From Patulibacter minatonensis DSM 18081 (GTDB lineage: Bacteria > Actinomycetota > Thermoleophilia > Solirubrobacterales > Solirubrobacteraceae), in contig NZ_KI912613.1 of NCBI RefSeq assembly GCF_000519325.1, forward strand, positions 2,730,652 through 2,794,651: DNA of 64,000 nucleotides. The letters run 5' to 3'. Below, piece by piece: positions 1 to 64,000 of the stretch. The notes below the pieces were generated by a model that worked only from the letters and a program-made list of their open reading frames with translations, had not been told where the DNA came from and did not search any database. The position numbers and the translations under genes were made by a program. The first letter of the stretch is position 1. Every line of letters begins with the position of its first letter.

Positions 1-137
1 GCCGCCCGCCGCCCGCCCTTCGCGCCGCCCGCCCCTCGCCCTCGCCCCGGCCGCCCGCCCACCGGTTCCCCGCCCGCCCTCCGGGTAGTTGTAGGGGGAA
101 GGACGTGCGGCCGGGGATCCGGCCGTCGTCACCCTGA

Positions 138-1508
<1,371 letters not shown>

Positions 1509-1611
1509 GGCGCGGGACGTCGGGACCGGCCGCCGGTGGGCCCGGCCGCGGACCCCGACCGCCCCGGCCCGGGCCGCTCGACCTCGATCACCCCGTCCCG
1601 GACCCGCTCGG

Positions 1612-1669
1612 CCCCGATCGCCCTTCGGCCGGGCCGCTAGGACCCCGATCGCCCTTCGGCCGGGCCGCT
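1612..1669. repeat. 27-bp direct repeat, two copies
   Basis: Two identical 27-bp copies (1612-1638 and 1643-1669, period 31) begin CCCCGATCGCCC and end GGGCCGCT. They sit in the gap between the convergent genes gdhA and the collagen-like gene. Less exact GGCCGCTCG-type fragments occur just upstream. There is no coding content; this may be a decayed terminator or short sequence duplication. Confidence 0.7.
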
Positions 1670-1697
1670 CGGACCCCGCCCACCCCGCCACGGCCGA

Positions 1698-2465
1698 TCA
1701 GCCCGGGTTGAAGCCCTGCACGAAGACCGTGACCCGTCCGACCGCCGCGTTGGGCGACGTGCAGGTGACGAACACCTCCTGCGCGTTCGCGGTGCTGATG
1801 ACCCGCGTGTAGGTGTTCGTGGCGTACTCCTCGCTGCCGGTCAGGGTGATCTCGGGGTTCAGGTCGACGGAGCCGCTGGATCCGAGGACGGAGGCGGAGC
1901 CCCGGCAGGAGAGGGACGAGGCACCGCTCTGCTTCTCCACGACGAGGTCGATCTTCATGAGGCTCCCCGCCTGCATCGGCAGCGAGCCGATCGACGTGGT
2001 GCCGGTCGGCAGGCCGAACCGCGACGGGCTCGTGCTGGCCATGGTCGTGGCCGCCGTGGGGACGGTCCGGAAGCTGCCGCTGCGGGCCGCCGCGGTGGCC
2101 GCCGGGCCGGCGGGACCCCGCTCACCGGTCTGGCCGGTCGGCCCCGCCGGCCCGGTCGGCCCTGCCGGCCCTGCCGGCCCCTGGACCCCGACGCCGGCGG
2201 CACCGTCCCGTCCGGGAGCGCCCGTGGCGCCTGCCGGACCGGTCGCCCCGGGGCGACCGGCGAGCGCCTGCAGCTCCGACGCCTTGAAGTCCTTCCGCAG
2301 CAGCGACCCGTTCTTGACGTCCGCGCTCGTGAGCGACCCGTTCTTCACCTGCGCCCCGGTGATGAGCTTCGACGCCGCCCAGGCGCTCCCCGTGCCCAGG
2401 ACGAGGAACAGCGCCAGTCCCGAGCAGACGTTGGCGAACGTGAGGTGGCGGCGCAGGAGCGGCAT
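1698..2465 (-). CDS. Secreted collagen-like (GXX-repeat) protein
   Basis: A 255-residue exported protein. Residues 1-31 form a signal or anchor segment (RRHLTFANVCSGLALFLVLG followed by an AWA-type site). A short repeat module follows (LITGAQVKNGSLTSADVKNGSLL), and then about 50 residues of collagen-type G-X-Y triplets rich in GPA/GPT/GAT. The C-terminal domain of about 130 residues is predicted to be beta-rich and resembles the globular heads placed after such stalks. The same architecture recurs in the protein at 45882-46823. The role is probably a cell-surface stalk or adhesin; the ligand is unknown. The gene converges on gdhA and has no operon partner. Confidence 0.8.
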   Translation of the reverse strand: MPLLRRHLTFANVCSGLALFLVLGTGSAWAASKLITGAQVKNGSLTSADVKNGSLLRKDFKASELQALAGRPGATGPAGATGAPGRDGAAGVGVQGPAGPAGPTGPAGPTGQTGERGPAGPAATAAARSGSFRTVPTAATTMASTSPSRFGLPTGTTSIGSLPMQAGSLMKIDLVVEKQSGASSLSCRGSASVLGSSGSVDLNPEITLTGSEEYATNTYTRVISTANAQEVFVTCTSPNAAVGRVTVFVQGFNPG

Positions 2466-2775
2466 CGCGCCAGGCTATGGCGTGCGCGCCAGGACGGACA
2501 GGGCGTGAGACCGAATCGGGACGCGCACGGGCGACGCATTCGGGGTCCGCACACCCAGGCGACCGGATCCCGACGATCGCGCCTGCGCCGGCCGCCGCCG
2601 CGGTGCGCCTTCAGGCGGACAGGCGCAGAACACACGGAACCTCGACCCGTGGTCGAGGTCAGGTGGTCACGTTATGGCGTCGTCGCCCGTGGTCGCGTGC
2701 ACGTTCGGGCTCCGGCCTTCCGGCCTTCCGGCCTTCCGGCCTTCCGGCCTTCCGGCCCTCCAGCCATCCGGCCTG
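2466..2775. other. Intergenic spacer with minisatellite
   Basis: No gene is supported here. The spacer holds the presumed promoter of the collagen-like gene and, at its right end, the 8-bp minisatellite annotated separately. Open frames that cross it are shadows of the neighbouring GC-rich genes. Confidence 0.6.
2712..2758. repeat. 8-bp tandem repeat (CCGGCCTT)n
   Basis: About five perfect tandem units of CCGGCCTT, followed by degenerate units (CCGGCCCTC, CAGCCATCCGGCC). The array lies immediately 3' of the stop codon of the DUF4091 gene. As RNA it is strongly self-complementary (GGCC in every unit), so it could act as a transcript end. Its unit length makes it prone to slipped-strand copy-number change. 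Confidence 0.85.
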
Positions 2776-5700
2776 TCACCCGCAGCGGTACCTCACGATC
2801 AGGTCCGCCAGTGCCTGGCGTGCGCGGTCGAGGCGGTCCTGCGACACGGTCGTCTGGAACATCGCGTGGTCGAGGTCCCCGAAGAGCCCCTGGGCGACGG
2901 CCATCGCCTCGGGCCGGCGGCCGCACTCGTCGAGGAGGTGCAGGTACTCGTAGTCCTCGCGGCCCTCGCGGATGCGCTTCAGCCGGATCGACTCGAACGG
3001 CATGTCCTCCGTCGAGCCGTCCGGCATGCGGACCTGCCCGGGGTAGAAGAGCTGCCCGTCGCCGTTGGTGCCGTACACGTCGATGCCGAACTGGAAGTGC
3101 GGCCCTTCGTTGAAGCCGGCCGCGACGTCGAAGTAGCTCTCGCCGGTGAAGCCGTACATGAAGGCCATCCAGCCCATCGCCGAGGCCTGCGACGCCGGCT
3201 GGTCGATCGAGTACGACGGCCACCCGTCGTGCTCGGGGGAGACGATCTCCGGGTCGCCGTCCTCCGCGTTCGGGTCGCACCCGCCGCTGCCGCACGCCAG
3301 GTACGCCCAGTTCTCCGCGCCCCGCTGCCGGCCGAAGGCGGCGAACTTCGCGGCCTTGGCGTCGCCGCGCCGCTTGGACACGTAGTCGCGGACGTCGGCG
3401 TCGAGCACGTCGACCGCCTTCGTGGACGGCGCGGTGTCGGGGACCGGCGTGGGCGTCGTGGTGTCCCGCTTCTGCAGGTCGTAGAGGCCCGGGTCGTCGA
3501 TGTCGGTGGTGATCTTCACCGGGGCCTCGGGCCACTGGTCGCGGGCGACCTTCCGCAGGTACGCGCACGACGTGGGCGCGCCCGGCTCCGCCGCGCCGCG
3601 GAGCAGCGGCTTCCCGCCCTGGAACAGCCACGGCGTCTGGTGGTACCCGTCGTCGTAGAACGGCTCGTCGCAGATCCACGGCAGGAACAGCGGGACGGCG
3701 TCCCGCAGGTCGTCGTCCGGGTCCTCGAGCACCGACCGCCACTCCCGCAGGCAGTCGGGCCGGTCACGGACGCACCCCCACCAGGTGCTGAGCGACGTCA
3801 GCCGGGCGCCCGGCAGGGTCCCCTGGTCGGCGGTGCCGTCCAGGAGCGGGCCGACGTGCTTGCGGAACGCGTCGACCTGGGTGCCGACGCCCCCGACGGA
3901 CGCCTTCGGCGACGGGGCGTTCTCGTTCGGGATCGGGAACGCCGTGCCGATCGAGATGCGGTCGCGCAGCCCGAGCTGGGCGAAGCGCGCGAACACCCGC
4001 CACGACCGCTCGTTCGTCGGGTCGCAGTCGCCGGTCCGCGGATCCCGGATGTCCGCGAACCCGCCCGCGCCCCCGTCGGCCGCGGCGCCCTGGGTGCCCG
4101 GGGCACGCCCGGGGGCGCAGACGTCGCGGACGTTGACCGGGAACAGGCTGCGCAGCGACGACGTCGACGGCAGCGTGAACGGCCGGACGACGAGCCGGAT
4201 CGGCACGTCGACGAGCGGCGCCGGGCTCGGGCCGGTCCCGGACGTGACCCGGAGCGTGCCCGTGTAGACCCCGGGACGGGCGCCCTTCGGCACGTTCACG
4301 TCGACCCAGATCGCGGCGGCGTCGTCGGTCGCGAGGTCGAACGGGAAGGCACCGCCGTCACCGCCGAGCAGCGGGTCGCGGTCGGGGATCAGCTGGTCGG
4401 GCCAGCGGCCGACGGCGCCCTCGCCGTCGGTCACCCGGCGCACGTCGTAGGACGCCTCCCGGGAGAGGTCGATCTCCGACGCCGGGATCACCGCGCCGTC
4501 CGGTCCGCGGAGACCGTCGGTCATCGCGGCCCGGATCGCCGGTCGGGGCGTGCTCGCGGTGCGCAGCGCCACCTGGAACGACGCGGACTCGTTCCGCGCG
4601 GCCGCGACGCGGGCGTCGGGACGGCCGCCGGCGGGCAGCGGCTCGTCGGGCCGGATCGTCGTCGCCGAGCCGTGGACGGCGGCGACGGAGCGGTCCTCCA
4701 CCGCGAACGCGTCGGCGAGGAGCCGCTCGCCCGCGCGGACCGGCCCGCGACGCTCCAGCGACACCCGGAGCCGGTCGCCCGGGCGCAGCGGCTCGATCGC
4801 GACCTCCAGACGACGGAAGCGGTCGTCGCCGAGCATCACCGGCGCCGACGTCCGGGTGCGGACGCCGGCGCCGTCGGGGGCGGTCTCGCGCACGACGAGG
4901 ACGGCCTCGCGGGGAACGGGCCCGGCGCCGGCGCGGGCCCGTGCCCAGACGCTCGCGGTGTACGTGTGGCCGGCGGCGGTCGACGACACGGTCGGGGCGG
5001 CGTCGGCGATCCCGAGGCCCTTCCCGTGGGCGGCGACGATCTCCGCGGCGCGGCGCCCGTCGGGGGCGTCGATCACGGCGACGGGCCGCGGGGCGGGGGC
5101 GCCGTCCCGCAGGCCGGTCCAGCCGATCGCGTCGTGCTCGAAGCTGGGGTTCTCGACCGGGACACCGGGGCGCAGGGTCCCGGGGGAGGCCGCGGTGACG
5201 GCGAACGCGTCGATGCGGAAGGCCTCTCCCGCCGTCACGTCGTCCGCCCGCCCGGCGTAGACGGCGAGGGAGTTCCCGGTCCGCGTACCCTCCAGGTCGA
5301 CGGTGACCGGCACGAAGCGGTCGTCCCGGAGCTCGACCTCCCGGGTCCGCTCCTGGACCTGGGTCCCCGCCGGGGACGTCTCGCGCAGCCCCAGCCGCAC
5401 GCGGTCGCCCGCGGTGCCGGGGCCGGCCTTCACCCACGCGGTCGCGGTGTACCGGCGACCCCCGGCGACCTTGCGGTCGAGCGCCGCGGGAGCCTGCCGG
5501 ACGGAGTAGTGCGTCGCCGATCCGGTCACGGCGACCGTCGCGCTGCGCGCGCCCGCGGCCGCGTCCGGGTCGTCCGCCGGGGGCGTCGGGCGGACGGTGC
5601 CCTGGTAGCCGGTCCACGGGGCGACGCCCCGCTCGAACGACGGGTCGGCGGTGAGGGACGTCGCGGGGAGCCGCGCCTGGTCGGGGGCGACGAGCGTCAC

Positions 5701-6342
5701 GGCGTCGGCGTAGAACGACTCGCCCGGGGTGACGCCGGTCCCGCGGCGCAGGTAGACGTCCAGCGCCTCTCCCGACCGCGGGGCGACGCAGGTCGCGCGG
5801 ACCGTGCGGAACGCCGCCGTGAGCTCGACGGGGGCCTGCGCGCAGGTCGTCCCGGCCCCGTCGGCGCCGGTCGTGCGGATCACGAGCTCGAGCGGCTTCC
5901 CACGGGCGCTGCGGGTTCCGGCCTTCACCGCGGCGGTGGCGGTGTAGCGCCGTCCCCCGCTCGTCCGGCGCACGCTGGCGGGCTCGTCGTCGAGCGTGTA
6001 GTCCTCGTTCCCCGGCGCGACCGCGACGCGGACGACGGCGCGGCCGTCGGGCGCGTCGGGCTGCGTGGTCTCGCGCCGCAGCGGCCGACCGTGGAACGAC
6101 CCCCAGCCACGGACCCCGGCCTCGAACGACGGGTTCGCGGTCAGGTTCCCGCGCGGGACGCCGTGGCGCTGGGGGGCCGGAGCGTCGTTCCGGTCGCCGC
6201 CGAGCGACAGCACGGCCGCGACGGCGGCGGCGAGCAGGGCGACGATCCCGACGACGGCGAGTCCGCGACGCCGCCGGGGGCGCCGGACCGCCGGCGAGCG
6301 CGGTGCGGGACGGTCGGGGTCGTCGGTGGGGTCGTCGCTCAT
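2776..6342 (-). CDS. Membrane-anchored DUF4091 carbohydrate-active protein
   Basis: A 1188-residue extracellular protein tethered by one N-terminal TM segment (about residues 26-46, GLAVVGIVALLAAAVAAVL) after a short Arg-rich cytoplasmic stretch. Three jelly-roll, CBM4/9-like modules follow, each opening with an N-P-S-F-E motif (NLTANPSFEAGVRGW, SLTADPSFERGVAPW, PVENPSFEHDAIGW). A linking beta-domain (ARNESASFQVALR) comes next, and then the C-terminal DUF4091 region ending in the typical REGREDYEYLHLL. DUF4091 proteins resemble TIM-barrel glycoside hydrolases but their substrates are not established, so glycan binding or cleavage at the surface is inferred. The start is ATG at 6342. It stands alone on the minus strand. 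Confidence 0.85.
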   Translation of the reverse strand: MSDDPTDDPDRPAPRSPAVRRPRRRRGLAVVGIVALLAAAVAAVLSLGGDRNDAPAPQRHGVPRGNLTANPSFEAGVRGWGSFHGRPLRRETTQPDAPDGRAVVRVAVAPGNEDYTLDDEPASVRRTSGGRRYTATAAVKAGTRSARGKPLELVIRTTGADGAGTTCAQAPVELTAAFRTVRATCVAPRSGEALDVYLRRGTGVTPGESFYADAVTLVAPDQARLPATSLTADPSFERGVAPWTGYQGTVRPTPPADDPDAAAGARSATVAVTGSATHYSVRQAPAALDRKVAGGRRYTATAWVKAGPGTAGDRVRLGLRETSPAGTQVQERTREVELRDDRFVPVTVDLEGTRTGNSLAVYAGRADDVTAGEAFRIDAFAVTAASPGTLRPGVPVENPSFEHDAIGWTGLRDGAPAPRPVAVIDAPDGRRAAEIVAAHGKGLGIADAAPTVSSTAAGHTYTASVWARARAGAGPVPREAVLVVRETAPDGAGVRTRTSAPVMLGDDRFRRLEVAIEPLRPGDRLRVSLERRGPVRAGERLLADAFAVEDRSVAAVHGSATTIRPDEPLPAGGRPDARVAAARNESASFQVALRTASTPRPAIRAAMTDGLRGPDGAVIPASEIDLSREASYDVRRVTDGEGAVGRWPDQLIPDRDPLLGGDGGAFPFDLATDDAAAIWVDVNVPKGARPGVYTGTLRVTSGTGPSPAPLVDVPIRLVVRPFTLPSTSSLRSLFPVNVRDVCAPGRAPGTQGAAADGGAGGFADIRDPRTGDCDPTNERSWRVFARFAQLGLRDRISIGTAFPIPNENAPSPKASVGGVGTQVDAFRKHVGPLLDGTADQGTLPGARLTSLSTWWGCVRDRPDCLREWRSVLEDPDDDLRDAVPLFLPWICDEPFYDDGYHQTPWLFQGGKPLLRGAAEPGAPTSCAYLRKVARDQWPEAPVKITTDIDDPGLYDLQKRDTTTPTPVPDTAPSTKAVDVLDADVRDYVSKRRGDAKAAKFAAFGRQRGAENWAYLACGSGGCDPNAEDGDPEIVSPEHDGWPSYSIDQPASQASAMGWMAFMYGFTGESYFDVAAGFNEGPHFQFGIDVYGTNGDGQLFYPGQVRMPDGSTEDMPFESIRLKRIREGREDYEYLHLLDECGRRPEAMAVAQGLFGDLDHAMFQTTVSQDRLDRARQALADLIVRYRCG

Positions 6343-6506
6343 CGTGGTGACCGGCGCGGGTGGGCTTCAGGTGCAGCCGGTTCCGGTGCGCCACGGGTGG
6401 CGACCCGACCGCAGCGTACGGGGTCGGGCCGTGGGGCGCACCCGGCGCTGCGCCGGTCGCACGACGACGCCCGGGGCACGGGGCCGAGTCGTGTCACCAT
6501 GGGGCC

Positions 6507-7322
6507 ATGAGCCTGGAGACCGTGCGCAACGCCGTCCTCTACTGGACGGGATACGCCCTGCAGACGCGAACCTCGATGCAGCAGCACGGGTACACGACGC
6601 CGCGCACGATCCTGTCGTCCGACATCGGTCCGAGCGTCGAGTACGCGCACTCCGTCGTCGAGCGGTACGAGCGCCTCGGGATCGGCCCGGAGGGCAAGCG
6701 GGTGCTGGAGCTCGGTCCAGGGCTCGACCTCGGGACGGGCGCCGTGATGCTGCACCACGGTGCGGCGTCGTACCTGGCGATCGACGCGTTCGACAACCGC
6801 GCGGACGCCCCGGACGCGCTGTACGCCGCCTTCGACGCCCGCTACGGCCGCGAGATCCCGCGCGAGGACCTGCGGTTCCGGCTCTGCACGTTCCCGGAGC
6901 TCCCCGAGGTCGACGAGCAGTTCGACGTCATCGTCAGCCACGCGACCCTCGAGCACATCCCGGAGATCCCGCACCTGTTCCGGTCGCTCAAGCGCGTGGC
7001 CGCCCCCGGCTGCGTCTTCGTCCACCAGGTCGACGGGATCTCGCACGCGGGCGGCCTCCGTCCTCGCGACCCGCTGAACATGCTGCGCTACTCCGACGCC
7101 ACGTACGACCGGATCGCCCGGTTCCCCGGCCGGCCGAACCGCCTGCGGGCCGGGGACTTCGCGGACGCCGCCCGTGCCGCCGGGTTCCACGACGTGTCGA
7201 TCGACGTCGAGTACCGGACGTCGGACGAGTACCTCCGGCGGGTCCGTCCGGCGCTGGATCCGCAGTTCCGCGATCGCGACGACCTCGACGCGCTCACGTT
7301 CAACGTCCTCGCGCGCGGCTGA
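6507..7322 (+). CDS. Class I SAM-dependent methyltransferase
   Basis: A soluble protein of 271 aa. Motif I (VLELGPGLDLGTG) for S-adenosylmethionine binding lies near residue 65, the acidic ribose contact IDAFDNRAD follows, and FDVIVSHATLEHIPEIPHLF is the motif IV/post-motif region of the Methyltransf_11/23 type. ATG at 6507 is preferred over an upstream in-frame ATG at 6360 because the extra residues are low-complexity and unlike the family. A glycosyltransferase starts 26 bp downstream, so the two probably form an operon. By context the substrate is likely a sugar or glycan intermediate, but nothing in the sequence fixes it. Confidence 0.82.
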   Translation: MSLETVRNAVLYWTGYALQTRTSMQQHGYTTPRTILSSDIGPSVEYAHSVVERYERLGIGPEGKRVLELGPGLDLGTGAVMLHHGAASYLAIDAFDNRADAPDALYAAFDARYGREIPREDLRFRLCTFPELPEVDEQFDVIVSHATLEHIPEIPHLFRSLKRVAAPGCVFVHQVDGISHAGGLRPRDPLNMLRYSDATYDRIARFPGRPNRLRAGDFADAARAAGFHDVSIDVEYRTSDEYLRRVRPALDPQFRDRDDLDALTFNVLARG

Positions 7323-7348
7323 GCCGGGCCGCACCCGGGGCGGTCCCT

Positions 7349-8647
7349 ATGCTGCGTGCGATGGAGCGCGTCGCACCCGGGGTCACCGACGTCACCGGGG
7401 CCGCACCGGCCGATGCGCCCGTGCGGGTCGGCTACCTGATGTCGCGGTTCCCGACGCTGACGGAGACCTTCATCCTGCGCGAGATGCAGGGCGTGGAGGC
7501 CGAGCCGGGCGTCGAGATCGTCCCGATGTCGCTGTTCCCGACGCCCGACAGGACGGTGCACGAGGACGCCGTGCCGTGGGTCCCTCGGCTGTATCGCCCG
7601 AGCATCCCGGACGCGGTGCGGAGCACCCTGCGCTGGCTCGTCCGGCGACCGGTCCGGACCCTCGGGATCTGGGGGCGGATGCTGCTCGACCACCGCGGCG
7701 AGGGGCCGGCGACGATCGCGAAGGCGGTCACCACCACCGCGCTGGCGTTCGCGCACGCGGACCACGTGGAGCGGCGGGGCATCCAGCACGTCCACGCGCA
7801 CTTCGCGTCGCTGCCCGCACTGGCGGCCTGGGCCGTGCAGCGCCTCACGGGCGTCCCGTTCAGCACCACCGCGCACGCGCACGACGTCTTCCAGCACCAG
7901 GCGGGACTCCGGACGAAGCTCCGCGCCGCGTCGTTCGTGATCGCGATCTCCCGCTACCACCAGATGTTCCTCGCGCACTTCGGCGCCGCGACGGGCCACA
8001 CGCGGCTCTCGCCGCTCGGCCTGGACCTCCAGCGCTACGCGTTCCGCGAACGCGAGATCCCGCGCGAGGGCCCGGTCGACGTGCTGTTCGTGTCCAGCCT
8101 GCGGCCGTACAAGGGCCACCGGTTCCTGTTCCGCGCGCTCGCCGAGGACCCGCGGCTGGCCCGCCTGCGCGTCGACGTCGTCGGGGCCGGCGTCCTGCAG
8201 GAGGAGCTCGAGCGCGAGGTCGCGGAGCTCGGCGTGCAGGACCAGGTGGTGTTCTCCGGCGGACGCACCCAGGAGCAGGTCCTCGAGCGCCTGGGCCAGG
8301 CCCACGTGCTGGTGCAGCCGTCGATCGTCGAGGCGGACGGCCACACCGAGGGGCTGCCGACGACGCTGGTCGAGGCCGCGGCCTCCGGGGTGACGATGGT
8401 CGCCAGCCGCGTCACCGGCGTCCCGGACCTCGTCCGGGAGAACGAGACGGGGTTCCTCGCCGACCCGGGCGACGTCACCGGCCTGGCCGACGCCCTCGCC
8501 CGCCTGCTGGGGCACCCGGACCCGCGGGCGCTGCAGCGCGCGGCGCGGGCCCACGTCGAGGAGTGGCACGACGTCCGCCGCGTGTCGCCCCGCCTCGTCG
8601 GGTGGTTCCGCGAGTCGGCGCTGGCGGGGGACGCCGCGCGGCGGTAG
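7349..8647 (+). CDS. GT4-family glycosyltransferase (WcaL-like)
   Basis: A 432-residue GT-B-fold transferase. The N-terminal half opens with GYLMSRFPTLTETFILREM, a pattern seen in colanic-acid WcaL-type and related GT4 enzymes. The C-terminal Glycos_transf_1 half carries VLFVSSLRPYKGH and the nucleotide-sugar-binding EX7E region (VEADGHTEGLPTTLVEAAASG). ATG at 7349 follows a GGGGCGG element; an ATG at 7361 is a close alternative and would shorten the protein by four residues. The donor sugar is unknown. It probably acts in surface-glycan assembly at the cytoplasmic membrane face, together with the methyltransferase upstream. Confidence 0.86.
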   Translation: MLRAMERVAPGVTDVTGAAPADAPVRVGYLMSRFPTLTETFILREMQGVEAEPGVEIVPMSLFPTPDRTVHEDAVPWVPRLYRPSIPDAVRSTLRWLVRRPVRTLGIWGRMLLDHRGEGPATIAKAVTTTALAFAHADHVERRGIQHVHAHFASLPALAAWAVQRLTGVPFSTTAHAHDVFQHQAGLRTKLRAASFVIAISRYHQMFLAHFGAATGHTRLSPLGLDLQRYAFREREIPREGPVDVLFVSSLRPYKGHRFLFRALAEDPRLARLRVDVVGAGVLQEELEREVAELGVQDQVVFSGGRTQEQVLERLGQAHVLVQPSIVEADGHTEGLPTTLVEAAASGVTMVASRVTGVPDLVRENETGFLADPGDVTGLADALARLLGHPDPRALQRAARAHVEEWHDVRRVSPRLVGWFRESALAGDAARR

Positions 8648-8665
8648 CGGGCCCGGAGGGCCCGC
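8647..8665. terminator. Shared bidirectional terminator hairpin
   Basis: A perfect 8-bp GC stem (GCGGGCCC / GGGCCCGC) with a GGA loop overlaps the last base of the glycosyltransferase stop codon. It ends three bases before the stop of the convergent minus-strand gene. It has no T-tract, as is usual in such GC-rich genomes. Confidence 0.65.
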
Positions 8666-8668
8666 CCC

Positions 8669-10414
8669 TCAGCGACCCTGCTCGTGCAGCGACTGGGCGC
8701 GGGTGAGGGCCTTGCTGCGGGCCAGCGCCTTGGCCTTGGCCTTCGCCTTGTCGCGCGCCTTCGCCTTCGCCTTCGCGCGGGCCTTGGCCCTGGCCTGCTT
8801 CAGGGCCTTCTTCGTCGGCTTCTTCGTCTTCGGGTGCTTGCCGGAGGCCGGCACCTTCACGGGGGCCGTGGCGGTGGCGGTCGCGGTGGCGGTCGCGGTG
8901 ATGGTCGCCGGCGCGGGCGTGGAGCCCGAGCCGCCCGCCGACGGGACCGTGACCGCCGGGATCGAGACCGTCACGCCGGGGACCACCGTGGCGGAGACGG
9001 CGGGCGTCACCGTCGTGGTCCCGCCGGGCGTGGTGGCGGTCGGGGCGGGCGCCGTGATCGTCACGGACGCGGTGACCGTCGCGGAGGCCGACACCGTCGA
9101 GGAGCCGGTCGAGCCCGACCCGGAGGGCGCCGGGGTCGTGGCCGTGTTGCTGGCGTCGCCGCCGGCGGGCCAGAGCGGGTCCAGCGCCGTCGGGACCGCG
9201 GTCGGCGGGGCGCAGGAGCCGTCGTTGACGCAGGGCTTCAGGACGCGCAGGGCCTTGACCCAGCTGCCGGCCTTGCCGTCGATGCCGGGCGTGTTGCGGA
9301 GCGCCCAGAGGTACTGCTTCCCGCCGTCCCAGGTCGGGAGGCCGGACTTCTTCCCGAACTCGACGCCCGGATCCTTCTGGCCGAGCGACAGGCGGTCGAG
9401 CGACGCCTCGTTCCCGATGCCCCACTCCTTGCCGCCGGAGAGGTCCATGACGATCAGGCCGTAGTGCGCCATGGCCCGGAGGATCACCTTGTCGTGCGCC
9501 GGGACCTTCAGCGCCGCGATCTGCTCGTCGCTGTAGCCGAGCTGGAACCGGGCGCCGAGCGAGGGGGCGTTCGTGTTCGACAGGCCGAGCTTCGCGCAGG
9601 CGCTCTCCGGGTCGTTCTCGGGACGCAGCGACGGCGCGACCGACTTGCCGTCGGTGCACGGGACGGCCATGAACAGCGCGTGGGGGATGTCGCCGTCGAG
9701 CAGCTCCTCGGGCCGGACGATGCCGCCCATGACGGAGAGGCCCGACGCGCTGGCGGTGCCGGAGCCGACCGTCTCGCCGTTGCCGTCGATGCGGGTGCGT
9801 CCGCCCCAGGTCGCGGTCAGCGTGGTGCCGCCCTTCACGGTGGTGACCTTGACCTCCCAGAACTCGTAGTTCCAGCCGGACTCCTGGTCGATCACGATCA
9901 GGTGCTTGTCGACGCCCTGGCTGGGCGCCGCGCCGTCCGGGACCCGGATCGTCATGCCGTTGAGCTCGCTCGAGCCCCAGGTGCCGCCGTTGCGGTTGTC
10001 CTCGAGCAGCTTGACCTTCACGGTCGGATCGGTCGGGCGGGCGAAGTAGATCGCCTTCTCGCCGTAGCCGGTCCCGGTGTCGCCGGTGCCGAAGCTCATG
10101 TCGCCGACGGGCGCCATCGCGTTGAGCCGGTCGACGATCGCCGCCGAGTTCGGCAGGACCCGCGGGTCGTTCGGCAGCATGCGGCGGTTGAAGGGGCTGG
10201 TGGCGGCGAACGGGCGCCAGCACGCGCCGGGGTGGGCTGACGCGCTGTAGAGCCCGCCGGCCGGGGCGCAGTTCGGCCGGATGACCTCGGCCTGCGCCGA
10301 CGACGTCGCGCCGAGCCCCGAGAGCGCGGTGGCGGCCACCAGCGCTGCGACCCGCAGCGGGCGGGAGATGCGGGCCGGGACGGTGCGGCGGTGGGTCGTC
10401 GGTGCGGCGGCCAT
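8669..10414 (-). CDS. Secreted SPFN/IRPEEL-family protein with Lys/Ala-rich tail
   Basis: A 581-residue exported protein. A twin-Arg-tinged signal peptide (RISRPLRVAALVAATAL...SSAQA) ends near residue 42. A globular domain of about 310 residues follows, with conserved landmarks GACWRPFAATSPFN, NDPRV, WGSSELNGMTI, SGLSVMGGIVRPEELLDGDIPHALFMAV, LGARFQLGY and ILRAMAHYGLIVMDLSGG. A Thr/Val/Ala-rich linker of about 140 residues (TATATATAT) leads to a basic Lys/Ala/Arg-rich tail of about 60 residues. It is clearly paralogous to 43831-45432 and shares the core with 53097-54305. I know of no defined function for this family. The basic tail suggests binding of polyanions such as envelope polymers or nucleic acid. 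The start is ATG at 10414, after AAGAGGA. Confidence 0.8.
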   Translation of the reverse strand: MAAAPTTHRRTVPARISRPLRVAALVAATALSGLGATSSAQAEVIRPNCAPAGGLYSASAHPGACWRPFAATSPFNRRMLPNDPRVLPNSAAIVDRLNAMAPVGDMSFGTGDTGTGYGEKAIYFARPTDPTVKVKLLEDNRNGGTWGSSELNGMTIRVPDGAAPSQGVDKHLIVIDQESGWNYEFWEVKVTTVKGGTTLTATWGGRTRIDGNGETVGSGTASASGLSVMGGIVRPEELLDGDIPHALFMAVPCTDGKSVAPSLRPENDPESACAKLGLSNTNAPSLGARFQLGYSDEQIAALKVPAHDKVILRAMAHYGLIVMDLSGGKEWGIGNEASLDRLSLGQKDPGVEFGKKSGLPTWDGGKQYLWALRNTPGIDGKAGSWVKALRVLKPCVNDGSCAPPTAVPTALDPLWPAGGDASNTATTPAPSGSGSTGSSTVSASATVTASVTITAPAPTATTPGGTTTVTPAVSATVVPGVTVSIPAVTVPSAGGSGSTPAPATITATATATATATAPVKVPASGKHPKTKKPTKKALKQARAKARAKAKAKARDKAKAKAKALARSKALTRAQSLHEQGR

Positions 10415-10823
10415 GTCCTCTTCTTCGGGCGACGCCGCGATTCTGGGACCGGTCCCGCACAATTTCGGACGTTCGTCGATCCGGCTGATGGACGGTCGAT
10501 GGACGGTTGATGCCGAAATGACACCAACGACTGTTCCCGCCGAGGGCGGGCCGCTCCGGTCCGGCGGGACCGATCGCCCGTGAGCGACGCCGATCCGTGC
10601 CGTCGAGACGTGGTCCCGGGGAGTGGACGTCGCGTCTCGGGCCTGCGCCGGACGGCGGCCCCGGGTGAGGTGCCGTCCAGTGGCTCTGGACGGAGGCCGG
10701 ACGCCGCATCGGGGGTGCTCCGTCTCGATCGCGGGCGACCCGGCCCGCCGGTCCGGACGGCCCCGCGGGCACCTCGGGTCCAGGCCGCCCGGCCGCGGCC
10801 CCACCCGGCACCCGGCCCGCGGG
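10415..10823. promoter_or_regulatory. Promoter region of the SPFN gene, with direct repeats
   Basis: A 409-bp non-coding stretch upstream of the minus-strand SPFN-family gene and downstream of the hydrolase gene. It contains a relatively AT-rich patch (CACAATTTCGGACG near 10459) and two exact GATGGACGGT copies at 10487-10496 and 10498-10507, with an 11-bp period and a third partial GATG. I see no convincing gene in it. Confidence 0.55.
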
Positions 10824-12605
10824 TCAGTCGGCTGCGAGGACGCGGCGCAGGTCCGCGTCGAGGAGCTCGTGCCCCAGCTGCTGCTCGGACATGGGCCGCA
10901 GGGAGTGGTCGCGGCCCGCGAGCTCGACGACCTGGAGGCCCGGGCGCTCGCGGACGAGGTCGAGTGCCCCGTCGCGCTCGAGCTCTCCCCGGAGCGGCTC
11001 GTTGCCGGTGAAGATCAGCGAGACGAGGACGCCCGCGTCGGACTGGCGCTGCAGCGCCGCGGTGACCTGGCGGCGGATCTTCAGGGACTTCACCGCCCCG
11101 ACGGGGTAGTTCGCGATCGCCTTGAGGATCTCGATGATCCGTTCCCGCTCGATGTCGCCCCGCAGGACGCGCTTCCACTGGGACCGCTTGACGATCCGCT
11201 TGCCGACGCGGGCGTCCCGGACGTCCCCGAGGGCCGAGCTCCAGACGAGGGCACGGGCGTTGATCAGGACGGTCGACCGGACCCGGGGGTCCCCGAGCGC
11301 GGCGTTGAACCCCATCCACGCGCCGGAGCAGAGGCCCACGATCATGAAGGTGGACGGCAGGCCCCGGGCCACCACGAGGTCGAGCGCGGCGCGGACCTGG
11401 GCGACCACCGTCGGGTTGTGGAGCTCCTCGCCCGTGTGCGCGACGAGGTCCGGTCCGGGTGCGTCACCGAGACTGCCGACGTCGATCCGGACGGACGGGA
11501 CGCCGCCCGCCGCCCAGCGACGTGCGGCCTCGACCCACATGCGGTTGGGGCCGACGTGGCGCTGTCCTCCGGCGTTCAGGAAGACCACGGTCAGCTCGTG
11601 CGACCGGGGGCCGTCGGGCTCGGAGACGATGCCGAACACGCCGGGACCGCCGTCCGCGACCCGGAGCGGCGACTCGCGCACCCCGTCGAGGTCGAGCGTG
11701 TCGGCGCCGAGCGGTCCGCCCGGCGTGGTGGCTGGAGCGGCGGCGACCTCGTCGAGCCAGCCGTCGACCGTCGTCACGACCGCGGCGGGGAGGGTCGACG
11801 TCTGCGGGTGCTCGACCATCCGGCCGTACCCGTCGCCGTGGGCGGTCGAGACCGTCGCGCCGGAGGCCTCGAGGTGCGCGCGGAGCTTGGCGTCCACGGC
11901 CATGCCGTCGCGCTCGAGCAGCAGCACGCGGCGTCCGGCGAGGACCTCGGCGGGGACGGTCGTCGCGTCGGTGGCCCGGAGTCCCGCCTGGGTCTCGTCG
12001 GTGAGCAGGTAGCCGCCGGGCGCCAGGCGGGAGTCGGCGACCTCGACGTCGTCGATCTGCTCGCCGTGCTCGTCGATCGCGGCGGTGCTGCGCTCGAGCT
12101 GCGCGAACGCCTGGAGCTGCCGGATGACGGTGCGTCCCCTCGACGCGACGCCCCAGAGCGCGACGTCACCGATCGCGGAGGCGTCGTCGTGCCGCAGCCC
12201 GTCGACGACGACGAGGCCCGGGAGCCCGAGGGCGATCACCCGCACCTCCGGCGCCCCCTGCGACGTCGCCAGCGCGGTGGCGGCGGCGAGGATCCCCGCG
12301 CGCCACGCGCCGACGAGGTCCGGGTGCTTCGGGTCGCCCGCGCTGTCGCCGGAGCCCGGCAGGTCGATGCGGAGCACGGGGTGTCCGCGCCGCGCGAGGT
12401 GGTGCGCCCAGGTGCGGAGCGGTCGGTGGGCGCTGATGTCCTCCCAGCCCCAGGGGCCGATCAGCAGGATCGGCTCCCGTGCGGCGACGTCGTCCCGGGG
12501 CTCCGACAGGAGCGCGTACACGTCGAACGGGTCGGCCGGGACGTAGACGACGCGGTCGCTGACCCGGGGGTCGGTGGTGGAGGTGAGGAGCGGCGTGTGG
12601 TTCAA
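10824..12605 (-). CDS. Tandem alpha/beta hydrolase, C-terminal domain with Cys nucleophile
   Basis: 593 residues with two alpha/beta-hydrolase domains. Domain 1 (about 1-290) has the oxyanion-side WGWEDISAHRPLRTWAHHLARRGHPVLRIDLPGSGDSAG, but its nucleophile elbow reads ALGLPGL, so the Ser/Cys is missing. Domain 2 (about 300-593) has the elbow IVGLCSGAWMG, a G-x-C-x-G cysteine nucleophile, and a late His in AGRDHSLRP. This resembles the paired 'exosortase A-associated hydrolase 1/2' proteins found in other EPS loci, here fused. The only plausible start is TTG at 12605, overlapping the stop of the GH2 gene. It is the last gene of the long EPS operon and probably hydrolyses or transfers a thioester or ester. 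The substrate is unknown. Confidence 0.75.
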   Translation of the reverse strand: MNHTPLLTSTTDPRVSDRVVYVPADPFDVYALLSEPRDDVAAREPILLIGPWGWEDISAHRPLRTWAHHLARRGHPVLRIDLPGSGDSAGDPKHPDLVGAWRAGILAAATALATSQGAPEVRVIALGLPGLVVVDGLRHDDASAIGDVALWGVASRGRTVIRQLQAFAQLERSTAAIDEHGEQIDDVEVADSRLAPGGYLLTDETQAGLRATDATTVPAEVLAGRRVLLLERDGMAVDAKLRAHLEASGATVSTAHGDGYGRMVEHPQTSTLPAAVVTTVDGWLDEVAAAPATTPGGPLGADTLDLDGVRESPLRVADGGPGVFGIVSEPDGPRSHELTVVFLNAGGQRHVGPNRMWVEAARRWAAGGVPSVRIDVGSLGDAPGPDLVAHTGEELHNPTVVAQVRAALDLVVARGLPSTFMIVGLCSGAWMGFNAALGDPRVRSTVLINARALVWSSALGDVRDARVGKRIVKRSQWKRVLRGDIERERIIEILKAIANYPVGAVKSLKIRRQVTAALQRQSDAGVLVSLIFTGNEPLRGELERDGALDLVRERPGLQVVELAGRDHSLRPMSEQQLGHELLDADLRRVLAAD

Positions 12606-15208
12606 GGGCCTGGGGGTGTCGCGGGACGGACTGCGAGCGTATCCGTGACGTTCAGCGCCCGGACCAGCACCGAGGTCGGGGGCGGGGCGTCGGCCGACCG
12701 GGGGCGCAGGGCGATCCGGCGCGACGACCCGGGGGCGATCGCGAACGCGTCGTCCTCCGGGGTCCAGCCGGGGGCGGAGACGCGGACGCCGTCGGCGAGC
12801 GCCCGGGTCTTCAGCACGACCTCGGGACGCCCGTCGGCGTCGGTCCCGAGGGTGCCGGTCAGGCCGATGGACGCCGCGCTGCGACGGGTCAGCGGCCGGC
12901 CGGCCGGGAACGCGACGGCCTGGGAGAGCGGGTGCCCGCCGGGCTCCTCGAGCGTGGCGACGACCAGGTCGTGCGGCGCGGGGCCGAAGCGGTAGGCCCA
13001 GGCGCTGTCGACGAACCGGCCCACGAGCTCCTCGACGCGGCGCTCCACCGTCGCGCCCGGCGCGAGGACGAGCTCCTCGTCCCCGGACGCCACGGGCTGC
13101 TCGCCGTCCCGGAACAGCTGGACGCGGAGGACGACGGGGAGCGGCTCCCGGGTGTCGTTGGCGGCGTGCAGCGCGATGCCGCCGAGGCCCTCGTCGGTCG
13201 TCCACACCGCGACCGGCGCGAGCGCCCGGCGCAGGTGGTGCAGGGCGACCTTCGGGGCGCCGCGGTGGTCGACGAGGCCCCACCCGGCGCCGGGGACGAG
13301 GTCGCGCCACCAGAGCACGAGGCCGCCGCCGCACCGGGACGCCGCCCGGCGCCACTCGCCGAACGTCGCGGCCATCACCTCGCCGGTGACGGTCCGGGAG
13401 AGCTCGAGGTAGCGCTCGTGGTCGGTGCGGCGCAGCTCGCCGGGGTCCACGGCGTAGAGGTCGCGCAGGTAGTGGTCGCGGACGTCCTCGAAGTCCCAGC
13501 CGGCCCCGGCGTCGCGGGGGACGCCGGCCTTCCAGCGCGGGTGGTGGACGACGAGGTCGCCCGGCGCTCCGGGCAGCAGGTCGTGCAGGGCCTCGTCGTC
13601 GGGGACGTTGGCGAACGCGAGGGACTCGGAGGCGAAGCGGACGTCGGCGCGCCGGGCGTCCTGCAGCGGCCGGCGGTAGCCCCCGACCCCGTAGTAGTGG
13701 GTGATCCCGACGTCGGGCCGGATCGGCGGGTCGCCGCACGGGCTCGACGGCACGAGGATCGCGTCCGACGACGCGGCCTCCAGGGCGGCGGGCAGCAGCT
13801 CGCCGGGGATCGGGCCGCGCGCGAGCTCCGGGTCCAGGCCGAGCATCGCGACCTGCTGCTCGATCTCGCTGTCGCCGCAGACGACGACGGTGCTCGGGCG
13901 CGTGCCCATGCGGCCGAGCAGCTGCGCGAGCTCGGCCTCCAGCGCGGCGCGGAAGTCGTCGTCGACGACCGGGTAGTCCATGTTCGCGAGCGCCAGGTCC
14001 TGCCAGACCATGATCCCGAGCTCGTCGCAGAGCTCGTGGAAGCGCTCGGACTCGTAGACCCCGATGCCCGCGATGCGGAGGAGGTTCATCCCGGCGTCGC
14101 GGACGAGCTCCAGCTGCGCGCGGAGCTCGTCGTCCGTGGGGGCGAGACCGACGGGGTCCGCGCTCGTCCAGACCGCGCCGCGGGCGAAGACCGGGACGCC
14201 GTTGACGTGGAGGTCGAGGCCGTCGACCGTGACGTCGTGCCCGGGTGCGGCGCCGGGCGCGAGCGCGCGGAAGCCCGTGCGGTGGACGGGCGAGCGCACG
14301 ACCGACCCGTCGTCCAGGGTGACCGCGATCGCCACGTCGTGCAGGACGGGCTCGCCGTGGGTGTGCGGCCACCAGCGGGCGACGTCCGGCACGCGCAGGC
14401 CGCCGTGCACCAGCAGGAGCGGCTCGTCCCCCTCGAGGTCCAGGTGCGCGCGGTGGATCCCCGAGGGCCCCGTGAGCACGGCCTCCGCGGACGCGGCGGA
14501 CCTGCCGGCACCCGCGCGGAACGCGGCGTGGAGCTCGACCACGCCGTCGTCCCCGTCGACCGACGGCGACAGCGAGACCCCGGCGAACCCCCCGCGGTCC
14601 GCCCGCACCAGCCGCACGGGCCGCCACGGGCCGACGGGGGCGGGGACCGCCGAGAACCCGGGCGCGCGGCCCTGGAGCGTCGTGCGGATCCAGCGCAGGT
14701 TGCCGTCCTTCGCCACGCGGGTCCGCCACCGGGCCCGCGGCTTCCGGCGCTGCTTCAGGATCGGCAGCAGCGAGCGGAACCGGATCGCCAGCTCGTTCTC
14801 CGGCCGCACCGCGTCGGTGACGAAGGCCGTCGCCCCGACGAACATCGACGTGCTCGACGCGACCTGCTCGCCGTTGAGGAAGACGTCGGCGACGGTCGCC
14901 AGACCGTCGAGCTCGAGCTGCGCCTCCTCGCCGTCCTCGGGCCCCCACGGGAACGTCGTCCGGTACCACCAGTCGTGGGCGTCGGTGTCCAGCGTCTCGC
15001 CGGGCGCGAGGCGTCCGGCGGCGATCAGCGCGGACGCGGCGGTGCCGGGGACGGCGGCCGGCACCCAGTCGAGGGCGTCGATCGTCGTCGGGTCCTCGTG
15101 GGCGCCGGGGGCGCACGACGCGACCGACCAGCCGTCGGCGAGCGGGTCGCCGTCGGCCGGGACCGGGCCGACGGCCGTGCCGGCCGGCTCGGGGTCGCCG
15201 TCAGGCAC
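12602..15208 (-). CDS. GH2-family beta-mannosidase-like protein
   Basis: 868 residues with the beta-mannosidase domain order: an N-terminal sugar-binding jelly roll (WWYRTTFPWG... FLNGEQVASSTSMFVG), an immunoglobulin-like domain and a TIM barrel (LLRIAGIGVYESERFHELCDELGIMVWQDL). The acid/base motif, normally GNNE, reads VVCGDSEIEQQ: the Glu is kept but the Asn is replaced by Ser. The nucleophile candidate is the Glu in FASESLAF. C-terminal beta-domains follow. No signal peptide is visible, so it is probably cytoplasmic. GTG at 15208 overlaps the stop of the DUF1839 gene by 8 bp, which implies translational coupling. In context it may process or trim a glycoside intermediate rather than serve catabolism. 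Activity is uncertain. Confidence 0.8.
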   Translation of the reverse strand: MPDGDPEPAGTAVGPVPADGDPLADGWSVASCAPGAHEDPTTIDALDWVPAAVPGTAASALIAAGRLAPGETLDTDAHDWWYRTTFPWGPEDGEEAQLELDGLATVADVFLNGEQVASSTSMFVGATAFVTDAVRPENELAIRFRSLLPILKQRRKPRARWRTRVAKDGNLRWIRTTLQGRAPGFSAVPAPVGPWRPVRLVRADRGGFAGVSLSPSVDGDDGVVELHAAFRAGAGRSAASAEAVLTGPSGIHRAHLDLEGDEPLLLVHGGLRVPDVARWWPHTHGEPVLHDVAIAVTLDDGSVVRSPVHRTGFRALAPGAAPGHDVTVDGLDLHVNGVPVFARGAVWTSADPVGLAPTDDELRAQLELVRDAGMNLLRIAGIGVYESERFHELCDELGIMVWQDLALANMDYPVVDDDFRAALEAELAQLLGRMGTRPSTVVVCGDSEIEQQVAMLGLDPELARGPIPGELLPAALEAASSDAILVPSSPCGDPPIRPDVGITHYYGVGGYRRPLQDARRADVRFASESLAFANVPDDEALHDLLPGAPGDLVVHHPRWKAGVPRDAGAGWDFEDVRDHYLRDLYAVDPGELRRTDHERYLELSRTVTGEVMAATFGEWRRAASRCGGGLVLWWRDLVPGAGWGLVDHRGAPKVALHHLRRALAPVAVWTTDEGLGGIALHAANDTREPLPVVLRVQLFRDGEQPVASGDEELVLAPGATVERRVEELVGRFVDSAWAYRFGPAPHDLVVATLEEPGGHPLSQAVAFPAGRPLTRRSAASIGLTGTLGTDADGRPEVVLKTRALADGVRVSAPGWTPEDDAFAIAPGSSRRIALRPRSADAPPPTSVLVRALNVTDTLAVRPATPPGP

Positions 15209-16172
15209 GTCCTGCCTGCAGGCGCGTCATCGCCTCGTCCCACGAGGCCGCCATCCGGTCGACGATCGGCTCGTGGTCGAACGCGCGGCGGCGGGCGATC
15301 CGGAACGACAGGAGCTTGCTGTCCTCCACGAGGGCGGCGAGGGGCTCGCGCGCGGCGGTGCTCCCGTCGGCGTCGAGCCACTCGAGGTGGCTCCCGAGCA
15401 GCTCGAACGTCGATCCGATCATGCGCACGGTCGCGAAGACGTAGTCGGCGCGGGTCGTCGGGTCGGCGGCCGCCAGGTCGTCCATCGACGCGCCCAGCGC
15501 GGCGGAGAACCGGGTGAACGGGTTGCCCGCGGGCAGCCGCTGCAGGTGGTGGTGCGTGTAGCGGCGCGCGGCGTCCCGGAGCTCGTCGCCCTGCAGCGCG
15601 GGGCCGGCGTCGAAGCGCACGAGCTCGGTGTAGGGCGGCAGGGTCTCGGGGCCCCACTCCTCGCCGGTCCTGAGCGCCCCGCGGTAGTCCGCGCCGGAGA
15701 GCTCGAAGTACCCGGCGTTGTGGAAGTACCGCAGCGTCTCGGCGTCCGGGTCGATCGCCTCGACGCCGACGGTCGTCTTCACGTGCTGGGTGCCGTGGCT
15801 GAGCCCGGCGGTGTCCGGCAGGAACCACGCGTCCAGCTCGACCAGCACCGAGCGGTCGTGGCGCAGCTGCTCCTCGAGCTGGGCCTCGAGCGACCGGTAC
15901 TGCTGCATCTCGTGGATCTCGATGCCGTACAGGGCCTCGATCTCGTCGAACCGCGGCTTGAAGAACGTCCACTGGTCGCCCTCGAAGTCCCCGCGGACCG
16001 TGGAGCCCATCGCGGCGAGGGGCTCGAGCCCGCGCGCGTGCACGAGCTCGATGTAGACGTCGGTCCAGCAGTTCGTCTCGCGGTACGCGCGGGTCTCGTC
16101 GTGCGAGGTGTGCGGGACGTAGGTCTGCGGGTCCAGCCCGAGGAGGCTGACCGCCCGCCCACCGGTGCTCAT
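15201..16172 (-). CDS. DUF1839 family protein
   Basis: A 323-residue soluble protein matching the DUF1839 pattern from memory: N-terminal LLGLDPQTYVPHTSH and ETNCWTDVYIELVHARGLEPLAAMGSTVRGDFEGDQWTFFKP, then LVELDAWFLPDTAGLSHGTQHVKTTVGV, and YFHNAGYFEL. Genes of this family are commonly found next to amino acid:[carrier protein] ligases. The biochemical role is unknown to me; acceptance or transfer of the carrier-bound aminoacyl group is an inference from gene order. Its ATG overlaps the ligase stop codon as ATGA (16169-16172). That, with the 8-bp overlap with GH2 at the other end, places it firmly inside the operon. Confidence 0.82.
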   Translation of the reverse strand: MSTGGRAVSLLGLDPQTYVPHTSHDETRAYRETNCWTDVYIELVHARGLEPLAAMGSTVRGDFEGDQWTFFKPRFDEIEALYGIEIHEMQQYRSLEAQLEEQLRHDRSVLVELDAWFLPDTAGLSHGTQHVKTTVGVEAIDPDAETLRYFHNAGYFELSGADYRGALRTGEEWGPETLPPYTELVRFDAGPALQGDELRDAARRYTHHHLQRLPAGNPFTRFSAALGASMDDLAAADPTTRADYVFATVRMIGSTFELLGSHLEWLDADGSTAAREPLAALVEDSKLLSFRIARRRAFDHEPIVDRMAASWDEAMTRLQAGRA

Positions 16173-17101
16173 GCGGGCCAGAGCTGCTCGCGGACGTCCT
16201 CCGGCCACGCCTGTGGGTCGAGCCCGTGGGTCTTCAGCAGCGCCAGCACGATGCGCTCGTGACCGAAGCCGAGGCACGCGGTGTGCGCGACCTCGCCGGT
16301 CGAGGTCTCGATGCCGTAGACGGACGCGAAGTGGTCCTGGTGGTAGTTGAACGACGCGACGGCCGTGGGCTCGGGGCCCGCGATCTGCACGAGGATCTCG
16401 AACTTCAGCTCCTGCTCCTTCTGCGACGCGGCCATCATGCGGCCGCGGCGGCCGAAGAACGGGTCGGTCGCGACGTCGAAGTTCGCGTCGAGGCCGAGGC
16501 CGCGGAGGAGGTCGATCGCGCGGTCGCGCCACGCGTCGCGCCAGGTGGCGACGGTCTCGGGCTCCGCGACGCGGACGAGCTCGCGCATGTGGAACATCTG
16601 CAGCCGCGCCGGGTCGCCGGAGGGCTCGTGACGGAAGACGTACGCGCCGCCCGGGTCGACGGTGACGCCGCCCTCGGGGAGCGGGCCGCGGGCCGCGACC
16701 GCGGGGTAGACCGGGTAGCAGGCGGCCGGCATCAGGACGAGGTCGGTCTGGTGCTGGTGCTCGCTCCAGTCCTCGTGCTTGGAGGCGGCCTCGAACATCT
16801 GGGCGGCCTGGCCCTCGGTGCCCTCGAACGAGAACACGGTGCCCGCCAGGTGCGGGAACGACTTCAGGTAGCCGGTGGACTCGAGGTTGTGCCGGGGGAG
16901 GACCGGCGGGAAGCGCAGGGCCTCCGCCTCGTCCGGGATCGCCGTGCGCGTGACGAGCTCGTCGAACCCGTTGCGGACCTTCTCGAACGTGCCGCTGCGG
17001 CCGTAGACGCCGTGGACGCCGGTGCGGACCAGCAGGCCGGCGGCGACCAGCTCCTCGAGGTAGGCGTCCTGGTCGGGGGTGCCGGGGCGGAACTCGGGCA
17101 T
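16169..17101 (-). CDS. Amino acid:[carrier protein] ligase (seryl-tRNA synthetase-like)
   Basis: A 310-residue class II aminoacyl-tRNA-synthetase-like catalytic domain without the N-terminal tRNA-binding arm of true SerRS. Characterised homologues activate glycine or alanine and load it onto the phosphopantetheine of a dedicated carrier protein instead of tRNA. Visible motifs are PAACYPVYP, VFRHEPSGDPARLQMFHMRE (motif 2), FFGRRGRMMAASQKEQELKFE and ACLGFGHERIVLALLKTHGLD (motif 3). The three zinc ligands of the family map to Cys128, Glu159 and Cys276. One base separates its ATG from the stop of the dehydrogenase gene upstream. The partner carrier is encoded two genes upstream (18290-18979). Specificity for Gly or Ala cannot be read directly. 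Confidence 0.88.
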   Translation of the reverse strand: MPEFRPGTPDQDAYLEELVAAGLLVRTGVHGVYGRSGTFEKVRNGFDELVTRTAIPDEAEALRFPPVLPRHNLESTGYLKSFPHLAGTVFSFEGTEGQAAQMFEAASKHEDWSEHQHQTDLVLMPAACYPVYPAVAARGPLPEGGVTVDPGGAYVFRHEPSGDPARLQMFHMRELVRVAEPETVATWRDAWRDRAIDLLRGLGLDANFDVATDPFFGRRGRMMAASQKEQELKFEILVQIAGPEPTAVASFNYHQDHFASVYGIETSTGEVAHTACLGFGHERIVLALLKTHGLDPQAWPEDVREQLWPA

Positions 17102-17102
17102 G

Positions 17103-18290
17103 TCAGACCTCCTTGGCGATCAGCAGCAGGCTGGCGTTCGTCTCGTGGATGCGGTCGTTGGCGACCATCAGGCAGCCGGACATCGCGTCGCGGAGCTGGC
17201 GGCCGATCGAGAACGGCGTGTCGTTCTTGAAGCCGACGATGCCACACACGGCCATCGCGTCCTGGCAGACCCGGGGGGCCTGCGTCGACGTGGCCGTCTT
17301 CAGGGTGTTGAAGCGCAGCTGGACGCCGAGGCGGCCGAGCTGCTCGTAGTCGGGCTCGTCGGCGATCTCGAGGAACTCCGTCAGCGCGCTCCTGACCTCG
17401 GCGCGCAGCAGGTTCAGCTCGCCGAGGACCTTCGACAGCTCGTTGGCGATCGGCAGGGCCTCGCCCGGCTTGCGGCGGGCCGACGCGCGGACGAAGGCGC
17501 GGGCGCGCTCGAACGCCTCGGTGGCGATGCCGAGCCAGACGTGCGACCAGAGGACGTGGGAGATCGGGACCATCGACGCGCTCGAGACGATCGCGAACGC
17601 GGTGGTCAGGACCTGCTCCTCCGGTACGGTGCCGCGGACGACGAAGCCCGGCGAGCAGGTGCCGCGCATGCCGAGCGGGTCCCACGTGCCGGTGAGCTCC
17701 ATCCGGCGCTGCTCGCGGTCGGCGAGCACGAGCACCTGGTCGCTGCCGTCCGCGTCGGCGCCGCGGCGCAGGGTGATCAGGAGGTCGTCGGCGTGCTCGC
17801 CGTAGCTGACGGTCGGCGCCTGCTTCTCGAAGGTGACGGTGCCGTCGCCCTGGTACTCGGCGGCGGCGATCGACATCCCCATGTTGCCGCCGGTGCCGAC
17901 CTCGGAGGTGACCGACGCGATCAGGCGCTGCTCGGACACGACGCTCCGCAGGTGCCCGTCGAACCACGAGCCGGGCTCGCGGTGCCGCACGAGGGTGGCG
18001 ACCTGGATGTGGTGCATCGCGAAGATCAGGCCGCTGGAGCCGCAGGCGCGGCCGAGCAGCAGGCACGCCTGGGAGACCGCGCGGAGCGAGACGCCGGCGC
18101 CGCCGAGGTCCGTCGGGACGAGGGCGCTGAGCGCGCCGGCCTCCTTCAGGGCGTCGAACGTCTCGACCGGGAAGCGGCCCTCGCGGTCGACCTCGACGGC
18201 GTTGGGGGCGGCGGCCTCCTTCGCGATCCGGCCGACCGTGGCGACGTACTCCTGGTCGACGGCCTCGTCGACCTGCGCGATCGTGCTCAT
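17103..18290 (-). CDS. Acyl-CoA dehydrogenase-like flavoprotein
   Basis: A 395-residue protein with the full acyl-CoA-dehydrogenase fold. It has an N-terminal helical domain (VPTDLGGAGVSLRAVSQACLLLGRACGSSGL), a middle beta-domain with FAD-side signature (SVTSEVGTGGNMG; TWDPLGMRGTCSPGF) and a C-terminal helical bundle ending RIHETNASLLLIAKE. In the last segment the Glu aligns with the catalytic base of the usual YEGT motif. In this context it more likely oxidises the aminoacyl group on the adjacent carrier protein than a fatty acyl-CoA; that is inference from synteny. Start and stop abut both neighbours: TGATG with the carrier gene, and a 1-bp gap to the ligase gene. Confidence 0.85.
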   Translation of the reverse strand: MSTIAQVDEAVDQEYVATVGRIAKEAAAPNAVEVDREGRFPVETFDALKEAGALSALVPTDLGGAGVSLRAVSQACLLLGRACGSSGLIFAMHHIQVATLVRHREPGSWFDGHLRSVVSEQRLIASVTSEVGTGGNMGMSIAAAEYQGDGTVTFEKQAPTVSYGEHADDLLITLRRGADADGSDQVLVLADREQRRMELTGTWDPLGMRGTCSPGFVVRGTVPEEQVLTTAFAIVSSASMVPISHVLWSHVWLGIATEAFERARAFVRASARRKPGEALPIANELSKVLGELNLLRAEVRSALTEFLEIADEPDYEQLGRLGVQLRFNTLKTATSTQAPRVCQDAMAVCGIVGFKNDTPFSIGRQLRDAMSGCLMVANDRIHETNASLLLIAKEV

Positions 18291-18979
18291 CAGGACTCCT
18301 TCAGGCTGTCCACCGCGGTGGCGATGCTGTCGATCGACTGGAACACCGAGCGCTTGAGCATCTCGTCGGGGAACTCCACGTCGAAGCCCTCCTCGAGCGC
18401 CAGCATCACGTTGACGCTGGCGTGCGAGGTCATCCCGGCGGCGTAGAGGTCGTCGTCGCGACCGAGCGACGCTGGATCACCGCTCAGCCGCGCGTGGTCG
18501 GCGAGGATCTGGCGGATGGTGTCGTCGGACGCCGAACTCATGGCGGCGAGTGTAACCGCCGTCCCTGGGGGCGGAGCAACCTCCGGGTGCGGTCCTGCGG
18601 TGCGGGCGACGGCGACCGCGGACGCCGTGTCGCGTGTCGTCGTGACGCTCACCGCGACGGGGCCGAGACCCTGCCGGGCCGCGACGTCCGCGGCGGGTCC
18701 GCGCCACCGCAGCGCCACGGTGCGACCCGACCGCGGGACGACCTCGATCGCCGTCCACGGCACCCCGACGTCGCCGGGACGGAGGACCTTGAACGCCGCC
18801 TCCTTCGCAGCGAAGCACCCGGCGAGCCTCCGCGGATCGGGCGACCCGTCGGCGCGGGCGGCGGCGGCCTGCTCGGCCCGGGTGAAGACCCGGTCCAGGT
18901 ACCGCGGGCCGCGTGCCGCGACGGCGTCCCGCACGTCCCCGACCGACGCGAGGTCGACCCCGGTGCGCAGGCCCGCCAT
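18290..18979 (-). CDS. AcpS-type phosphopantetheinyl transferase fused to an acyl carrier domain
   Basis: One open frame of 229 codons. Residues 1-125 match holo-ACP synthase: GVDL with the Mg-binding Asp9, RYLDRVFTRAEQ, and CFAAKEAAFKVL with Glu60. The usual SLSHT motif is altered to SVTTT. After a linker of about 20 residues, residues 147-229 form a carrier domain (DDDLYAAGMTSHASVNVMLALEEGFDVEFP) whose phosphopantetheine attachment site is Ser185. An internal ATG at 18541 could start a free carrier protein, but no good ribosome binding site precedes it, so fusion or dual expression are both possible. The gene lies 21 bp after a glycosyltransferase gene and overlaps the dehydrogenase start. 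It supplies and activates the carrier used by the ligase at 16169-17101. Confidence 0.8.
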   Translation of the reverse strand: MAGLRTGVDLASVGDVRDAVAARGPRYLDRVFTRAEQAAAARADGSPDPRRLAGCFAAKEAAFKVLRPGDVGVPWTAIEVVPRSGRTVALRWRGPAADVAARQGLGPVAVSVTTTRDTASAVAVARTAGPHPEVAPPPGTAVTLAAMSSASDDTIRQILADHARLSGDPASLGRDDDLYAAGMTSHASVNVMLALEEGFDVEFPDEMLKRSVFQSIDSIATAVDSLKES

Positions 18980-19000
18980 GCCGGCCGCGCCCGGGGCGTC

Positions 19001-20167
19001 TCAGCCGTGCGGCTGGACGCCGCGGCTGTCGAGGACCTCGTCGTACACCGCCCGATAGCGGTGGACCCACGCGGAGGCCGTGAAGTCGGCCTCGTACCGC
19101 GCGCGGGCGGCGAGCCCGAGGGCACGACGGCGGGCGTCGTCGCCGAGCAGCTCGACGATCGCGGCGGCCAGGGGCGCCGGCTCCGGGGTCGTCCCGAGGA
19201 GCAGGCCGACCTCGGCGTCGACGAGCTCGGGCATCCCGCCGACGGCGGTCGCGATCAGCGGCAGTCCGGCGGCCGCGGCCTCGATCAGCGCCATCGGCAG
19301 GCCCTCGGCCCGCGACGGCTGGATGAAGACGTCGGCGGCGTCCAGGACCTCCATCACGTCGGAGCGCTCGCCGAGGATATGGAACGCGTCGGGGCCGAAG
19401 CGCCGCTCGGCCTCCTCGAGGCGCGGGCGCTCCCCGCCGTCCCCGGCGATCATCATCACGGCGTCGGGGACGGCCTCGCGGACGGCGGCGAACGCCTCGA
19501 TCGCGACGTCGTGGCCCTTCTCGGGCCGCAGGACGGAGAGCATGGCGATCACGGGCGCGTCGGGGGAGATCCCGCGCTCCTCGCGGATCGCCCTGCCGGC
19601 GCCGGGCCGGGCGATCCGCCCGATCGCGTTGCGGATCGCGACGACCCGCCCCGCGCGCTCGAACGGCGAGCGGAGGAAGCGGGTCCGGTCGGCCTCGCTG
19701 ATCGCGATGATGCGGTCCGCCGCCAGGCGCCGGATGGCGTTCGTGACCGCCGCGACCTTGTGGTTGTAGAAGCCGGGCATGACCTCGGCGCGGTGCATCG
19801 TCGAGACCATCGGGATGTTCTGGCGCATCGCCGCGATCCCGCCGATCACGTCGGCGTACTCGAGGTGCGTGTGCAGCAGGTCGGGCGAGACCTCGCGGAG
19901 GTGCCGGTGCACGGCGCGCACGTCGTCGCGACCCACCAGGGACGTCGTCGGCACGTGGGTGACGGGCACCCCGGCCTCCATCGCCCGGAACCCGGCCTGG
20001 CCGGTCGCGGACCGGCCGATGTGGCCGACGGTGCAGCGGATGCCGGCCTCGTGGGCGGCGACGGCGAACTCGGCGACGACGGCCTCCGCGCCACCCGACG
20101 CGAGGTTGCCGGCGAGCACGTGCACGTGCAGGGGGCGGTCGGAGCCCCGGCGGATCGTGGAGGTCAT
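19001..20167 (-). CDS. GT4-family glycosyltransferase
   Basis: A 388-residue GT-B retaining transferase. The N-terminus has HVHVLAGNLASGGAEAVVAEFA, the usual GG loop for acceptor and phosphate contact. The C-terminal domain has AMLSVLRPEKGHDVAIEAF and the EX7E element in SRAEGLPMALIEAAAAGLPLIATAVGG. ATG at 20167 overlaps the flippase stop as ATGA. The sugar and linkage are unknown; it is one of at least three transferases in this operon and would add a residue to the lipid-linked repeat unit on the cytoplasmic side. The carrier-protein gene follows after only 21 bp, linking glycan assembly and the aminoacyl module in one transcript. Confidence 0.88.
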   Translation of the reverse strand: MTSTIRRGSDRPLHVHVLAGNLASGGAEAVVAEFAVAAHEAGIRCTVGHIGRSATGQAGFRAMEAGVPVTHVPTTSLVGRDDVRAVHRHLREVSPDLLHTHLEYADVIGGIAAMRQNIPMVSTMHRAEVMPGFYNHKVAAVTNAIRRLAADRIIAISEADRTRFLRSPFERAGRVVAIRNAIGRIARPGAGRAIREERGISPDAPVIAMLSVLRPEKGHDVAIEAFAAVREAVPDAVMMIAGDGGERPRLEEAERRFGPDAFHILGERSDVMEVLDAADVFIQPSRAEGLPMALIEAAAAGLPLIATAVGGMPELVDAEVGLLLGTTPEPAPLAAAIVELLGDDARRRALGLAARARYEADFTASAWVHRYRAVYDEVLDSRGVQPHG

Positions 20168-21939
20168 CGGCGGAGGCGGTCCCGGTAGGCGCGGTTCATG
20201 GCGAAGTGCTGGGCTGCGAGGTCGAGGGCGATGTCGGCCGCGCTGCGGGTGTCCTCGACGTCCGCCGTGTCGGGCGTCGCGGTCACCCCGGCGACTGCCG
20301 GCGCGGGTGCTGCGGGTCCTGCGGCCGCTGCGGGACCAGCGGGTGCTGCGACGGTCTCCTGGACCGCGGGCGCGAGCGGCGCGGGGGAGAACGACCCCTC
20401 CGGCTGGGCCAGGTGCTGCTGGGTCGCCGGGACGATCGCAGGGGAGAGCGTGACAGCCGGGGCGGTCCGGAGTGCGGGCGTGGCGCGCTGCCGCTTGAGC
20501 ACGCGGTCGACGACGGGGTCCAGCCCGAGGTCCGTCGCGGTCCGGGTCAGCATTCCGGGCGTCACGAGCCGCAGCGCCAGGACGGTGCCGACGAGACCCA
20601 GCACGAGGCCGAGCAGGAGCTCGAGGACCGGCGGCGCGTTCCACAGGACGACGCTGCCCAGCGCCGCCCCGGCCGCCGCCCCGATCCCGGCGACGATCGA
20701 GGGGAGCAGCGAGAAGAGGATCCCGGACGACCGGATCCCGAGCGACATCCGCGCCCAGACCACGAAGGACGCCGCGTAGACCACCGCCGCGCCGGTCCCG
20801 ACCCACGCCACGGCGGACAGCCCGCTGTCGGAGGCGATCGACATGCCCACGTAGAGGATCGGGACGTGGATCAGGTGCAGCCCGACCATGCCCCACTGCT
20901 TGCCCTGGGCCTTGCCGGCGTCCCCGAGCGGGAAGATCAGGGTGTGGACGAACGCGGTGACCGCGACCGCCCGCAGCACGGGGGCGGCCTGCCGCCACGT
21001 GTCGCCGAGCAGCACGTGGATCATCGGGTCGGCGAGGACGAGCATCAGCGTTCCGACGGGCACCGTGTAGAGGGAGAGGACGGTGATCAGCTTCAGCGTC
21101 GCCTCGTTCATCCCGTTCCCGCGGCGCCTGGAGAGCGCCGGGAACGCGACGCCCGCGACCATCCACGTGATGTTCGAGATCAGGAGCTCGGGCAGCCGGT
21201 ACGCGATCGTGTAGACGCCGAGCGCGATCGCGCCGAGCACGTGTCCGACGACGATCGTGTCCGCGCGGGCGGACAGCAGCGCGACGACCTCGAGCGCGGC
21301 CGCGGCGCCGCCGTAGCCGATCATCGTCCGGGCGATCGCCTTGTCGAAGACGAGCCGGGGGCGGAAGCCCGTCATGGCCCACAGCAGCGCGACCCAGGTG
21401 GCGGTGCCGGCGAGGAGGCCGATGACGAGCGACTCCGCCCCGGCCCCGGTGGCCGCCAGCGTGATCGAGACCGCGGCCTGCGCGACGGCCTGCCCGACCT
21501 GCGGGACGATCCGCCGGTTGAACGCCATGTCGCGCAGCAGCAGGCCGTCGTGGACGTTCGCCAGGGCGGCGATCAACAGGTTCAGGACGCCGAGCCGGAA
21601 CAGCCACGCGGCGTCGGGCGCGCCGAAGAACGAGGCGATCGGCCCGGCGAGCGCGACGCCGATCAGGGTCAGCACGAGCGCCAGGCCCGCGTTGACGGTG
21701 AAGGCGACGTGGACGCGGCGGGAGACGCCCTCCTCCTGCTCGTAGACGACCGCGGCCTGCATGCCGAGGTCGCTGCCGAGCTGCAGGAACGCGAGGAACG
21801 CGACGACCGCCCCGAGGGTGCCGAACTCGCCCGGCGCGAGCAGGCGCGCGAGCACGAGCACGGCGACGAGGCCGAGCACCTTGCTCATCGCGAGCGACGC
21901 GACGGACCACAGCACGCCGCGGCGCATGGCGCTACCCAC
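20164..21939 (-). CDS. Wzx-like polysaccharide flippase (MOP superfamily)
   Basis: A 591-residue integral membrane protein with about 12-14 TM segments. It opens MRRGVLWSVASLAMSKVLGLVAVLVLARLLAPGEFGTLGAVVAFLAF, diagnostic of MOP/lipopolysaccharide-type flippases. It should move the undecaprenyl-linked repeat unit across the membrane. An unusual Ala/Pro-rich cytoplasmic tail of about 120 residues (from VTLSPAIVPATQQ to the end) extends beyond the membrane domain. GTG at 21939 is chosen because GGGAGGAG lies 8 bp upstream; an ATG at 21927 is the alternative. The start overlaps the end of the Wzy-like gene. Confidence 0.87.
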   Translation of the reverse strand: MGSAMRRGVLWSVASLAMSKVLGLVAVLVLARLLAPGEFGTLGAVVAFLAFLQLGSDLGMQAAVVYEQEEGVSRRVHVAFTVNAGLALVLTLIGVALAGPIASFFGAPDAAWLFRLGVLNLLIAALANVHDGLLLRDMAFNRRIVPQVGQAVAQAAVSITLAATGAGAESLVIGLLAGTATWVALLWAMTGFRPRLVFDKAIARTMIGYGGAAAALEVVALLSARADTIVVGHVLGAIALGVYTIAYRLPELLISNITWMVAGVAFPALSRRRGNGMNEATLKLITVLSLYTVPVGTLMLVLADPMIHVLLGDTWRQAAPVLRAVAVTAFVHTLIFPLGDAGKAQGKQWGMVGLHLIHVPILYVGMSIASDSGLSAVAWVGTGAAVVYAASFVVWARMSLGIRSSGILFSLLPSIVAGIGAAAGAALGSVVLWNAPPVLELLLGLVLGLVGTVLALRLVTPGMLTRTATDLGLDPVVDRVLKRQRATPALRTAPAVTLSPAIVPATQQHLAQPEGSFSPAPLAPAVQETVAAPAGPAAAAGPAAPAPAVAGVTATPDTADVEDTRSAADIALDLAAQHFAMNRAYRDRLRR

Positions 21940-23401
21940 GGAGGCCGGCTCCTCCCGGGGCGCGGGCGGGCCACGGGACCCGACGGACGGCGGGGGAGCC
22001 GTCGTCCTCGGCGTCGCACGACCGCGCCTTCGCGGCGGCGACGGCGAGCATGCCGGGCCCGAGGGCGATCAGCACCCACCACACGCGGTCGCTGCCGTTG
22101 GCGACGAACGTGGACCCGGCGAGCGCCCCGAGCTGGCCGACGAACACCGCCGAGGCCATGTGGGCGAGATCGTGCCGCCCTCGTCGTCGCCATCGTCTGG
22201 CGGCGACCAGGCTGCTGCCGATGCAGGAGCCGAACGACGCGATCAGGAGCGCGAGGCCGATCACCCCGTTCTCGGTCAGCGCCTGCAACCAGATGTCGTG
22301 GGTCACGAGGGCCTGGTCGATGATCAGGGACGCGGACTGCAGGTCGTCGGCGTCCTGGGCGTACTCGTGCTCGACGACGACGAAGTTGCCGGTGCCGACC
22401 CCGACGATCGGGTTGCGCTTGGCGACCTCGACCGCGACGCGCCAGATGTCGGTGCGGCCGGTGCCGGTGGTGTCGTCCTTCGTCAGGCGGTCCATCGCGC
22501 GGGGCTGGAGCGCGAGGAACCCACCGAAGAGGACCAGGGCGACGAGCAGCGCCGCGAGGATCCGGGCCCGGTAGCCGCGGAGCACGACGAGCGCGGCGAG
22601 GATCATCACGACCGCCGCGATGATGCCGCCGCGCGACTGCGTGGCCACGAGGCCGTAGAGGAGGATCGGCACGGCCCCGAGCAGGGCGACGCGCCAGAGC
22701 CAGTGCATGCGCAGGGCCAGGAGCCCGGTGATGATCGCCAGCGCCCCGACGATGTCCGCCGCCAGGTAGTTGGGGTCCGTGATGCCGATCGCCAGCCGGC
22801 CCTCGCCGGGGTCCAGCGACGCGACCTCGGAGACGTTCGCCGTGCTGCCGGTCGCGAACGCGATCAGCACCGCCAGGGTCGCCCCGGTGACGAACCAGGC
22901 GAGCACGACGACCATGTCGCGCGGGCGCGTCACCGCCATCACGAGCACCGGCAGGACGCCGGCGGACACATACCACGCCTTCAGCGACTCGACGGTCGCG
23001 GCGGTGTCGGTCGACCAGAGGTAGGAGAGGGTGCTCCAGACGATCATCAGCGCCGACGCCAGCAGCACCCATCTGGTCCGCCACAGCGCGGTGCGGATGT
23101 GCGGCAGACGGTCGACGAGGGTCCCGGCCCACCCGGCGAGCAGGACCACCGACGTCCCGGTGACGGCGCCGTGCGTCCCCGGCGCGCCGGCCAGGAACAG
23201 CGCGACGATCCAGATCCCGACCGCGACCGGCAGGTCGAGCAGGATGAACGCCACGAAGACGAGGCCGCCGATCGAGGCGACGCCGAGGCGGGGCTCGATC
23301 GCCGCTGCGACACCGGCGATCGCGGCACCGCCGAGGAGCCCCAGGAGGATCAGGGGCGGGGGGAGCCGCGAGAGGCGGTCGAAGGTCTGGACGGTGCTCA
23401 T
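21932..23401 (-). CDS. Wzy/O-antigen ligase-family polymerase
   Basis: A 489-residue membrane protein with about 11-12 TM helices. The Wzy_C-type signature is intact: QSRGGIIAAVVMILAALVV, a large periplasmic loop containing RTDIWRVAVEVAKRNPIVGVGTGNFV, then THDIWLQALTENGVIGLALLI. It would polymerise or transfer lipid-linked repeat units on the outer face of the membrane. ATG at 23401 overlaps the upstream glycosyltransferase stop (ATGA). The longer open frame upstream of this start is a shadow. A second protein of this family is encoded at 29453-31552. Confidence 0.86.
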   Translation of the reverse strand: MSTVQTFDRLSRLPPPLILLGLLGGAAIAGVAAAIEPRLGVASIGGLVFVAFILLDLPVAVGIWIVALFLAGAPGTHGAVTGTSVVLLAGWAGTLVDRLPHIRTALWRTRWVLLASALMIVWSTLSYLWSTDTAATVESLKAWYVSAGVLPVLVMAVTRPRDMVVVLAWFVTGATLAVLIAFATGSTANVSEVASLDPGEGRLAIGITDPNYLAADIVGALAIITGLLALRMHWLWRVALLGAVPILLYGLVATQSRGGIIAAVVMILAALVVLRGYRARILAALLVALVLFGGFLALQPRAMDRLTKDDTTGTGRTDIWRVAVEVAKRNPIVGVGTGNFVVVEHEYAQDADDLQSASLIIDQALVTHDIWLQALTENGVIGLALLIASFGSCIGSSLVAARRWRRRGRHDLAHMASAVFVGQLGALAGSTFVANGSDRVWWVLIALGPGMLAVAAAKARSCDAEDDGSPAVRRVPWPARAPGGAGLRG

Positions 23402-24561
23402 CGGCGAGGAGGCAGGGTCTCGCGGTAGACGTGCTCCACCGTGCGGGTCACCGCCTCCCAGGTGTAATACTCGGCGTGACGCGCCGTCGCACGCGCTGCG
23501 CGATCTCGTGCAGCGTCCGGATCGGCCAGGACGGCGCCCAGCGCGGCGGCCATCAGCGCCGGATCGCGCGGCGGGACCTGGAGCGCGGTGCCCTCCGGGA
23601 TCGCGTCCGGCACCCCGCCGACGGCGGTCGCGACGATCGGCACGCCCGACGCCATGTACTCGAGGAGCGCGACGGGGAAGTTCTCGAGGTCCGACGCCAG
23701 GAGCGCGACGTCGCAGGCGCAGAGGACGGCCGGGACGTCCTCGCGGCGGCCGAGCCAGAGGACGGCGTCCGTGACGCCGAGCTCGTCGGCGAGCCGGTCG
23801 AGCTCGGACCGGGTGCCGGTGCGCGCGTCGCCGTCGGGGCCGGCGCCGACGACGACCAGGCGGGCCCTCGGGTGGTCCCGGAGCAGCAGCTGCAGGGCGC
23901 GCAGCGCGGTGTCGTGGCCCTTCTCGGGGCGGAGCATCGCGCTGATGACGATCGCGTGGTCGTCGGGGGCCAGGCCGAGGGACGCACGGGTCGCCGTCCG
24001 CTCGGCGTCGGTCGGGCGCGGCATCGTGGGCGCGCCGTTGGCGATCACGCGGATCTTGTCGGCGGGCACGCGCTCGTGCGCGACCAGGGCGTCCCGCGAC
24101 CACGACGACGGGCAGATCACGCGGTCGGCGAACGGCGCGACGATGTACGGGTTGACCGCGGCCTCGAAGCCGCCCTCGCGTATCCCGCCCGAGCGCAGGA
24201 CCGGCGTGTGCTCGTGCGCGACGAGGATGCGCGCTCCGCCGAGCCCCTTCAGGAGCGGGCCCCACGCGTTGGAGCCGTAGAGGTGGGTGTGGACGACGTC
24301 CGTGCGCCGGCGGCGGATCTCGCGGACCGCCGGGGTCCACTCCCAGGCGTTGCGCATCGGTCCGCGGTCCAGCGGCAGCACGCGGACCCCGCGCTCGCGC
24401 AGGGCGGCGACGGCCGGGCTGTCCTCGGTCTCGCGCGAGCCGACGACCGTGACGTCGTGCTCGAGCGCCTGTCGGGCGGCGAGCTCGACGACGGCCTTCT
24501 CGGCCCCGCCGCCGCTGACGCGGTCGATGACCTGGACGATGCGCAGGCGGTCGGCGCTCAC
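23398..24561 (-). CDS. GT4-family glycosyltransferase
   Basis: 387 residues with a GT-B fold. N-terminal: RIVQVIDRVSGGGAEKAVVELAAR. C-terminal: VISAMLRPEKGHDTALRALQLLL and the EX7E-containing ASDLENFPVALLEYMASGVPIVATAVGGVPDAIPEG. GTG at 24561 overlaps the preceding stop (GTGA). It is a cytoplasmic or membrane-peripheral enzyme that extends the lipid-linked glycan; donor and acceptor are unknown. It resembles the transferase at 19001-20167 in both halves, which suggests an old duplication within the locus. Confidence 0.88.
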   Translation of the reverse strand: MSADRLRIVQVIDRVSGGGAEKAVVELAARQALEHDVTVVGSRETEDSPAVAALRERGVRVLPLDRGPMRNAWEWTPAVREIRRRRTDVVHTHLYGSNAWGPLLKGLGGARILVAHEHTPVLRSGGIREGGFEAAVNPYIVAPFADRVICPSSWSRDALVAHERVPADKIRVIANGAPTMPRPTDAERTATRASLGLAPDDHAIVISAMLRPEKGHDTALRALQLLLRDHPRARLVVVGAGPDGDARTGTRSELDRLADELGVTDAVLWLGRREDVPAVLCACDVALLASDLENFPVALLEYMASGVPIVATAVGGVPDAIPEGTALQVPPRDPALMAAALGAVLADPDAARDRAARATARHAEYYTWEAVTRTVEHVYRETLPPRR

Positions 24562-25769
24562 GACGCCGGCCTCCGCAGCGGGCGCGGGGCGCTCTCGCGG
24601 AGCTCCGCCCGACGGGGCAGGAGCTTCACGGCGGTCGTGAGGAACCCGAGGCCCCAGGTCGTGTGCATGGTCACGAGGATCGCGGCGAGCGGGCCCGCGT
24701 CGCGCGGTGCCGGGCGCAGCCGGGCGACCTGGGCGGCGACGGCCGCGCCGTACACGGCGGTCAGGACGCGCCCGACGCGACCGACCCGTCCCGGGAGGAG
24801 CGACGACGCGAGGACGACGGGCAGGAGCGACGCCGTCAGGCGGATCGGCCCGCAGCTGCCGGGGTGGCGCGTGAACGTCCACGCGCGGTACTCGCCGTAG
24901 CGCCGGTACTGCGTGCCGAGGCCCTTCAGCGAGTTCCGGGGCACGTAGCGCGCCGCCATGTCGCTGCGGCAGACGAGCCGCCAGCCGCGCTCGAGCGCGC
25001 GGGACGCCATCTCGGAGTCCTCGTTGACGATCCAGCGCGGGTCCCAGCCGCCGAGCGCGTCGAGCGTCTCCCGCCGCCAGACGCCGACGAAGACGCTCGT
25101 GGTGAGCTCCCACTCGTCGACGTCGGACGCCTCGTCCTCGCCGCGCCACTTGTCCGACGCCCCGCGGCCGAGGCTGCCGCCCAGGGCAACGGCGACGAGC
25201 CCGGACCAGCGGTCGCGACCCACGGGGACCGGGGGGCCGGAGACCCAGTGGACGTCGCCCCGTGCCAGGCGCTCGATGCCGAGGCGCAGGTAGTCGGGCG
25301 CGTAGTCGGTGTGGGCGTCCATCCGCGCCACGTAGCGGCCCCGGGCGGCGCGCAGGCCGATGTTCAGGGCGGTCGGGACGATGCGCTCGGGGTTGTGGAG
25401 GACCCGGATGCGGGGGTCGGACTCCGCCATCCGCTCGAGGATCCCGACGCTGTCGTCGGTCGATCCACCGTCGACGAACAGCAGCTCGAGCGTGCCCTCG
25501 TGGTCCTGCGTCCGCATCGCCTCGACGGTGCGCTCGAGGTGCGCGGCCTCGTTCAGCACCGGGATCAGGACGCTGACGTCGACCTCGGGATCCGCACCGG
25601 CGAGCGGGCTCCCTTCGACCTCGGGATCCGCGCCCGCGCCGGCCACGCGGGGGCCCCCATCGACCTCGGGATCCGCGCCCGCGCCGGCCGCGCGGGGGCC
25701 CCCATCGACCTCGGGATCCGCACCCGCGAGGGGGCTCCCGTCCACGGGACGTGCGTCGTCGGGCCTCAC
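24558..25769 (-). CDS. GT2-family glycosyltransferase with repetitive N-terminus
   Basis: 403 residues. After a repetitive leader of about 60 residues, a GT-A GT2 domain starts at VSVLIPVLNEAAHLERTVEAM. It has the nucleotide-binding ELLFVDGGSTDDS, the metal-binding DAHTDYAP and the later acidic NEDSEMASRALERGWRL. Two or three C-terminal hydrophobic helices suggest membrane association. The leader is four copies of a 12-15-residue unit (ending AGADPEV), encoded by the 25579-25745 DNA repeat. GTG at 25769 after TAAGGT is the best start, though translation might begin nearer the domain. The gene opens the tightly coupled part of the operon. Confidence 0.82.
   Translation of the reverse strand: MRPDDARPVDGSPLAGADPEVDGGPRAAGAGADPEVDGGPRVAGAGADPEVEGSPLAGADPEVDVSVLIPVLNEAAHLERTVEAMRTQDHEGTLELLFVDGGSTDDSVGILERMAESDPRIRVLHNPERIVPTALNIGLRAARGRYVARMDAHTDYAPDYLRLGIERLARGDVHWVSGPPVPVGRDRWSGLVAVALGGSLGRGASDKWRGEDEASDVDEWELTTSVFVGVWRRETLDALGGWDPRWIVNEDSEMASRALERGWRLVCRSDMAARYVPRNSLKGLGTQYRRYGEYRAWTFTRHPGSCGPIRLTASLLPVVLASSLLPGRVGRVGRVLTAVYGAAVAAQVARLRPAPRDAGPLAAILVTMHTTWGLGFLTTAVKLLPRRAELRESAPRPLRRPAS
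25579..25745. repeat. Coding tandem repeat, units of 36-45 bp
   Basis: Four copies begin TCGACCTCGGGATCCGC at 25579, 25615, 25660 and 25705 (spacings 36, 45, 45). They encode the repeated (V/E)(D/E)G..AGADPE leader of the GT2 protein on the minus strand. All length steps are multiples of three, so copy-number change would keep the frame. Confidence 0.85.
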
Positions 25770-25878
25770 GCGGCGGACCTTACCCGGTCGATCGCGCGCC
25801 GCCGGGCGCCTCCGTGCGGGCGCCCGAGGACGGCTTCGTGCGGGGCCCGGCGAGGACGGCCGGGGTCGGCGCGAGGGG

Positions 25879-26022
25879 CACCTGCGGTCGGACGTCGGAC
25901 TCGAACGACCGTGGCGGGCCGCGGTCCCGGGGTCGAGGTCACCTCTGGTCGGATACCGGACATGAGTGACCGTGGCGGCCCGCCGTCCTGGGGCCGCGGC
26001 CACATCTGGTCGGATAGCGACC
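25879..26022. repeat. 61-bp degenerate direct repeats upstream of the EPS operon
   Basis: Three repeats start at 25879, 25940 and 26001, exactly 61 bp apart. Each opens CACCTCTGGTCGGA or a close variant and continues through a GACCGTGGCGG-type segment in the first two. They fill most of the 335-bp non-coding gap (25770-26104) before the GT2 gene and are not in a credible frame. The location and constant spacing suggest a regulatory role, for example as operator array. Confidence 0.75.
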
Positions 26023-26104
26023 ATTGATGACCGCGTCGGTCGGTCGGCCCGACCTTCGGTCCCAGCCTTCCGGCCCGGCCCCGTCCCGGCCTCCCGGCCG
26101 ACCC

Positions 26105-27598
26105 TCAGGCGGCGACGGGCGTCGGCAGCGGGGCCTCGCGGGGGTACACGTCGCCGGAGGTCGTCGCGGTCGCGGCGGCGACGGCGAGGAGGTCGTCCTC
26201 CTCGATCCGGGGGAAGCTGCCGAGCACGTACGCGGCGGCGGGCGGGCGGACCTCGAACTGGTCCTCGAAGAGGCTGACGCGGATCGTCTCGACGAGGATC
26301 GCGACGTGCAGGAGGACCGACCGGTGCTTCATGTGGAAGAGGTCGTTCCCGAGCTTGATCGCGCTCTCCTCCGTCGTCCGCGCGTACCCGCTGCGGACGC
26401 GGGCCCAGCCGGTGATCCCGGGACGCACGCCGTGGCGGTAGGGGAACAGCGGCAGGTCGTGCTCGAGCTCGGCGGAGATCCCGACCTGCTCGGGACGCGG
26501 GCCGACGATCGCCATGTCGCCGCGCAGCACGTTGAACAGCTGGGGGACCTCGTCGAGGTGCGTCTTGCGCAGCACGGCGCCCAGGCGGGTGATGCGGGCG
26601 TCGCCGGGGGAGGACCAGTCGGAGCCGGTGCCGCGCATCGTGCGCAGCTTGAGGATGCTGAACGGCCGCCCGAAGCGCCCGACGCGCTCCTGGCGGAAGA
26701 ACGGGCTGCCCTCGCGGTCCAGGGCGATCAGCGGCAGCAGGACGGCGATCAACGGCGCCGCGGGGATCAGGAGGACGAGGCTGACCAGGACGTCGACGAC
26801 GCGGCTGCCGCGGGAGCCCTTCGCGTGGCCCCAGGGGTCCGCGAGGTCGGCGAGCCACGCGGCGTCGACCGACGCCAGCGGCACGACGCCGAGCGCGTGC
26901 TCGCAGAAGGTGTCGAGGTGCGTCGCGCTGATCGGGCCGCGGCGCATGGCGGCGGCGACGTGCCCGAGCACCGCGGGGCGCGACACGTGGTCGGTGTGGA
27001 CCAGCAGGTCGGCGCCGTGCTGCGCCATCAGGTCGTCGAGGCCGACGAGCGAGTCCGTGCCGGCGACGACGCGGAAGCGGCGGGCGCCGACGGCCTCGAT
27101 CGTCCGGCCCAGCTCGATCGTCTCGTCCTCGGTGCCGAGCACGACGATCCGCGTGGCGCCGCGACGACCGGCGAGCTCCTCGGCGAGGACCAGCCCGGCG
27201 ATCGCGCCGACGGCTCCGAGCAGCACCGAGCCGGGGGCGGGGAGGGTCCCCCAGACGGCGAGGGCGGCGAGCCCGCCGCCCGCCGTGCACGCCACGACGA
27301 GGAACGCCGTGATCGCGTGGCGCGCCAGGGGCATCGTCGAGATCGCGGTCGGGCGGCGGGCGTCGAGGACGGCGGCGGCGAGGAACGCGACGGCCGCGAG
27401 GATCCCGGCGTGGAGCCCCCCGACGAGCAGGACCGGCAGCGCGGCGAGGACCGGGACGGCCGTGCGGAGCGCGCCGACCGGTGGCCGGCGGGCGCCGCGT
27501 GGCGCGGTCGACGTGGTGGTGGCGGGGCGACCGGCCGGGAGTGACTCCGGGGTCGTGGACCCACCTCGAGCATCGGTGCGCAGCATCACGACGATCAT
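26105..27598 (-). CDS. Undecaprenyl-phosphate sugar phosphotransferase (WcaJ/WbaP-like)
   Basis: About 497 residues. Four N-terminal TM helices are followed by a degenerate Rossmann-like CoA-binding domain (ATRIVVLGTEDETIELGRTI), another membrane segment and the bacterial sugar transferase domain. The last carries SPFFRQERVGRFGRPFSILKLRTM, TRLGAVLRKTHLDEVPQLFNVLRGDMAIVGPRPEQ and RPGITGWARV. It would transfer a sugar-1-phosphate to undecaprenyl phosphate, the first step of repeat-unit synthesis. ATG at 27598 is chosen; ATG at 27586 is possible and longer upstream frames are not supported. The gene is divergent from the Wzz/Wzc-like gene, with a dyad motif in the shared promoter. Confidence 0.88.
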   Translation of the reverse strand: MIVVMLRTDARGGSTTPESLPAGRPATTTSTAPRGARRPPVGALRTAVPVLAALPVLLVGGLHAGILAAVAFLAAAVLDARRPTAISTMPLARHAITAFLVVACTAGGGLAALAVWGTLPAPGSVLLGAVGAIAGLVLAEELAGRRGATRIVVLGTEDETIELGRTIEAVGARRFRVVAGTDSLVGLDDLMAQHGADLLVHTDHVSRPAVLGHVAAAMRRGPISATHLDTFCEHALGVVPLASVDAAWLADLADPWGHAKGSRGSRVVDVLVSLVLLIPAAPLIAVLLPLIALDREGSPFFRQERVGRFGRPFSILKLRTMRGTGSDWSSPGDARITRLGAVLRKTHLDEVPQLFNVLRGDMAIVGPRPEQVGISAELEHDLPLFPYRHGVRPGITGWARVRSGYARTTEESAIKLGNDLFHMKHRSVLLHVAILVETIRVSLFEDQFEVRPPAAAYVLGSFPRIEEDDLLAVAAATATTSGDVYPREAPLPTPVAA

Positions 27599-27946
27599 GG
27601 GCCGGACGGTCGGTCTCCACCATCGGTCCAGACGGTGATCCGCAGGACGAATCGCGGTCCCCTCCCGGCCGTCACCGGGGGTGGACCGCCTCATCCACCG
27701 AACGGTGGACGAAGGTCCGATCACGCGGGTCGGCCACGCGGCCGACGATGCGCTCCCCGCGCCCCGGCCGGAATCGCCGGCGGGGCGGCCTCGTCCGCGC
27801 GGCGCGGGCGACCCCCGGACGGGGTGCACGCCATGTTTCACCGGCCGGAGGCCCCACACCGGTTTCGTATGCTCGCCCTCCCGTCCCGCGGGAGACGCCC
27901 CCTCGGCCGCCGAGGACCCGGTGTCGTCCGCCCGGCGGCACTCACC
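27599..27946. promoter_or_regulatory. Divergent promoter region with dyad motif
   Basis: A 348-bp gap between two divergent EPS genes. It holds a palindrome with 7-bp arms (TCCACCG-AA-CGGTGGA, 27694-27709) and a related half-conserved site TCCACCATCGGTCCA at 27616-27630. Similar dyads occur upstream of other surface genes in this window (33502, 43558, 60395). No gene is seen in the gap. Confidence 0.55.
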
Positions 27947-29446
27947 ATGACGCACGCGAAGACCCGATCCGACACCGGCGACGCTCCTTCCTGGAACGTC
28001 GTCGCCTCAGTGCGACGCCGTTGGTGGGTGGTCGTGCTCGTCGTCGTCGTGGCGGTCGTCGTCGCCGCGGTCGCGACGGCCGCCCGCACGGCGAAGTACG
28101 AGGCCGCGGCCCAGATCCTGGTCACGCCCTACACGCAGAACGACCCGCAGCTCGCGACGATCCGGATGGTGCGCCAGTCCAACGACGGCGCGCGGGACCT
28201 CCAGACGGCCACCCAGCTCCTGACGTCCCCGCAGAACTCGCAGACGGTCTCCAGCGCGCTGCGCGGGGTCGTCTCGCAGTCCCAGGTGGACGGTGCCGTG
28301 CGTCTGGAGCCGCAGGGCGGCAGCAACATCGTGCTCGTCAAGGCGACCTTCACCGACCCGAAGCTCGCGGCGCAAGTAGCGAACTCGTACGCCACGGTCG
28401 CGGTCGCGCAGCGCAACAAGGAGGTCTCCGACCAGGCCCGTGCGCAGCTCGACGCGATCGCGAACGTCCGGACCGCGGAGCTCATCCCCGTCCGCTCGCA
28501 GCTGCGCAACCTGCGCAACCAGGGCGACCCGACCGTCAAGGTCACGCAGACCGCCGAGGTCCCGGACGGGACGACCGGACCGTCCGACGCGGCCGTGATC
28601 CTCGCCGCCCTCGTGGCCGGCTTCGTGCTCGGCGTCGGCGGCGCGGTCCTCCTCGACCGCGGCGACCGGCGGGTCCGCGACCGCGCCGGGTTCGTCACCG
28701 CGGTCCCCGTCCCGGTGCTCGTCGGCGTGCCGCCGTCCCCGCGCGGCCGGTCGGGCATCGACATGCCGGCCGGGGTCCGCGAGGCGTTCCGCACGCTGCA
28801 GATCCAGCTCGACCTGCGCGAGCACGACGGCTGCCGGAAGATCCTCGTCACGAGCGGCAGCTCCGGCGACGGCAAGACCACGACGGTCCTGAACCTCGCC
28901 TTCGCGCTCGTCAGCGCCGGGCACCGCGTGATCGTCATCGACTTCGACCTCCGCAAGCCCGACGTGGGCCGCCAGCTCGACGTCACGGACCCCACGAGCC
29001 TCGTCACGACGCTGGCCACGGGCGAGCCGCTGACGGCGATCATGCGCCCGGCGCCCCGGCTCCCGCCGCTGCGCGTCGTGCAGGTGTCCGCCGGTCCCGG
29101 CGACGTCGCGATGCTGCCGATCCTCACCCAGCGCATGCAGGACGTGCTGGCCGAGGCGTCGGACCTCGCCGACTACGTCCTCATCGACACGACGCCGATC
29201 GGCGAGATCAGCGACGCGCTGCCGCTCATCGACTTCGTCGACGACGTCCTCGTCGTCGGCCGTCCCGGCTCGACGGACCAGCGCGCGCTCGACGCGATGT
29301 CCGGGCTGTTCGAGCGGGCGAACGTCACGCCGACGGGCTGGATCATCACCGGCGCCGAGACCACGTCGTCGAACTACGTCGACGGCTCCGGCCCCGGCGG
29401 CATCCGCGGGCTGTTCTCGCGCGGCTCCACGCCAGCCGGGCGCTGA
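27947..29446 (+). CDS. Wzz/Wzc-like chain-length determinant with BY-kinase domain
   Basis: 499 residues. A TM helix (about 26-45) precedes the extracytoplasmic Wzz region; a second TM helix (about 214-236, ILAALVAGFVLGVGGAVLL) returns the chain to the cytoplasm. The C-terminal bacterial tyrosine-kinase domain shows Walker A (SGSSGDGKTT, 303-312), Walker A' (VIVIDFDLRKP, 328-338) and Walker B (YVLIDTTP). The terminal tyrosine cluster is nearly absent, so autophosphorylation may be limited. It controls glycan length and export with the Wzy/Wzx proteins. ATG at 27947 was chosen because the upstream in-frame sequence is non-coding in character. A Wzy-like gene follows after 6 bp. Confidence 0.88.
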   Translation: MTHAKTRSDTGDAPSWNVVASVRRRWWVVVLVVVVAVVVAAVATAARTAKYEAAAQILVTPYTQNDPQLATIRMVRQSNDGARDLQTATQLLTSPQNSQTVSSALRGVVSQSQVDGAVRLEPQGGSNIVLVKATFTDPKLAAQVANSYATVAVAQRNKEVSDQARAQLDAIANVRTAELIPVRSQLRNLRNQGDPTVKVTQTAEVPDGTTGPSDAAVILAALVAGFVLGVGGAVLLDRGDRRVRDRAGFVTAVPVPVLVGVPPSPRGRSGIDMPAGVREAFRTLQIQLDLREHDGCRKILVTSGSSGDGKTTTVLNLAFALVSAGHRVIVIDFDLRKPDVGRQLDVTDPTSLVTTLATGEPLTAIMRPAPRLPPLRVVQVSAGPGDVAMLPILTQRMQDVLAEASDLADYVLIDTTPIGEISDALPLIDFVDDVLVVGRPGSTDQRALDAMSGLFERANVTPTGWIITGAETTSSNYVDGSGPGGIRGLFSRGSTPAGR

Positions 29447-29452
29447 GCCGCG

Positions 29453-31552
29453 GTGCCTCCCGTCCCGGCCGCGATCGCTCCGGCGGACGCCGAGGACGGG
29501 GTCCGGCGGGTCGGGGGGCTGCTCGTCCTCGGGGCGGCGCTCCTCGCCTGGCTGGACGGCGGCTTCGACACGCCGCGGTGGACGGTCACGGCGATCGTCG
29601 TCCTGTGGGCGGCGGTCCTCTGCGGCTGGAAGTCGCGGACGGCGCCCTTGGACCGCCTCGTGCTCGTCGCGCTCGGCGCCTACGCGCTGCTCTGCGCGTG
29701 GACGCTCGCGTCGGTCCTCTGGGCGGACACCCCGGGCCGGGCACTGGAGGGCGCGGGACGGACCGCGCTCTACGGCCTCGTCCTCGCGATCGGCCTGCTG
29801 CCGCGGTGGCCGCGGACGGCGCTCCGCCGGCTGCTGGGCCTCGTGGGGGCGGCGGTCACGCTCGTCGCGATCCTCACGCTGCTCCGGATCGACGCCGCCG
29901 ACGCGCCCTCGCGCTTCTTCATCGACGGGCGCCTCGTCGCGCCGACCGGCTACGTCAACGCGACCGCCGGCCTCTGGGCGATCGCGCTGTTCCCGCTCGT
30001 CCACCTGGCCGCCGGCGGGGCCCGGCACCCGGCGCTGCGGGTCGCGGCCCTGGCCGGTGCGGGGATCGTCCTGCAGACGTCGCTGCTCTCGCAGAGCCGC
30101 GGCGCGATCCTCGCGATGGGCGTCGCCGCCGTCGTGCTCGTCGTGCTGACGCCGAACCGCGGCGCGGTGCTCCTGACCTTCGGGGCCCTCGGCGCGGCGA
30201 CGGCGCCGGTCGCCTCGGCGCTCACGAACGTCCGCGGCGCCCCGTCGGTCGCGGTGCTCGCCGATCGCCTCGACACGGCGGTCGGGCGGATCGCCGTCGC
30301 GGTGCTGGCGCTGGCCGCCCTGGGGGCGCTGTTCCAGCTCGTCCTGCGACTGCTCCCGGGGCACGCGCGGGAGACCCTCTCGTGGCCGCTGATCGGCAAC
30401 GGCGTGGCGCTCGCGCTGGTGGCGGTCGTCGTCATCGGCGGGACCGCGAAGGTCGGCAACCCGGTCTCGTGGGGGAAGGACCGCGTCCACGAGGCGCTCT
30501 ACGGGGGCTACGCCGGGGTGCCGACGACGGGCGACCGCCTGACCTCGTCGCTGGGGTCCAACCGCGGAGACATGTACCGCGTGGCGATGAAGGCGTTCCG
30601 GTCCAAGCCGCTGACCGGCGTCGGGGCCGAGGACTTCCAGCCGTTCTACCTGGAGTTCCGCGATTCCGACGAGGCGCCGCGCTACGCCCACTCGCTCGAG
30701 CTCGGGATCCTCTCGGGCCTCGGGATCGTGGGTGCGCTCCTGGCGCTGGTCGCCTACGGCGCGCCGGTCGTCTCCGCGCTGCGCCGCCTGCGACGGGTGG
30801 AGACGCCGACCCGGGCGGGGATCGCCGCGGCGCTGGCGGGCTTCACCGCGTGGCTGGCGGGCTCCAGCTGGGACTGGACGTGGGAGTTCCCGGCCCTGAC
30901 CATCCTGGCGTTCCTGCTGCTCGCCGCGGCGGCCCGGGCGACCGAGTTGGAGGGGACCGCGCCGACCGCGCAGCTCCGGGCGATCCGGGAGCGCGCCCGC
31001 GCCCACGGGGTCGCGGTGCCCGGGGTGTCGCCGCTGGCGCCGCTGCTGCCGCGGTCGAACGCCGGTCGCGGGATCGCCGCGGGGGCGCTCGCGGCCGCGC
31101 TCGCCCTGACCGTGGCGCTCGGCTCCGTCGGCTACGCGGCGTACCTCCTCAAGCGCGGCTCCGCGGCCGCGCGGACCGACCCCGTGGCGGCCGCCAGGGA
31201 CCTCGAGCGGGCCTCGCGCTTCAACCGCCTGGACTCCGACGCGCTGCTCAGCCGCGCGATCGTCGTCCGGCGCACGGGCGACGAGGACGGGTGGCGGCGC
31301 AACCTCGAGCAGGCGCTCGACCGGTCGCCGAAGGACTGGTTCGCCCAGTTCGAGCTCGGGATGGCCGACGCGCGCGCCGGCAGGCGGACGGAGGCCCTGG
31401 CCGCCCTGCGCCTCGCTGCCCGGCTGAACCCCGAGCAGGAGCTGATCGGCGACGTCGTGACCCTGGTCCGCCGGGGCCGGACGGTGAACCCGACGGAGAT
31501 CGAGGTCACGATGGCCAACGGCCTGAAGGCGCGGCTCGCGCCGACCCAGTAG
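29453..31552 (+). CDS. Wzy/O-antigen ligase-family protein with C-terminal TPRs
   Basis: A 699-residue membrane protein with about 12 TM helices. It has the family core QSRGAILAMGVAAVVLVVL, then a long outer loop with GDMYRVAMKAFRSKPLTGVGAEDF and AHSLELGILSGLGIVGALL. A last TM helix near 560 precedes a TPR-like segment of about 120 residues (ARDLERASRFNRLDSDALLSRA; AQFELGMADARAGRRTEALAALRLAARL). It is probably the polymerase or ligase partner of the Wzz/Wzc-like protein 6 bp upstream. GTG at 29453 is used. Whether it serves the same glycan as the second Wzy-like protein (21932-23401) is unknown. Confidence 0.84.
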   Translation: MPPVPAAIAPADAEDGVRRVGGLLVLGAALLAWLDGGFDTPRWTVTAIVVLWAAVLCGWKSRTAPLDRLVLVALGAYALLCAWTLASVLWADTPGRALEGAGRTALYGLVLAIGLLPRWPRTALRRLLGLVGAAVTLVAILTLLRIDAADAPSRFFIDGRLVAPTGYVNATAGLWAIALFPLVHLAAGGARHPALRVAALAGAGIVLQTSLLSQSRGAILAMGVAAVVLVVLTPNRGAVLLTFGALGAATAPVASALTNVRGAPSVAVLADRLDTAVGRIAVAVLALAALGALFQLVLRLLPGHARETLSWPLIGNGVALALVAVVVIGGTAKVGNPVSWGKDRVHEALYGGYAGVPTTGDRLTSSLGSNRGDMYRVAMKAFRSKPLTGVGAEDFQPFYLEFRDSDEAPRYAHSLELGILSGLGIVGALLALVAYGAPVVSALRRLRRVETPTRAGIAAALAGFTAWLAGSSWDWTWEFPALTILAFLLLAAAARATELEGTAPTAQLRAIRERARAHGVAVPGVSPLAPLLPRSNAGRGIAAGALAAALALTVALGSVGYAAYLLKRGSAAARTDPVAAARDLERASRFNRLDSDALLSRAIVVRRTGDEDGWRRNLEQALDRSPKDWFAQFELGMADARAGRRTEALAALRLAARLNPEQELIGDVVTLVRRGRTVNPTEIEVTMANGLKARLAPTQ

Positions 31553-31557
31553 CCCCT

Positions 31558-31578
31558 GGCCCGCGTGCCGCCCGGGCC
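31558..31578. terminator. Convergent-gene terminator hairpin
   Basis: A 6-bp GC stem (GGCCCG / CGGGCC) with a 9-nt loop lies in the 28-bp gap between the stops of the Wzy-like gene (+) and the histidine kinase gene (-). It could serve both strands. Confidence 0.45.
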
Positions 31579-31580
31579 TC

Positions 31581-32786
31581 TCAGCGCGGCAGGCGGATGT
31601 GGACCACGGTGCCGCGGCCCGGGGCGCTGCGGATCTCCCAGTGCCCGCCGATCGCCCGGATCCGCCGGTCGAGCGACCGCAGGCCGATGTGCCCCGAGTT
31701 CTCGGCGTCGAGCCGGTCGTCGTGGGTCATCCCGGCCCCGTCGTCGGTGACGTCGAGGACGATCTGCCCGAGGTCCTCCTTCAGGCGGACCGAGACGAGG
31801 GTGGGGGAGGCGTGCTTCGCGGCGTTGCCGACGAGCTCGGCGACCATCCCGACGAGCATGGCGTCGGACCCCGAGCCGACGCCCGGCTCGACGGACATCC
31901 GGACCTCGAAGCCCCCGCGGGCCTCCCACGCAGCCGCGATCGAGCGGAGCTGGTCCTGGACGGTGGCGCCCCCGTCCTGGTCGGGGTAGAGGTCGGTGGC
32001 GATCCCGCGCAGCGCGGCGATGCTCTCGTCGAGCGTGGCGATCCCGATGTCGAGGGCGTCCTCGTCGCCCTCCAGGTGGTCGACGAGGTCCTGGCGCGCG
32101 CTGATGATCGACTGCAGCGGCCCGTCGTGGACCTGGATCGCGAGGCGCTCCCGCTCGTCGCGCTCGACCTGCCCCAGCTCGCGGGTCAGCGCGAGCCGCG
32201 CGTGCACGAGCTGCCGGCGCTGCTCCTCGGCCTCGCTCCGCACGCGCAGGGCGACGAACGCGATCGCGACGGCGGCGAGGTAGCTGCTGCCGAACGTCCC
32301 GAGGGTCTTCACGGCGCTCTCGGTGCTCTCGTCCCCGGCGGCCGGGATCCAGAACGCGAGGAACGCGAGCCCGCCGAGCGCCAGCAACAGCTTCGTCGAG
32401 AACGCGTCGGCGACGACGGCCCAGGCGAGCGGCATGATCCAGAGGACGCGCAGCGCGTTGGAGTCCTCGGCCCCCGTCGCCGCGATCAGGGCCACGACGA
32501 GGGCCCAGTCGACGGCCGCGACGGACCGCGCCTGGGGCGCGGTCCAGCCCCGCCGCAGCACCCACGCGGCGGTCAGCACCCCCCACGCGAACGCGACGGC
32601 GAGGATCGGGAGCACCCAGTCGCCCTCCACGCGGTCGACCGCGACCAGCACCGCGGCCATCCCCGCACCCGACGTGCGCGCGAGCGTGGTGCCGATCGGG
32701 CTCGGGCCCCGGCTGCGGCGCCGGGGCGCGGCCACGGGGGCGGCCGTCACGACCTCTCCGGCGGTCGCGGCGGGCATCTTCATCAC
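31581..32786 (-). CDS. HisKA_3-type sensor histidine kinase
   Basis: A 401-residue membrane sensor kinase of the NarX/DesK (HPK7) type. About six TM helices occupy residues 40-190, with no large extracytoplasmic domain. A short coiled segment leads to the dimerisation/phosphoacceptor helix ERLAIQVHDGPLQSIISARQDL, with the phospho-His in VHDGPLQ. The ATPase domain has ELVGNAAKHA (N box), DDGAGM (G1) and GRGTVVHIRLP. GTG at 32786 is preferred because AGGA sits 7 bp upstream. The gene is divergent from a NarL-type regulator 46 bp away, its probable partner. The signal is unknown. Confidence 0.88.
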   Translation of the reverse strand: MMKMPAATAGEVVTAAPVAAPRRRSRGPSPIGTTLARTSGAGMAAVLVAVDRVEGDWVLPILAVAFAWGVLTAAWVLRRGWTAPQARSVAAVDWALVVALIAATGAEDSNALRVLWIMPLAWAVVADAFSTKLLLALGGLAFLAFWIPAAGDESTESAVKTLGTFGSSYLAAVAIAFVALRVRSEAEEQRRQLVHARLALTRELGQVERDERERLAIQVHDGPLQSIISARQDLVDHLEGDEDALDIGIATLDESIAALRGIATDLYPDQDGGATVQDQLRSIAAAWEARGGFEVRMSVEPGVGSGSDAMLVGMVAELVGNAAKHASPTLVSVRLKEDLGQIVLDVTDDGAGMTHDDRLDAENSGHIGLRSLDRRIRAIGGHWEIRSAPGRGTVVHIRLPR

Positions 32787-32832
32787 CAACGGATCCTATC
32801 CCCCGAGCAAAGGGCGGTAGCCTCCCCGTCTG

Positions 32833-33477
32833 ATGTCGACCGGCACTCCGATCACCGTCGTCGTGGCCGACGACCACCCGATCTTCCTCGACGGGGTCCT
32901 CGGCGCGCTCTCGCAGCGCGACGACCTCGTCGTGGTCGGCAACGCGCAGGACGGGGGCGAGGCGCTGCGACTCGTCCGCGAGCTGCAGCCCCAGGTGGCG
33001 CTTCTCGACCTGCGGCTGCCGGTGATGACGGGCGTCGAGGTGCTCCACGCGATCCGCCGCGACGACCTCCCCACGCGCGTGGTGATCCTCTCCGGCGAGC
33101 TCGGCTCCGCCGCGGTCTACGAGGCCGTGCAGGCCGGCGTCGACGGCTACCTGACGAAGGAGTCGGACCGCCGCGCGATCGGGGAGGCCCTCGTCGCGGT
33201 CTCCCGCGGCGGCACCGTGCTGGCGCCCGAGGCCCAGGCCGCGCTGACCCAGGAGGTCCGCGGTCGCGTGCAGGACGACGCCCCGGTCCTGTCCCCGCGC
33301 GAGCGCGAGGTCCTGCGGATGATCGCCGACGGCCTGTCCGGCCCCGAGATCGCGGCCGAGCTCCAGATCGGCACCGCGACCGTCAAGACCCACACGCAGA
33401 ACGTGTACGACAAGCTCGGCGTGTCGGAGCGGGCAGCGGCCGTTGCAGCGGCCATGCGCCGCAAGATGCTGGAGTAG
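32833..33477 (+). CDS. NarL/FixJ-family response regulator
   Basis: 214 residues. The receiver domain has the acidic pocket VVADDHP, the phospho-accepting Asp in ALLDLRLPVMTG, the Ser in ILSGE and the Lys in LTKES. The C-terminal LuxR-type helix-turn-helix is LSPREREVLRMIADGLSGPEIAAELQIGTATVKTHTQNVYDKL. It is a DNA-binding transcriptional regulator, most likely phosphorylated by the divergent kinase. Regulators of this type bind short dyads, and a dyad motif (TCCRCCGATCGGTGGA) occurs 25 bp after this gene and in other surface-gene promoters. A link is possible but unproven. Confidence 0.92.
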   Translation: MSTGTPITVVVADDHPIFLDGVLGALSQRDDLVVVGNAQDGGEALRLVRELQPQVALLDLRLPVMTGVEVLHAIRRDDLPTRVVILSGELGSAAVYEAVQAGVDGYLTKESDRRAIGEALVAVSRGGTVLAPEAQAALTQEVRGRVQDDAPVLSPREREVLRMIADGLSGPEIAAELQIGTATVKTHTQNVYDKLGVSERAAAVAAAMRRKMLE

Positions 33478-33663
33478 CCTGGAACGTCTGCGGACGCAGT
33501 ATCCGCCGATCGGTGGACCCGTCATCCCCCCGCGCCGTCCGGCGTGGCGGACGACGCGTTCACCCCCAGAACCAGCCGGGCGGACGATGGATTCGACCGC
33601 TCCGGTGCGACATCCTCGTAGCGTGCACCCCCATCCGTCCTGCCCACGAACCCTTGTGAGCTC
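33478..33663 (+). promoter_or_regulatory. Promoter region of the Gly/Ser-rich surface protein, with dyad motif
   Basis: A 186-bp gap. TCCGCCGATCGGTGGA (33502-33517) differs at one base from the perfect palindrome at 43558-43573. No gene is seen here. Confidence 0.5.
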
Positions 33664-36270
<2,607 letters not shown>

Positions 36271-36287
36271 TCCCGAAGGCCCGATGA

Positions 36288-36315
36288 CCGGTCGGCGCCC
36301 GCGGGCGCCGACCGG
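36288..36315 (+). terminator. Perfect palindromic terminator
   Basis: A 28-nt perfect palindrome (arms CCGGTCGGCGCCCG / CGGGCGCCGACCGG) lies 17 bp after the stop of the Gly/Ser-rich gene. A T-tract is absent. Confidence 0.65.
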
Positions 36316-36881
36316 ATCACGGACCCCCTGATCCGTCGTCACCCGGCGGGATCACGGGACCTCTGCTCCATCGCCACCGGGCGGATCGCGAACGTCCGAT
36401 CCGTCGTCATCCGGCGGGTGGGTGGTTCCGCGCGGCCCGCCGCGCCCCGGCGCCGCGGAGCATCTCGACGCAGGACGGGCGTCCGCCCGGTCGCCGCGGA
36501 GCCATGGACCCGCCGCGCGCCCTGTTCCCAGATCGTGCGGATCGCGAGGTCTCGGAATACCCGGGGCGGGATGAGTTCCGCGCCGGCGCAACGGCGATGG
36601 ACATTCACCGCGCGCCGTATTCTCAGGTCGCATGTTCACGCGTCCTGGGAATACCCGAGCGAGACGAACGTGATTCCGGCGCGCCGGCACGTATCCGGCA
36701 CGGATGGTCCGCACCTGTGCCACGGGTGCCGCCCCGCCGCCGGTGTCGGACCGGCGCCGGCGTGGGACCGCCCCCGGAACGACGAAGGACCGGCGGGTGC
36801 CGGTCCTTCGAGGTGCAGGGAGCCCGCCGTGGCGGGACCCGGGGCGTGTGGTTCCGGGCCCCGGCCCGTCGCGTTCCGGGC
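36316..36881. other. Non-coding spacer with short repeats
   Basis: This spacer holds no credible gene. Contents: a 21-bp direct repeat with one mismatch (GATCCGTCGTCACCCGGCGGG at 36330-36350 and 36398-36418), three GAATAC/GTATTC motifs (36555, 36617, 36649) in an otherwise GC-rich background, and a terminator hairpin near its right end. The short frames across it look like chance ORFs. Confidence 0.55.
36783..36810 (-). terminator. 12-bp terminator hairpin
   Basis: Stem CGAAGGACCGGC / GCCGGTCCTTCG with a GGGT loop, 72 bp beyond the stop of the coiled-coil protein gene on the minus strand. Perfect pairing makes it the likely end of the three-gene regulator operon. Confidence 0.65.
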
Positions 36882-38111
36882 TCAGGAACGCCGGCGGCGG
36901 CGCGGCGGCCAGCTCGGCACGACGGACGACGGGGTCGACCCGCCGAACACGTAGTCGATCAGCGCGGCGTGCTCGATGATCCCGAGGGTGTCGCGGACGT
37001 GGGCCTCGACCTCTTCGCGGGACCGCCCCTCGGCGGCCATCGAGAGCGCGACCAGCCGGGCGCTGTCGAGCTGCTCGGGCGAGTCCTTCGCGGTCTCGCT
37101 GCCGGCGACGATCGGCAGGGGCTCGTCGGCGTCGACCGCGTCGGGCACCGGGCGCGGGCCCGTGGGGGTCTCCGGCTCGGCGGCGACCGGAGGCACCGGC
37201 GCCGCGGCGGGCGCCACCGGCTCGGCCGGGGCCGCATCGGCAGGGGCCGTCGGCGCGACGGATGCCGCGGGGGCGACGTCCGGCGTCGTGTCGACAGGCG
37301 CCGCCGGCACGTCCGCTGCCGGTGCCTCGACGGGCGCTGCCGGTGCTGCCGAGGCCGCTGCTGCCGGATCGGCCGGGCCCACGGGGCGGTCCGGCGTCGC
37401 GGCCGTTCCGGTGTCCGCGGTCTCGGTGGTCGCCGGCGTGGCGGACGCGGGGGCCGCCTTCGGGCGGTCCCAGCGGCCGTCGTCCTGGAGCTGGTCGACG
37501 GCGCGCAGCGCGGCCGGGGTCGACGGGACCGGGGTCTCGTCGGTGTCCGTGGCCTGCGGGCGCGGCGCGGTGCGCGGGCGGGACGCCGGGGGCTCGTCGA
37601 CCGCGGGCTCCTCCGGCGGCACGGCCGGGGCGGCGGGCGCGGCCGGGCGAGAGGAGCGCTCTTCGACCGCGCTGCGCACGGCCGCGTCGAAGCGCGGGAC
37701 CTCGGGCACGATCTCGTCGAGGCTCGGGCCGTCGGCGGTCAGCGGACGCAGCGCCGCGAGGCGACGGGCGTAGGTCTGCACCCCGACCGCGGTCGACAGC
37801 AGGCCGGCGGTGAGGTCGGCGAGCTCGGTCGCGCGGCGGTCGAGCTCGGTGGCGCGGCCGTCGAGCTCAAGCGTCCGGCTGTCGAGGTGCCGCCCGCGCG
37901 AGTGGATGTCGGCCTCGAGCGCGTTCAGCTCGACGGTGCGCTCGTCGAGCATCCGGGTCCGGACCTCGATGCGCGCGAGGTCGTCCTTCGAGCTCTGCTG
38001 CGCCTCCTGGACGATGCGGGCGACCTCGCGTTCCGCGTTCGCCAGGATGCTGCCGATGCGTGCTGCCGCCTCGGCTCCGGGATCGTGGGGCTTGTCGGGC
38101 GGGGTGGACAT
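36882..38111 (-). CDS. Coiled-coil, Ala/Pro-rich protein of unknown function
   Basis: 409 residues. Residues 15-110 are a long heptad-rich coiled coil (ARIGSILANAEREVARIVQEAQQ... LDSRTLELDGRATELDRRATEL), reminiscent of DivIVA-like scaffold proteins. A disordered Ala/Pro/Glu-rich stretch of about 200 residues follows. A short helical C-terminal domain (DSARLVALSMAAEGRSREEVEAHVRDTLGI) ends in an Arg-rich tail. There is no TM helix or signal peptide. It is the third gene of an operon with a receiver-only regulator and a degenerate kinase, 23 bp after the latter, so a role in an envelope or signalling scaffold is plausible. I do not recognise a named family. Confidence 0.72.
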   Translation of the reverse strand: MSTPPDKPHDPGAEAAARIGSILANAEREVARIVQEAQQSSKDDLARIEVRTRMLDERTVELNALEADIHSRGRHLDSRTLELDGRATELDRRATELADLTAGLLSTAVGVQTYARRLAALRPLTADGPSLDEIVPEVPRFDAAVRSAVEERSSRPAAPAAPAVPPEEPAVDEPPASRPRTAPRPQATDTDETPVPSTPAALRAVDQLQDDGRWDRPKAAPASATPATTETADTGTAATPDRPVGPADPAAAASAAPAAPVEAPAADVPAAPVDTTPDVAPAASVAPTAPADAAPAEPVAPAAAPVPPVAAEPETPTGPRPVPDAVDADEPLPIVAGSETAKDSPEQLDSARLVALSMAAEGRSREEVEAHVRDTLGIIEHAALIDYVFGGSTPSSVVPSWPPRRRRRS

Positions 38112-38134
38112 GCTGGTGTGCCTCTGTCGGGTGA

Positions 38135-39490
38135 TCAGCCGAGCTTCTGCGACGGCTGATCGGTGGAGCTTCGGGAGCGAAGGCTACGCCGCAGCGGGAT
38201 CGTTGGGGAGGGGGGATCCGAACTTGCAGCCTCGGGACGCTCGGACCTGACCGGTACCCGGATCGTCACCGTCCGCTCGCCGGTCGGCGAGTGGTCGACG
38301 TCGAGGGTGCCGTCGATGGCGGTGATCCGGGCGGTCACGTCGTGCAGGACCGCGGCGCTCTCGGGCGTCGGGTCGAGTCCCAGGGCGTGCCGCGGGTCGT
38401 GGTGGCGGAGCTGCAGCTCGAGGTCGTCGCCCACGCCCACCGCGCGGATCGCGAGCTTCGTCGCGGCGCTCGCGCTCTCGGCGTCCCGGAAGAGGTCCCG
38501 CACGGCCGACACCAGGACGGGGTGGGGGCTGTCCTCCAGCGCCGCGTCGATCGACGTCGAGACCGAGACGCCGCGCAGGGCGATGGCGTCCTCGCTGACG
38601 CCCCGCAGGCCGTCGCCGAGTCCCTGGTCGTCGGGGCTCTCGTCGCGCAGAGCGACGATCGTCTCCCGCAGGCGACGGGTCGCGGCCTCGATGCCGGCGC
38701 GGGCGTCGGGGAGCAGGGTGAGGTCGCCGTCGATCGCCTCGGAGATGTCGTGACGGGTGGCGAGCAGCAGCTGGAGCACGTCGTCGTGCAGCAGGTCGGC
38801 GACGCGGGCGCGCTCGTTGGACTCGGCGTGGAGCGCCTGGCGGAGCATGTCGCGGACGGACACCGACAGCTTGCGGATCCGTTGGGCGCGACGCTCCCGC
38901 TCGATCGCGATCAGGCAGGCGATCAGGCCGCACCACGCCAGGGCGAAGGAGAGCAGCAGCAGCGAGCCCTCCGAGAGCTCGGCGGCGCCGATCGACGGGG
39001 CCACGCCCCACACGATGAGCGCCCCGGCGACCCCGGCGGCCGTCAGCATCGCGACGGCGGACGCCGGGAGCGTCAGCCCGTACCCGAGCGGGATCGCGCA
39101 CAGGACCATCAGGACGGCCATCCTCGGCCGGTCGACCGCGAGCGAGACGCCGCAGATCACCACGACGTCGCAGAGCGCGCGGGCGACGGCGGCGCGCTCC
39201 GTCTGCAGGGCCGTCCGGCCCGACCGCTGGCGGGGCCACGCGACGACGGTGCTGATCAGGACGTAGAGGCCGCCGACGAGGGGGACGAGCGTCGCCGCCG
39301 CCGTCGGATCGTCGTCGTGGGAGAGGATGAGCATCCCGCCGATCACCGCGGCGGCGAGCACGCGGAACGCGGCGCGCGCCTGGATCCCGGCCGCGCCGGC
39401 GAGGGCGTAGACGGCGGACCTGGCCCTCGGGGGGCCCGGTGTCCGCCCCGCGACGGTCCCGCCGCCGGGAGCGTGGTCCGAGGCGGCCAT
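38135..39490 (-). CDS. HisKA_3-like histidine kinase with degenerate ATPase domain
   Basis: 451 residues. About six to seven TM helices (residues 35-190) are followed by a helical segment with the phosphoacceptor-type motif VADLLHDDVLQLLLATRHDI. The ATP-binding domain looks degraded: the N box reads RDLFRDAESASAATK, with Asp where Asn is expected, and the DxGxG G1 box is replaced by HHDPRHALGLDP. The family may thus be divergent or the protein may be a pseudokinase. ATG at 39490 overlaps the stop of the regulator gene (TGATG); GTG at 39493 is an alternative. Confidence 0.78.
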   Translation of the reverse strand: MAASDHAPGGGTVAGRTPGPPRARSAVYALAGAAGIQARAAFRVLAAAVIGGMLILSHDDDPTAAATLVPLVGGLYVLISTVVAWPRQRSGRTALQTERAAVARALCDVVVICGVSLAVDRPRMAVLMVLCAIPLGYGLTLPASAVAMLTAAGVAGALIVWGVAPSIGAAELSEGSLLLLSFALAWCGLIACLIAIERERRAQRIRKLSVSVRDMLRQALHAESNERARVADLLHDDVLQLLLATRHDISEAIDGDLTLLPDARAGIEAATRRLRETIVALRDESPDDQGLGDGLRGVSEDAIALRGVSVSTSIDAALEDSPHPVLVSAVRDLFRDAESASAATKLAIRAVGVGDDLELQLRHHDPRHALGLDPTPESAAVLHDVTARITAIDGTLDVDHSPTGERTVTIRVPVRSERPEAASSDPPSPTIPLRRSLRSRSSTDQPSQKLG

Positions 39491-39945
39491 CACGGACCCT
39501 CGTGACCTGGGGCGAACGCCAGGACCGCGTCGCAGATCTCGCGACGGGAGTCGCTCTTGTCGAGGCAGGCGACGGCACCGGCGACGCGGGCGTCCTCGAC
39601 CAGCACCCGGTCGTGGCGGGCGCTCAGCAGCAGGACCTTGGTCGCCGCGAGGTCGGGGTCCGCGGTGACGGTCCGGGCGACGGTCAGGCCGTCGACGATC
39701 GGCATCCGCGCGTCGACGAGGACCAGCTGGGGGCGGAGCGCGCGGATCTCCTCGAGCGCGCGGGCCCCGTTCTCGACGTCGGCGACGACCTCGACGCCCG
39801 GGCGCCTGCGGAGCGCGCGGACCATGCCGCCGCGGAACCGCTCGTTGTCGTCGGCGACCAGGATCGTGACGGGCGCGACGGCGTCGGATACCGGGTACGC
39901 GCCGACGGCGGTACGGGGCGTGGCATCGTCTGCTGTCGGATTCAT
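39490..39945 (-). CDS. Stand-alone receiver-domain response regulator
   Basis: A 151-residue protein containing only a CheY-like receiver, preceded by a flexible leader of about 25 residues. The phosphorylation pocket is intact: ILVADDNERF, Asp in LVLVDARMPIVDG, Ser in LLLSARH and Lys in CLDKSDSR. There is no DNA-binding or output domain, so it must act by protein-protein contact or phosphotransfer. It is encoded directly upstream of, and overlapping, the degenerate kinase gene. Both point to a non-transcriptional signalling pair. Confidence 0.82.
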   Translation of the reverse strand: MNPTADDATPRTAVGAYPVSDAVAPVTILVADDNERFRGGMVRALRRRPGVEVVADVENGARALEEIRALRPQLVLVDARMPIVDGLTVARTVTADPDLAATKVLLLSARHDRVLVEDARVAGAVACLDKSDSRREICDAVLAFAPGHEGP

Positions 39946-40148
39946 CACGTGCGTACCCGGCGATCGTACTCCGCGGTGCGGTGCCGATGCCCGGGTCCTG
40001 GGCCCTGCGCGCTCTTCGCGCGGCTGCGCGCACGATCCCGTGACGAGCGCGTCGGACGGCCGAAGATACCTGCACAGGACGGGTCCGGCGACCGGTGAAC
40101 GGGAACATTCGCGAAACCTCGCGCCCCGCGGGGTGCCCGCGACGCCGC

Positions 40149-40742
40149 TCAGGTCATCGGCGGGAGGAACCGCCCGGTCCGGCGCGCCCACGCCTCGTAG
40201 TCGTGGCCGTGGACCTCGCGCAGGTGCGGCTCCTCGACGTTGATCGCCTGGAGTCGCACGCCGATCGCGAGGACGAGCACGCCCAAGGCGCCCGGGTAGG
40301 TCGGGTCGGTCATGGTGACGCCGAGGGCGAGCACGACCATGCCGGTGTAGATGGGGTGGCGCATCCGGCCGAAGGGCCCGGTCGTCACCAGCGCGGTGCG
40401 CTCGGCGACGTCCTGGCCGACCCGCCAGTGCTCCCGCATCGTCTGCTGGGCCCACCACGCCCACGCGAGCCCGGCGACCAGGAGCAGGACGCCCGCCCCG
40501 TGCGTGATGAACGCGTTGCCGGGGGTCCAGTCCCACGCGACACCGGCGAGGTGGGCGATGGGTCCGACGCCGACCAACAGCGTGCCCAGGCCGAGGATCA
40601 TGGCGGCGCGCCGTTGCACGCCCGGCACCGCGCGGCCCAGGGCGACCCCTGACGCCCCCGTCAGTCGGCGGTGCACGACGATCCGGCCCGGGAGCAGGAC
40701 CACGAAGGCGATCACGGCACCGATGGTGGCGACGGCGGGCAC
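40149..40742 (-). CDS. Isoprenylcysteine carboxyl methyltransferase-family membrane protein
   Basis: A 197-residue protein with about five TM helices. The conserved C-terminal core reads VTTGPFGRMRHPIYTGMVVLALGVTM and ends EEPHLREVHGHDYEAWARRTGRFLPP, the ICMT/phospholipid methyltransferase (PEMT-like) signature that binds S-adenosylmethionine at the membrane. Bacterial members methylate lipids or unknown small acceptors; the substrate is not deducible. GTG at 40742 is used, with AGGA about 5 bp upstream. A His-rich peptide gene lies 128 bp upstream on the same strand and may be cotranscribed. Confidence 0.82.
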   Translation of the reverse strand: MPAVATIGAVIAFVVLLPGRIVVHRRLTGASGVALGRAVPGVQRRAAMILGLGTLLVGVGPIAHLAGVAWDWTPGNAFITHGAGVLLLVAGLAWAWWAQQTMREHWRVGQDVAERTALVTTGPFGRMRHPIYTGMVVLALGVTMTDPTYPGALGVLVLAIGVRLQAINVEEPHLREVHGHDYEAWARRTGRFLPPMT

Positions 40743-40870
40743 GGGTTCCTGAAGCGTCGCACGCGGCGGCCCGTCGCGCCGGTCGACGTCGTGCAGGCCG
40801 GCCTGTCGCAGGGAGGTTCGTGGCGGGCGACGGTCGCGCGCCGGCGGTCCGTCGCCCGCCGGGGTGGGGG

Positions 40871-41032
40871 CTACCGGGCGGTGAGCGCCGCGTGGGCCGC
40901 GTGGGCGACCGGCGCGTCGTGGAGCCCGATGGCGAGGACCGCGAACGCCACGAGGGCGACCGGGCCGGCCAGGAGCGCGGTGGCCGCGTTCTGTTCGAGG
41001 TGGTGGTGGCGGTGCTGCTGCGCGTGCTGCAT
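40871..41032 (-). CDS. Small His-rich single-TM peptide
   Basis: 53 residues. A His/Gln-rich N-terminus (MQHAQQHRHHHLEQN) is followed by one hydrophobic helix (ALLAGPVALVAFAVLAIGL) and a short tail with further His (HDAPVAHAAHAAL). GGAGG sits 5 bp before ATG 41032, a strong ribosome binding site. The many His residues suggest metal binding. It superficially recalls small metal-transport subunits such as CbtB but lacks their C-terminal signature, so the function stays open. The AT-rich upstream region carries an inverted repeat. Confidence 0.6.
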   Translation of the reverse strand: MQHAQQHRHHHLEQNAATALLAGPVALVAFAVLAIGLHDAPVAHAAHAALTAR

Positions 41033-41073
41033 GAGGACCTCCGATGAGGAACTGCTGTCTCGTCCGAGAATAC

Positions 41074-41090
41074 ATTTGGTTAGCGCAACG
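41074..41090 (-). promoter_or_regulatory. Inverted repeat upstream of the His-rich peptide gene
   Basis: TTGGTT-N5-AACGAA type dyad (half-sites TTSGTT) lies in an unusually AT-rich patch (ATACATTTGGTTAGCGCAAC) about 40 bp upstream of the start codon. It looks like an operator, for example of a TetR/MarR-class repressor. No regulator gene is adjacent. Confidence 0.45.
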
Positions 41091-41138
41091 AACAAGTGTG
41101 GTTCGTCACCTTCCGCACGAGCGTTCGTGCCGGACCGC

Positions 41139-41165
41139 GCGACCGGGGTCCGTCGCCCCGGTCGC
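41139..41165 (-). terminator. Terminator hairpin of acs
   Basis: A 10-bp stem GCGACCGGGG / CCCCGGTCGC with a 7-nt loop, 40 bp downstream of the acs stop. A second small hairpin (GCACGA-GCGT-TCGTGC, 41116-41131) follows in the direction of transcription. Confidence 0.6.
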
Positions 41166-41205
41166 CGTTCCGGACTGCCCGGTCACGCCCCGCGAAGGCG
41201 AGGAC

Positions 41206-43209
<2,004 letters not shown>

Positions 43210-43830
43210 CTCGGTGCGTCCTCCGGCGAGATCCTGGGCCGCGACGGGCGCGGCACGACTTCGTGCGCCGCGGGACCGCGGCTTCGTCCGAACCTACATG
43301 GGTGCGCGCGGGCACAGACCGGGCCGGGCGGGCCGACGCCCCGCTCGCGGGAGGTTGGCGCGTTGCCGCTCGTCGGGGGCGACGTCACGCACGGGTGGCG
43401 CGGGGGTTCGTGAGGACCGGCGGTCGGCGGGCGGGCGGTCCGGAGGCGGGGCGGTCGCGCGCGGCCTGAGGGCGCCGCGCTGCCGGGCCGGGGTGGGGTG
43501 CCGAGCCGGACCGGGGTGTCACGTCGTGCAGGGCCGGCCGCGCCGTGGGCGCCGCCGTCCACCGATCGGTGGACCACCAACGCCCGCGCTGCGTCGGCGG
43601 TCGTGGGAAGTCACGAGGTGGTCACCGATGGGACCAAAGTCGGACACAGACACGATCATCAGTGAGAAACGGGTGATCGGGCGCGCGGTGCCTCGGGTAA
43701 CGGCGTTATACAACCGGACGTCGCTTGTCAATTCGAAACGACGATCGTAGGATCCGGTGGCCAGCGGGTCCCCTCAGAGGGGGACCCACCGTCGTCCGAG
43801 CCCCCACCGGACAGTCCAGGAAGGTGTCCG
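43210..43830. promoter_or_regulatory. Long divergent regulatory region
   Basis: A 621-bp non-coding gap between acs (-) and the SPFN gene (+). It contains a perfect 16-bp palindrome TCCACCGATCGGTGGA (43558-43573), an inverted repeat CGATCATC-N11-GGTGATCG (43653-43679), a sigma70-like promoter and two leader hairpins. The last three items are partly annotated separately. No gene is supported. Confidence 0.6.
43725..43753 (+). promoter_or_regulatory. Sigma70-like promoter
   Basis: TTGTCA (43725-43730) and TAGGAT (43748-43753) are separated by exactly 17 bp and lie 77 bp before the GTG start. The surrounding DNA is locally AT-rich. It should transcribe the SPFN-family gene with a leader of about 70 nt. 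Confidence 0.65.
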
Positions 43831-43831
43831 G
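43766..43831 (+). promoter_or_regulatory. Two leader hairpins, second enclosing the ribosome binding site
   Basis: Hairpin 1 has stem GGGTCCCC / GGGGACCC (43766-43787). Hairpin 2 has stem CCGGACA / TGTCCGG (43807-43813 with 43825-43831); its loop carries AGGAAGG and its 3' arm ends on the first base of the GTG start. This may modulate translation. Confidence 0.5.
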
Positions 43832-45432
43832 TGCGCGGTCGAGGTGTGAACGAGGTCCGAGTCCAGGCGGACGTGCCTGCTCCCGTACGCGGCGCTCGCG
43901 TGCGCCGACGTGCCCTCCTCGCCGCGACCCTCGCGGTGAGCGCCGCGTCGCTCGTCCCGCTCGCCGGCAGCGCGGCGGCCGAGGTCATCGGCCCGAACTG
44001 CTCCCCGCCCGGTGGGTACTACAGCGGCGGGGTCCATCCCGGCGCGTGCTGGCGTCCGTTCTCCGCGGACAGCCCGTTCAACGTGCGGCTGCTGCCGAAC
44101 GATCCGCGGGTCGAGCCGGCGTCGGACCGGATCGTGAACCGCCTGAACGCGATGGGCCGGCCGGGGAGCCTCAGCTTCGGCACGGGGCAGAACGGCAAGG
44201 GCTTCGGCGAGAAGGCGATCTACTTCGCCCGGCCGACGGACCCGCAGGTCACCGTGCGTCTGCGCGAGGACGACCGCAACGGCGGCACCTGGGGCAGGAG
44301 CGAGCTCAACGGCATGACGATCCGCATCCCCGCGGGCGCCCGGCCGAGCCAGGGCACCGACGGGCATCTCGCCGTCGTGGACCAGGAGTCCGGGTGGGTC
44401 TACGAGCTGTGGCAGGCGGACGACGCCGGCGCGCGGAACGGGGCGATCTCCGCCTCCTGGGGTGGCCGGACCCGCATCGACGGCACGGGGGAGACGATCG
44501 GCACCGGCGTCGCGAGCGCCTCCGGTCTCAGCATCCTGGGCGGCATCATCCGCCCGGAGGAGCTCCTCGAGGGCGAGATCCCGCACGCGCTCTACCTGAC
44601 GGTGGGCTGCACGAACGGCATCTCGGTCGCCCCGTCGCTGCGCCCGACGTCCGACCCCGCGAGCTCCTGTGCCCGTCAGGGCAAGTCGAACGTCGACGCC
44701 CCGGCCCTCGGCCAGCGGTTCCAGCTCGGCTACACCGACGCGCAGATCGATGCGCTCCCGGTGCCGAACCACGCGAAGGTCCTCCTCCGCGCGATGTCGC
44801 GGTACGGCATGATCGTCACCGACCTCAGCGGCGGCGACTCCTGGCACCTCGACGCCGAGGCGTCGCTGGACCGGAGCTCGCTCGGGCAGCCCGATCCGGG
44901 GGTCGAGTTCGGGCAGCTGTCCGGGCTCCCCACCTGGGATGGCGGCCGGCAGTACCTGTGGGAGATCGCCGACATCCCGGGGATCGACGGCAAGGCCGGG
45001 AGCTGGACCAAGGCGCTGCGGGTGATCAAGCCGTGCGTCAGCGACGGGTCGTGCCCGGCACCGGCACCGGCACCCCAGGCCGTGTTCGGCCCGGTGGTCC
45101 CCGACGCGGTGTCCCTCGTCGCGACGACGAAGGCGACGCCGACCTCCGTCACGGCGACCGCGACCGCCACCGCGACCGTCGCCGTCCGCCGCCCCGTCCC
45201 CGCCCGGGCGACCGCGACCGCGACCGTCAAGGCGTCCGCCGTCATCAAGCGCCCGAAGTCGAAGACGACCTCCTCGCTGAAGAAGGCGCGGACGGACGCC
45301 CGGGTCAAGGCGAAGAAGAAGGCCACGCGGCGCGCCAAGGTCAAGGCGCTGCACCGCGCCCGGGCCCGCGCCGCTGCGAAGGCCCGCGCCAAGCGGCTGA
45401 AGCAGCTGCGCGCGGCCGACGTCGCGAAGTAG
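43831..45432 (+). CDS. Secreted SPFN/IRPEEL-family protein with Lys/Ala-rich tail (paralogue)
   Basis: 533 residues. A Tat-like signal (RVRRRALLAATLAVSAASLVPLAGSAAA) precedes EVIGPNCSPPGGYYSGGVHPGACWRPFSADSPFN. The conserved core continues with ELNGMTIRIP, SGLSILGGIIRPEELLEGEIPHALYLTV, LGQRFQLGYTDAQI and LLRAMSRYGMIVTDLSGG. A Thr/Ala linker and a basic tail of about 60 residues (KKKATRRAKVKAL-type) close it. Order and tail match 8669-10414, so the two are paralogues. They are presumably exported and retained by binding anionic surface polymers; the activity of the core domain is unknown. GTG at 43831 follows AGGAAGG. Confidence 0.8.
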   Translation: MRGRGVNEVRVQADVPAPVRGARVRRRALLAATLAVSAASLVPLAGSAAAEVIGPNCSPPGGYYSGGVHPGACWRPFSADSPFNVRLLPNDPRVEPASDRIVNRLNAMGRPGSLSFGTGQNGKGFGEKAIYFARPTDPQVTVRLREDDRNGGTWGRSELNGMTIRIPAGARPSQGTDGHLAVVDQESGWVYELWQADDAGARNGAISASWGGRTRIDGTGETIGTGVASASGLSILGGIIRPEELLEGEIPHALYLTVGCTNGISVAPSLRPTSDPASSCARQGKSNVDAPALGQRFQLGYTDAQIDALPVPNHAKVLLRAMSRYGMIVTDLSGGDSWHLDAEASLDRSSLGQPDPGVEFGQLSGLPTWDGGRQYLWEIADIPGIDGKAGSWTKALRVIKPCVSDGSCPAPAPAPQAVFGPVVPDAVSLVATTKATPTSVTATATATATVAVRRPVPARATATATVKASAVIKRPKSKTTSSLKKARTDARVKAKKKATRRAKVKALHRARARAAAKARAKRLKQLRAADVAK

Positions 45433-45881
45433 CGCGCGGCGATACCGAACCGATCCCGCGGCGAGACCGATCCGCGTCGGCGGGACGAGAAGGTGGATCT
45501 ATCGGACGGGGCGTTGGGGGACAACCCGGCCGAGAGAACGGCCGCGCTCTCGCTGTGAGCGCGGCCGTTCGCCGTTCCGGGGCCGGTCGCCCCGTACGGC
45601 GGCACGGGGCCTCGCCGGTGAACACCGGCGTACCTCGATCATTCGTCGATTCTGTGTGCGTGCAACGACCGCAGGGTGTATGGCGTATCAGTCCACCAAC
45701 TCGGGACTGGGACGGTGATCGATCTGCGGACGACATCTGGCCAGTCGGGTGCCAGGGCGACGGCGACCAGCGAGCTGACCTTTATGGGTCACTCAGGCGA
45801 CCCGGGCGCGGATAGGCTCGCCATGCCGCGCCGCGAACGGTGGCGTGTGTGTCCCCACCCCCTCAAACAGAAAGGGCGCGC
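45433..45881 (+). other. Spacer with RNA-like element copy A and upstream region of the collagen-like gene
   Basis: A 449-bp gap. The first third holds the conserved element annotated at 45463-45571. The remainder (45580-45881) is AT-richer towards the gene and includes TCCACCAACTCGG...ACGGTGATC near 45692, partly resembling the dyad motif seen elsewhere. No gene is supported. Confidence 0.5.
45463..45571 (+). ncRNA. Duplicated RNA-like element, copy A
   Basis: GAGACCGA (45463-45470) is followed after 30 bases by a 28-nt block starting ATCGGACGGGGCGTTGGGGG (45501-45528), in which GTTG-GGGGA-CAAC can form a small hairpin. A 13-bp hairpin AACGGCCGCGCTC / GAGCGCGGCCGTT follows (45537-45569, 7-nt loop). 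Copy B at 47011 shares the blocks and the spacing. It could be a small RNA with its own terminator or a conserved 3' end; the class is not recognised. Confidence 0.5.
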
Positions 45882-46823
45882 ATGAACATCAGGAACATGC
45901 GGGTCATCCTCGTCGCGGCCATCGTCGCGGCACTTCTCGGCGGCGGCGTCGCCACCGCGAAGACCTTGATCTCCGGCAAGGACATCAGGAACAGCACGAT
46001 CACCGGCGCCAAGGTCAAGAACAGCTCCCTCACGGGCTCCGACATCAAGAGCAAGTCGGTGTCCATCAGCGATCTGACGAAGGCCACCCAGAACCTCATC
46101 CGCTCCGGCGGCACGAGCAGCACGACCGGCAAGCCGGGCGCGAACGGCGCCAACGGCGCGACGGGCGCCACCGGTCCCGCCGGCCCGGCCGGCCCGCAGG
46201 GTCCCAAGGGCGACACGGGCGCCTCGGGCGACCCGACGCCGTACGTCATCACGGGCGGCAACTGGACGGTCAAGGGCTTCGGCCGTTGGCGCGACTCGGA
46301 CAACGACTCGACGATCGCGTTCGACACGGGCGCGCTGAAGCTCGGTTCGGCCACGGGTCATCGCGTGGGCGTCCAGTTCCCGATCCAGCAGGGCACTCGC
46401 GTCGCGGACCTCGAGACGCTGACCTACATCGGCAACACGGGCCTCGCGCTCGAGGTCGATCCGAGCGGCGACAAGGCCGGCGCTGTCGGTGCCCCGGACT
46501 ACGCGACGTTCGTCTACGAGCCCGGCGACACCAGCACGACGGCCTCGCACAACGTGCTGACCGACGCCAAGTGGTTCTCGACGCGTGATCTCGGCACCGG
46601 TGGGACCACCATCCCGAAGAACACGGGTGGCAAGACGCTCAAGCAGCTCCTCGACGCGTCGGCCGAGGTCGCCGGCAACGGCGTGGACGACAAGGTCCGC
46701 ATCCTCGGTGGCCGCCTCGGCACCGGCTCCTCGACGGGTGGCGCCGCCATCTCCGTGCAGGCCGCCGGCGTCCAGGTCGGCATCAAGGGCGCGCCCTCCG
46801 CGACCTACGCGTTCACGAAGTAG
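45882..46823 (+). CDS. Secreted collagen-like protein (second copy of architecture)
   Basis: 313 residues. A signal segment (MRVILVAAIVAALLGGGVATA) is followed by repeats (LISGKDIRNSTITGAKVKNSSLTGSDIKSKS). A short collagen-type stretch of about 15 G-X-Y triplets (GANGANGATGATGPAGPAGPQGPKGDTG) leads to a beta-rich C-terminal domain of about 190 residues. The N-terminal organisation matches 1698-2465, while the C-terminal domains are different. It is probably a surface stalk protein. ATG at 45882 follows AAAGGG at a good distance. A clean terminator hairpin follows the gene, so it is monocistronic. Confidence 0.8.
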   Translation: MNIRNMRVILVAAIVAALLGGGVATAKTLISGKDIRNSTITGAKVKNSSLTGSDIKSKSVSISDLTKATQNLIRSGGTSSTTGKPGANGANGATGATGPAGPAGPQGPKGDTGASGDPTPYVITGGNWTVKGFGRWRDSDNDSTIAFDTGALKLGSATGHRVGVQFPIQQGTRVADLETLTYIGNTGLALEVDPSGDKAGAVGAPDYATFVYEPGDTSTTASHNVLTDAKWFSTRDLGTGGTTIPKNTGGKTLKQLLDASAEVAGNGVDDKVRILGGRLGTGSSTGGAAISVQAAGVQVGIKGAPSATYAFTK

Positions 46824-46870
46824 CACGCACTCCCCGGTCCTCGCGCTTCGGCGTGGGGACCACGCAGGTC

Positions 46871-46898
46871 CGGAGCGCCGCCCACGGGCGGCGCTCCG
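46871..46898 (+). terminator. Intrinsic terminator hairpin
   Basis: A 13-bp stem CGGAGCGCCGCCC / GGGCGGCGCTCCG, followed by TCGTT, 47 bp after the collagen-like gene stop. Confidence 0.75.
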
Positions 46899-47453
46899 TC
46901 GTTCCGGGCCCCCCGGCGACGCCGCACCCGAGGACGGCGCCGACCCGCCTCGCACGCCTCCGCCCCGGCTGGCTGCCCGGAGCGCACCGCAACCGCATCG
47001 ACACCCGGTCGAGACCGAATCGCTCCCCACGCCGATCACGATGGTGCCATCGGACGGGGCGTTGGGGGACAACCCGCTCGACAGAACGGCCGCGCTCCTG
47101 TGGGAGCGCGGCCGTTCGCGTTCTCCGGGCGTCCTCGGTCCCGGCCCGCCCACGGGGCGGCCCGGGTCCGGCGCGGCGGACGTCCTCGCGGTCGGTCCGC
47201 GGCCCGTCGTCCCCGCCTCTCCGGCCATTCCCGGCTCCGCGCACGCCCGGGCGTGCGACCATCACCTGACGTGACGTTCGGCCCCGACCCCCTACCCGAC
47301 CGGTCGTCCACCGCGGCCCGCGCGCCGCGCCCGGTGCAGCGCCGGCCTCTGCGCGTCCTCCGACCTGTCACCTACGGCCGACACGAGACGTCGCCCGACG
47401 ACGGTGACACTCGGGCCCCAGCCGCGTCACGCACGACGTCGGTCTCGGGGCGG
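46899..47453 (+). other. Spacer with RNA-like element copy B
   Basis: A 555-bp gap between a terminator and the next plus-strand gene, containing element copy B (47011-47118). The rest has no supported gene. The sequence from 47120 to 47453 is GC-rich, with no obvious promoter except the region around CACCTGACGTGACGTTC (47264). Confidence 0.5.
47011..47118 (+). ncRNA. Duplicated RNA-like element, copy B
   Basis: GAGACCGA at 47011 and the 28-nt conserved block at 47049-47076 have the same 38-base offset as in copy A. A 15-bp hairpin follows: GAACGGCCGCGCTCC / GGAGCGCGGCCGTTC (47084-47117, TGTG loop). A separate terminator (46871-46898) already ends the upstream gene, so this copy is unlikely to be only a terminator. 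A stand-alone RNA or leader is more plausible. Confidence 0.5.
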
Positions 47454-49055
47454 ATGGTCGCGTCACCGACGATGTCGGTCGCGCTGCGGACCGTCGCCGT
47501 CGCCACCGTTGCCCTCGTGACGCCGGCCGGGCTCGCCCTCACCGCGGGATCCGCGGCGGCTGCTCCGTCCGCTGCGGCGTGCCGCACGGCCCTGTCGGCG
47601 AGCCTCGCCACCCACGATCCGACGACCTTCGCCGACCGGGCGGTCGCCGCCGTGCGCGTCGGACCGGGCGCGGCGACCGGCGTGCGGGTCGCGGTGACCC
47701 GCGGTCGCCGGACGATCGCCAGTGGCACCGCGGCGCACCTCGCGCGCGGGAGGACCCCGGTGGCGCTGAAGCTCCGGGCGACCCCGTCGACGGGCGACGT
47801 CCGCATCCGGGTCACGGGCAGGGTCGCCGGGTGCGGCGGCCGCTCGGCCTCGACGACGTTCCGGTTGCGTGCGGCGTCGCTGCCGGTCCGCACGGCGCTG
47901 CGCGGCACCGCGATCTCCGGCGGGCGCACCGTCGTCAGCGTCCTCCTCCGCGCGGTCGGTGGCAGGTCCGCGCGCGACGTCCGGGTCCGGCTGCTGAACG
48001 CCCGGGGCGCGAAGGTCGCGAGCACCGCGGTGAAGGGGCGGATCACCGGGGTCTCGGAGGTCGCGCTGAAGGCGGCGGACACGCTGCCGCCGGGGCGCTA
48101 CTCCGTGGTGGTCAGCGGGCGGACGGGCAGCTCGAAGGTGGCCGCCACGGCCACGCAGAGCATCACGGTCGCGGCGGCGCGCGCCGCAACGGATCCGGCG
48201 GCCCTGACCGCCGATCCTTCGCGCCAGCGGGTCGTCGTCGACTGGTCCGGCGGCTCGTCCTCGGGGCGGGACGTCGCGGGCTTCGTGGTCCCCGGCGTCG
48301 GGCACGGCGAGCTCGTGTGCAGCCCGAACACCCAGTGGATCCGCATGTTCCCGACGGCGCAGACCCGTGAGGTCTCGATGCTGACGTGGACGTACCGGTC
48401 GTGGGACGGCAACAGCCAGAACGCCGAGAAGGCGCTCCGCGAGGCCCTGTTCACCACCGGGACCGGGCGCGACTTCAACGAGGGCTTCAACAAGTTCCAG
48501 CCGGCCGAGAAGCAGTCGACGGGCGAGTTCACCGCGCTTCTGAGCGACCGCGGCCCGATCGGCGCGGCGTTCGCCCCGTCGCTGGTGCCGCCGGTCGGCG
48601 TCCACGTCACGTGGGAGTGGGACTTCCGCGACCCGTCGGCGGCCCGCTGCCACGTCCAGGCGGAGATCGTCGCCCAGACCACAGGCTCGACCGGCGTGGG
48701 CTCCACGCAGGTCCTGTGGCGTGGCGACGCCGGCGCGGCGGGCCACGACGCCGCCGAGTCCGACCTCCCCGGCGTCGGCCGTCTCGGCATCACCTGCCAG
48801 GCCACGCCGTCGGGCACCAGGGCGCTCCGCCTCGACATCCCGGGCGCCTCGACGGTCACCACCCGCGAGGGCTCGGTCGACACCGCCGTCCCGCAGGCCC
48901 CGGGCCCGGTCGTCGTCGCCCTGCCGAACAACGGCCAGCTCCAGATCGACACCGCCGCCGGCGCGCGGATCCTGGTCTCCTCCCGCTGGAAGGTCAACGA
49001 CCCGGACCAGACGCAGAACTCGTGCGCCGTCGCGGCGCAGAGCGTCGCGCCGTAG
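47454..49055 (+). CDS. Secreted protein of unknown function
   Basis: 533 residues. A signal peptide (VALRTVAVATVALVTPAGLALTAGSAAAA) ends near residue 38. Two Ig-like beta repeats (about 40-250) resemble bacterial surface Big/Fn3-type folds. The C-terminal domain of about 280 residues has DWSGGSSSGRDVAGFVVPG, TWTYRSWDGNSQNAEKAL and several Cys (LVCSPN, RCHVQAEI, GITCQAT, NSCAVAAQ) that could form disulfides after export. I do not recognise the family. ATG at 47454 is chosen, with ATG at 47472 as an alternative; the longer frame upstream is low-complexity and includes the RNA-like element, so it is not used. Confidence 0.68.
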   Translation: MVASPTMSVALRTVAVATVALVTPAGLALTAGSAAAAPSAAACRTALSASLATHDPTTFADRAVAAVRVGPGAATGVRVAVTRGRRTIASGTAAHLARGRTPVALKLRATPSTGDVRIRVTGRVAGCGGRSASTTFRLRAASLPVRTALRGTAISGGRTVVSVLLRAVGGRSARDVRVRLLNARGAKVASTAVKGRITGVSEVALKAADTLPPGRYSVVVSGRTGSSKVAATATQSITVAAARAATDPAALTADPSRQRVVVDWSGGSSSGRDVAGFVVPGVGHGELVCSPNTQWIRMFPTAQTREVSMLTWTYRSWDGNSQNAEKALREALFTTGTGRDFNEGFNKFQPAEKQSTGEFTALLSDRGPIGAAFAPSLVPPVGVHVTWEWDFRDPSAARCHVQAEIVAQTTGSTGVGSTQVLWRGDAGAAGHDAAESDLPGVGRLGITCQATPSGTRALRLDIPGASTVTTREGSVDTAVPQAPGPVVVALPNNGQLQIDTAAGARILVSSRWKVNDPDQTQNSCAVAAQSVAP

Positions 49056-49072
49056 GGGCGGGGAGGGCGGGG

Positions 49073-49908
49073 CACTCGCCCGGATCGGGCGGGGCGCCGC
49101 GGTGCACGCCGTCGGACACCGCGTCATCGGGCCCCGGGGTTGGTGGATGGCCGCGGTTCTCGCCGCCGGCGAAGGAGCGTTGCTGAGTCATCGCGCCGCG
49201 GGCGTTCTCTGAGGGTTCATCGACGGCGCTCCGGAGACCGTGGACGTCGTCAGTCCCAGTCGCAGCCGACGCGCCCCCGGCCTGAGGGTCCGGAAGGTGC
49301 GGAGCATCGACCCCGCCGACCGTGCGGTCCGCGACGGGATCCCGTGCACGTCACCGGCTCGGACGCTGCTCGACCTCGCGACGGTGCTCGACGCCCGACG
49401 CCTCGATCGGGCGCTGCGCCGGGCGGAGACGCACCGGCACTTCGACCGCTTCGCGCTCGAGGAGATCCTCGGGCGACGGCGGGCCGGGACGTCGGCCCTC
49501 CGCGCGGCGCTTGCGGCGTTCTCCCTGGAGCACGCCTCCGGTCGGCGCGCGAAGAGCGAGCTCGAGCTCCGCTTCCACGAGCTTCTCAGTCGTCACGGCT
49601 TCGTGATGCCGAGCTCCGACGTGATGGTTCCCACACCGTGGGGCGAGCACGAGGTCGACAACCACTGGCCCGAGATCAGGCTCGTGATCGAGACCGACGG
49701 GTGGGAGACGCACTGCGACCGCGAATCGTTCCGAAGGGATCACGAAAAGGCGGCGGATCTCAAAGGTGCGGGCTACGCGTTCCTGTGGCTGACGTGGGAG
49801 CAGGTGGTCGACGACGAGGCGCGACTCGTCGAACGCCTCGACCGTCTCATTCCCCGGCGCGCGGCGGATAACGCGCGGAACCTCGATCTCGGGTCGAGGG
49901 CGGGTTGA
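49073..49908 (+). pseudogene. Decayed DUF559/AbiEi-type protein gene
   Basis: The remnant reads AVGHRVIGPRGWWMAAVLAAGEGALLSHRAAGVL, then TGA at 49210-49212, then continues in the same frame as GFIDGAPETVDVVSPSRSRR..., RTLLDLATVLDARRLDRALRRAE and the DUF559 endonuclease-like end (KSELELRFHELL, EHEVDNHWPEIRLVIETDGWETH). Intact relatives have Trp at the stop position (LSHRSAAxLWG), so a single TGG to TGA change explains it. The N-terminal winged-helix part is also missing. A downstream GTG (49240) could still give about 222 residues containing DUF559. Family members are AbiEi-like antitoxin or very-short-patch-type proteins of unclear role. Confidence 0.72.
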
Positions 49909-50073
49909 CGCATTACGCCGACTGCGCGCGAGCGAGATGGCGGTGTCCAGGGTCGCTCCTGAACCCGCCGGCCGCGCGTTCCCGATCCGATACCGCAAAG
50001 GGACCAGAACGGGCACGGGACCCGCCCGGCCCCCGCGCCACGGCCCGCCCCGGCCGCGCGCCTCCGACCGTCC

Positions 50074-51432
50074 CTACCGCCCCCGCTGGGGCATCCGCTT
50101 CAGCTTCAGCTCGCCCTCGCGGACGTACTTGCGGACCTGGGAGGCGAGGTAGCCGCCGTCGTCGTCGGCGCCCTTCGGGTCCTTGTACTGGTCGGTGCGG
50201 GGGCACGCGCAGGTGTCGTTGGGGAAGGCGGAGCCGAAGAGGACGGCGGCGATGCCCGCGTCGCGGTAGGCGCGGAGGAGCGGGCGGCCCTTGCGGCCGA
50301 GGAGGGCCTGGACCTTGTCGTCACGGTAGTGGCCCGGGGTGTCGTCCTGGACCTTGCGGACGGCGTTGCCCGGCGGGACCTGCCAGAGGATGCCGCTGCG
50401 CTTGGTGAGGTCGAGGACGCCCTTGACGTACTGGAGCATCCGGGCCTCGTTGTCCGGCGTCCACCAGGCGTCCTTGGACTGCACGCCGTCGACCTTCACC
50501 TGGTAGCCGGCGTCGCGGTTGGCGAACTCGAACGTCATCAGGTCGAACGGCCGACCGAGGCTGCGCCAGAACTTCACGGAGGACGTGGCCATGCCCGCGA
50601 CCTCCTCCTTCGTCGGGTCGGAGCCGACGATGTCCTTGTTGGTCCCGAAGACCGACACCGGGTACGCCAGCAGGACCCGCGGGGCCACCTGATTGCGGAT
50701 CCGCGTGACGAGGCGCGCGAAGCCCGCGAGGGTGTTGGGCAGTCCGGCGGCCTGGGGGTCGGAGCCGGCGATCGCGGTCGGGGCGTTCGCGCCCGCCTGC
50801 TGCTGCTGGACGTAGCCCCAGAGGTCCGGCTCGACCTGCAGGACGGCCGGGCCGGAGTCGGCTCCCATGCCCTGGCCCATGCGGGTGAGCGCAAGCCGGA
50901 GGTCGGCGACGACGGGGCGCATGACCGCGGGCGACGCCAGCCCCTCGAGGACCTTCTGGTGCTCGTCGGCCAGCGCGTTGGTCGGCGGCGTCTCCTGCAG
51001 CACGTAGTAGGAGAGGAGCGGGACGGTGCCCGTGGCCTCGGAGTCCTGGACGTAGGCGGAGGCGTACGAGCCGTCGCCCGTGCGCCAGGCGTCCCACGAG
51101 CCCGAGGTCCCGGCGCCGCCCGACAGGTAGTGCCACCGCATGCCGAACGGGGCGCGACCGGCGAGGTTCTTCGCCCCGTTCTCCGGGTCGATCAGCCCGA
51201 CCCGCAGCGTGGTCGGCCACTTCGCGGGGTTGGCGAGCGGCTTCGGCTTCGCGGGCTTCGCCGGGGCGGCCGCACGCGTCGATGCCGGTGTGCCCTGCGG
51301 CGTGGCGACGCCGGGCGTCGCGCTGACGGTCGTCGTCGCCGTCCGGGTCGTGGCGGGGGCGTCGCCGCCACCACCACATCCGGCGGCGAGACAGAAGGAG
51401 GCCGCCAGTGCGGCGGCCGAGAACACGGGCAT
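50074..51432 (-). CDS. Lipoprotein of unknown function
   Basis: 452 residues. The lipobox is SFCLAAGC with Cys near residue 18, so it should be lipidated on the outer membrane face. A Thr/Ala/Pro linker of about 60 residues is followed by a domain of about 370 residues with GLIDPENGAKNL, FGMRWHYLSGGAGTSGSWDAWRTG, TVPLLSYYVLQE, LQVEPDLWGYVQQ, RVLLAYPVSVFGT and PFDLMTFEFANRDAGY. The succession of strand-like segments ending in acidic or aromatic residues suggests a (beta/alpha)8 barrel, possibly a glycosidase-like fold, but I cannot name a family. ATG at 51432 has AGGA 8 bp upstream. It is the terminal gene of the second glycan region, 163 bp after the previous stop, so it may have its own promoter. 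Confidence 0.7.
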   Translation of the reverse strand: MPVFSAAALAASFCLAAGCGGGGDAPATTRTATTTVSATPGVATPQGTPASTRAAAPAKPAKPKPLANPAKWPTTLRVGLIDPENGAKNLAGRAPFGMRWHYLSGGAGTSGSWDAWRTGDGSYASAYVQDSEATGTVPLLSYYVLQETPPTNALADEHQKVLEGLASPAVMRPVVADLRLALTRMGQGMGADSGPAVLQVEPDLWGYVQQQQAGANAPTAIAGSDPQAAGLPNTLAGFARLVTRIRNQVAPRVLLAYPVSVFGTNKDIVGSDPTKEEVAGMATSSVKFWRSLGRPFDLMTFEFANRDAGYQVKVDGVQSKDAWWTPDNEARMLQYVKGVLDLTKRSGILWQVPPGNAVRKVQDDTPGHYRDDKVQALLGRKGRPLLRAYRDAGIAAVLFGSAFPNDTCACPRTDQYKDPKGADDDGGYLASQVRKYVREGELKLKRMPQRGR

Positions 51433-51594
51433 CCGGGCGATCCTCACGTCGTGCGGCGTCGCCGGGCGGGCATCAGCCCACGGTACCCCGCGGGGCGGCC
51501 GGCCGCGCCGACCGACCGGCCGAACGTCCACGCACGGGACGGGACACGGGGCGGGAGGCACGATCGGACCCGACCGGCCCCGCGGCGCCCGGGG

Positions 51595-53100
51595 TCACGG
51601 CGTCTCGGCGCTGCCCGAGTTGATGCCCGGGATCTCTCCGGGCTGCAGGTTCGGGGTGGCGTTCGTCGGCGTGGTGCGCGTCGTCGTGGTCGTCGTGCCG
51701 GTCCCGTCGTCGGTCACCGCGACCTGCGGCAGGCCGAGCGTCCGCCGGGTGCGGATGAGGTCCGTGTTCGACAGGCCGGTGAGGGCCTCGCCACGCGCGA
51801 ACGTGTCGTTCTGGGAGAACAGGCGCGTCAGGAGGACCCGCACCGACGCGGTGCGCAGGACCCGGGTGTCCCCGTACAGGTAGACGGGGAGGATCAGCGG
51901 GTAGGTCCGGTTCACGATCGTCTGCTGCGACGGGAACTTGCAGTCCGGCTTCGCGCTCGAGGTCTGCCGGCGCTCGTCGATCTCCAGCGGGCGCAGGACG
52001 TCCGAGTGGAGCTCGTAGAACGTGTACGGCACGACCCCGAGGCGGCCGCTGGAGAACACCTGGGACGTCCGGTCCGACCGGAACCGCGTGGTCTGGGCGT
52101 TGACCTCGGCGTTCTGCTTGCGGACGGTGTCCAGGCGCGCGCGGCGCTTGGCGGCGCGCACCCGTGCGGCGTTGTCGCGCTCGAGCTGCTTCGGGTTCTT
52201 GACGGCCTTCTTCGCGCGCTTGCGGGCCGCGTTCTCGGCCTCGATCTGCCGCACGACCTTGCGGGCGGCGATCGCCTCGGCGCGCCGGATCTCCTCGATG
52301 TCGGAGCGGCGCCGCTGCCGGGCGATCGACCGGTTGTACGCACGGGTCTCGCGCGCCAGCAGGTCGATGCGGTCCTGGTTGGTGACCCAGTCGCTGAGGT
52401 CGTTGTACTTCGCGTACTCGCGCAGGTCGCCGCGGTAGTCGCTGCGGGCGACGGCTCCCACGGGCCGGCCGAAGGCCTTGATCGCCACGACGTTCGTCGC
52501 CGGGTTCGTCGCCGGCGGAGCGGCGGCGGCGAAGCCCGTCGTCGCGAAGCCGATCTGGCGCCAGTTGTTGATCGTCGAGCCGCGGGCCAGCATCGACTTG
52601 ACGGCGGCGAGCGTCAGGCAGTCGCCGCCGATGTCGCGGCCGTTCTCGGTCACCAGGACCGCGGTCGCGTACCCGAGCGTGACCTTGCCGGACACCGACA
52701 GGCCGTTCTGCTCGCACTGCGCGAGCTCGGTCTTCGTGATCTCGCGGTTGGACTGCAGGACGTCGACGCGGCCGGAGCAGAGGTTCGAGAAGCCGGCGTC
52801 GGTCGGCTCGACGATCGTGCGGAATGTGACCGGGTTGCGCTCCCGCTGCAGGGACCGGACGGCCGCGGCGGACGCGCTGCCCGTCGACGGCACGGAGAGC
52901 GCGACCTCGTCGGCGTTGCGGCGGGGGAGGTTCTGGCGACGCTCGCGGATCGTCTTGCTCTGCTGCGCCTGCTGCATCTCGCGGGCGGACGCGGCGACCT
53001 GGTCGCCGCGGATCATCTCGGGGTCCGACGACACGCCGCAGCCGGCGAGCGCGATCGCGGACGCGGTGACCAGGCCGAGCGGGAGGGTGCGGCGCATCAT
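51595..53100 (-). CDS. PstS-like lipoprotein with coiled-coil insertion
   Basis: 501 residues. Lipobox IALAGC near residue 20. A periplasmic-binding-protein type II core of the PstS kind is recognisable in SGRVDVLQSNREITKTELAQCEQNGL, KVTLGYATAVLVTENGRD and LTLAAVKSMLARGSTINNWRQIGF, continuing with a TYPLILPVYLYG segment. Between the two core parts lies an Arg/Lys/Glu-rich helical insertion of about 100 residues (RIDLLARETRAYNRS... VRQIEAENAARKRAKKAVKN), predicted to be a coiled coil. No ABC transporter genes are nearby, which argues against simple phosphate uptake. ATG at 53100 follows AGGAG and overlaps the preceding stop (ATGA). Confidence 0.78.
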   Translation of the reverse strand: MMRRTLPLGLVTASAIALAGCGVSSDPEMIRGDQVAASAREMQQAQQSKTIRERRQNLPRRNADEVALSVPSTGSASAAAVRSLQRERNPVTFRTIVEPTDAGFSNLCSGRVDVLQSNREITKTELAQCEQNGLSVSGKVTLGYATAVLVTENGRDIGGDCLTLAAVKSMLARGSTINNWRQIGFATTGFAAAAPPATNPATNVVAIKAFGRPVGAVARSDYRGDLREYAKYNDLSDWVTNQDRIDLLARETRAYNRSIARQRRRSDIEEIRRAEAIAARKVVRQIEAENAARKRAKKAVKNPKQLERDNAARVRAAKRRARLDTVRKQNAEVNAQTTRFRSDRTSQVFSSGRLGVVPYTFYELHSDVLRPLEIDERRQTSSAKPDCKFPSQQTIVNRTYPLILPVYLYGDTRVLRTASVRVLLTRLFSQNDTFARGEALTGLSNTDLIRTRRTLGLPQVAVTDDGTGTTTTTTRTTPTNATPNLQPGEIPGINSGSAETP

Positions 53101-54305
53101 CGGGACTCCTGGGAGGCGCGGGCGCGGGGCGGGCTGGCGGGGTCGTTGTAGAGCCGGCCGAGCGACACGACCTCGAAGTCGCGGAGCTTCAGCTCGCTGA
53201 GCGAGTTGGCGGACAGGATGTTGCGCCAGTCGGCGTTGCTCTGCGCGTAGAGCGTGGGGGAGTCCGCGCGGTCGACGATGATCGCGCCGTACGTGTAGAG
53301 CGCCTGCAGGACGGCGGTGGCGCCCTTGGAGCGCTTGCGGCGCCCCTCCTGCACGATGTAGCGCTTCGACCGCTGGCGCTTGCCGTTGATCGTCACGATC
53401 TCCTTCGACCGGATGCGCCGCTGGTTCATCCGCCGGAACGCCGACGGCTTCAGCCGGATGCGGGCGCCCTGCGGCAGGGACCGCGTGCTCGCCAGGCCGT
53501 TGGTGGTGCCGGCCGGCAGCACGAACTTCTGCGACGCCGGGCCGGGGACCGCCATGGCGAGCGTGTGCGGGATGCGGCCGGCCTTCGCCTCGCGCGGCCG
53601 GATCAGGCCGGCGAGCATCGGCAGGCCGGACCCGCGGACGCTAGGGACGCGGTCGGGCTCGCGGGTCGCCGGGACGGCCACGCCGTCGCCGTCGAGCGTC
53701 CACTTGCGGAAGAACTCGAACGACAGCGTCGAGCCGACGCGACGCGCGCGCCAGAGGTCGTAGGCGGTGTTCGTCGACTGGTCGACGAGGACGAGCCAGC
53801 CGTCGTGCGCGGAGTCGGCCTGGAGGTCGTTGCCCAGGCGCATCTCGCGCGGGATCGAGTCGCCGACCCGACCGCACGGGTCCTGGCGGCAGACGAGCGT
53901 GACGGGCTCGCCGGCCCCGACGGGGTACACGCCCGGCGCCCAGCCCTTGAGGTTGATCGCGAGGTTCTTGTTCTCCGGCTTCGCCTGGAGCCGCGTCTGG
54001 TCCTCGCGGAAGACGGGCTGCTCGGCGGCCTCGTTGATCATGGAGTTCGACGTACGTGAGCGCTCGAGGCTCTGCACGGGCGTGTTCCACGGGCTCGACG
54101 CGGCGAACGGGTTCACGCCACCGAAGTCGACGGTCGTGTCGATCGTCGTGGCGGCCGGGACGGTCGTCCTGGTGGCGGGCCGGGGGCCGGTCGTCGTCGC
54201 GGTCTCGGCGACGGGGGTCTTCGGCTTGGACTCCCCGCAGCCCGCGAGCACGACGGAGGCGCCGACGACCGCGAGGGTGCCGGCGATGCGGTGGGTGTGG
54301 GTCAC
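53097..54305 (-). CDS. SPFN/IRPEEL-domain lipoprotein
   Basis: 402 residues. Lipobox VVLAGC (Cys near residue 22), a Thr-rich linker, then the same domain as the proteins at 8669 and 43831: NPFAASSPWNTPV, GDSIPREMRLG, DGWLVLVDQSTNTAYDLWRARR, GSGLPMLAGLIRPREAKAGRIPHTLAMAVPG, LPQGARIRLKP and VLQALYTYGAIIVDRA. It differs in being lipid-anchored and in lacking the Lys/Ala tail, though a short basic insertion (RIRSKEIVTINGKRQRSKRY) is present. GTG at 54305 overlaps the stop of the GT39-like gene (GTGA). Its position in a polysaccharide operon hints that this domain acts on glycans. Confidence 0.78.
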   Translation of the reverse strand: MTHTHRIAGTLAVVGASVVLAGCGESKPKTPVAETATTTGPRPATRTTVPAATTIDTTVDFGGVNPFAASSPWNTPVQSLERSRTSNSMINEAAEQPVFREDQTRLQAKPENKNLAINLKGWAPGVYPVGAGEPVTLVCRQDPCGRVGDSIPREMRLGNDLQADSAHDGWLVLVDQSTNTAYDLWRARRVGSTLSFEFFRKWTLDGDGVAVPATREPDRVPSVRGSGLPMLAGLIRPREAKAGRIPHTLAMAVPGPASQKFVLPAGTTNGLASTRSLPQGARIRLKPSAFRRMNQRRIRSKEIVTINGKRQRSKRYIVQEGRRKRSKGATAVLQALYTYGAIIVDRADSPTLYAQSNADWRNILSANSLSELKLRDFEVVSLGRLYNDPASPPRARASQESR

Positions 54306-56161
54306 GGTGCGGTCTGCGGGTCGAGCTGGGCGTTGAGATCGGCCGTGGCCGTGGTGCTCGTCCGCGCGTCGGCCGACGGGGAGGTCGGGACGGCGGAGGT
54401 GTCGCGGGAGCGCTGCTGGCGCTCGCGCTCGATGGCGCGCTTGCGGGCGTCCTCGACCGCCTGCCTGGCGGATTCCTTCGGGTCGACGCCCGCGACCGAG
54501 AGCAGCACGTAGCGCCCGGAGCGGTAGACGACGCGGAGCCCGTCGACGCGGCCGTCGGCGGCGCGCGGGTAGCGCTCGTTGATGCTGCCGTCGTTCGCGC
54601 CGCGGGAGACCAGGATGTACTGGACCTTGCCCCACGGGTCGTCGAGGACCCGGAGGAAGTACTTGTCGCCCTTGTCCACGCGGTCGAGGAAGACCTGCGG
54701 ACGGCCGGTCAGGAGGATCACGCCGCCGGAGGTGGAGTTGTCCGCCAGGACGGTGTTCTTGCGCTTGTCGGCGAGCGCCTTGACGAACGCCGCCATCCGC
54801 TGCTCGGGCCGGATCCCGACGTCGTAGCCGCCTCGGGAGGCCTTGCCCTCCTGGTCCTTCTGGTTCAGCACGCCGCGCAGGAACGCCTGCTCGAGGTTCT
54901 GGTACGGGTACTTGTCCATCGCGACGCCGGCCAGCGGTATCGCGACGACGAGGCCGACGAGCCCGAGGAACTGGCCGAAGCCGCCGAGGGTCCTGCCGAT
55001 CCAGATCGCGGTCGCGATCCCGAGCAGCATCACCGGCAGCATCGAGCGCAGCGTCAGCAGCGACAGGTCGTTGTGGATCGCCGCGTTGACGACGACGACG
55101 AGGATGCCGCCGACGATCAGGATCAGCTGGCCGAGCCCGATCCGGTGCGGGTCCTTCTCGCGCCCGAGGAACGCGACGATGCCCAGGAGCGAGAGCGGGG
55201 CGACGCCGAGGACGAGCGCGCCGCTGTGCCCGAGCAGCGTGAGGAACGAGACGGGCTGCGAGCGGTCGTCGGTCGACACGCCGCCGAACGGCTGCGCGTC
55301 GAGCACCCAGCCGAACGGGTCGGACGCGATCAGCGCACAGGCGAGGATCCAGATGACGATCGCGGCGGCGACCGGCGCGAGCATCGTGATCAGCAGGCCC
55401 TCGCGCTCGTCGTCGTGGGCGTCGCGCGCCGACAGGATGATCGAGAAGACGACGGCGAGCGAGATCGCCCACCAGATGAACCCGAAGCGGGACATCGCCA
55501 TCAACGCGAGGCAGAGGCCGACGCCGGCGACGAACCGTGGCTGGTCCTCGACCGACCACGTGAAGGCGAAGTAGACCATCGCCGACAGCGCGGCGACGTA
55601 GATCATGTCCGGCATGCCCGTCGTGGAGTAGAAGAGCCACAGCGGGTTGAGGACGATCAGGACGACCATGCCCAGGCGCATCCCGAAGCCGATGCCGCAG
55701 CGCGCCATCGTGCGGTGCAGCAGGGACAGCGCCAGCGCGGCCCAGAAGCCGGAGGCGATCGGCAGCGCGGCCAGCCCGGTGGCCAGCGGCTTGATGATCG
55801 CGAACGGCAGCAGGCCGACGGTCTGCAGGGGCGGGCCCGTGAAGCCGACCGCAGCGAGCTTCGCCGGGTCGTTGTGCCAGACGTAGAACGCCCGGCTCAT
55901 GATGTTCAGGGCGTCCGCCGGGACGATGTGCTGCCCGACGACCACGCGGTAGCCGATCAGGCTGAAGACGAGCCAGGAGATCAGGAAGACGGCGAGCGTC
56001 TCGAACCGCTTGATGCGGACCGGCGCGGCGAGGTCGTCCGGGCGGCGCTGGCCCTTCGACGGATCGGCCTGCGGGACCTCGTTGCCGGCGGGGAGCAGCC
56101 GCGCGATCGGCCGCGATGGGACCGGGAGCTCTGGCGGGTTCGTCGTCGTCGGTGTGCTCAT
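54302..56161 (-). CDS. GT39/ArnT-like polytopic membrane glycosyltransferase
   Basis: 619 residues with about 10-11 TM helices, starting near residue 55 (TLAVFLISWLVFSLIGYRVVVG). The first outer loop holds PADALNIMSRAFYVWHNDP with an acidic Asp where lipid-phosphate-sugar transferases place their catalytic Asp. A C-terminal soluble domain of about 180 residues (from LRGVLNQKDQ) includes VILLTGRPQVFLDRVDKGDKYFLRVL. The likely role is transfer of a sugar from a polyprenyl donor on the outer membrane face. ATG at 56161 overlaps the GT2 synthase stop (ATGA). Confidence 0.75.
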   Translation of the reverse strand: MSTPTTTNPPELPVPSRPIARLLPAGNEVPQADPSKGQRRPDDLAAPVRIKRFETLAVFLISWLVFSLIGYRVVVGQHIVPADALNIMSRAFYVWHNDPAKLAAVGFTGPPLQTVGLLPFAIIKPLATGLAALPIASGFWAALALSLLHRTMARCGIGFGMRLGMVVLIVLNPLWLFYSTTGMPDMIYVAALSAMVYFAFTWSVEDQPRFVAGVGLCLALMAMSRFGFIWWAISLAVVFSIILSARDAHDDEREGLLITMLAPVAAAIVIWILACALIASDPFGWVLDAQPFGGVSTDDRSQPVSFLTLLGHSGALVLGVAPLSLLGIVAFLGREKDPHRIGLGQLILIVGGILVVVVNAAIHNDLSLLTLRSMLPVMLLGIATAIWIGRTLGGFGQFLGLVGLVVAIPLAGVAMDKYPYQNLEQAFLRGVLNQKDQEGKASRGGYDVGIRPEQRMAAFVKALADKRKNTVLADNSTSGGVILLTGRPQVFLDRVDKGDKYFLRVLDDPWGKVQYILVSRGANDGSINERYPRAADGRVDGLRVVYRSGRYVLLSVAGVDPKESARQAVEDARKRAIERERQQRSRDTSAVPTSPSADARTSTTATADLNAQLDPQTAP

Positions 56162-58416
56162 GCGGCCGTCTGCGTGCTCGAGGTGCCGCCGCCGGTGCTG
56201 CCGCTGACGGGGGGTCCGCTGGAGTGGCCGGAGTCGAGGCCGTGCTCCGTCTTCTCCCAGTAGAACGGGTTGACGATCAGCTGCCAGAAGCCCTTCCAGG
56301 CGGCGATCGACATGAAGCCCCAGTACAGCGGGGAGAACAGCGCGTGGCGGACCAGGCGGAAGTAGCCGCGGTGGATCGTGCCGGCGATGTTGGCGTAGAT
56401 GAAGACGAAGTTGCCGATGACGAGCTGGGCGATCGCGAAGTAGAAGACGAACCCGGGGAACATCTGTCTGATCAGGTCGAGCTGGGTCAGGGTGAACAGC
56501 GTCGTCAGGCCCCAGAAGATGGGGTTGATGAGGAAGGTCAGCGTGCCGCCGATGACGAGCTGGAAGGACACGAAGCCCTTGAAGCCCATCTGGCGGAACA
56601 GGCGGACCGGGTTGCGCATGTGCACCAGGTACGTCTGCAGGTAGCCCTTGATCCAGCGCGAGCGCTGACGGATCCAGTTCGGGAGGTCGGAGTTGGCCTC
56701 CTCGAACGTCGTCGAGTCGATGACGGCCGTCGAGAGCCCCGCCTTGTGCAGGCGGATGCCGAGGTCGGCGTCCTCGGTGACGTTGTAGGGGTCCCAGGCG
56801 CCGAGCTTCAGGAGCTCTTCGGTCTTGAAGTGGTTCGACGTGCCGCCCAGCGGGATCGGGGCCTTGGCCTTGTCGAGGCCCGGCAGCATCAGGTCGAACC
56901 ACATCGAGTACTCCGTGGTGAACCAGCGGGTCAGCAGGTTCTGCTCGGAGTTGAAGTAGTTCAGCTTGGCCTGGATACAGGCGACGGAGTCCGGCGACTT
57001 GCGGAAGGCGGCGATCGCGCGCTTGAGCTGGTCGGGCGCGGCGCGATCCTCGGCGTCGTAGATGACCGTGATCTCGCCGGTGGCCTGGAGGAGCCCGAAG
57101 TTGCAGGCCTTCGGCTTCGTCTGCGGCAGCGACGGCGGCACGATCACGAGGTGGAAGTGCGGCGGGAGCTCGAGCGCGCGGATGGCGTCGATGGTCTCCT
57201 CGTCCTCCTCCTCGCAGAGCAGGCGGACGTCGAGCTTGTGGCGCGGGTAGTCCAGCGAGTGGACGCCCTTGACGAGGGCGGGCACGACCGCGGCTTCGCG
57301 GAACAGCGGGACGAGGATCGTGTAGACGGGGAGGGTCGCGTTGTCGAGGGCGTTGACCTCCTCCTCGGTGACCTCGATGCCGGCGTGCTCGCCGAGCGAT
57401 CCGAGGACGAGCCGCAGCTTGTAGATCGAGACCGACAGGTGGAAGATGCCGAGGATCGCGACGAAGACCGTCAGCATCAGGATCGGGCTGAAGATCCCGA
57501 AGACCAGGAGCACCAGCGCGATGGCCGCGAAGGTGCCGAGCTGGCCCTTCGTGAAGACGACGTCGCCGGAGTCCTGCGGGTTGGTCTCCTTGAGCAGGTG
57601 GACCGCGGTGCGCGAGTACGCGTCGTTGTAGATCCGCTGCTGCAGCAGGTCGATCTCGGACGAGCGCGCGAGGAGCTCGCGGTGCTCGAGCTGCGTGTGC
57701 GCCTCGAGCCGCGCGACGGACTCGGCGGTCAGGATGTCGGCCGACGCCATCCAGAGGACGCCCTCGTGGACGAGCAGCGGGACGATGCGGAGCTCGCGCT
57801 GGAGCGGCTCGGGGATCGCGGCCAAGGCCTCGGGCTCCGGCTCGATCGTGCCGAGGTCGACGGCCGGGATGCCGTGGAGCTCGGAGAGCGCGGTCAGGAG
57901 CTGGGTCTCGTCGATGATCCCCTGGTGCAGGAGGATCTCGCCGAGGCGGCCGCCGACGACCTCCTGGTCGTGCAGCGCGGTGTCGACCTGGGCGGCGGAG
58001 ACCGCGCCGTGCGTGATCAGGACGTCGCCGAGGAGCGACTGGCGCATCGGCTGGGCGACGTCGATCTGCGCGTTGGGGTCGAACCGCTCGTCGATCTCCT
58101 GCTCGAGCGCGTCGCCCGGGGCGACCTCGAGCGCGACGGGGTGGCCGAGCAGCGCGACGAGGCGCTCCTCGAGGCCCGGATGCGCCGGGTTCGCGACCGC
58201 GACGGTGACGATGCCGTCCGCCAGGGCGATCGGCACCGCGAGGAGCTCACGGCACGCGGGCTCGGCGAGGAGCTCGGCGACCAGTGGGCTGACCTGCGTG
58301 TTGCGCAGGTCGACGAACGGGAGGCCGTGGTCGCGTGCGGCGCGGTGGGCCCACGCCTCGGCGAGCGACTCCGACGGGGCGTCGCCGCCGCCGGGGGGCA
58401 TCTGGATGCTGCTCAT
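56158..58416 (-). CDS. GT2 polysaccharide synthase with N-terminal GspE_N/MshEN domains
   Basis: 752 residues. Residues 15-112 form a GspE_N-type fold; residues 127-182 carry two tandem MshEN motifs with a 5-residue spacer (SLLGDVLITHGAVSAAQVDTA...; RLGEILLHQGIIDETQLLTAL), continuing to about 265. MshEN domains bind cyclic di-GMP. Two TM helices (about 293-330) lead to a processive GT2 domain with YDAED (454-457), TEDADLG (547-553) and QRSRWIKG (584-591), then about four C-terminal TM helices. It would polymerise and extrude a glycan, probably activated by c-di-GMP; E. coli NfrB is a precedent for MshEN control of a GT2. The first motif has Leu in place of its Arg. ATG at 58416 overlaps the upstream stop. 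Confidence 0.87.
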   Translation of the reverse strand: MSSIQMPPGGGDAPSESLAEAWAHRAARDHGLPFVDLRNTQVSPLVAELLAEPACRELLAVPIALADGIVTVAVANPAHPGLEERLVALLGHPVALEVAPGDALEQEIDERFDPNAQIDVAQPMRQSLLGDVLITHGAVSAAQVDTALHDQEVVGGRLGEILLHQGIIDETQLLTALSELHGIPAVDLGTIEPEPEALAAIPEPLQRELRIVPLLVHEGVLWMASADILTAESVARLEAHTQLEHRELLARSSEIDLLQQRIYNDAYSRTAVHLLKETNPQDSGDVVFTKGQLGTFAAIALVLLVFGIFSPILMLTVFVAILGIFHLSVSIYKLRLVLGSLGEHAGIEVTEEEVNALDNATLPVYTILVPLFREAAVVPALVKGVHSLDYPRHKLDVRLLCEEEDEETIDAIRALELPPHFHLVIVPPSLPQTKPKACNFGLLQATGEITVIYDAEDRAAPDQLKRAIAAFRKSPDSVACIQAKLNYFNSEQNLLTRWFTTEYSMWFDLMLPGLDKAKAPIPLGGTSNHFKTEELLKLGAWDPYNVTEDADLGIRLHKAGLSTAVIDSTTFEEANSDLPNWIRQRSRWIKGYLQTYLVHMRNPVRLFRQMGFKGFVSFQLVIGGTLTFLINPIFWGLTTLFTLTQLDLIRQMFPGFVFYFAIAQLVIGNFVFIYANIAGTIHRGYFRLVRHALFSPLYWGFMSIAAWKGFWQLIVNPFYWEKTEHGLDSGHSSGPPVSGSTGGGTSSTQTAA

Positions 58417-58703
58417 GCGTTCGGGCTCCCGACCAGGGGCTGCTTGGTGGTGGTCACGGCCTCGGAGCCGGACGCCGACGCGGGCGCGTCGGGATCGGCC
58501 GGCGGCTCGGGGGAGGCGGGATCGCCGCCCTCGTCGCCGTCGTCCTTGTTGCGGGCGGCCTTCGCCCTGCGGGACAGGCGCTTGTGCTGCCAGGTCATCC
58601 AGAAGTACCCGACGGCGATGACGATCGCCGGGACGACGAGGAAGGCGGTGAAGAAGAGGGCGAAGACGAGCGAGACGACGAGCGCCGTGAAGACGGCCTT
58701 CAT
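58413..58703 (-). CDS. Small membrane protein, hypothetical
   Basis: 96 residues. A long hydrophobic N-terminal segment (ALVVSLVFALFFTAFLVVPAIVIAVGYFW), enough for one or two TM helices, precedes a basic HKRLSRRAKAARNK and an acidic, Pro/Ala-rich tail. ATGA overlap with the preceding gene and overlap with the synthase start show translational coupling. It is possibly an accessory subunit of the synthase. No family is recognised. Confidence 0.7.
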   Translation of the reverse strand: MKAVFTALVVSLVFALFFTAFLVVPAIVIAVGYFWMTWQHKRLSRRAKAARNKDDGDEGGDPASPEPPADPDAPASASGSEAVTTTKQPLVGSPNA

Positions 58704-59856
58704 CGCGTCGGCTCCGGCTCGGCGAACGTGACCACGATGCGGCCCTCCACGAGGCGGCAGGACTCGACGGGCCGGCCGAGCTCGGTGCGGAGCATGCTGG
58801 CGAGGGGCAGCGGGCGCTCGATCTCGATCTTCACGAGCACGTCGCGGCCCTCGAACGCCATCACGGTGACGGCCTCGACGCTGTGGAGCGCGAGGATGCG
58901 GCCCTCCAGCTGGTCGAGGTCCGCGAGGTCGCGGACCGGGCCGACCATGACGTCGACGGCGCCGGCGCTCAGGAGCTGGACGTCGTTGAGCGACGCGACG
59001 AGGTCCGTGCGCGGGGCACCGGCGTCGGCCGGGGCGTCGTCGAAGGCGGGGGCGGGGGGCGCGATCGGCCCGCCGTAGGTGGCGGCCGGTCCGGGCTGCG
59101 ACGGATCCCGCCGCCCCGCCGCGGCCTGCGCGGCGGCGGCCTGGGCCGACGCGGCCCGGGCGGCGGAGTCTGCGGTCTGCGCCGCCGCGGCGGCCGCGGC
59201 GACTGACGCCGCGGCCGCGGCGGAGGCGTCGGCTGTGGCGCGCTGCTCCGGGGTCGCGGCGGGTCGGCGACCTCGGCGTGCGGGACGTCGCCGTTGGCGG
59301 GCTCGGTCGGGAACCCGTCGTCGGCGGTGGCGTCCAGCGGTGCGGCGCCCGGCGCGGCGTCAACCGGGTCGGCGGGGACGACGCCGGCGAGGGCGTCGTG
59401 CGGGGCGTACGCGGCGCCGCCCTGCGGGGCCGCGCGGCCGACGCCGTCGGTCGCGGGGGCGCGGTGCTGCTCGGGGGAGTAGGTGGCGAGCTCGGAGATC
59501 ACGGCGTGATCGGCCCGCCGGGGCGGCAGGTGCGACGCGTGGTCGGGCGAGAGCGGGACGGTGCCGGACGACAGCGTGGAGACGCCGGTGCCGTACCCGA
59601 CGGTGGGCGCCTGGCCGGCGCCGCCGCTCCCGATCCCCGCGCGGGCGACCTCGAGGGCCAGGTCGTGCAGGGCGCTCTGGGTCGTCGCGAGCTCGGCGGT
59701 CAGGCGTTCGACGACCGTGAGCAGGCGGTCGACGGTCGTCTCCTGCGACGCAGCAAGGCCCATCACACGGTCCACGTTCGGTGCCGTGTGACGAACTCCT
59801 GGCTGGGTGCTGCCGACGTCGTAGCGCTCGTAGGTCATGGATCCCTGAGGGTTCAT
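58700..59856 (-). CDS. Operon-leading coiled-coil/ferredoxin-like protein, split by a frameshift
   Basis: The N-terminal part starts MTYERYDVGSTQPGV (ATG 59838 with CAGGGATCC upstream; ATG 59856 also possible). It has a helical coiled-coil segment (TTVDRLLTVVERLTAELATTQSALHDL) and an Ala/Pro-rich linker to about 59263. In that frame the sequence then turns into Pro/Arg nonsense ending at 58969. In another frame it continues sensibly as ATPEQRATADASA and an Ala-rich stretch to a small alpha/beta domain (VMVGPVRDLADLDQLEGRIL... RIVVTFAEPEP) ending at 58700. One missing base in the GGG run at 59261-59263 explains it. Composite length is about 380 residues. Sequencing error, true mutation or programmed slippage are all possible. 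Confidence 0.7.
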
Positions 59857-60508
59857 CGTTCGGTGCTCGCCGCACGCGGGGGCACCGGTGCGAGGCGAAC
59901 AGTGTCCGGTGCAAGTATCAACGCCCTATCGAGCACCGGTCAGAAGTGTGACGGATCGCCTGCGGTTGTCCACTCGCGTGCGCGGGCGCCCGCGTATCAG
60001 GCGAGAACGCAGTCATCGGCGAAACGCCTGCGGAAACCGCGATTCGGATGCTTTCACGTTCTGTGACGGGCGTCGACCGACGTTGAAGAACTTCACCCGG
60101 GTGATCAACGGATGATGCATCCCGGGGTATGCCGGTCCGTCGACGGACGGGCACGCCACCCGTACGCCGGATGGCGGGGGTGGGGCGACGCTGGCGGAAC
60201 GCGCGCCGCCGCCCGCGGATCGGCCAGCCGCGCCGGCCCCGCGTGCCCGATCCGGTCCCCGTCGGGGACCGCACCGGGAGCGCGCCCGATTCTCCGGCGT
60301 CATCCGCTGTCGTGACGGAGGGGGACGGAGAACGGGCGACCGGGTTCTGCTCACGCCACCTGTCCAGTCATCTTGGACGGCCCTGGACGTTCGGTCCATC
60401 GACGGTGGATGTGCTTCACGACGGGGTCCCCGTCGCCCGAGAGGTCCCCAACGACACAGGCCACGCCGCTCGCCCGACGGGCGGCCCGAGATCGGGACGA
60501 AGATCGAT
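59857..60508. promoter_or_regulatory. Divergent regulatory region
   Basis: A 652-bp gap between the second glycan operon (-) and the nucleotidyltransferase gene (+). It has an AT-richer stretch (59990-60115) with the palindrome TCACCCGGGTGA (60093-60104), and the dyad TCCATCG-A-CGGTGGA (60395-60409) about 100 bp before the plus-strand start. No gene is seen. Confidence 0.5.
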
Positions 60509-61633
60509 ATGCAGGCAGTGATTCTGGTGGGTGGCAAGGGCACGCGGCTGCGGCCACTGACCTCCGAGCGGCCCAAGCCGATCGTCCCGGTCGTCGACCG
60601 GCCGTTCCTGGCCCACATGCTCGAGTGGGTCGCCCGCCACGGCATGACCGACGTCGTGCTCTGCTGCGGCTTCCGGTCCGACGCGGTCGTCGAGGCGATC
60701 GGCGACGGGTCCGCGTGGGGCGTGAACGTCACCTGGGTCTTCGAGCCGGAGCCCCGAGGCACCGCCGGCGCGGTGAAGATGGCCGAGGAGCACCTGCAGG
60801 AGCGCTTCATGCTCATCAACGGCGACGTCCTCACCGACATGGACCTGTCCGCCCAGATCGCCGCCCACGAGCGCACCGGCGCCGTCGCGACGCTGGCCCT
60901 CGTCCCGGTCGAGGACCCCTCCGCCTACGGGCTCGTCCGCCTGGAGGACGACGGTCGCGTCCGCGGGTTCCTGGAGAAGCCGAAGCTCGAGGACATCGAC
61001 ACCGACCTGATCTCCGCCGGCGCCTACGTCCTCGAGCGGTCGGTCATGGACATGATCCCGGCCGGCCGCGAGGTCTCGATCGAGCGCGAGGTCTGGCCCT
61101 TCCTCGTCGGCGAGGGCCTCCACGGTCACGTCCACCGCGGCGCGTACTGGATGGACATCGGCACGCCCGAGCGGTACGTGCAGGGCATCTCCGACGTCCT
61201 CTCCGGCGCGGTCCGCACCGCGACGCTCGACCGGATGGCCTCCGGCGGCGTCATGGCCGGCGCCGACGTCCACCCGACCGCGATCGTCGCCGCCGACGCG
61301 CTCGTCGAGGGCGGCGCCCGCGTCGGTCCTGGTGCCCGGATCGGCTCCGGCGCCGTCGTCTCCCGCGGCGGGCGGATCGAGGCCGGGGCGTCGCTCCACC
61401 GCGCTGTCCTGCTGCCCGGCGTCCGCGTCGGGGCGCGCGCCCACCTCGACTCCTGCGTCGTCGGCGCCGGCGCGACCGTCGGCGACGCGGCCCACGTCAC
61501 CGACCACGTGATCATCGGCGACGGCGTCCGGGTCCCGGCGGGCATCCACCTGCCCGAGCTGACGATGGATGCCCCGGCGGGCATGCACGACGCCGGCGCG
61601 CGGCCGGCCCGTCGCGGGATCGCCGCGGACTGA
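60509..61633 (+). CDS. Sugar-1-phosphate nucleotidyltransferase (GDP-mannose pyrophosphorylase-like)
   Basis: 374 residues. The N-terminal nucleotidyltransferase domain opens AVILVGGKGTRLRPLTSERPKPIVPVVDRP, the GXGXRXXP-loop plus catalytic Lys of the family, followed by FMLINGDVLTDMD and GRVRGFLEKPK. The last third is a left-handed beta-helix with hexapeptide repeats (AIVAADALVEGGARVGPGARIGSGAVV). It makes a nucleoside-diphosphate sugar, by overall look GDP-mannose, for the glycan operons. Glucose-1-phosphate specificity cannot be excluded. ATG at 60509. It stands alone, with a dyad motif in its promoter. Confidence 0.88.
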   Translation: MQAVILVGGKGTRLRPLTSERPKPIVPVVDRPFLAHMLEWVARHGMTDVVLCCGFRSDAVVEAIGDGSAWGVNVTWVFEPEPRGTAGAVKMAEEHLQERFMLINGDVLTDMDLSAQIAAHERTGAVATLALVPVEDPSAYGLVRLEDDGRVRGFLEKPKLEDIDTDLISAGAYVLERSVMDMIPAGREVSIEREVWPFLVGEGLHGHVHRGAYWMDIGTPERYVQGISDVLSGAVRTATLDRMASGGVMAGADVHPTAIVAADALVEGGARVGPGARIGSGAVVSRGGRIEAGASLHRAVLLPGVRVGARAHLDSCVVGAGATVGDAAHVTDHVIIGDGVRVPAGIHLPELTMDAPAGMHDAGARPARRGIAAD

Positions 61634-61730
61634 GCTCCACCCGCGGTGTCGGGCCGCACCCGGCCGTCCGCCCCGGGACATCGCGCGCGGCCCGCCGCCC
61701 GTCGCGTCGCTCGTCGGTAGCGTCCGGCGG

Positions 61731-62288
61731 GTGACGAGGTTCCGCCCGGTGGCGTCGACGATCCGCGTGGGCCGGCACCGCTCACCGGTGCTGGTGGCGG
61801 TCGCGGTCGGGGCGGTCGCGCTCGGCGGATGCGGGGGCGGCGCCGACGACCCGGCGGCCACCGCGCCCCGCGGGACCGCGGCGACGACGCCGACCGCGGG
61901 CGGCACCGCCACGACGCGGCGCGGCGCCGCGCCGACCCCGTCGTTCACCGCCCTGGCCAATGCGGTCTGCCGGGTCGAGGTCGCCGAGGTGCCCCCGGTG
62001 CCCGACCCGGGGGCGACGGTCGCCGAGGGCCGGCGGTACGTCGCCGCGATCGGGCGCGCCGCGCGCGGCCTGTCGTCCGCCCTCAGGCAACTCGAGCGGC
62101 AGCGGCCCGAGTCGCAGAAGACGCTCGACCCGCTCGTCGACCGGGCCCGGACCGTCGAGCGCACCGCGCGAGCCGCCGCCACGAAGGACGGGGAGCGGGC
62201 GGCGGACGTCCAGGACGACGTCCGCATCGCGATCGCCCGGCTGAACGAGACCTCGTCGGCGGCGCGACTCCCCGGCTGCGCGCTCTGA
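61731..62288 (+). CDS. Small lipoprotein, hypothetical
   Basis: About 185 residues. The signal VLVAVAVGAVALGGC ends in a lipobox Cys, followed by a Thr/Ala linker and a helical domain of about 100 residues with two Cys (NAVCRVEV and RLPGCAL) that could form a disulfide. The helices (GRRYVAAIGRAARGLSSALRQLERQ) suggest a small bundle. GTG at 61731 is used; GTG at 61750 has a slightly better-placed GAGG. Function unknown. Confidence 0.65.
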   Translation: MTRFRPVASTIRVGRHRSPVLVAVAVGAVALGGCGGGADDPAATAPRGTAATTPTAGGTATTRRGAAPTPSFTALANAVCRVEVAEVPPVPDPGATVAEGRRYVAAIGRAARGLSSALRQLERQRPESQKTLDPLVDRARTVERTARAAATKDGERAADVQDDVRIAIARLNETSSAARLPGCAL

Positions 62289-62433
62289 GGGCCGGTCCGC
62301 CGGTCCCCGGGTCCGGCCCCGGGGGCTCGCCCGAACCCGCCGTCCGTCCGCGAGTTGCGGCGTCCCGCGGCCTGATACCGACCCGACCGGAAACCGACCG
62401 CCGATCGACGCCGGGCGGGCCGATCATCGCCCC

Positions 62434-62595
62434 ATGGTCGTGATCGCGCTGCTCCTGGTCCTCTGGCTCGTCCTGAACGTCGGCGTGATCCTCACGGCGG
62501 CCCTCCGGAGCGACGACCCGCCCGCCGAGCGCCGGCCGATGGTCGGCGAGCTCCGCGTGGTCCGGGGCGACGACGCCCGGACCGTGCGCTTCTGA
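62434..62595 (+). CDS. Tiny single-TM protein
   Basis: 53 residues: MVVIALLLVLWLVLNVGVIL as TM helix, then a charged cytoplasmic tail (RSDDPPAERRPMVGEL). It resembles two other tiny proteins nearby (62700-62873 and 63804 onward) in length, N-terminal helix and a basic tail. No strong ribosome binding site is seen. Function unknown. Confidence 0.5.
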   Translation: MVVIALLLVLWLVLNVGVILTAALRSDDPPAERRPMVGELRVVRGDDARTVRF

Positions 62596-62699
62596 CGACC
62601 CGCACGATCCGCCCGGAGCACGCCCGGGCGGACGATCTGCACGATCCCTTGCAACCCGACCGCATGGAGACGTCCGGATGTGGGAACGTGTGACGGATC

Positions 62700-62873
62700 A
62701 TGAGTTGGCTCCCCCTCCTTCTCATCGTGTGGGTCGTCGTCGATGTCGCAATCGTCGCGTTCGTCTCACACCTGGCCCGGCGCAAGACGCCGCAGGTCGG
62801 ACGTTCCGGACCTCGGCGTTCGGCACGACTGCCGCAGGTCAGCGCGCGTCCGACCAGCCGCGCCGTCCACTGA
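62700..62873 (+). CDS. Tiny single-TM protein
   Basis: 57 residues starting MSWLPLLLIVWVVVDVAIVAFV, one TM helix, then an Arg-rich tail (HLARRKTPQVGRSGPRRSAR). It is similar in layout to the peptide at 62434-62595. The Pro/Arg-rich tail may contact lipid headgroups or a partner. Function unknown. Confidence 0.5.
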   Translation: MSWLPLLLIVWVVVDVAIVAFVSHLARRKTPQVGRSGPRRSARLPQVSARPTSRAVH

Positions 62874-62993
62874 GCATCCGGTCCTTCGGGAGCGGGACGC
62901 CCCGCCGGTAGGATCCGGCGGGTCATCCGTTCCGCTCCCCTCGCTCTCCGGACCTCCGACCGACCCTCGGCACTGCCCGCCCGCCTGCTGTTC

Positions 62994-63659
62994 GTGGCGT
63001 GGCCGCTGCTCGCCGGCCTCGGGGCCGCGTTCGCGCTGCTCGCGTACGAGAAACGGGTCGGCCCGATCCCGGGCGAGCGGTGGGTCCTCGAGCACTGGGT
63101 CCCGTGGCCGCAGCGGCCGCACCCGATCACCGACGTCGTCGCGTTCTGCAACGTGCTGGGGACGCCGCTCTTCGCGGCGGCCCTCGTCGCGGCCACCGCG
63201 TGGCTCCTCGGCCGGAGCCTCGGGCGTCGCGCCGTCGCCCTCGTCGTCATCGCCTGCGCGGGCGTGGCGTTCAACGGCGTCCTGAAGACCGTGATCGGCC
63301 CGACCCCGCTGTGGGCCGAGGCCCGCGGGGGTGCCGGCGTCGCCGGCGACAACTTTCCGAGCGGCCATGTCGTCTACGCGACGGTGCTCGCCGGGGCGCT
63401 CGGCGTGCTCGCGTGGGAGCGCCGCCGGACGGACCTCGTCCTCTTCGCCGTGATCGCGATCGTCGTGATGGGCCCCGCGCGGGTGCTCGAGGGCGCGCAC
63501 CTCACGAGCGACGTGATCGCCGGGTACCTCGTCGGCGCGGGCTGGCTCGTGGCGGCGGTGCGCCTGACCGGCCACGGGCGCCGGGTGGACGCCGGGGAAC
63601 GCGGGTCGGCCGCCGTCGACGCGATCCCCCGCCGCCCGGCCGGCGCGACGCGCGACTGA
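62994..63659 (+). CDS. PAP2-family membrane phosphatase
   Basis: 221 residues with about six TM helices. Active-site motifs are FPSGH (motif 2) and RVLEGAHLTSDVIAG (motif 3, R-x5-H-x3-D with catalytic His). Motif 1 (KxxxxxxRP) is only partly kept as KTVIGPTPLWAEAR. Such enzymes dephosphorylate lipid pyrophosphates, for example undecaprenyl pyrophosphate released in glycan polymerisation, or phosphatidic acid. GTG at 62994 is the only usable start after an in-frame stop at 62871. An undecaprenyl-pyrophosphatase role fits the surroundings but is not proven. Confidence 0.83.
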   Translation: MAWPLLAGLGAAFALLAYEKRVGPIPGERWVLEHWVPWPQRPHPITDVVAFCNVLGTPLFAAALVAATAWLLGRSLGRRAVALVVIACAGVAFNGVLKTVIGPTPLWAEARGGAGVAGDNFPSGHVVYATVLAGALGVLAWERRRTDLVLFAVIAIVVMGPARVLEGAHLTSDVIAGYLVGAGWLVAAVRLTGHGRRVDAGERGSAAVDAIPRRPAGATRD

Positions 63660-63803
63660 GGGTCTGCGTCGTCCCCCGCGGCGGCGGGTAATGGATCGGA
63701 GAGCGACACGCTCGACCACCTGTCCGCTCGGTGCCCCGATCGTGCCCTGTACCCCGTCGACCCACCGCACCACGGGTGCCCCGCGTGCGAGGCTGGTCGT
63801 CAC

Positions 63804-64000
63804 GTGACCACCGTCCTCCTGCTGATCGCCGTCTGGGTCGTCGCCGCTTCGTCGATCGTCGCGGTCGTGATGGTGCTGCGGGCGATCGCCGGTGCCCGTG
63901 CGGCCGCCCGGACCCACCTGCCGTTCCTGCAGGGCGGACCGGACCGCCGGCAGACGCCGGAGCGCACGCTCGCCGACCGCCCGCCGCACCGCATGGTGCA
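63804..64000 (+). CDS. Tiny single-TM protein, cut by window end
   Basis: A frame from GTG 63804 reads TTVLLLIAVWVVAASSIVAVVMVLRAI, one TM helix, followed by a basic and Pro-rich tail, and remains open to the end of the window. The layout matches the tiny proteins at 62434 and 62700. The total length is unknown. Confidence 0.45.
   Translation, partial: MTTVLLLIAVWVVAASSIVAVVMVLRAIAGARAAARTHLPFLQGGPDRRQTPERTLADRPPHRMV

Follow-up and report, generated by a model that had tools for sequence, protein, structure and literature searches.

An amino acid carrier-protein module within a Wzx/Wzy-type exopolysaccharide operon of Patulibacter minatonensis

We identified a carrier-protein module for amino acids inside an exopolysaccharide operon of the soil actinobacterium Patulibacter minatonensis DSM 18081. 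That the module belongs to such an operon was the original prediction, and it holds: the locus is of the Wzx/Wzy type, and linkage to flippase and glycosyltransferase genes recurs in several unrelated lineages. Judging from structural modelling, the cassette probably attaches a small carrier-loaded amino acid to an amino sugar; our best reading is that glycine or alanine, possibly in oxidised form, is amide-linked to an amino sugar of the polysaccharide. The main functional idea is not new. In 2010, a note in proof (PMC2922099) predicted the ligation of an amino acid to a cell-surface amino sugar and listed as partners an ACP, a redox enzyme, a conserved ORF, a glycosidase and saccharide genes, and this prediction of the same chemistry is independent support. 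From the gene set, we infer that the "conserved ORF" is DUF1839. New here are the fold match of DUF1839, the flavoprotein without the dehydrogenase glutamate, the enrichment of flippases near the ligase and the operons of congeners that carry GNATs.

The operon and its genes

The window, a stretch of 64,000 nucleotides (contig NZ_KI912613.1, positions 2,730,652 to 2,794,651), holds the following genes, given in window coordinates:

26105..27640, minus strand: initiating undecaprenyl-phosphate sugar transferase, outside the overlapping chain (PF02397, E 2e-50)
24558..25769, minus strand: GT2 glycosyltransferase heading the overlapping chain (PF00535, E 1.8e-25; orthologues in six congeners)
23398..24561, minus strand: GT4 glycosyltransferase (PF00534, E 8e-32)
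21932..23401, minus strand: Wzy-like polymerase/ligase (PF04932, Wzy_C, E 1e-23)
20164..21939, minus strand: Wzx flippase, MOP family (PF13440, Polysacc_synt_3, E 1.1e-62)
19001..20167, minus strand: second GT4 glycosyltransferase (PF00534, E 9e-34)
18569..18979, minus strand: AcpS-type phosphopantetheinyl transferase, N-terminal part of the AcpS-ACP frame (PF01648, E 3.7e-14)
18290..18538, minus strand: carrier protein, C-terminal part of the AcpS-ACP frame (NF005480, 106.5 bits, cut-off 72)
17103..18290, minus strand: acyl-CoA-dehydrogenase-like (ACAD-like) flavoprotein without the dehydrogenase Glu (PF02771, E 5e-13)
16169..17101, minus strand: SerRS-like amino acid:[carrier protein] ligase (NF005479, 419 bits; 3mey/Bll0957, E 2e-79)
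15201..16172, minus strand: DUF1839, predicted papain-like carrier-protein-dependent amide synthase (PF08893, E 9e-90)
12602..15208, minus strand: GH2 beta-mannosidase-like enzyme (PF22666; 5n6u, E 3e-101)
10824..12605, minus strand: double alpha/beta hydrolase (TIGR03100/TIGR03101 below cut-off; Foldseek)
8669..10414, minus strand: probable secreted protein with no assigned function (in congeners, also found downstream of this operon)

The chain from GT2 to the tandem hydrolase is present as first described, its genes overlapping or at most 21 bp apart: from GT2 onward, the stop-to-start distances on the minus strand are -4, -4, -8, -4, +21, -1, +1, -4, -8 and -4 bp. The start of GT2 itself is uncertain (25769, 26003 or 26024). 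A consensus scan of 10.8 to 25.8 kb detected no terminator on the minus strand. The genes called Wzy-like and Wzx-like match Wzy_C and Polysacc_synt_3, and the Wzx/Wzy-type locus brings together flippase, polymerase, initiating transferase, glycosyltransferases and a chain-length protein. The overlapping chain contains no recognisable gene for amino-sugar formation.

Against the curated NCBIfam model NF005479 (cut-off 357), which describes a class II SerRS-like catalytic core, the ligase reaches 419 bits; its cognate carrier, encoded nearby in the module, likewise exceeds its NCBIfam cut-off. With 310 aa, the ligase lacks the N-terminal tRNA-binding domain and covers only residues about 310-509 of type-2 SerRS. 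C128, E159 and C276, the putative Zn ligands (Cys/Glu/Cys), are invariant in 14 sequences and the same in Bll0957. Characterised amino acid:[carrier protein] ligases activate glycine or alanine, and their biochemistry and crystal structures have been available since 2010. The phosphopantetheine serine of the carrier lies in GMTSHAS and is kept in 103/103 sequences. AcpS and ACP share, as claimed, a single open frame with no stop between them; none of the 36 AcpS frames of related loci shows such a fusion. The genome has four ACPS-family genes, this AcpS included. Compared with the systems of Bll0957 (Bradyrhizobium, 3mey) and Atu2574 (Agrobacterium), whose partners and predicted chemistry are the same and whose families are those of the ligase and carrier models passed here, the Patulibacter module differs in this joint frame and in being joined by gene overlap to a Wzx/Wzy operon. 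Relative to the 2010 account of those systems, DUF1839 now has a structural assignment.

The two downstream enzymes were also called correctly. The GH2 can be refined to beta-mannosidase-like, with putative catalytic glutamates E448 and E528 conserved in 18/18 sequences. The tandem hydrolase consists of two alpha/beta-hydrolase folds in one chain; its C-terminal half has an invariant Cys in GxCxG and a near-invariant His, and its AF2 model (pLDDT 86.6) matches only generic alpha/beta-hydrolases in Foldseek. It resembles TIGR03100 and TIGR03101, the exosortase-A hydrolases 1 and 2 of exosortase-A polysaccharide loci, joined in one chain, but scores under both curated cut-offs (70 bits against 168 and 56 bits against 203).

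DUF1839 and the flavoprotein

Sequence searches of DUF1839 against the PDB, singly or with a 57-sequence profile (up to E 10), found no chain. Its AF2 model (pLDDT 95.2), however, has Foldseek matches at E < 1e-3 to AziU, CtaG and CcbD only. The Z scores of these three are 17.2-19.5 over 265-284 residues; the next entry has Z 7.6. All full-length structural matches are carrier-protein-dependent amide synthases, and we predict from the model that DUF1839 is a papain-like enzyme of this kind. The structure of BtrH is absent among the Foldseek matches listed, which leaves room for a relation. In the numbering of the 322-residue model, Cys34, His150, Lys131 and Arg293 are invariant, position 132 is Thr or Ser (57/57 sequences) and H129 is found in 55/57. 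Positions 294-295, which follow R293, are mostly R/K; these basic residues are candidates for a counterpart of the Arg patch by which CcbD-type enzymes meet the carrier with their C-terminal helices.

A close parallel is CcbD/LmbD of the lincosamide pathways, where CcbD couples carrier-bound proline to an amino sugar (PMC12945683). CcbD with its carrier is available as structure 9dkr. DUF1839 matches its fold over the full length (Z 19.5, 284 residues, 3.5 A), has an invariant Cys, and presumably shares the type of donor, a carrier-bound amino acid, and of acceptor, an amino sugar. Sequence similarity, in contrast, is undetectable by PDB profile search, the CcbD triad is Cys-His-Glu whereas the published DUF1839 model has the order Cys-(Thr/Ser)-His, and the CcbD/LmbD pathway makes a small molecule rather than a polysaccharide. 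CtaG (closthioamide) and AziU2/U3 (azinomycin) fall in the same fold class (Z 17-19) but serve other natural-product pathways, and their acceptors are no polysaccharides. Given that CcbD, CtaG and AziU all serve small-molecule antibiotics, the DUF1839 fold is no proof of a polymer acceptor.

The flavoprotein may depart from the chemistry first proposed for it, in which the loaded amino acid would be oxidised to an imino-acyl group. At the YEGT/FEGT position, where classical enzymes have their catalytic Glu, none of the 14 module proteins has a Glu, while three classical ACADs encoded by the same genome do. By profile, the nearest solved relatives include DnmZ (4zxv) and the FAD oxidoreductase of 3m9v/4kcf. 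These flavin N-oxygenases, among them enzymes acting on amino sugars, and likewise the nitrososynthase 3mxl, have the ACAD fold without the dehydrogenase Glu, although the similarity of the flavoprotein to them is remote. N-oxygenation is therefore at least as likely as imino-acyl formation, which is one option among others, and going by sequence the flavoprotein more likely oxidises at nitrogen than by alpha,beta-dehydrogenation. That it might be an ordinary dehydrogenase, with an imino-acyl or glyoxylyl carrier whose acyl group is the decoration, seems to us unlikely: a short-chain ACAD structure is among its four best profile matches, L-prolyl-carrier dehydrogenases are ACAD-like and the NCBIfam RedW model matches it weakly, but besides the missing Glu, glycine has no beta carbon.

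Distribution of the module

The genes for the carrier, the flavoprotein, the ligase, DUF1839 and the GH2 make up a near-obligate unit of five, found together in 54 of the 56 ligase-selected loci with sufficient flank and spread over Actinomycetota, Proteobacteria, Myxococcota and Acidobacteria; the GH2 is in the core of 67/69 loci. Co-occurrence with polysaccharide genes elsewhere, by which the original prediction was to be judged, is seen in part. Wzx genes (PF13440) are found no more than 15 kb from the ligase in 10/35 genomes against 0.85 expected (P 5.5e-9), about tenfold over chance, and the enrichment persists when relatives are merged into 20 groups (median P 7e-5, worst 0.001). In Bosea, WecG-GT4-Wzx-hydrolase-GH5-GT4 directly precedes the module on one strand; Kaistia and a Methylobacterium are further examples of the polysaccharide-linked version. 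On the other hand, the copies examined in Agrobacterium and Rhizobium lack adjacent polysaccharide genes and sit among thiamine, ABC-transporter or EF-P-modification-like genes. A polysaccharide context is therefore common, not general.

The polysaccharide operon recurs in six congeners, where it carries a pair of GNAT acyltransferases and lacks the module. We dropped the idea that these GNATs were lost from P. minatonensis DSM 18081; two related GNAT genes lie elsewhere in its genome, so that the difference from the congeners is limited to the locus.

Proposed function and alternatives

With moderate confidence, we favour the view that the module tailors a Wzx/Wzy-type exopolysaccharide, acting by CcbD-like amide transfer to an amino sugar of the precursor. 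AcpS would prime the carrier, and the SerRS-like ligase would activate glycine or alanine and load it as a thioester. The flavoprotein may then oxidise the loaded aminoacyl group or its amine, after which the DUF1839 Cys would take the acyl group and transfer it onto the amine of an amino sugar in the glycan precursor, in line with the transfer to the glycan first suggested and with the structure of DUF1839 and its relatives, including CcbD. The decorated precursor would be flipped by Wzx and polymerised by Wzy; the GH2 and the double hydrolase are likely to act in trimming or editing glycan and acyl intermediates. What the analysis establishes is which genes are present, how tightly they are packed, that they are inherited together, the fold match of DUF1839 and the conserved residues; the acceptor, the sequence of the steps, the product of the oxidation and the parts played by the GH2 and the hydrolase are deduced. 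A narrower version, in which ligase, carrier and CcbD-like synthase add an N-oxygenated glycyl (or alanyl) amide to the exported polysaccharide, is a speculative one; we know of no polysaccharide with such a decoration.

Alternatively, the module could make a small, diffusible aminoacyl-amino-sugar or related metabolite (a signal, siderophore-like compound or antibiotic) that is exported rather than polymerised, and would sit in polysaccharide loci because it draws on common sugar precursors. The antibiotic pathways of the closest folds to DUF1839, the MsbA-like ABC exporter gene that adjoins the Agrobacterium module in place of polysaccharide genes, and a cytosolic GH2 that could use a small glycoside as substrate would all suit this possibility. 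We consider it doubtful though worth taking seriously, as it accounts poorly for the tight overlap with Wzx/Wzy genes in Patulibacter, the analogous flippase operon in Bosea and the congeners with GNATs in place of the module at the same operon. The loaded amino acid might also go to another cell-surface amine (lipid, peptide or polyamine), the polysaccharide genes being mere operon neighbours. Acceptors of papain-like amide synthases do vary (to our knowledge, CtaG and AziU are not amino-sugar enzymes) and the module also stands alone in rhizobia, but a sugar is suggested by the conserved core GH2, a beta-mannosidase-like enzyme, and by the statistical association with flippases, which makes this very unlikely. 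Chance adjacency of an unrelated module to a polysaccharide operon is hardly credible: the 25/35 genomes in which the module is not near a PF13440 flippase would allow it, but the flippase enrichment, also among the merged groups, speaks against it.

A full-text literature search for Atu2574, Bll0957, DUF1839 or the ligase name found no functional paper, and the earlier view that there is no established end product stands, with the function itself predicted in 2010 (PMC2922099). The DUF1839 assignment and the congener operon with GNATs in place of the module now offer a specific and cheap test of amide-linked glycine or alanine on the polysaccharide. If the N-oxygenated version were true, the cassette would be the polysaccharide counterpart of the lincosamide condensing step. 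With the cassette in at least four phyla, the answer would apply to many soil and plant-associated bacteria.

Operon structure and prior knowledge

The original prediction held that an amino acid loaded on a carrier protein is oxidised and transferred to a glycan or glycan precursor. This idea is largely a rediscovery, since a 2010 note in proof had already predicted amino-acid ligation to a cell-surface amino sugar (PMC2922099). New here are model-based structural support for a possible amide-synthase step, a quantified core that includes GH2, a flavoprotein without the dehydrogenase base, flippase enrichment near the ligase, a GNAT/module contrast with congeners and an AcpS-ACP fusion.

All gene identities first read from the sequence were borne out by Pfam and NCBIfam scans, and the tight minus-strand packing is confirmed: starting at GT2 and ending at the double hydrolase, the stop-to-start distances are, in bp, -4, -4, -8, -4, +21, -1, +1, -4, -8 and -4. 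A consensus scan found no minus-strand terminator within this chain, and the suspected break at 19001-18979 is a gap of 21 bp. Upstream, and likewise on the minus strand, is the gene for the initiating sugar transferase. The genome is a single contig of 5.52 Mb, and in the window we observed:

18290-18979, minus strand: AcpS and ACP in one open frame, unique among 36 AcpS frames in related loci
27545-31552, plus strand: Wzz/AAA-type chain-length protein, then a second Wzy_C protein (putative second polymerase or ligase of the same locus), divergent from the operon and initiating transferase
2776-6366, minus strand, near the polysaccharide locus: large protein that combines CBM_4_9 and GH123 N-terminal-like domains
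56158-58830, minus strand: GT2 glycosyltransferase with fused MshEN domains, possibly under c-di-GMP control

A conserved core

Searching about 85,000 species genomes with a ligase alignment gave at least 580-plus relatives, of which the best 80 were kept, a sample biased to at least 51% identity with the window's ligase. Among the matches listed, the closest named relatives are Solirubrobacteraceae and Conexibacter MAGs, suggesting that the window belongs to the Solirubrobacteraceae. With 26 further loci added via DUF1839 in relatives, 69 loci had enough flank (13 chosen by DUF1839 itself, 56 by the ligase only). ACP occurs in all 69, the flavoprotein in 68, DUF1839 and GH2 in 67 each and the double hydrolase in 51; DUF1839 and GH2 are present in 54 of the 56 ligase-chosen loci. 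The exceptions, L066 (Actinomycetes MAG) and L071 (Conexibacter sp. DBS9H8), have ligase and carrier without DUF1839 and are a second context for the ligase. Pairwise-distance correlations of 0.71-0.91 among ligase, flavoprotein, DUF1839 and GH2, to which shared species history contributes, match the expectation for co-inheritance. DUF1839 is rare in the phylum (3/396 genomes) and patchy in the family (24/146), and none of the seven congeners searched has it. One Methylocystis genome (G560, locus L122) has two separate ligase genes (C19 and C15).

We infer the roles of GH2 and the double hydrolase. GH2 is similar to beta-mannosidases over nearly its full length (5n6u, E 3e-101), keeps both putative catalytic Glu in 18/18 and shows no signal peptide on inspection by eye. 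In the double hydrolase, the Cys of the second nucleophile elbow (GxCxG) never varies and one His almost never does; the first elbow of the window's copy is degenerate.

DUF1839 and the flavoprotein

An AlphaFold2 model of DUF1839 (57 homologues) reached a mean pLDDT of 95.2 and pTM of 0.92. Foldseek against the PDB returned 18 matches at E < 0.001, only AziU2/U3, CtaG and CcbD, and VIA-align scored these at Z 17.2-19.5, with the next entry at 7.6. Since a PDB profile search with DUF1839 gave no match, the predicted fold is the sole basis on which the family would be linked to amide synthases, a link for which we found no statement in the literature searched. CcbD/LmbD join carrier-bound (alkyl)proline to a thiooctose amine by a Cys-His-Glu ping-pong mechanism, and an Arg patch serves the carrier (review, PMC12945683). 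In contrast, a 2023 survey that assigned DUF1839 to the papain-like families, and speculated about a role in glycan processing, gave the triad as Cys-(Thr/Ser)-His (PMC10318531). Six residues (Asn33, Cys34, Lys131, His150, Asp161 and Arg293) do not vary among the 57 sequences; all 57 carry Thr or Ser at position 132, and 55 retain His129.

The module flavoprotein is the weakest of the genome's 45 ACAD matches. A profile built from the module proteins ranks DnmZ and 3m9v/4kcf highest (E about 1e-24), just ahead of a short-chain ACAD (4e-23). DnmZ and its relatives oxidise amines on nucleotide amino sugars. The Glu column of the [FY]EGT motif holds Glu in three classical ACADs encoded by the window genome but in none of 14 module proteins. 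Given the absent Glu and the DnmZ-type nearest relatives, classical alpha,beta-dehydrogenation seems unlikely; the reaction may instead be N-oxygenation or C-N oxidation. Monooxygenation was also suggested in 2010 (PMC2922099).

Polysaccharide context and congeners

The proposed coupling to Wzx-type flippase genes recurs in other genomes: of 35 whole genomes, 10 have PF13440 (Wzx family) no more than 15 kb from the ligase, where 0.85 would be expected (P 5.5e-9; after relatives are collapsed to 20 groups, P has a median of 7e-5 and is 0.001 at worst). In Bosea, one strand carries WecG, GT4, Wzx, hydrolase, GH5, GT4, ACP, flavoprotein, ligase, DUF1839 and GH2, an order matched by the detected genes of Kaistia and Mesorhizobium. 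Module flanks are rich in GT4 (10/96 and 8/88) and flippases, whereas the neighbours are thiC/thiG and an MsbA-like exporter in Agrobacterium, and an EpmA/EpmB-like pair and a sugar importer in Rhizobium. A polysaccharide setting is thus frequent without being required. Observed in relatives' loci were:

L096 (Rhizobium dioscoreae), 6071-8181: EpmA-like class II synthetase and radical-SAM EpmB-like genes adjoining the module
L157 (congener), 12506-14764: tandem PF13480 GNAT domains in the polysaccharide operon
L159 (congener), 10711-12950: tandem PF13480 GNAT domains in the polysaccharide operon

The L157 and L159 tandem GNATs show weak similarity to a BspF acyltransferase model and are likely glycan acyltransferases. 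Six congeners share the window's polysaccharide genes, at 56-66% identity for GT2 and 43-70% for Wzx, with two PF13480 GNAT domains among them in 6/6 and no module within the stretches read. The window's operon has no PF13480-type GNAT; its module sits between GT4 and a downstream gene that also lies 3' of the operon in three of the six. Two related GNATs are encoded outside the operon in the window genome, so the contrast is a difference at the locus and not proof of functional replacement. It fits an interchangeable acylation slot.
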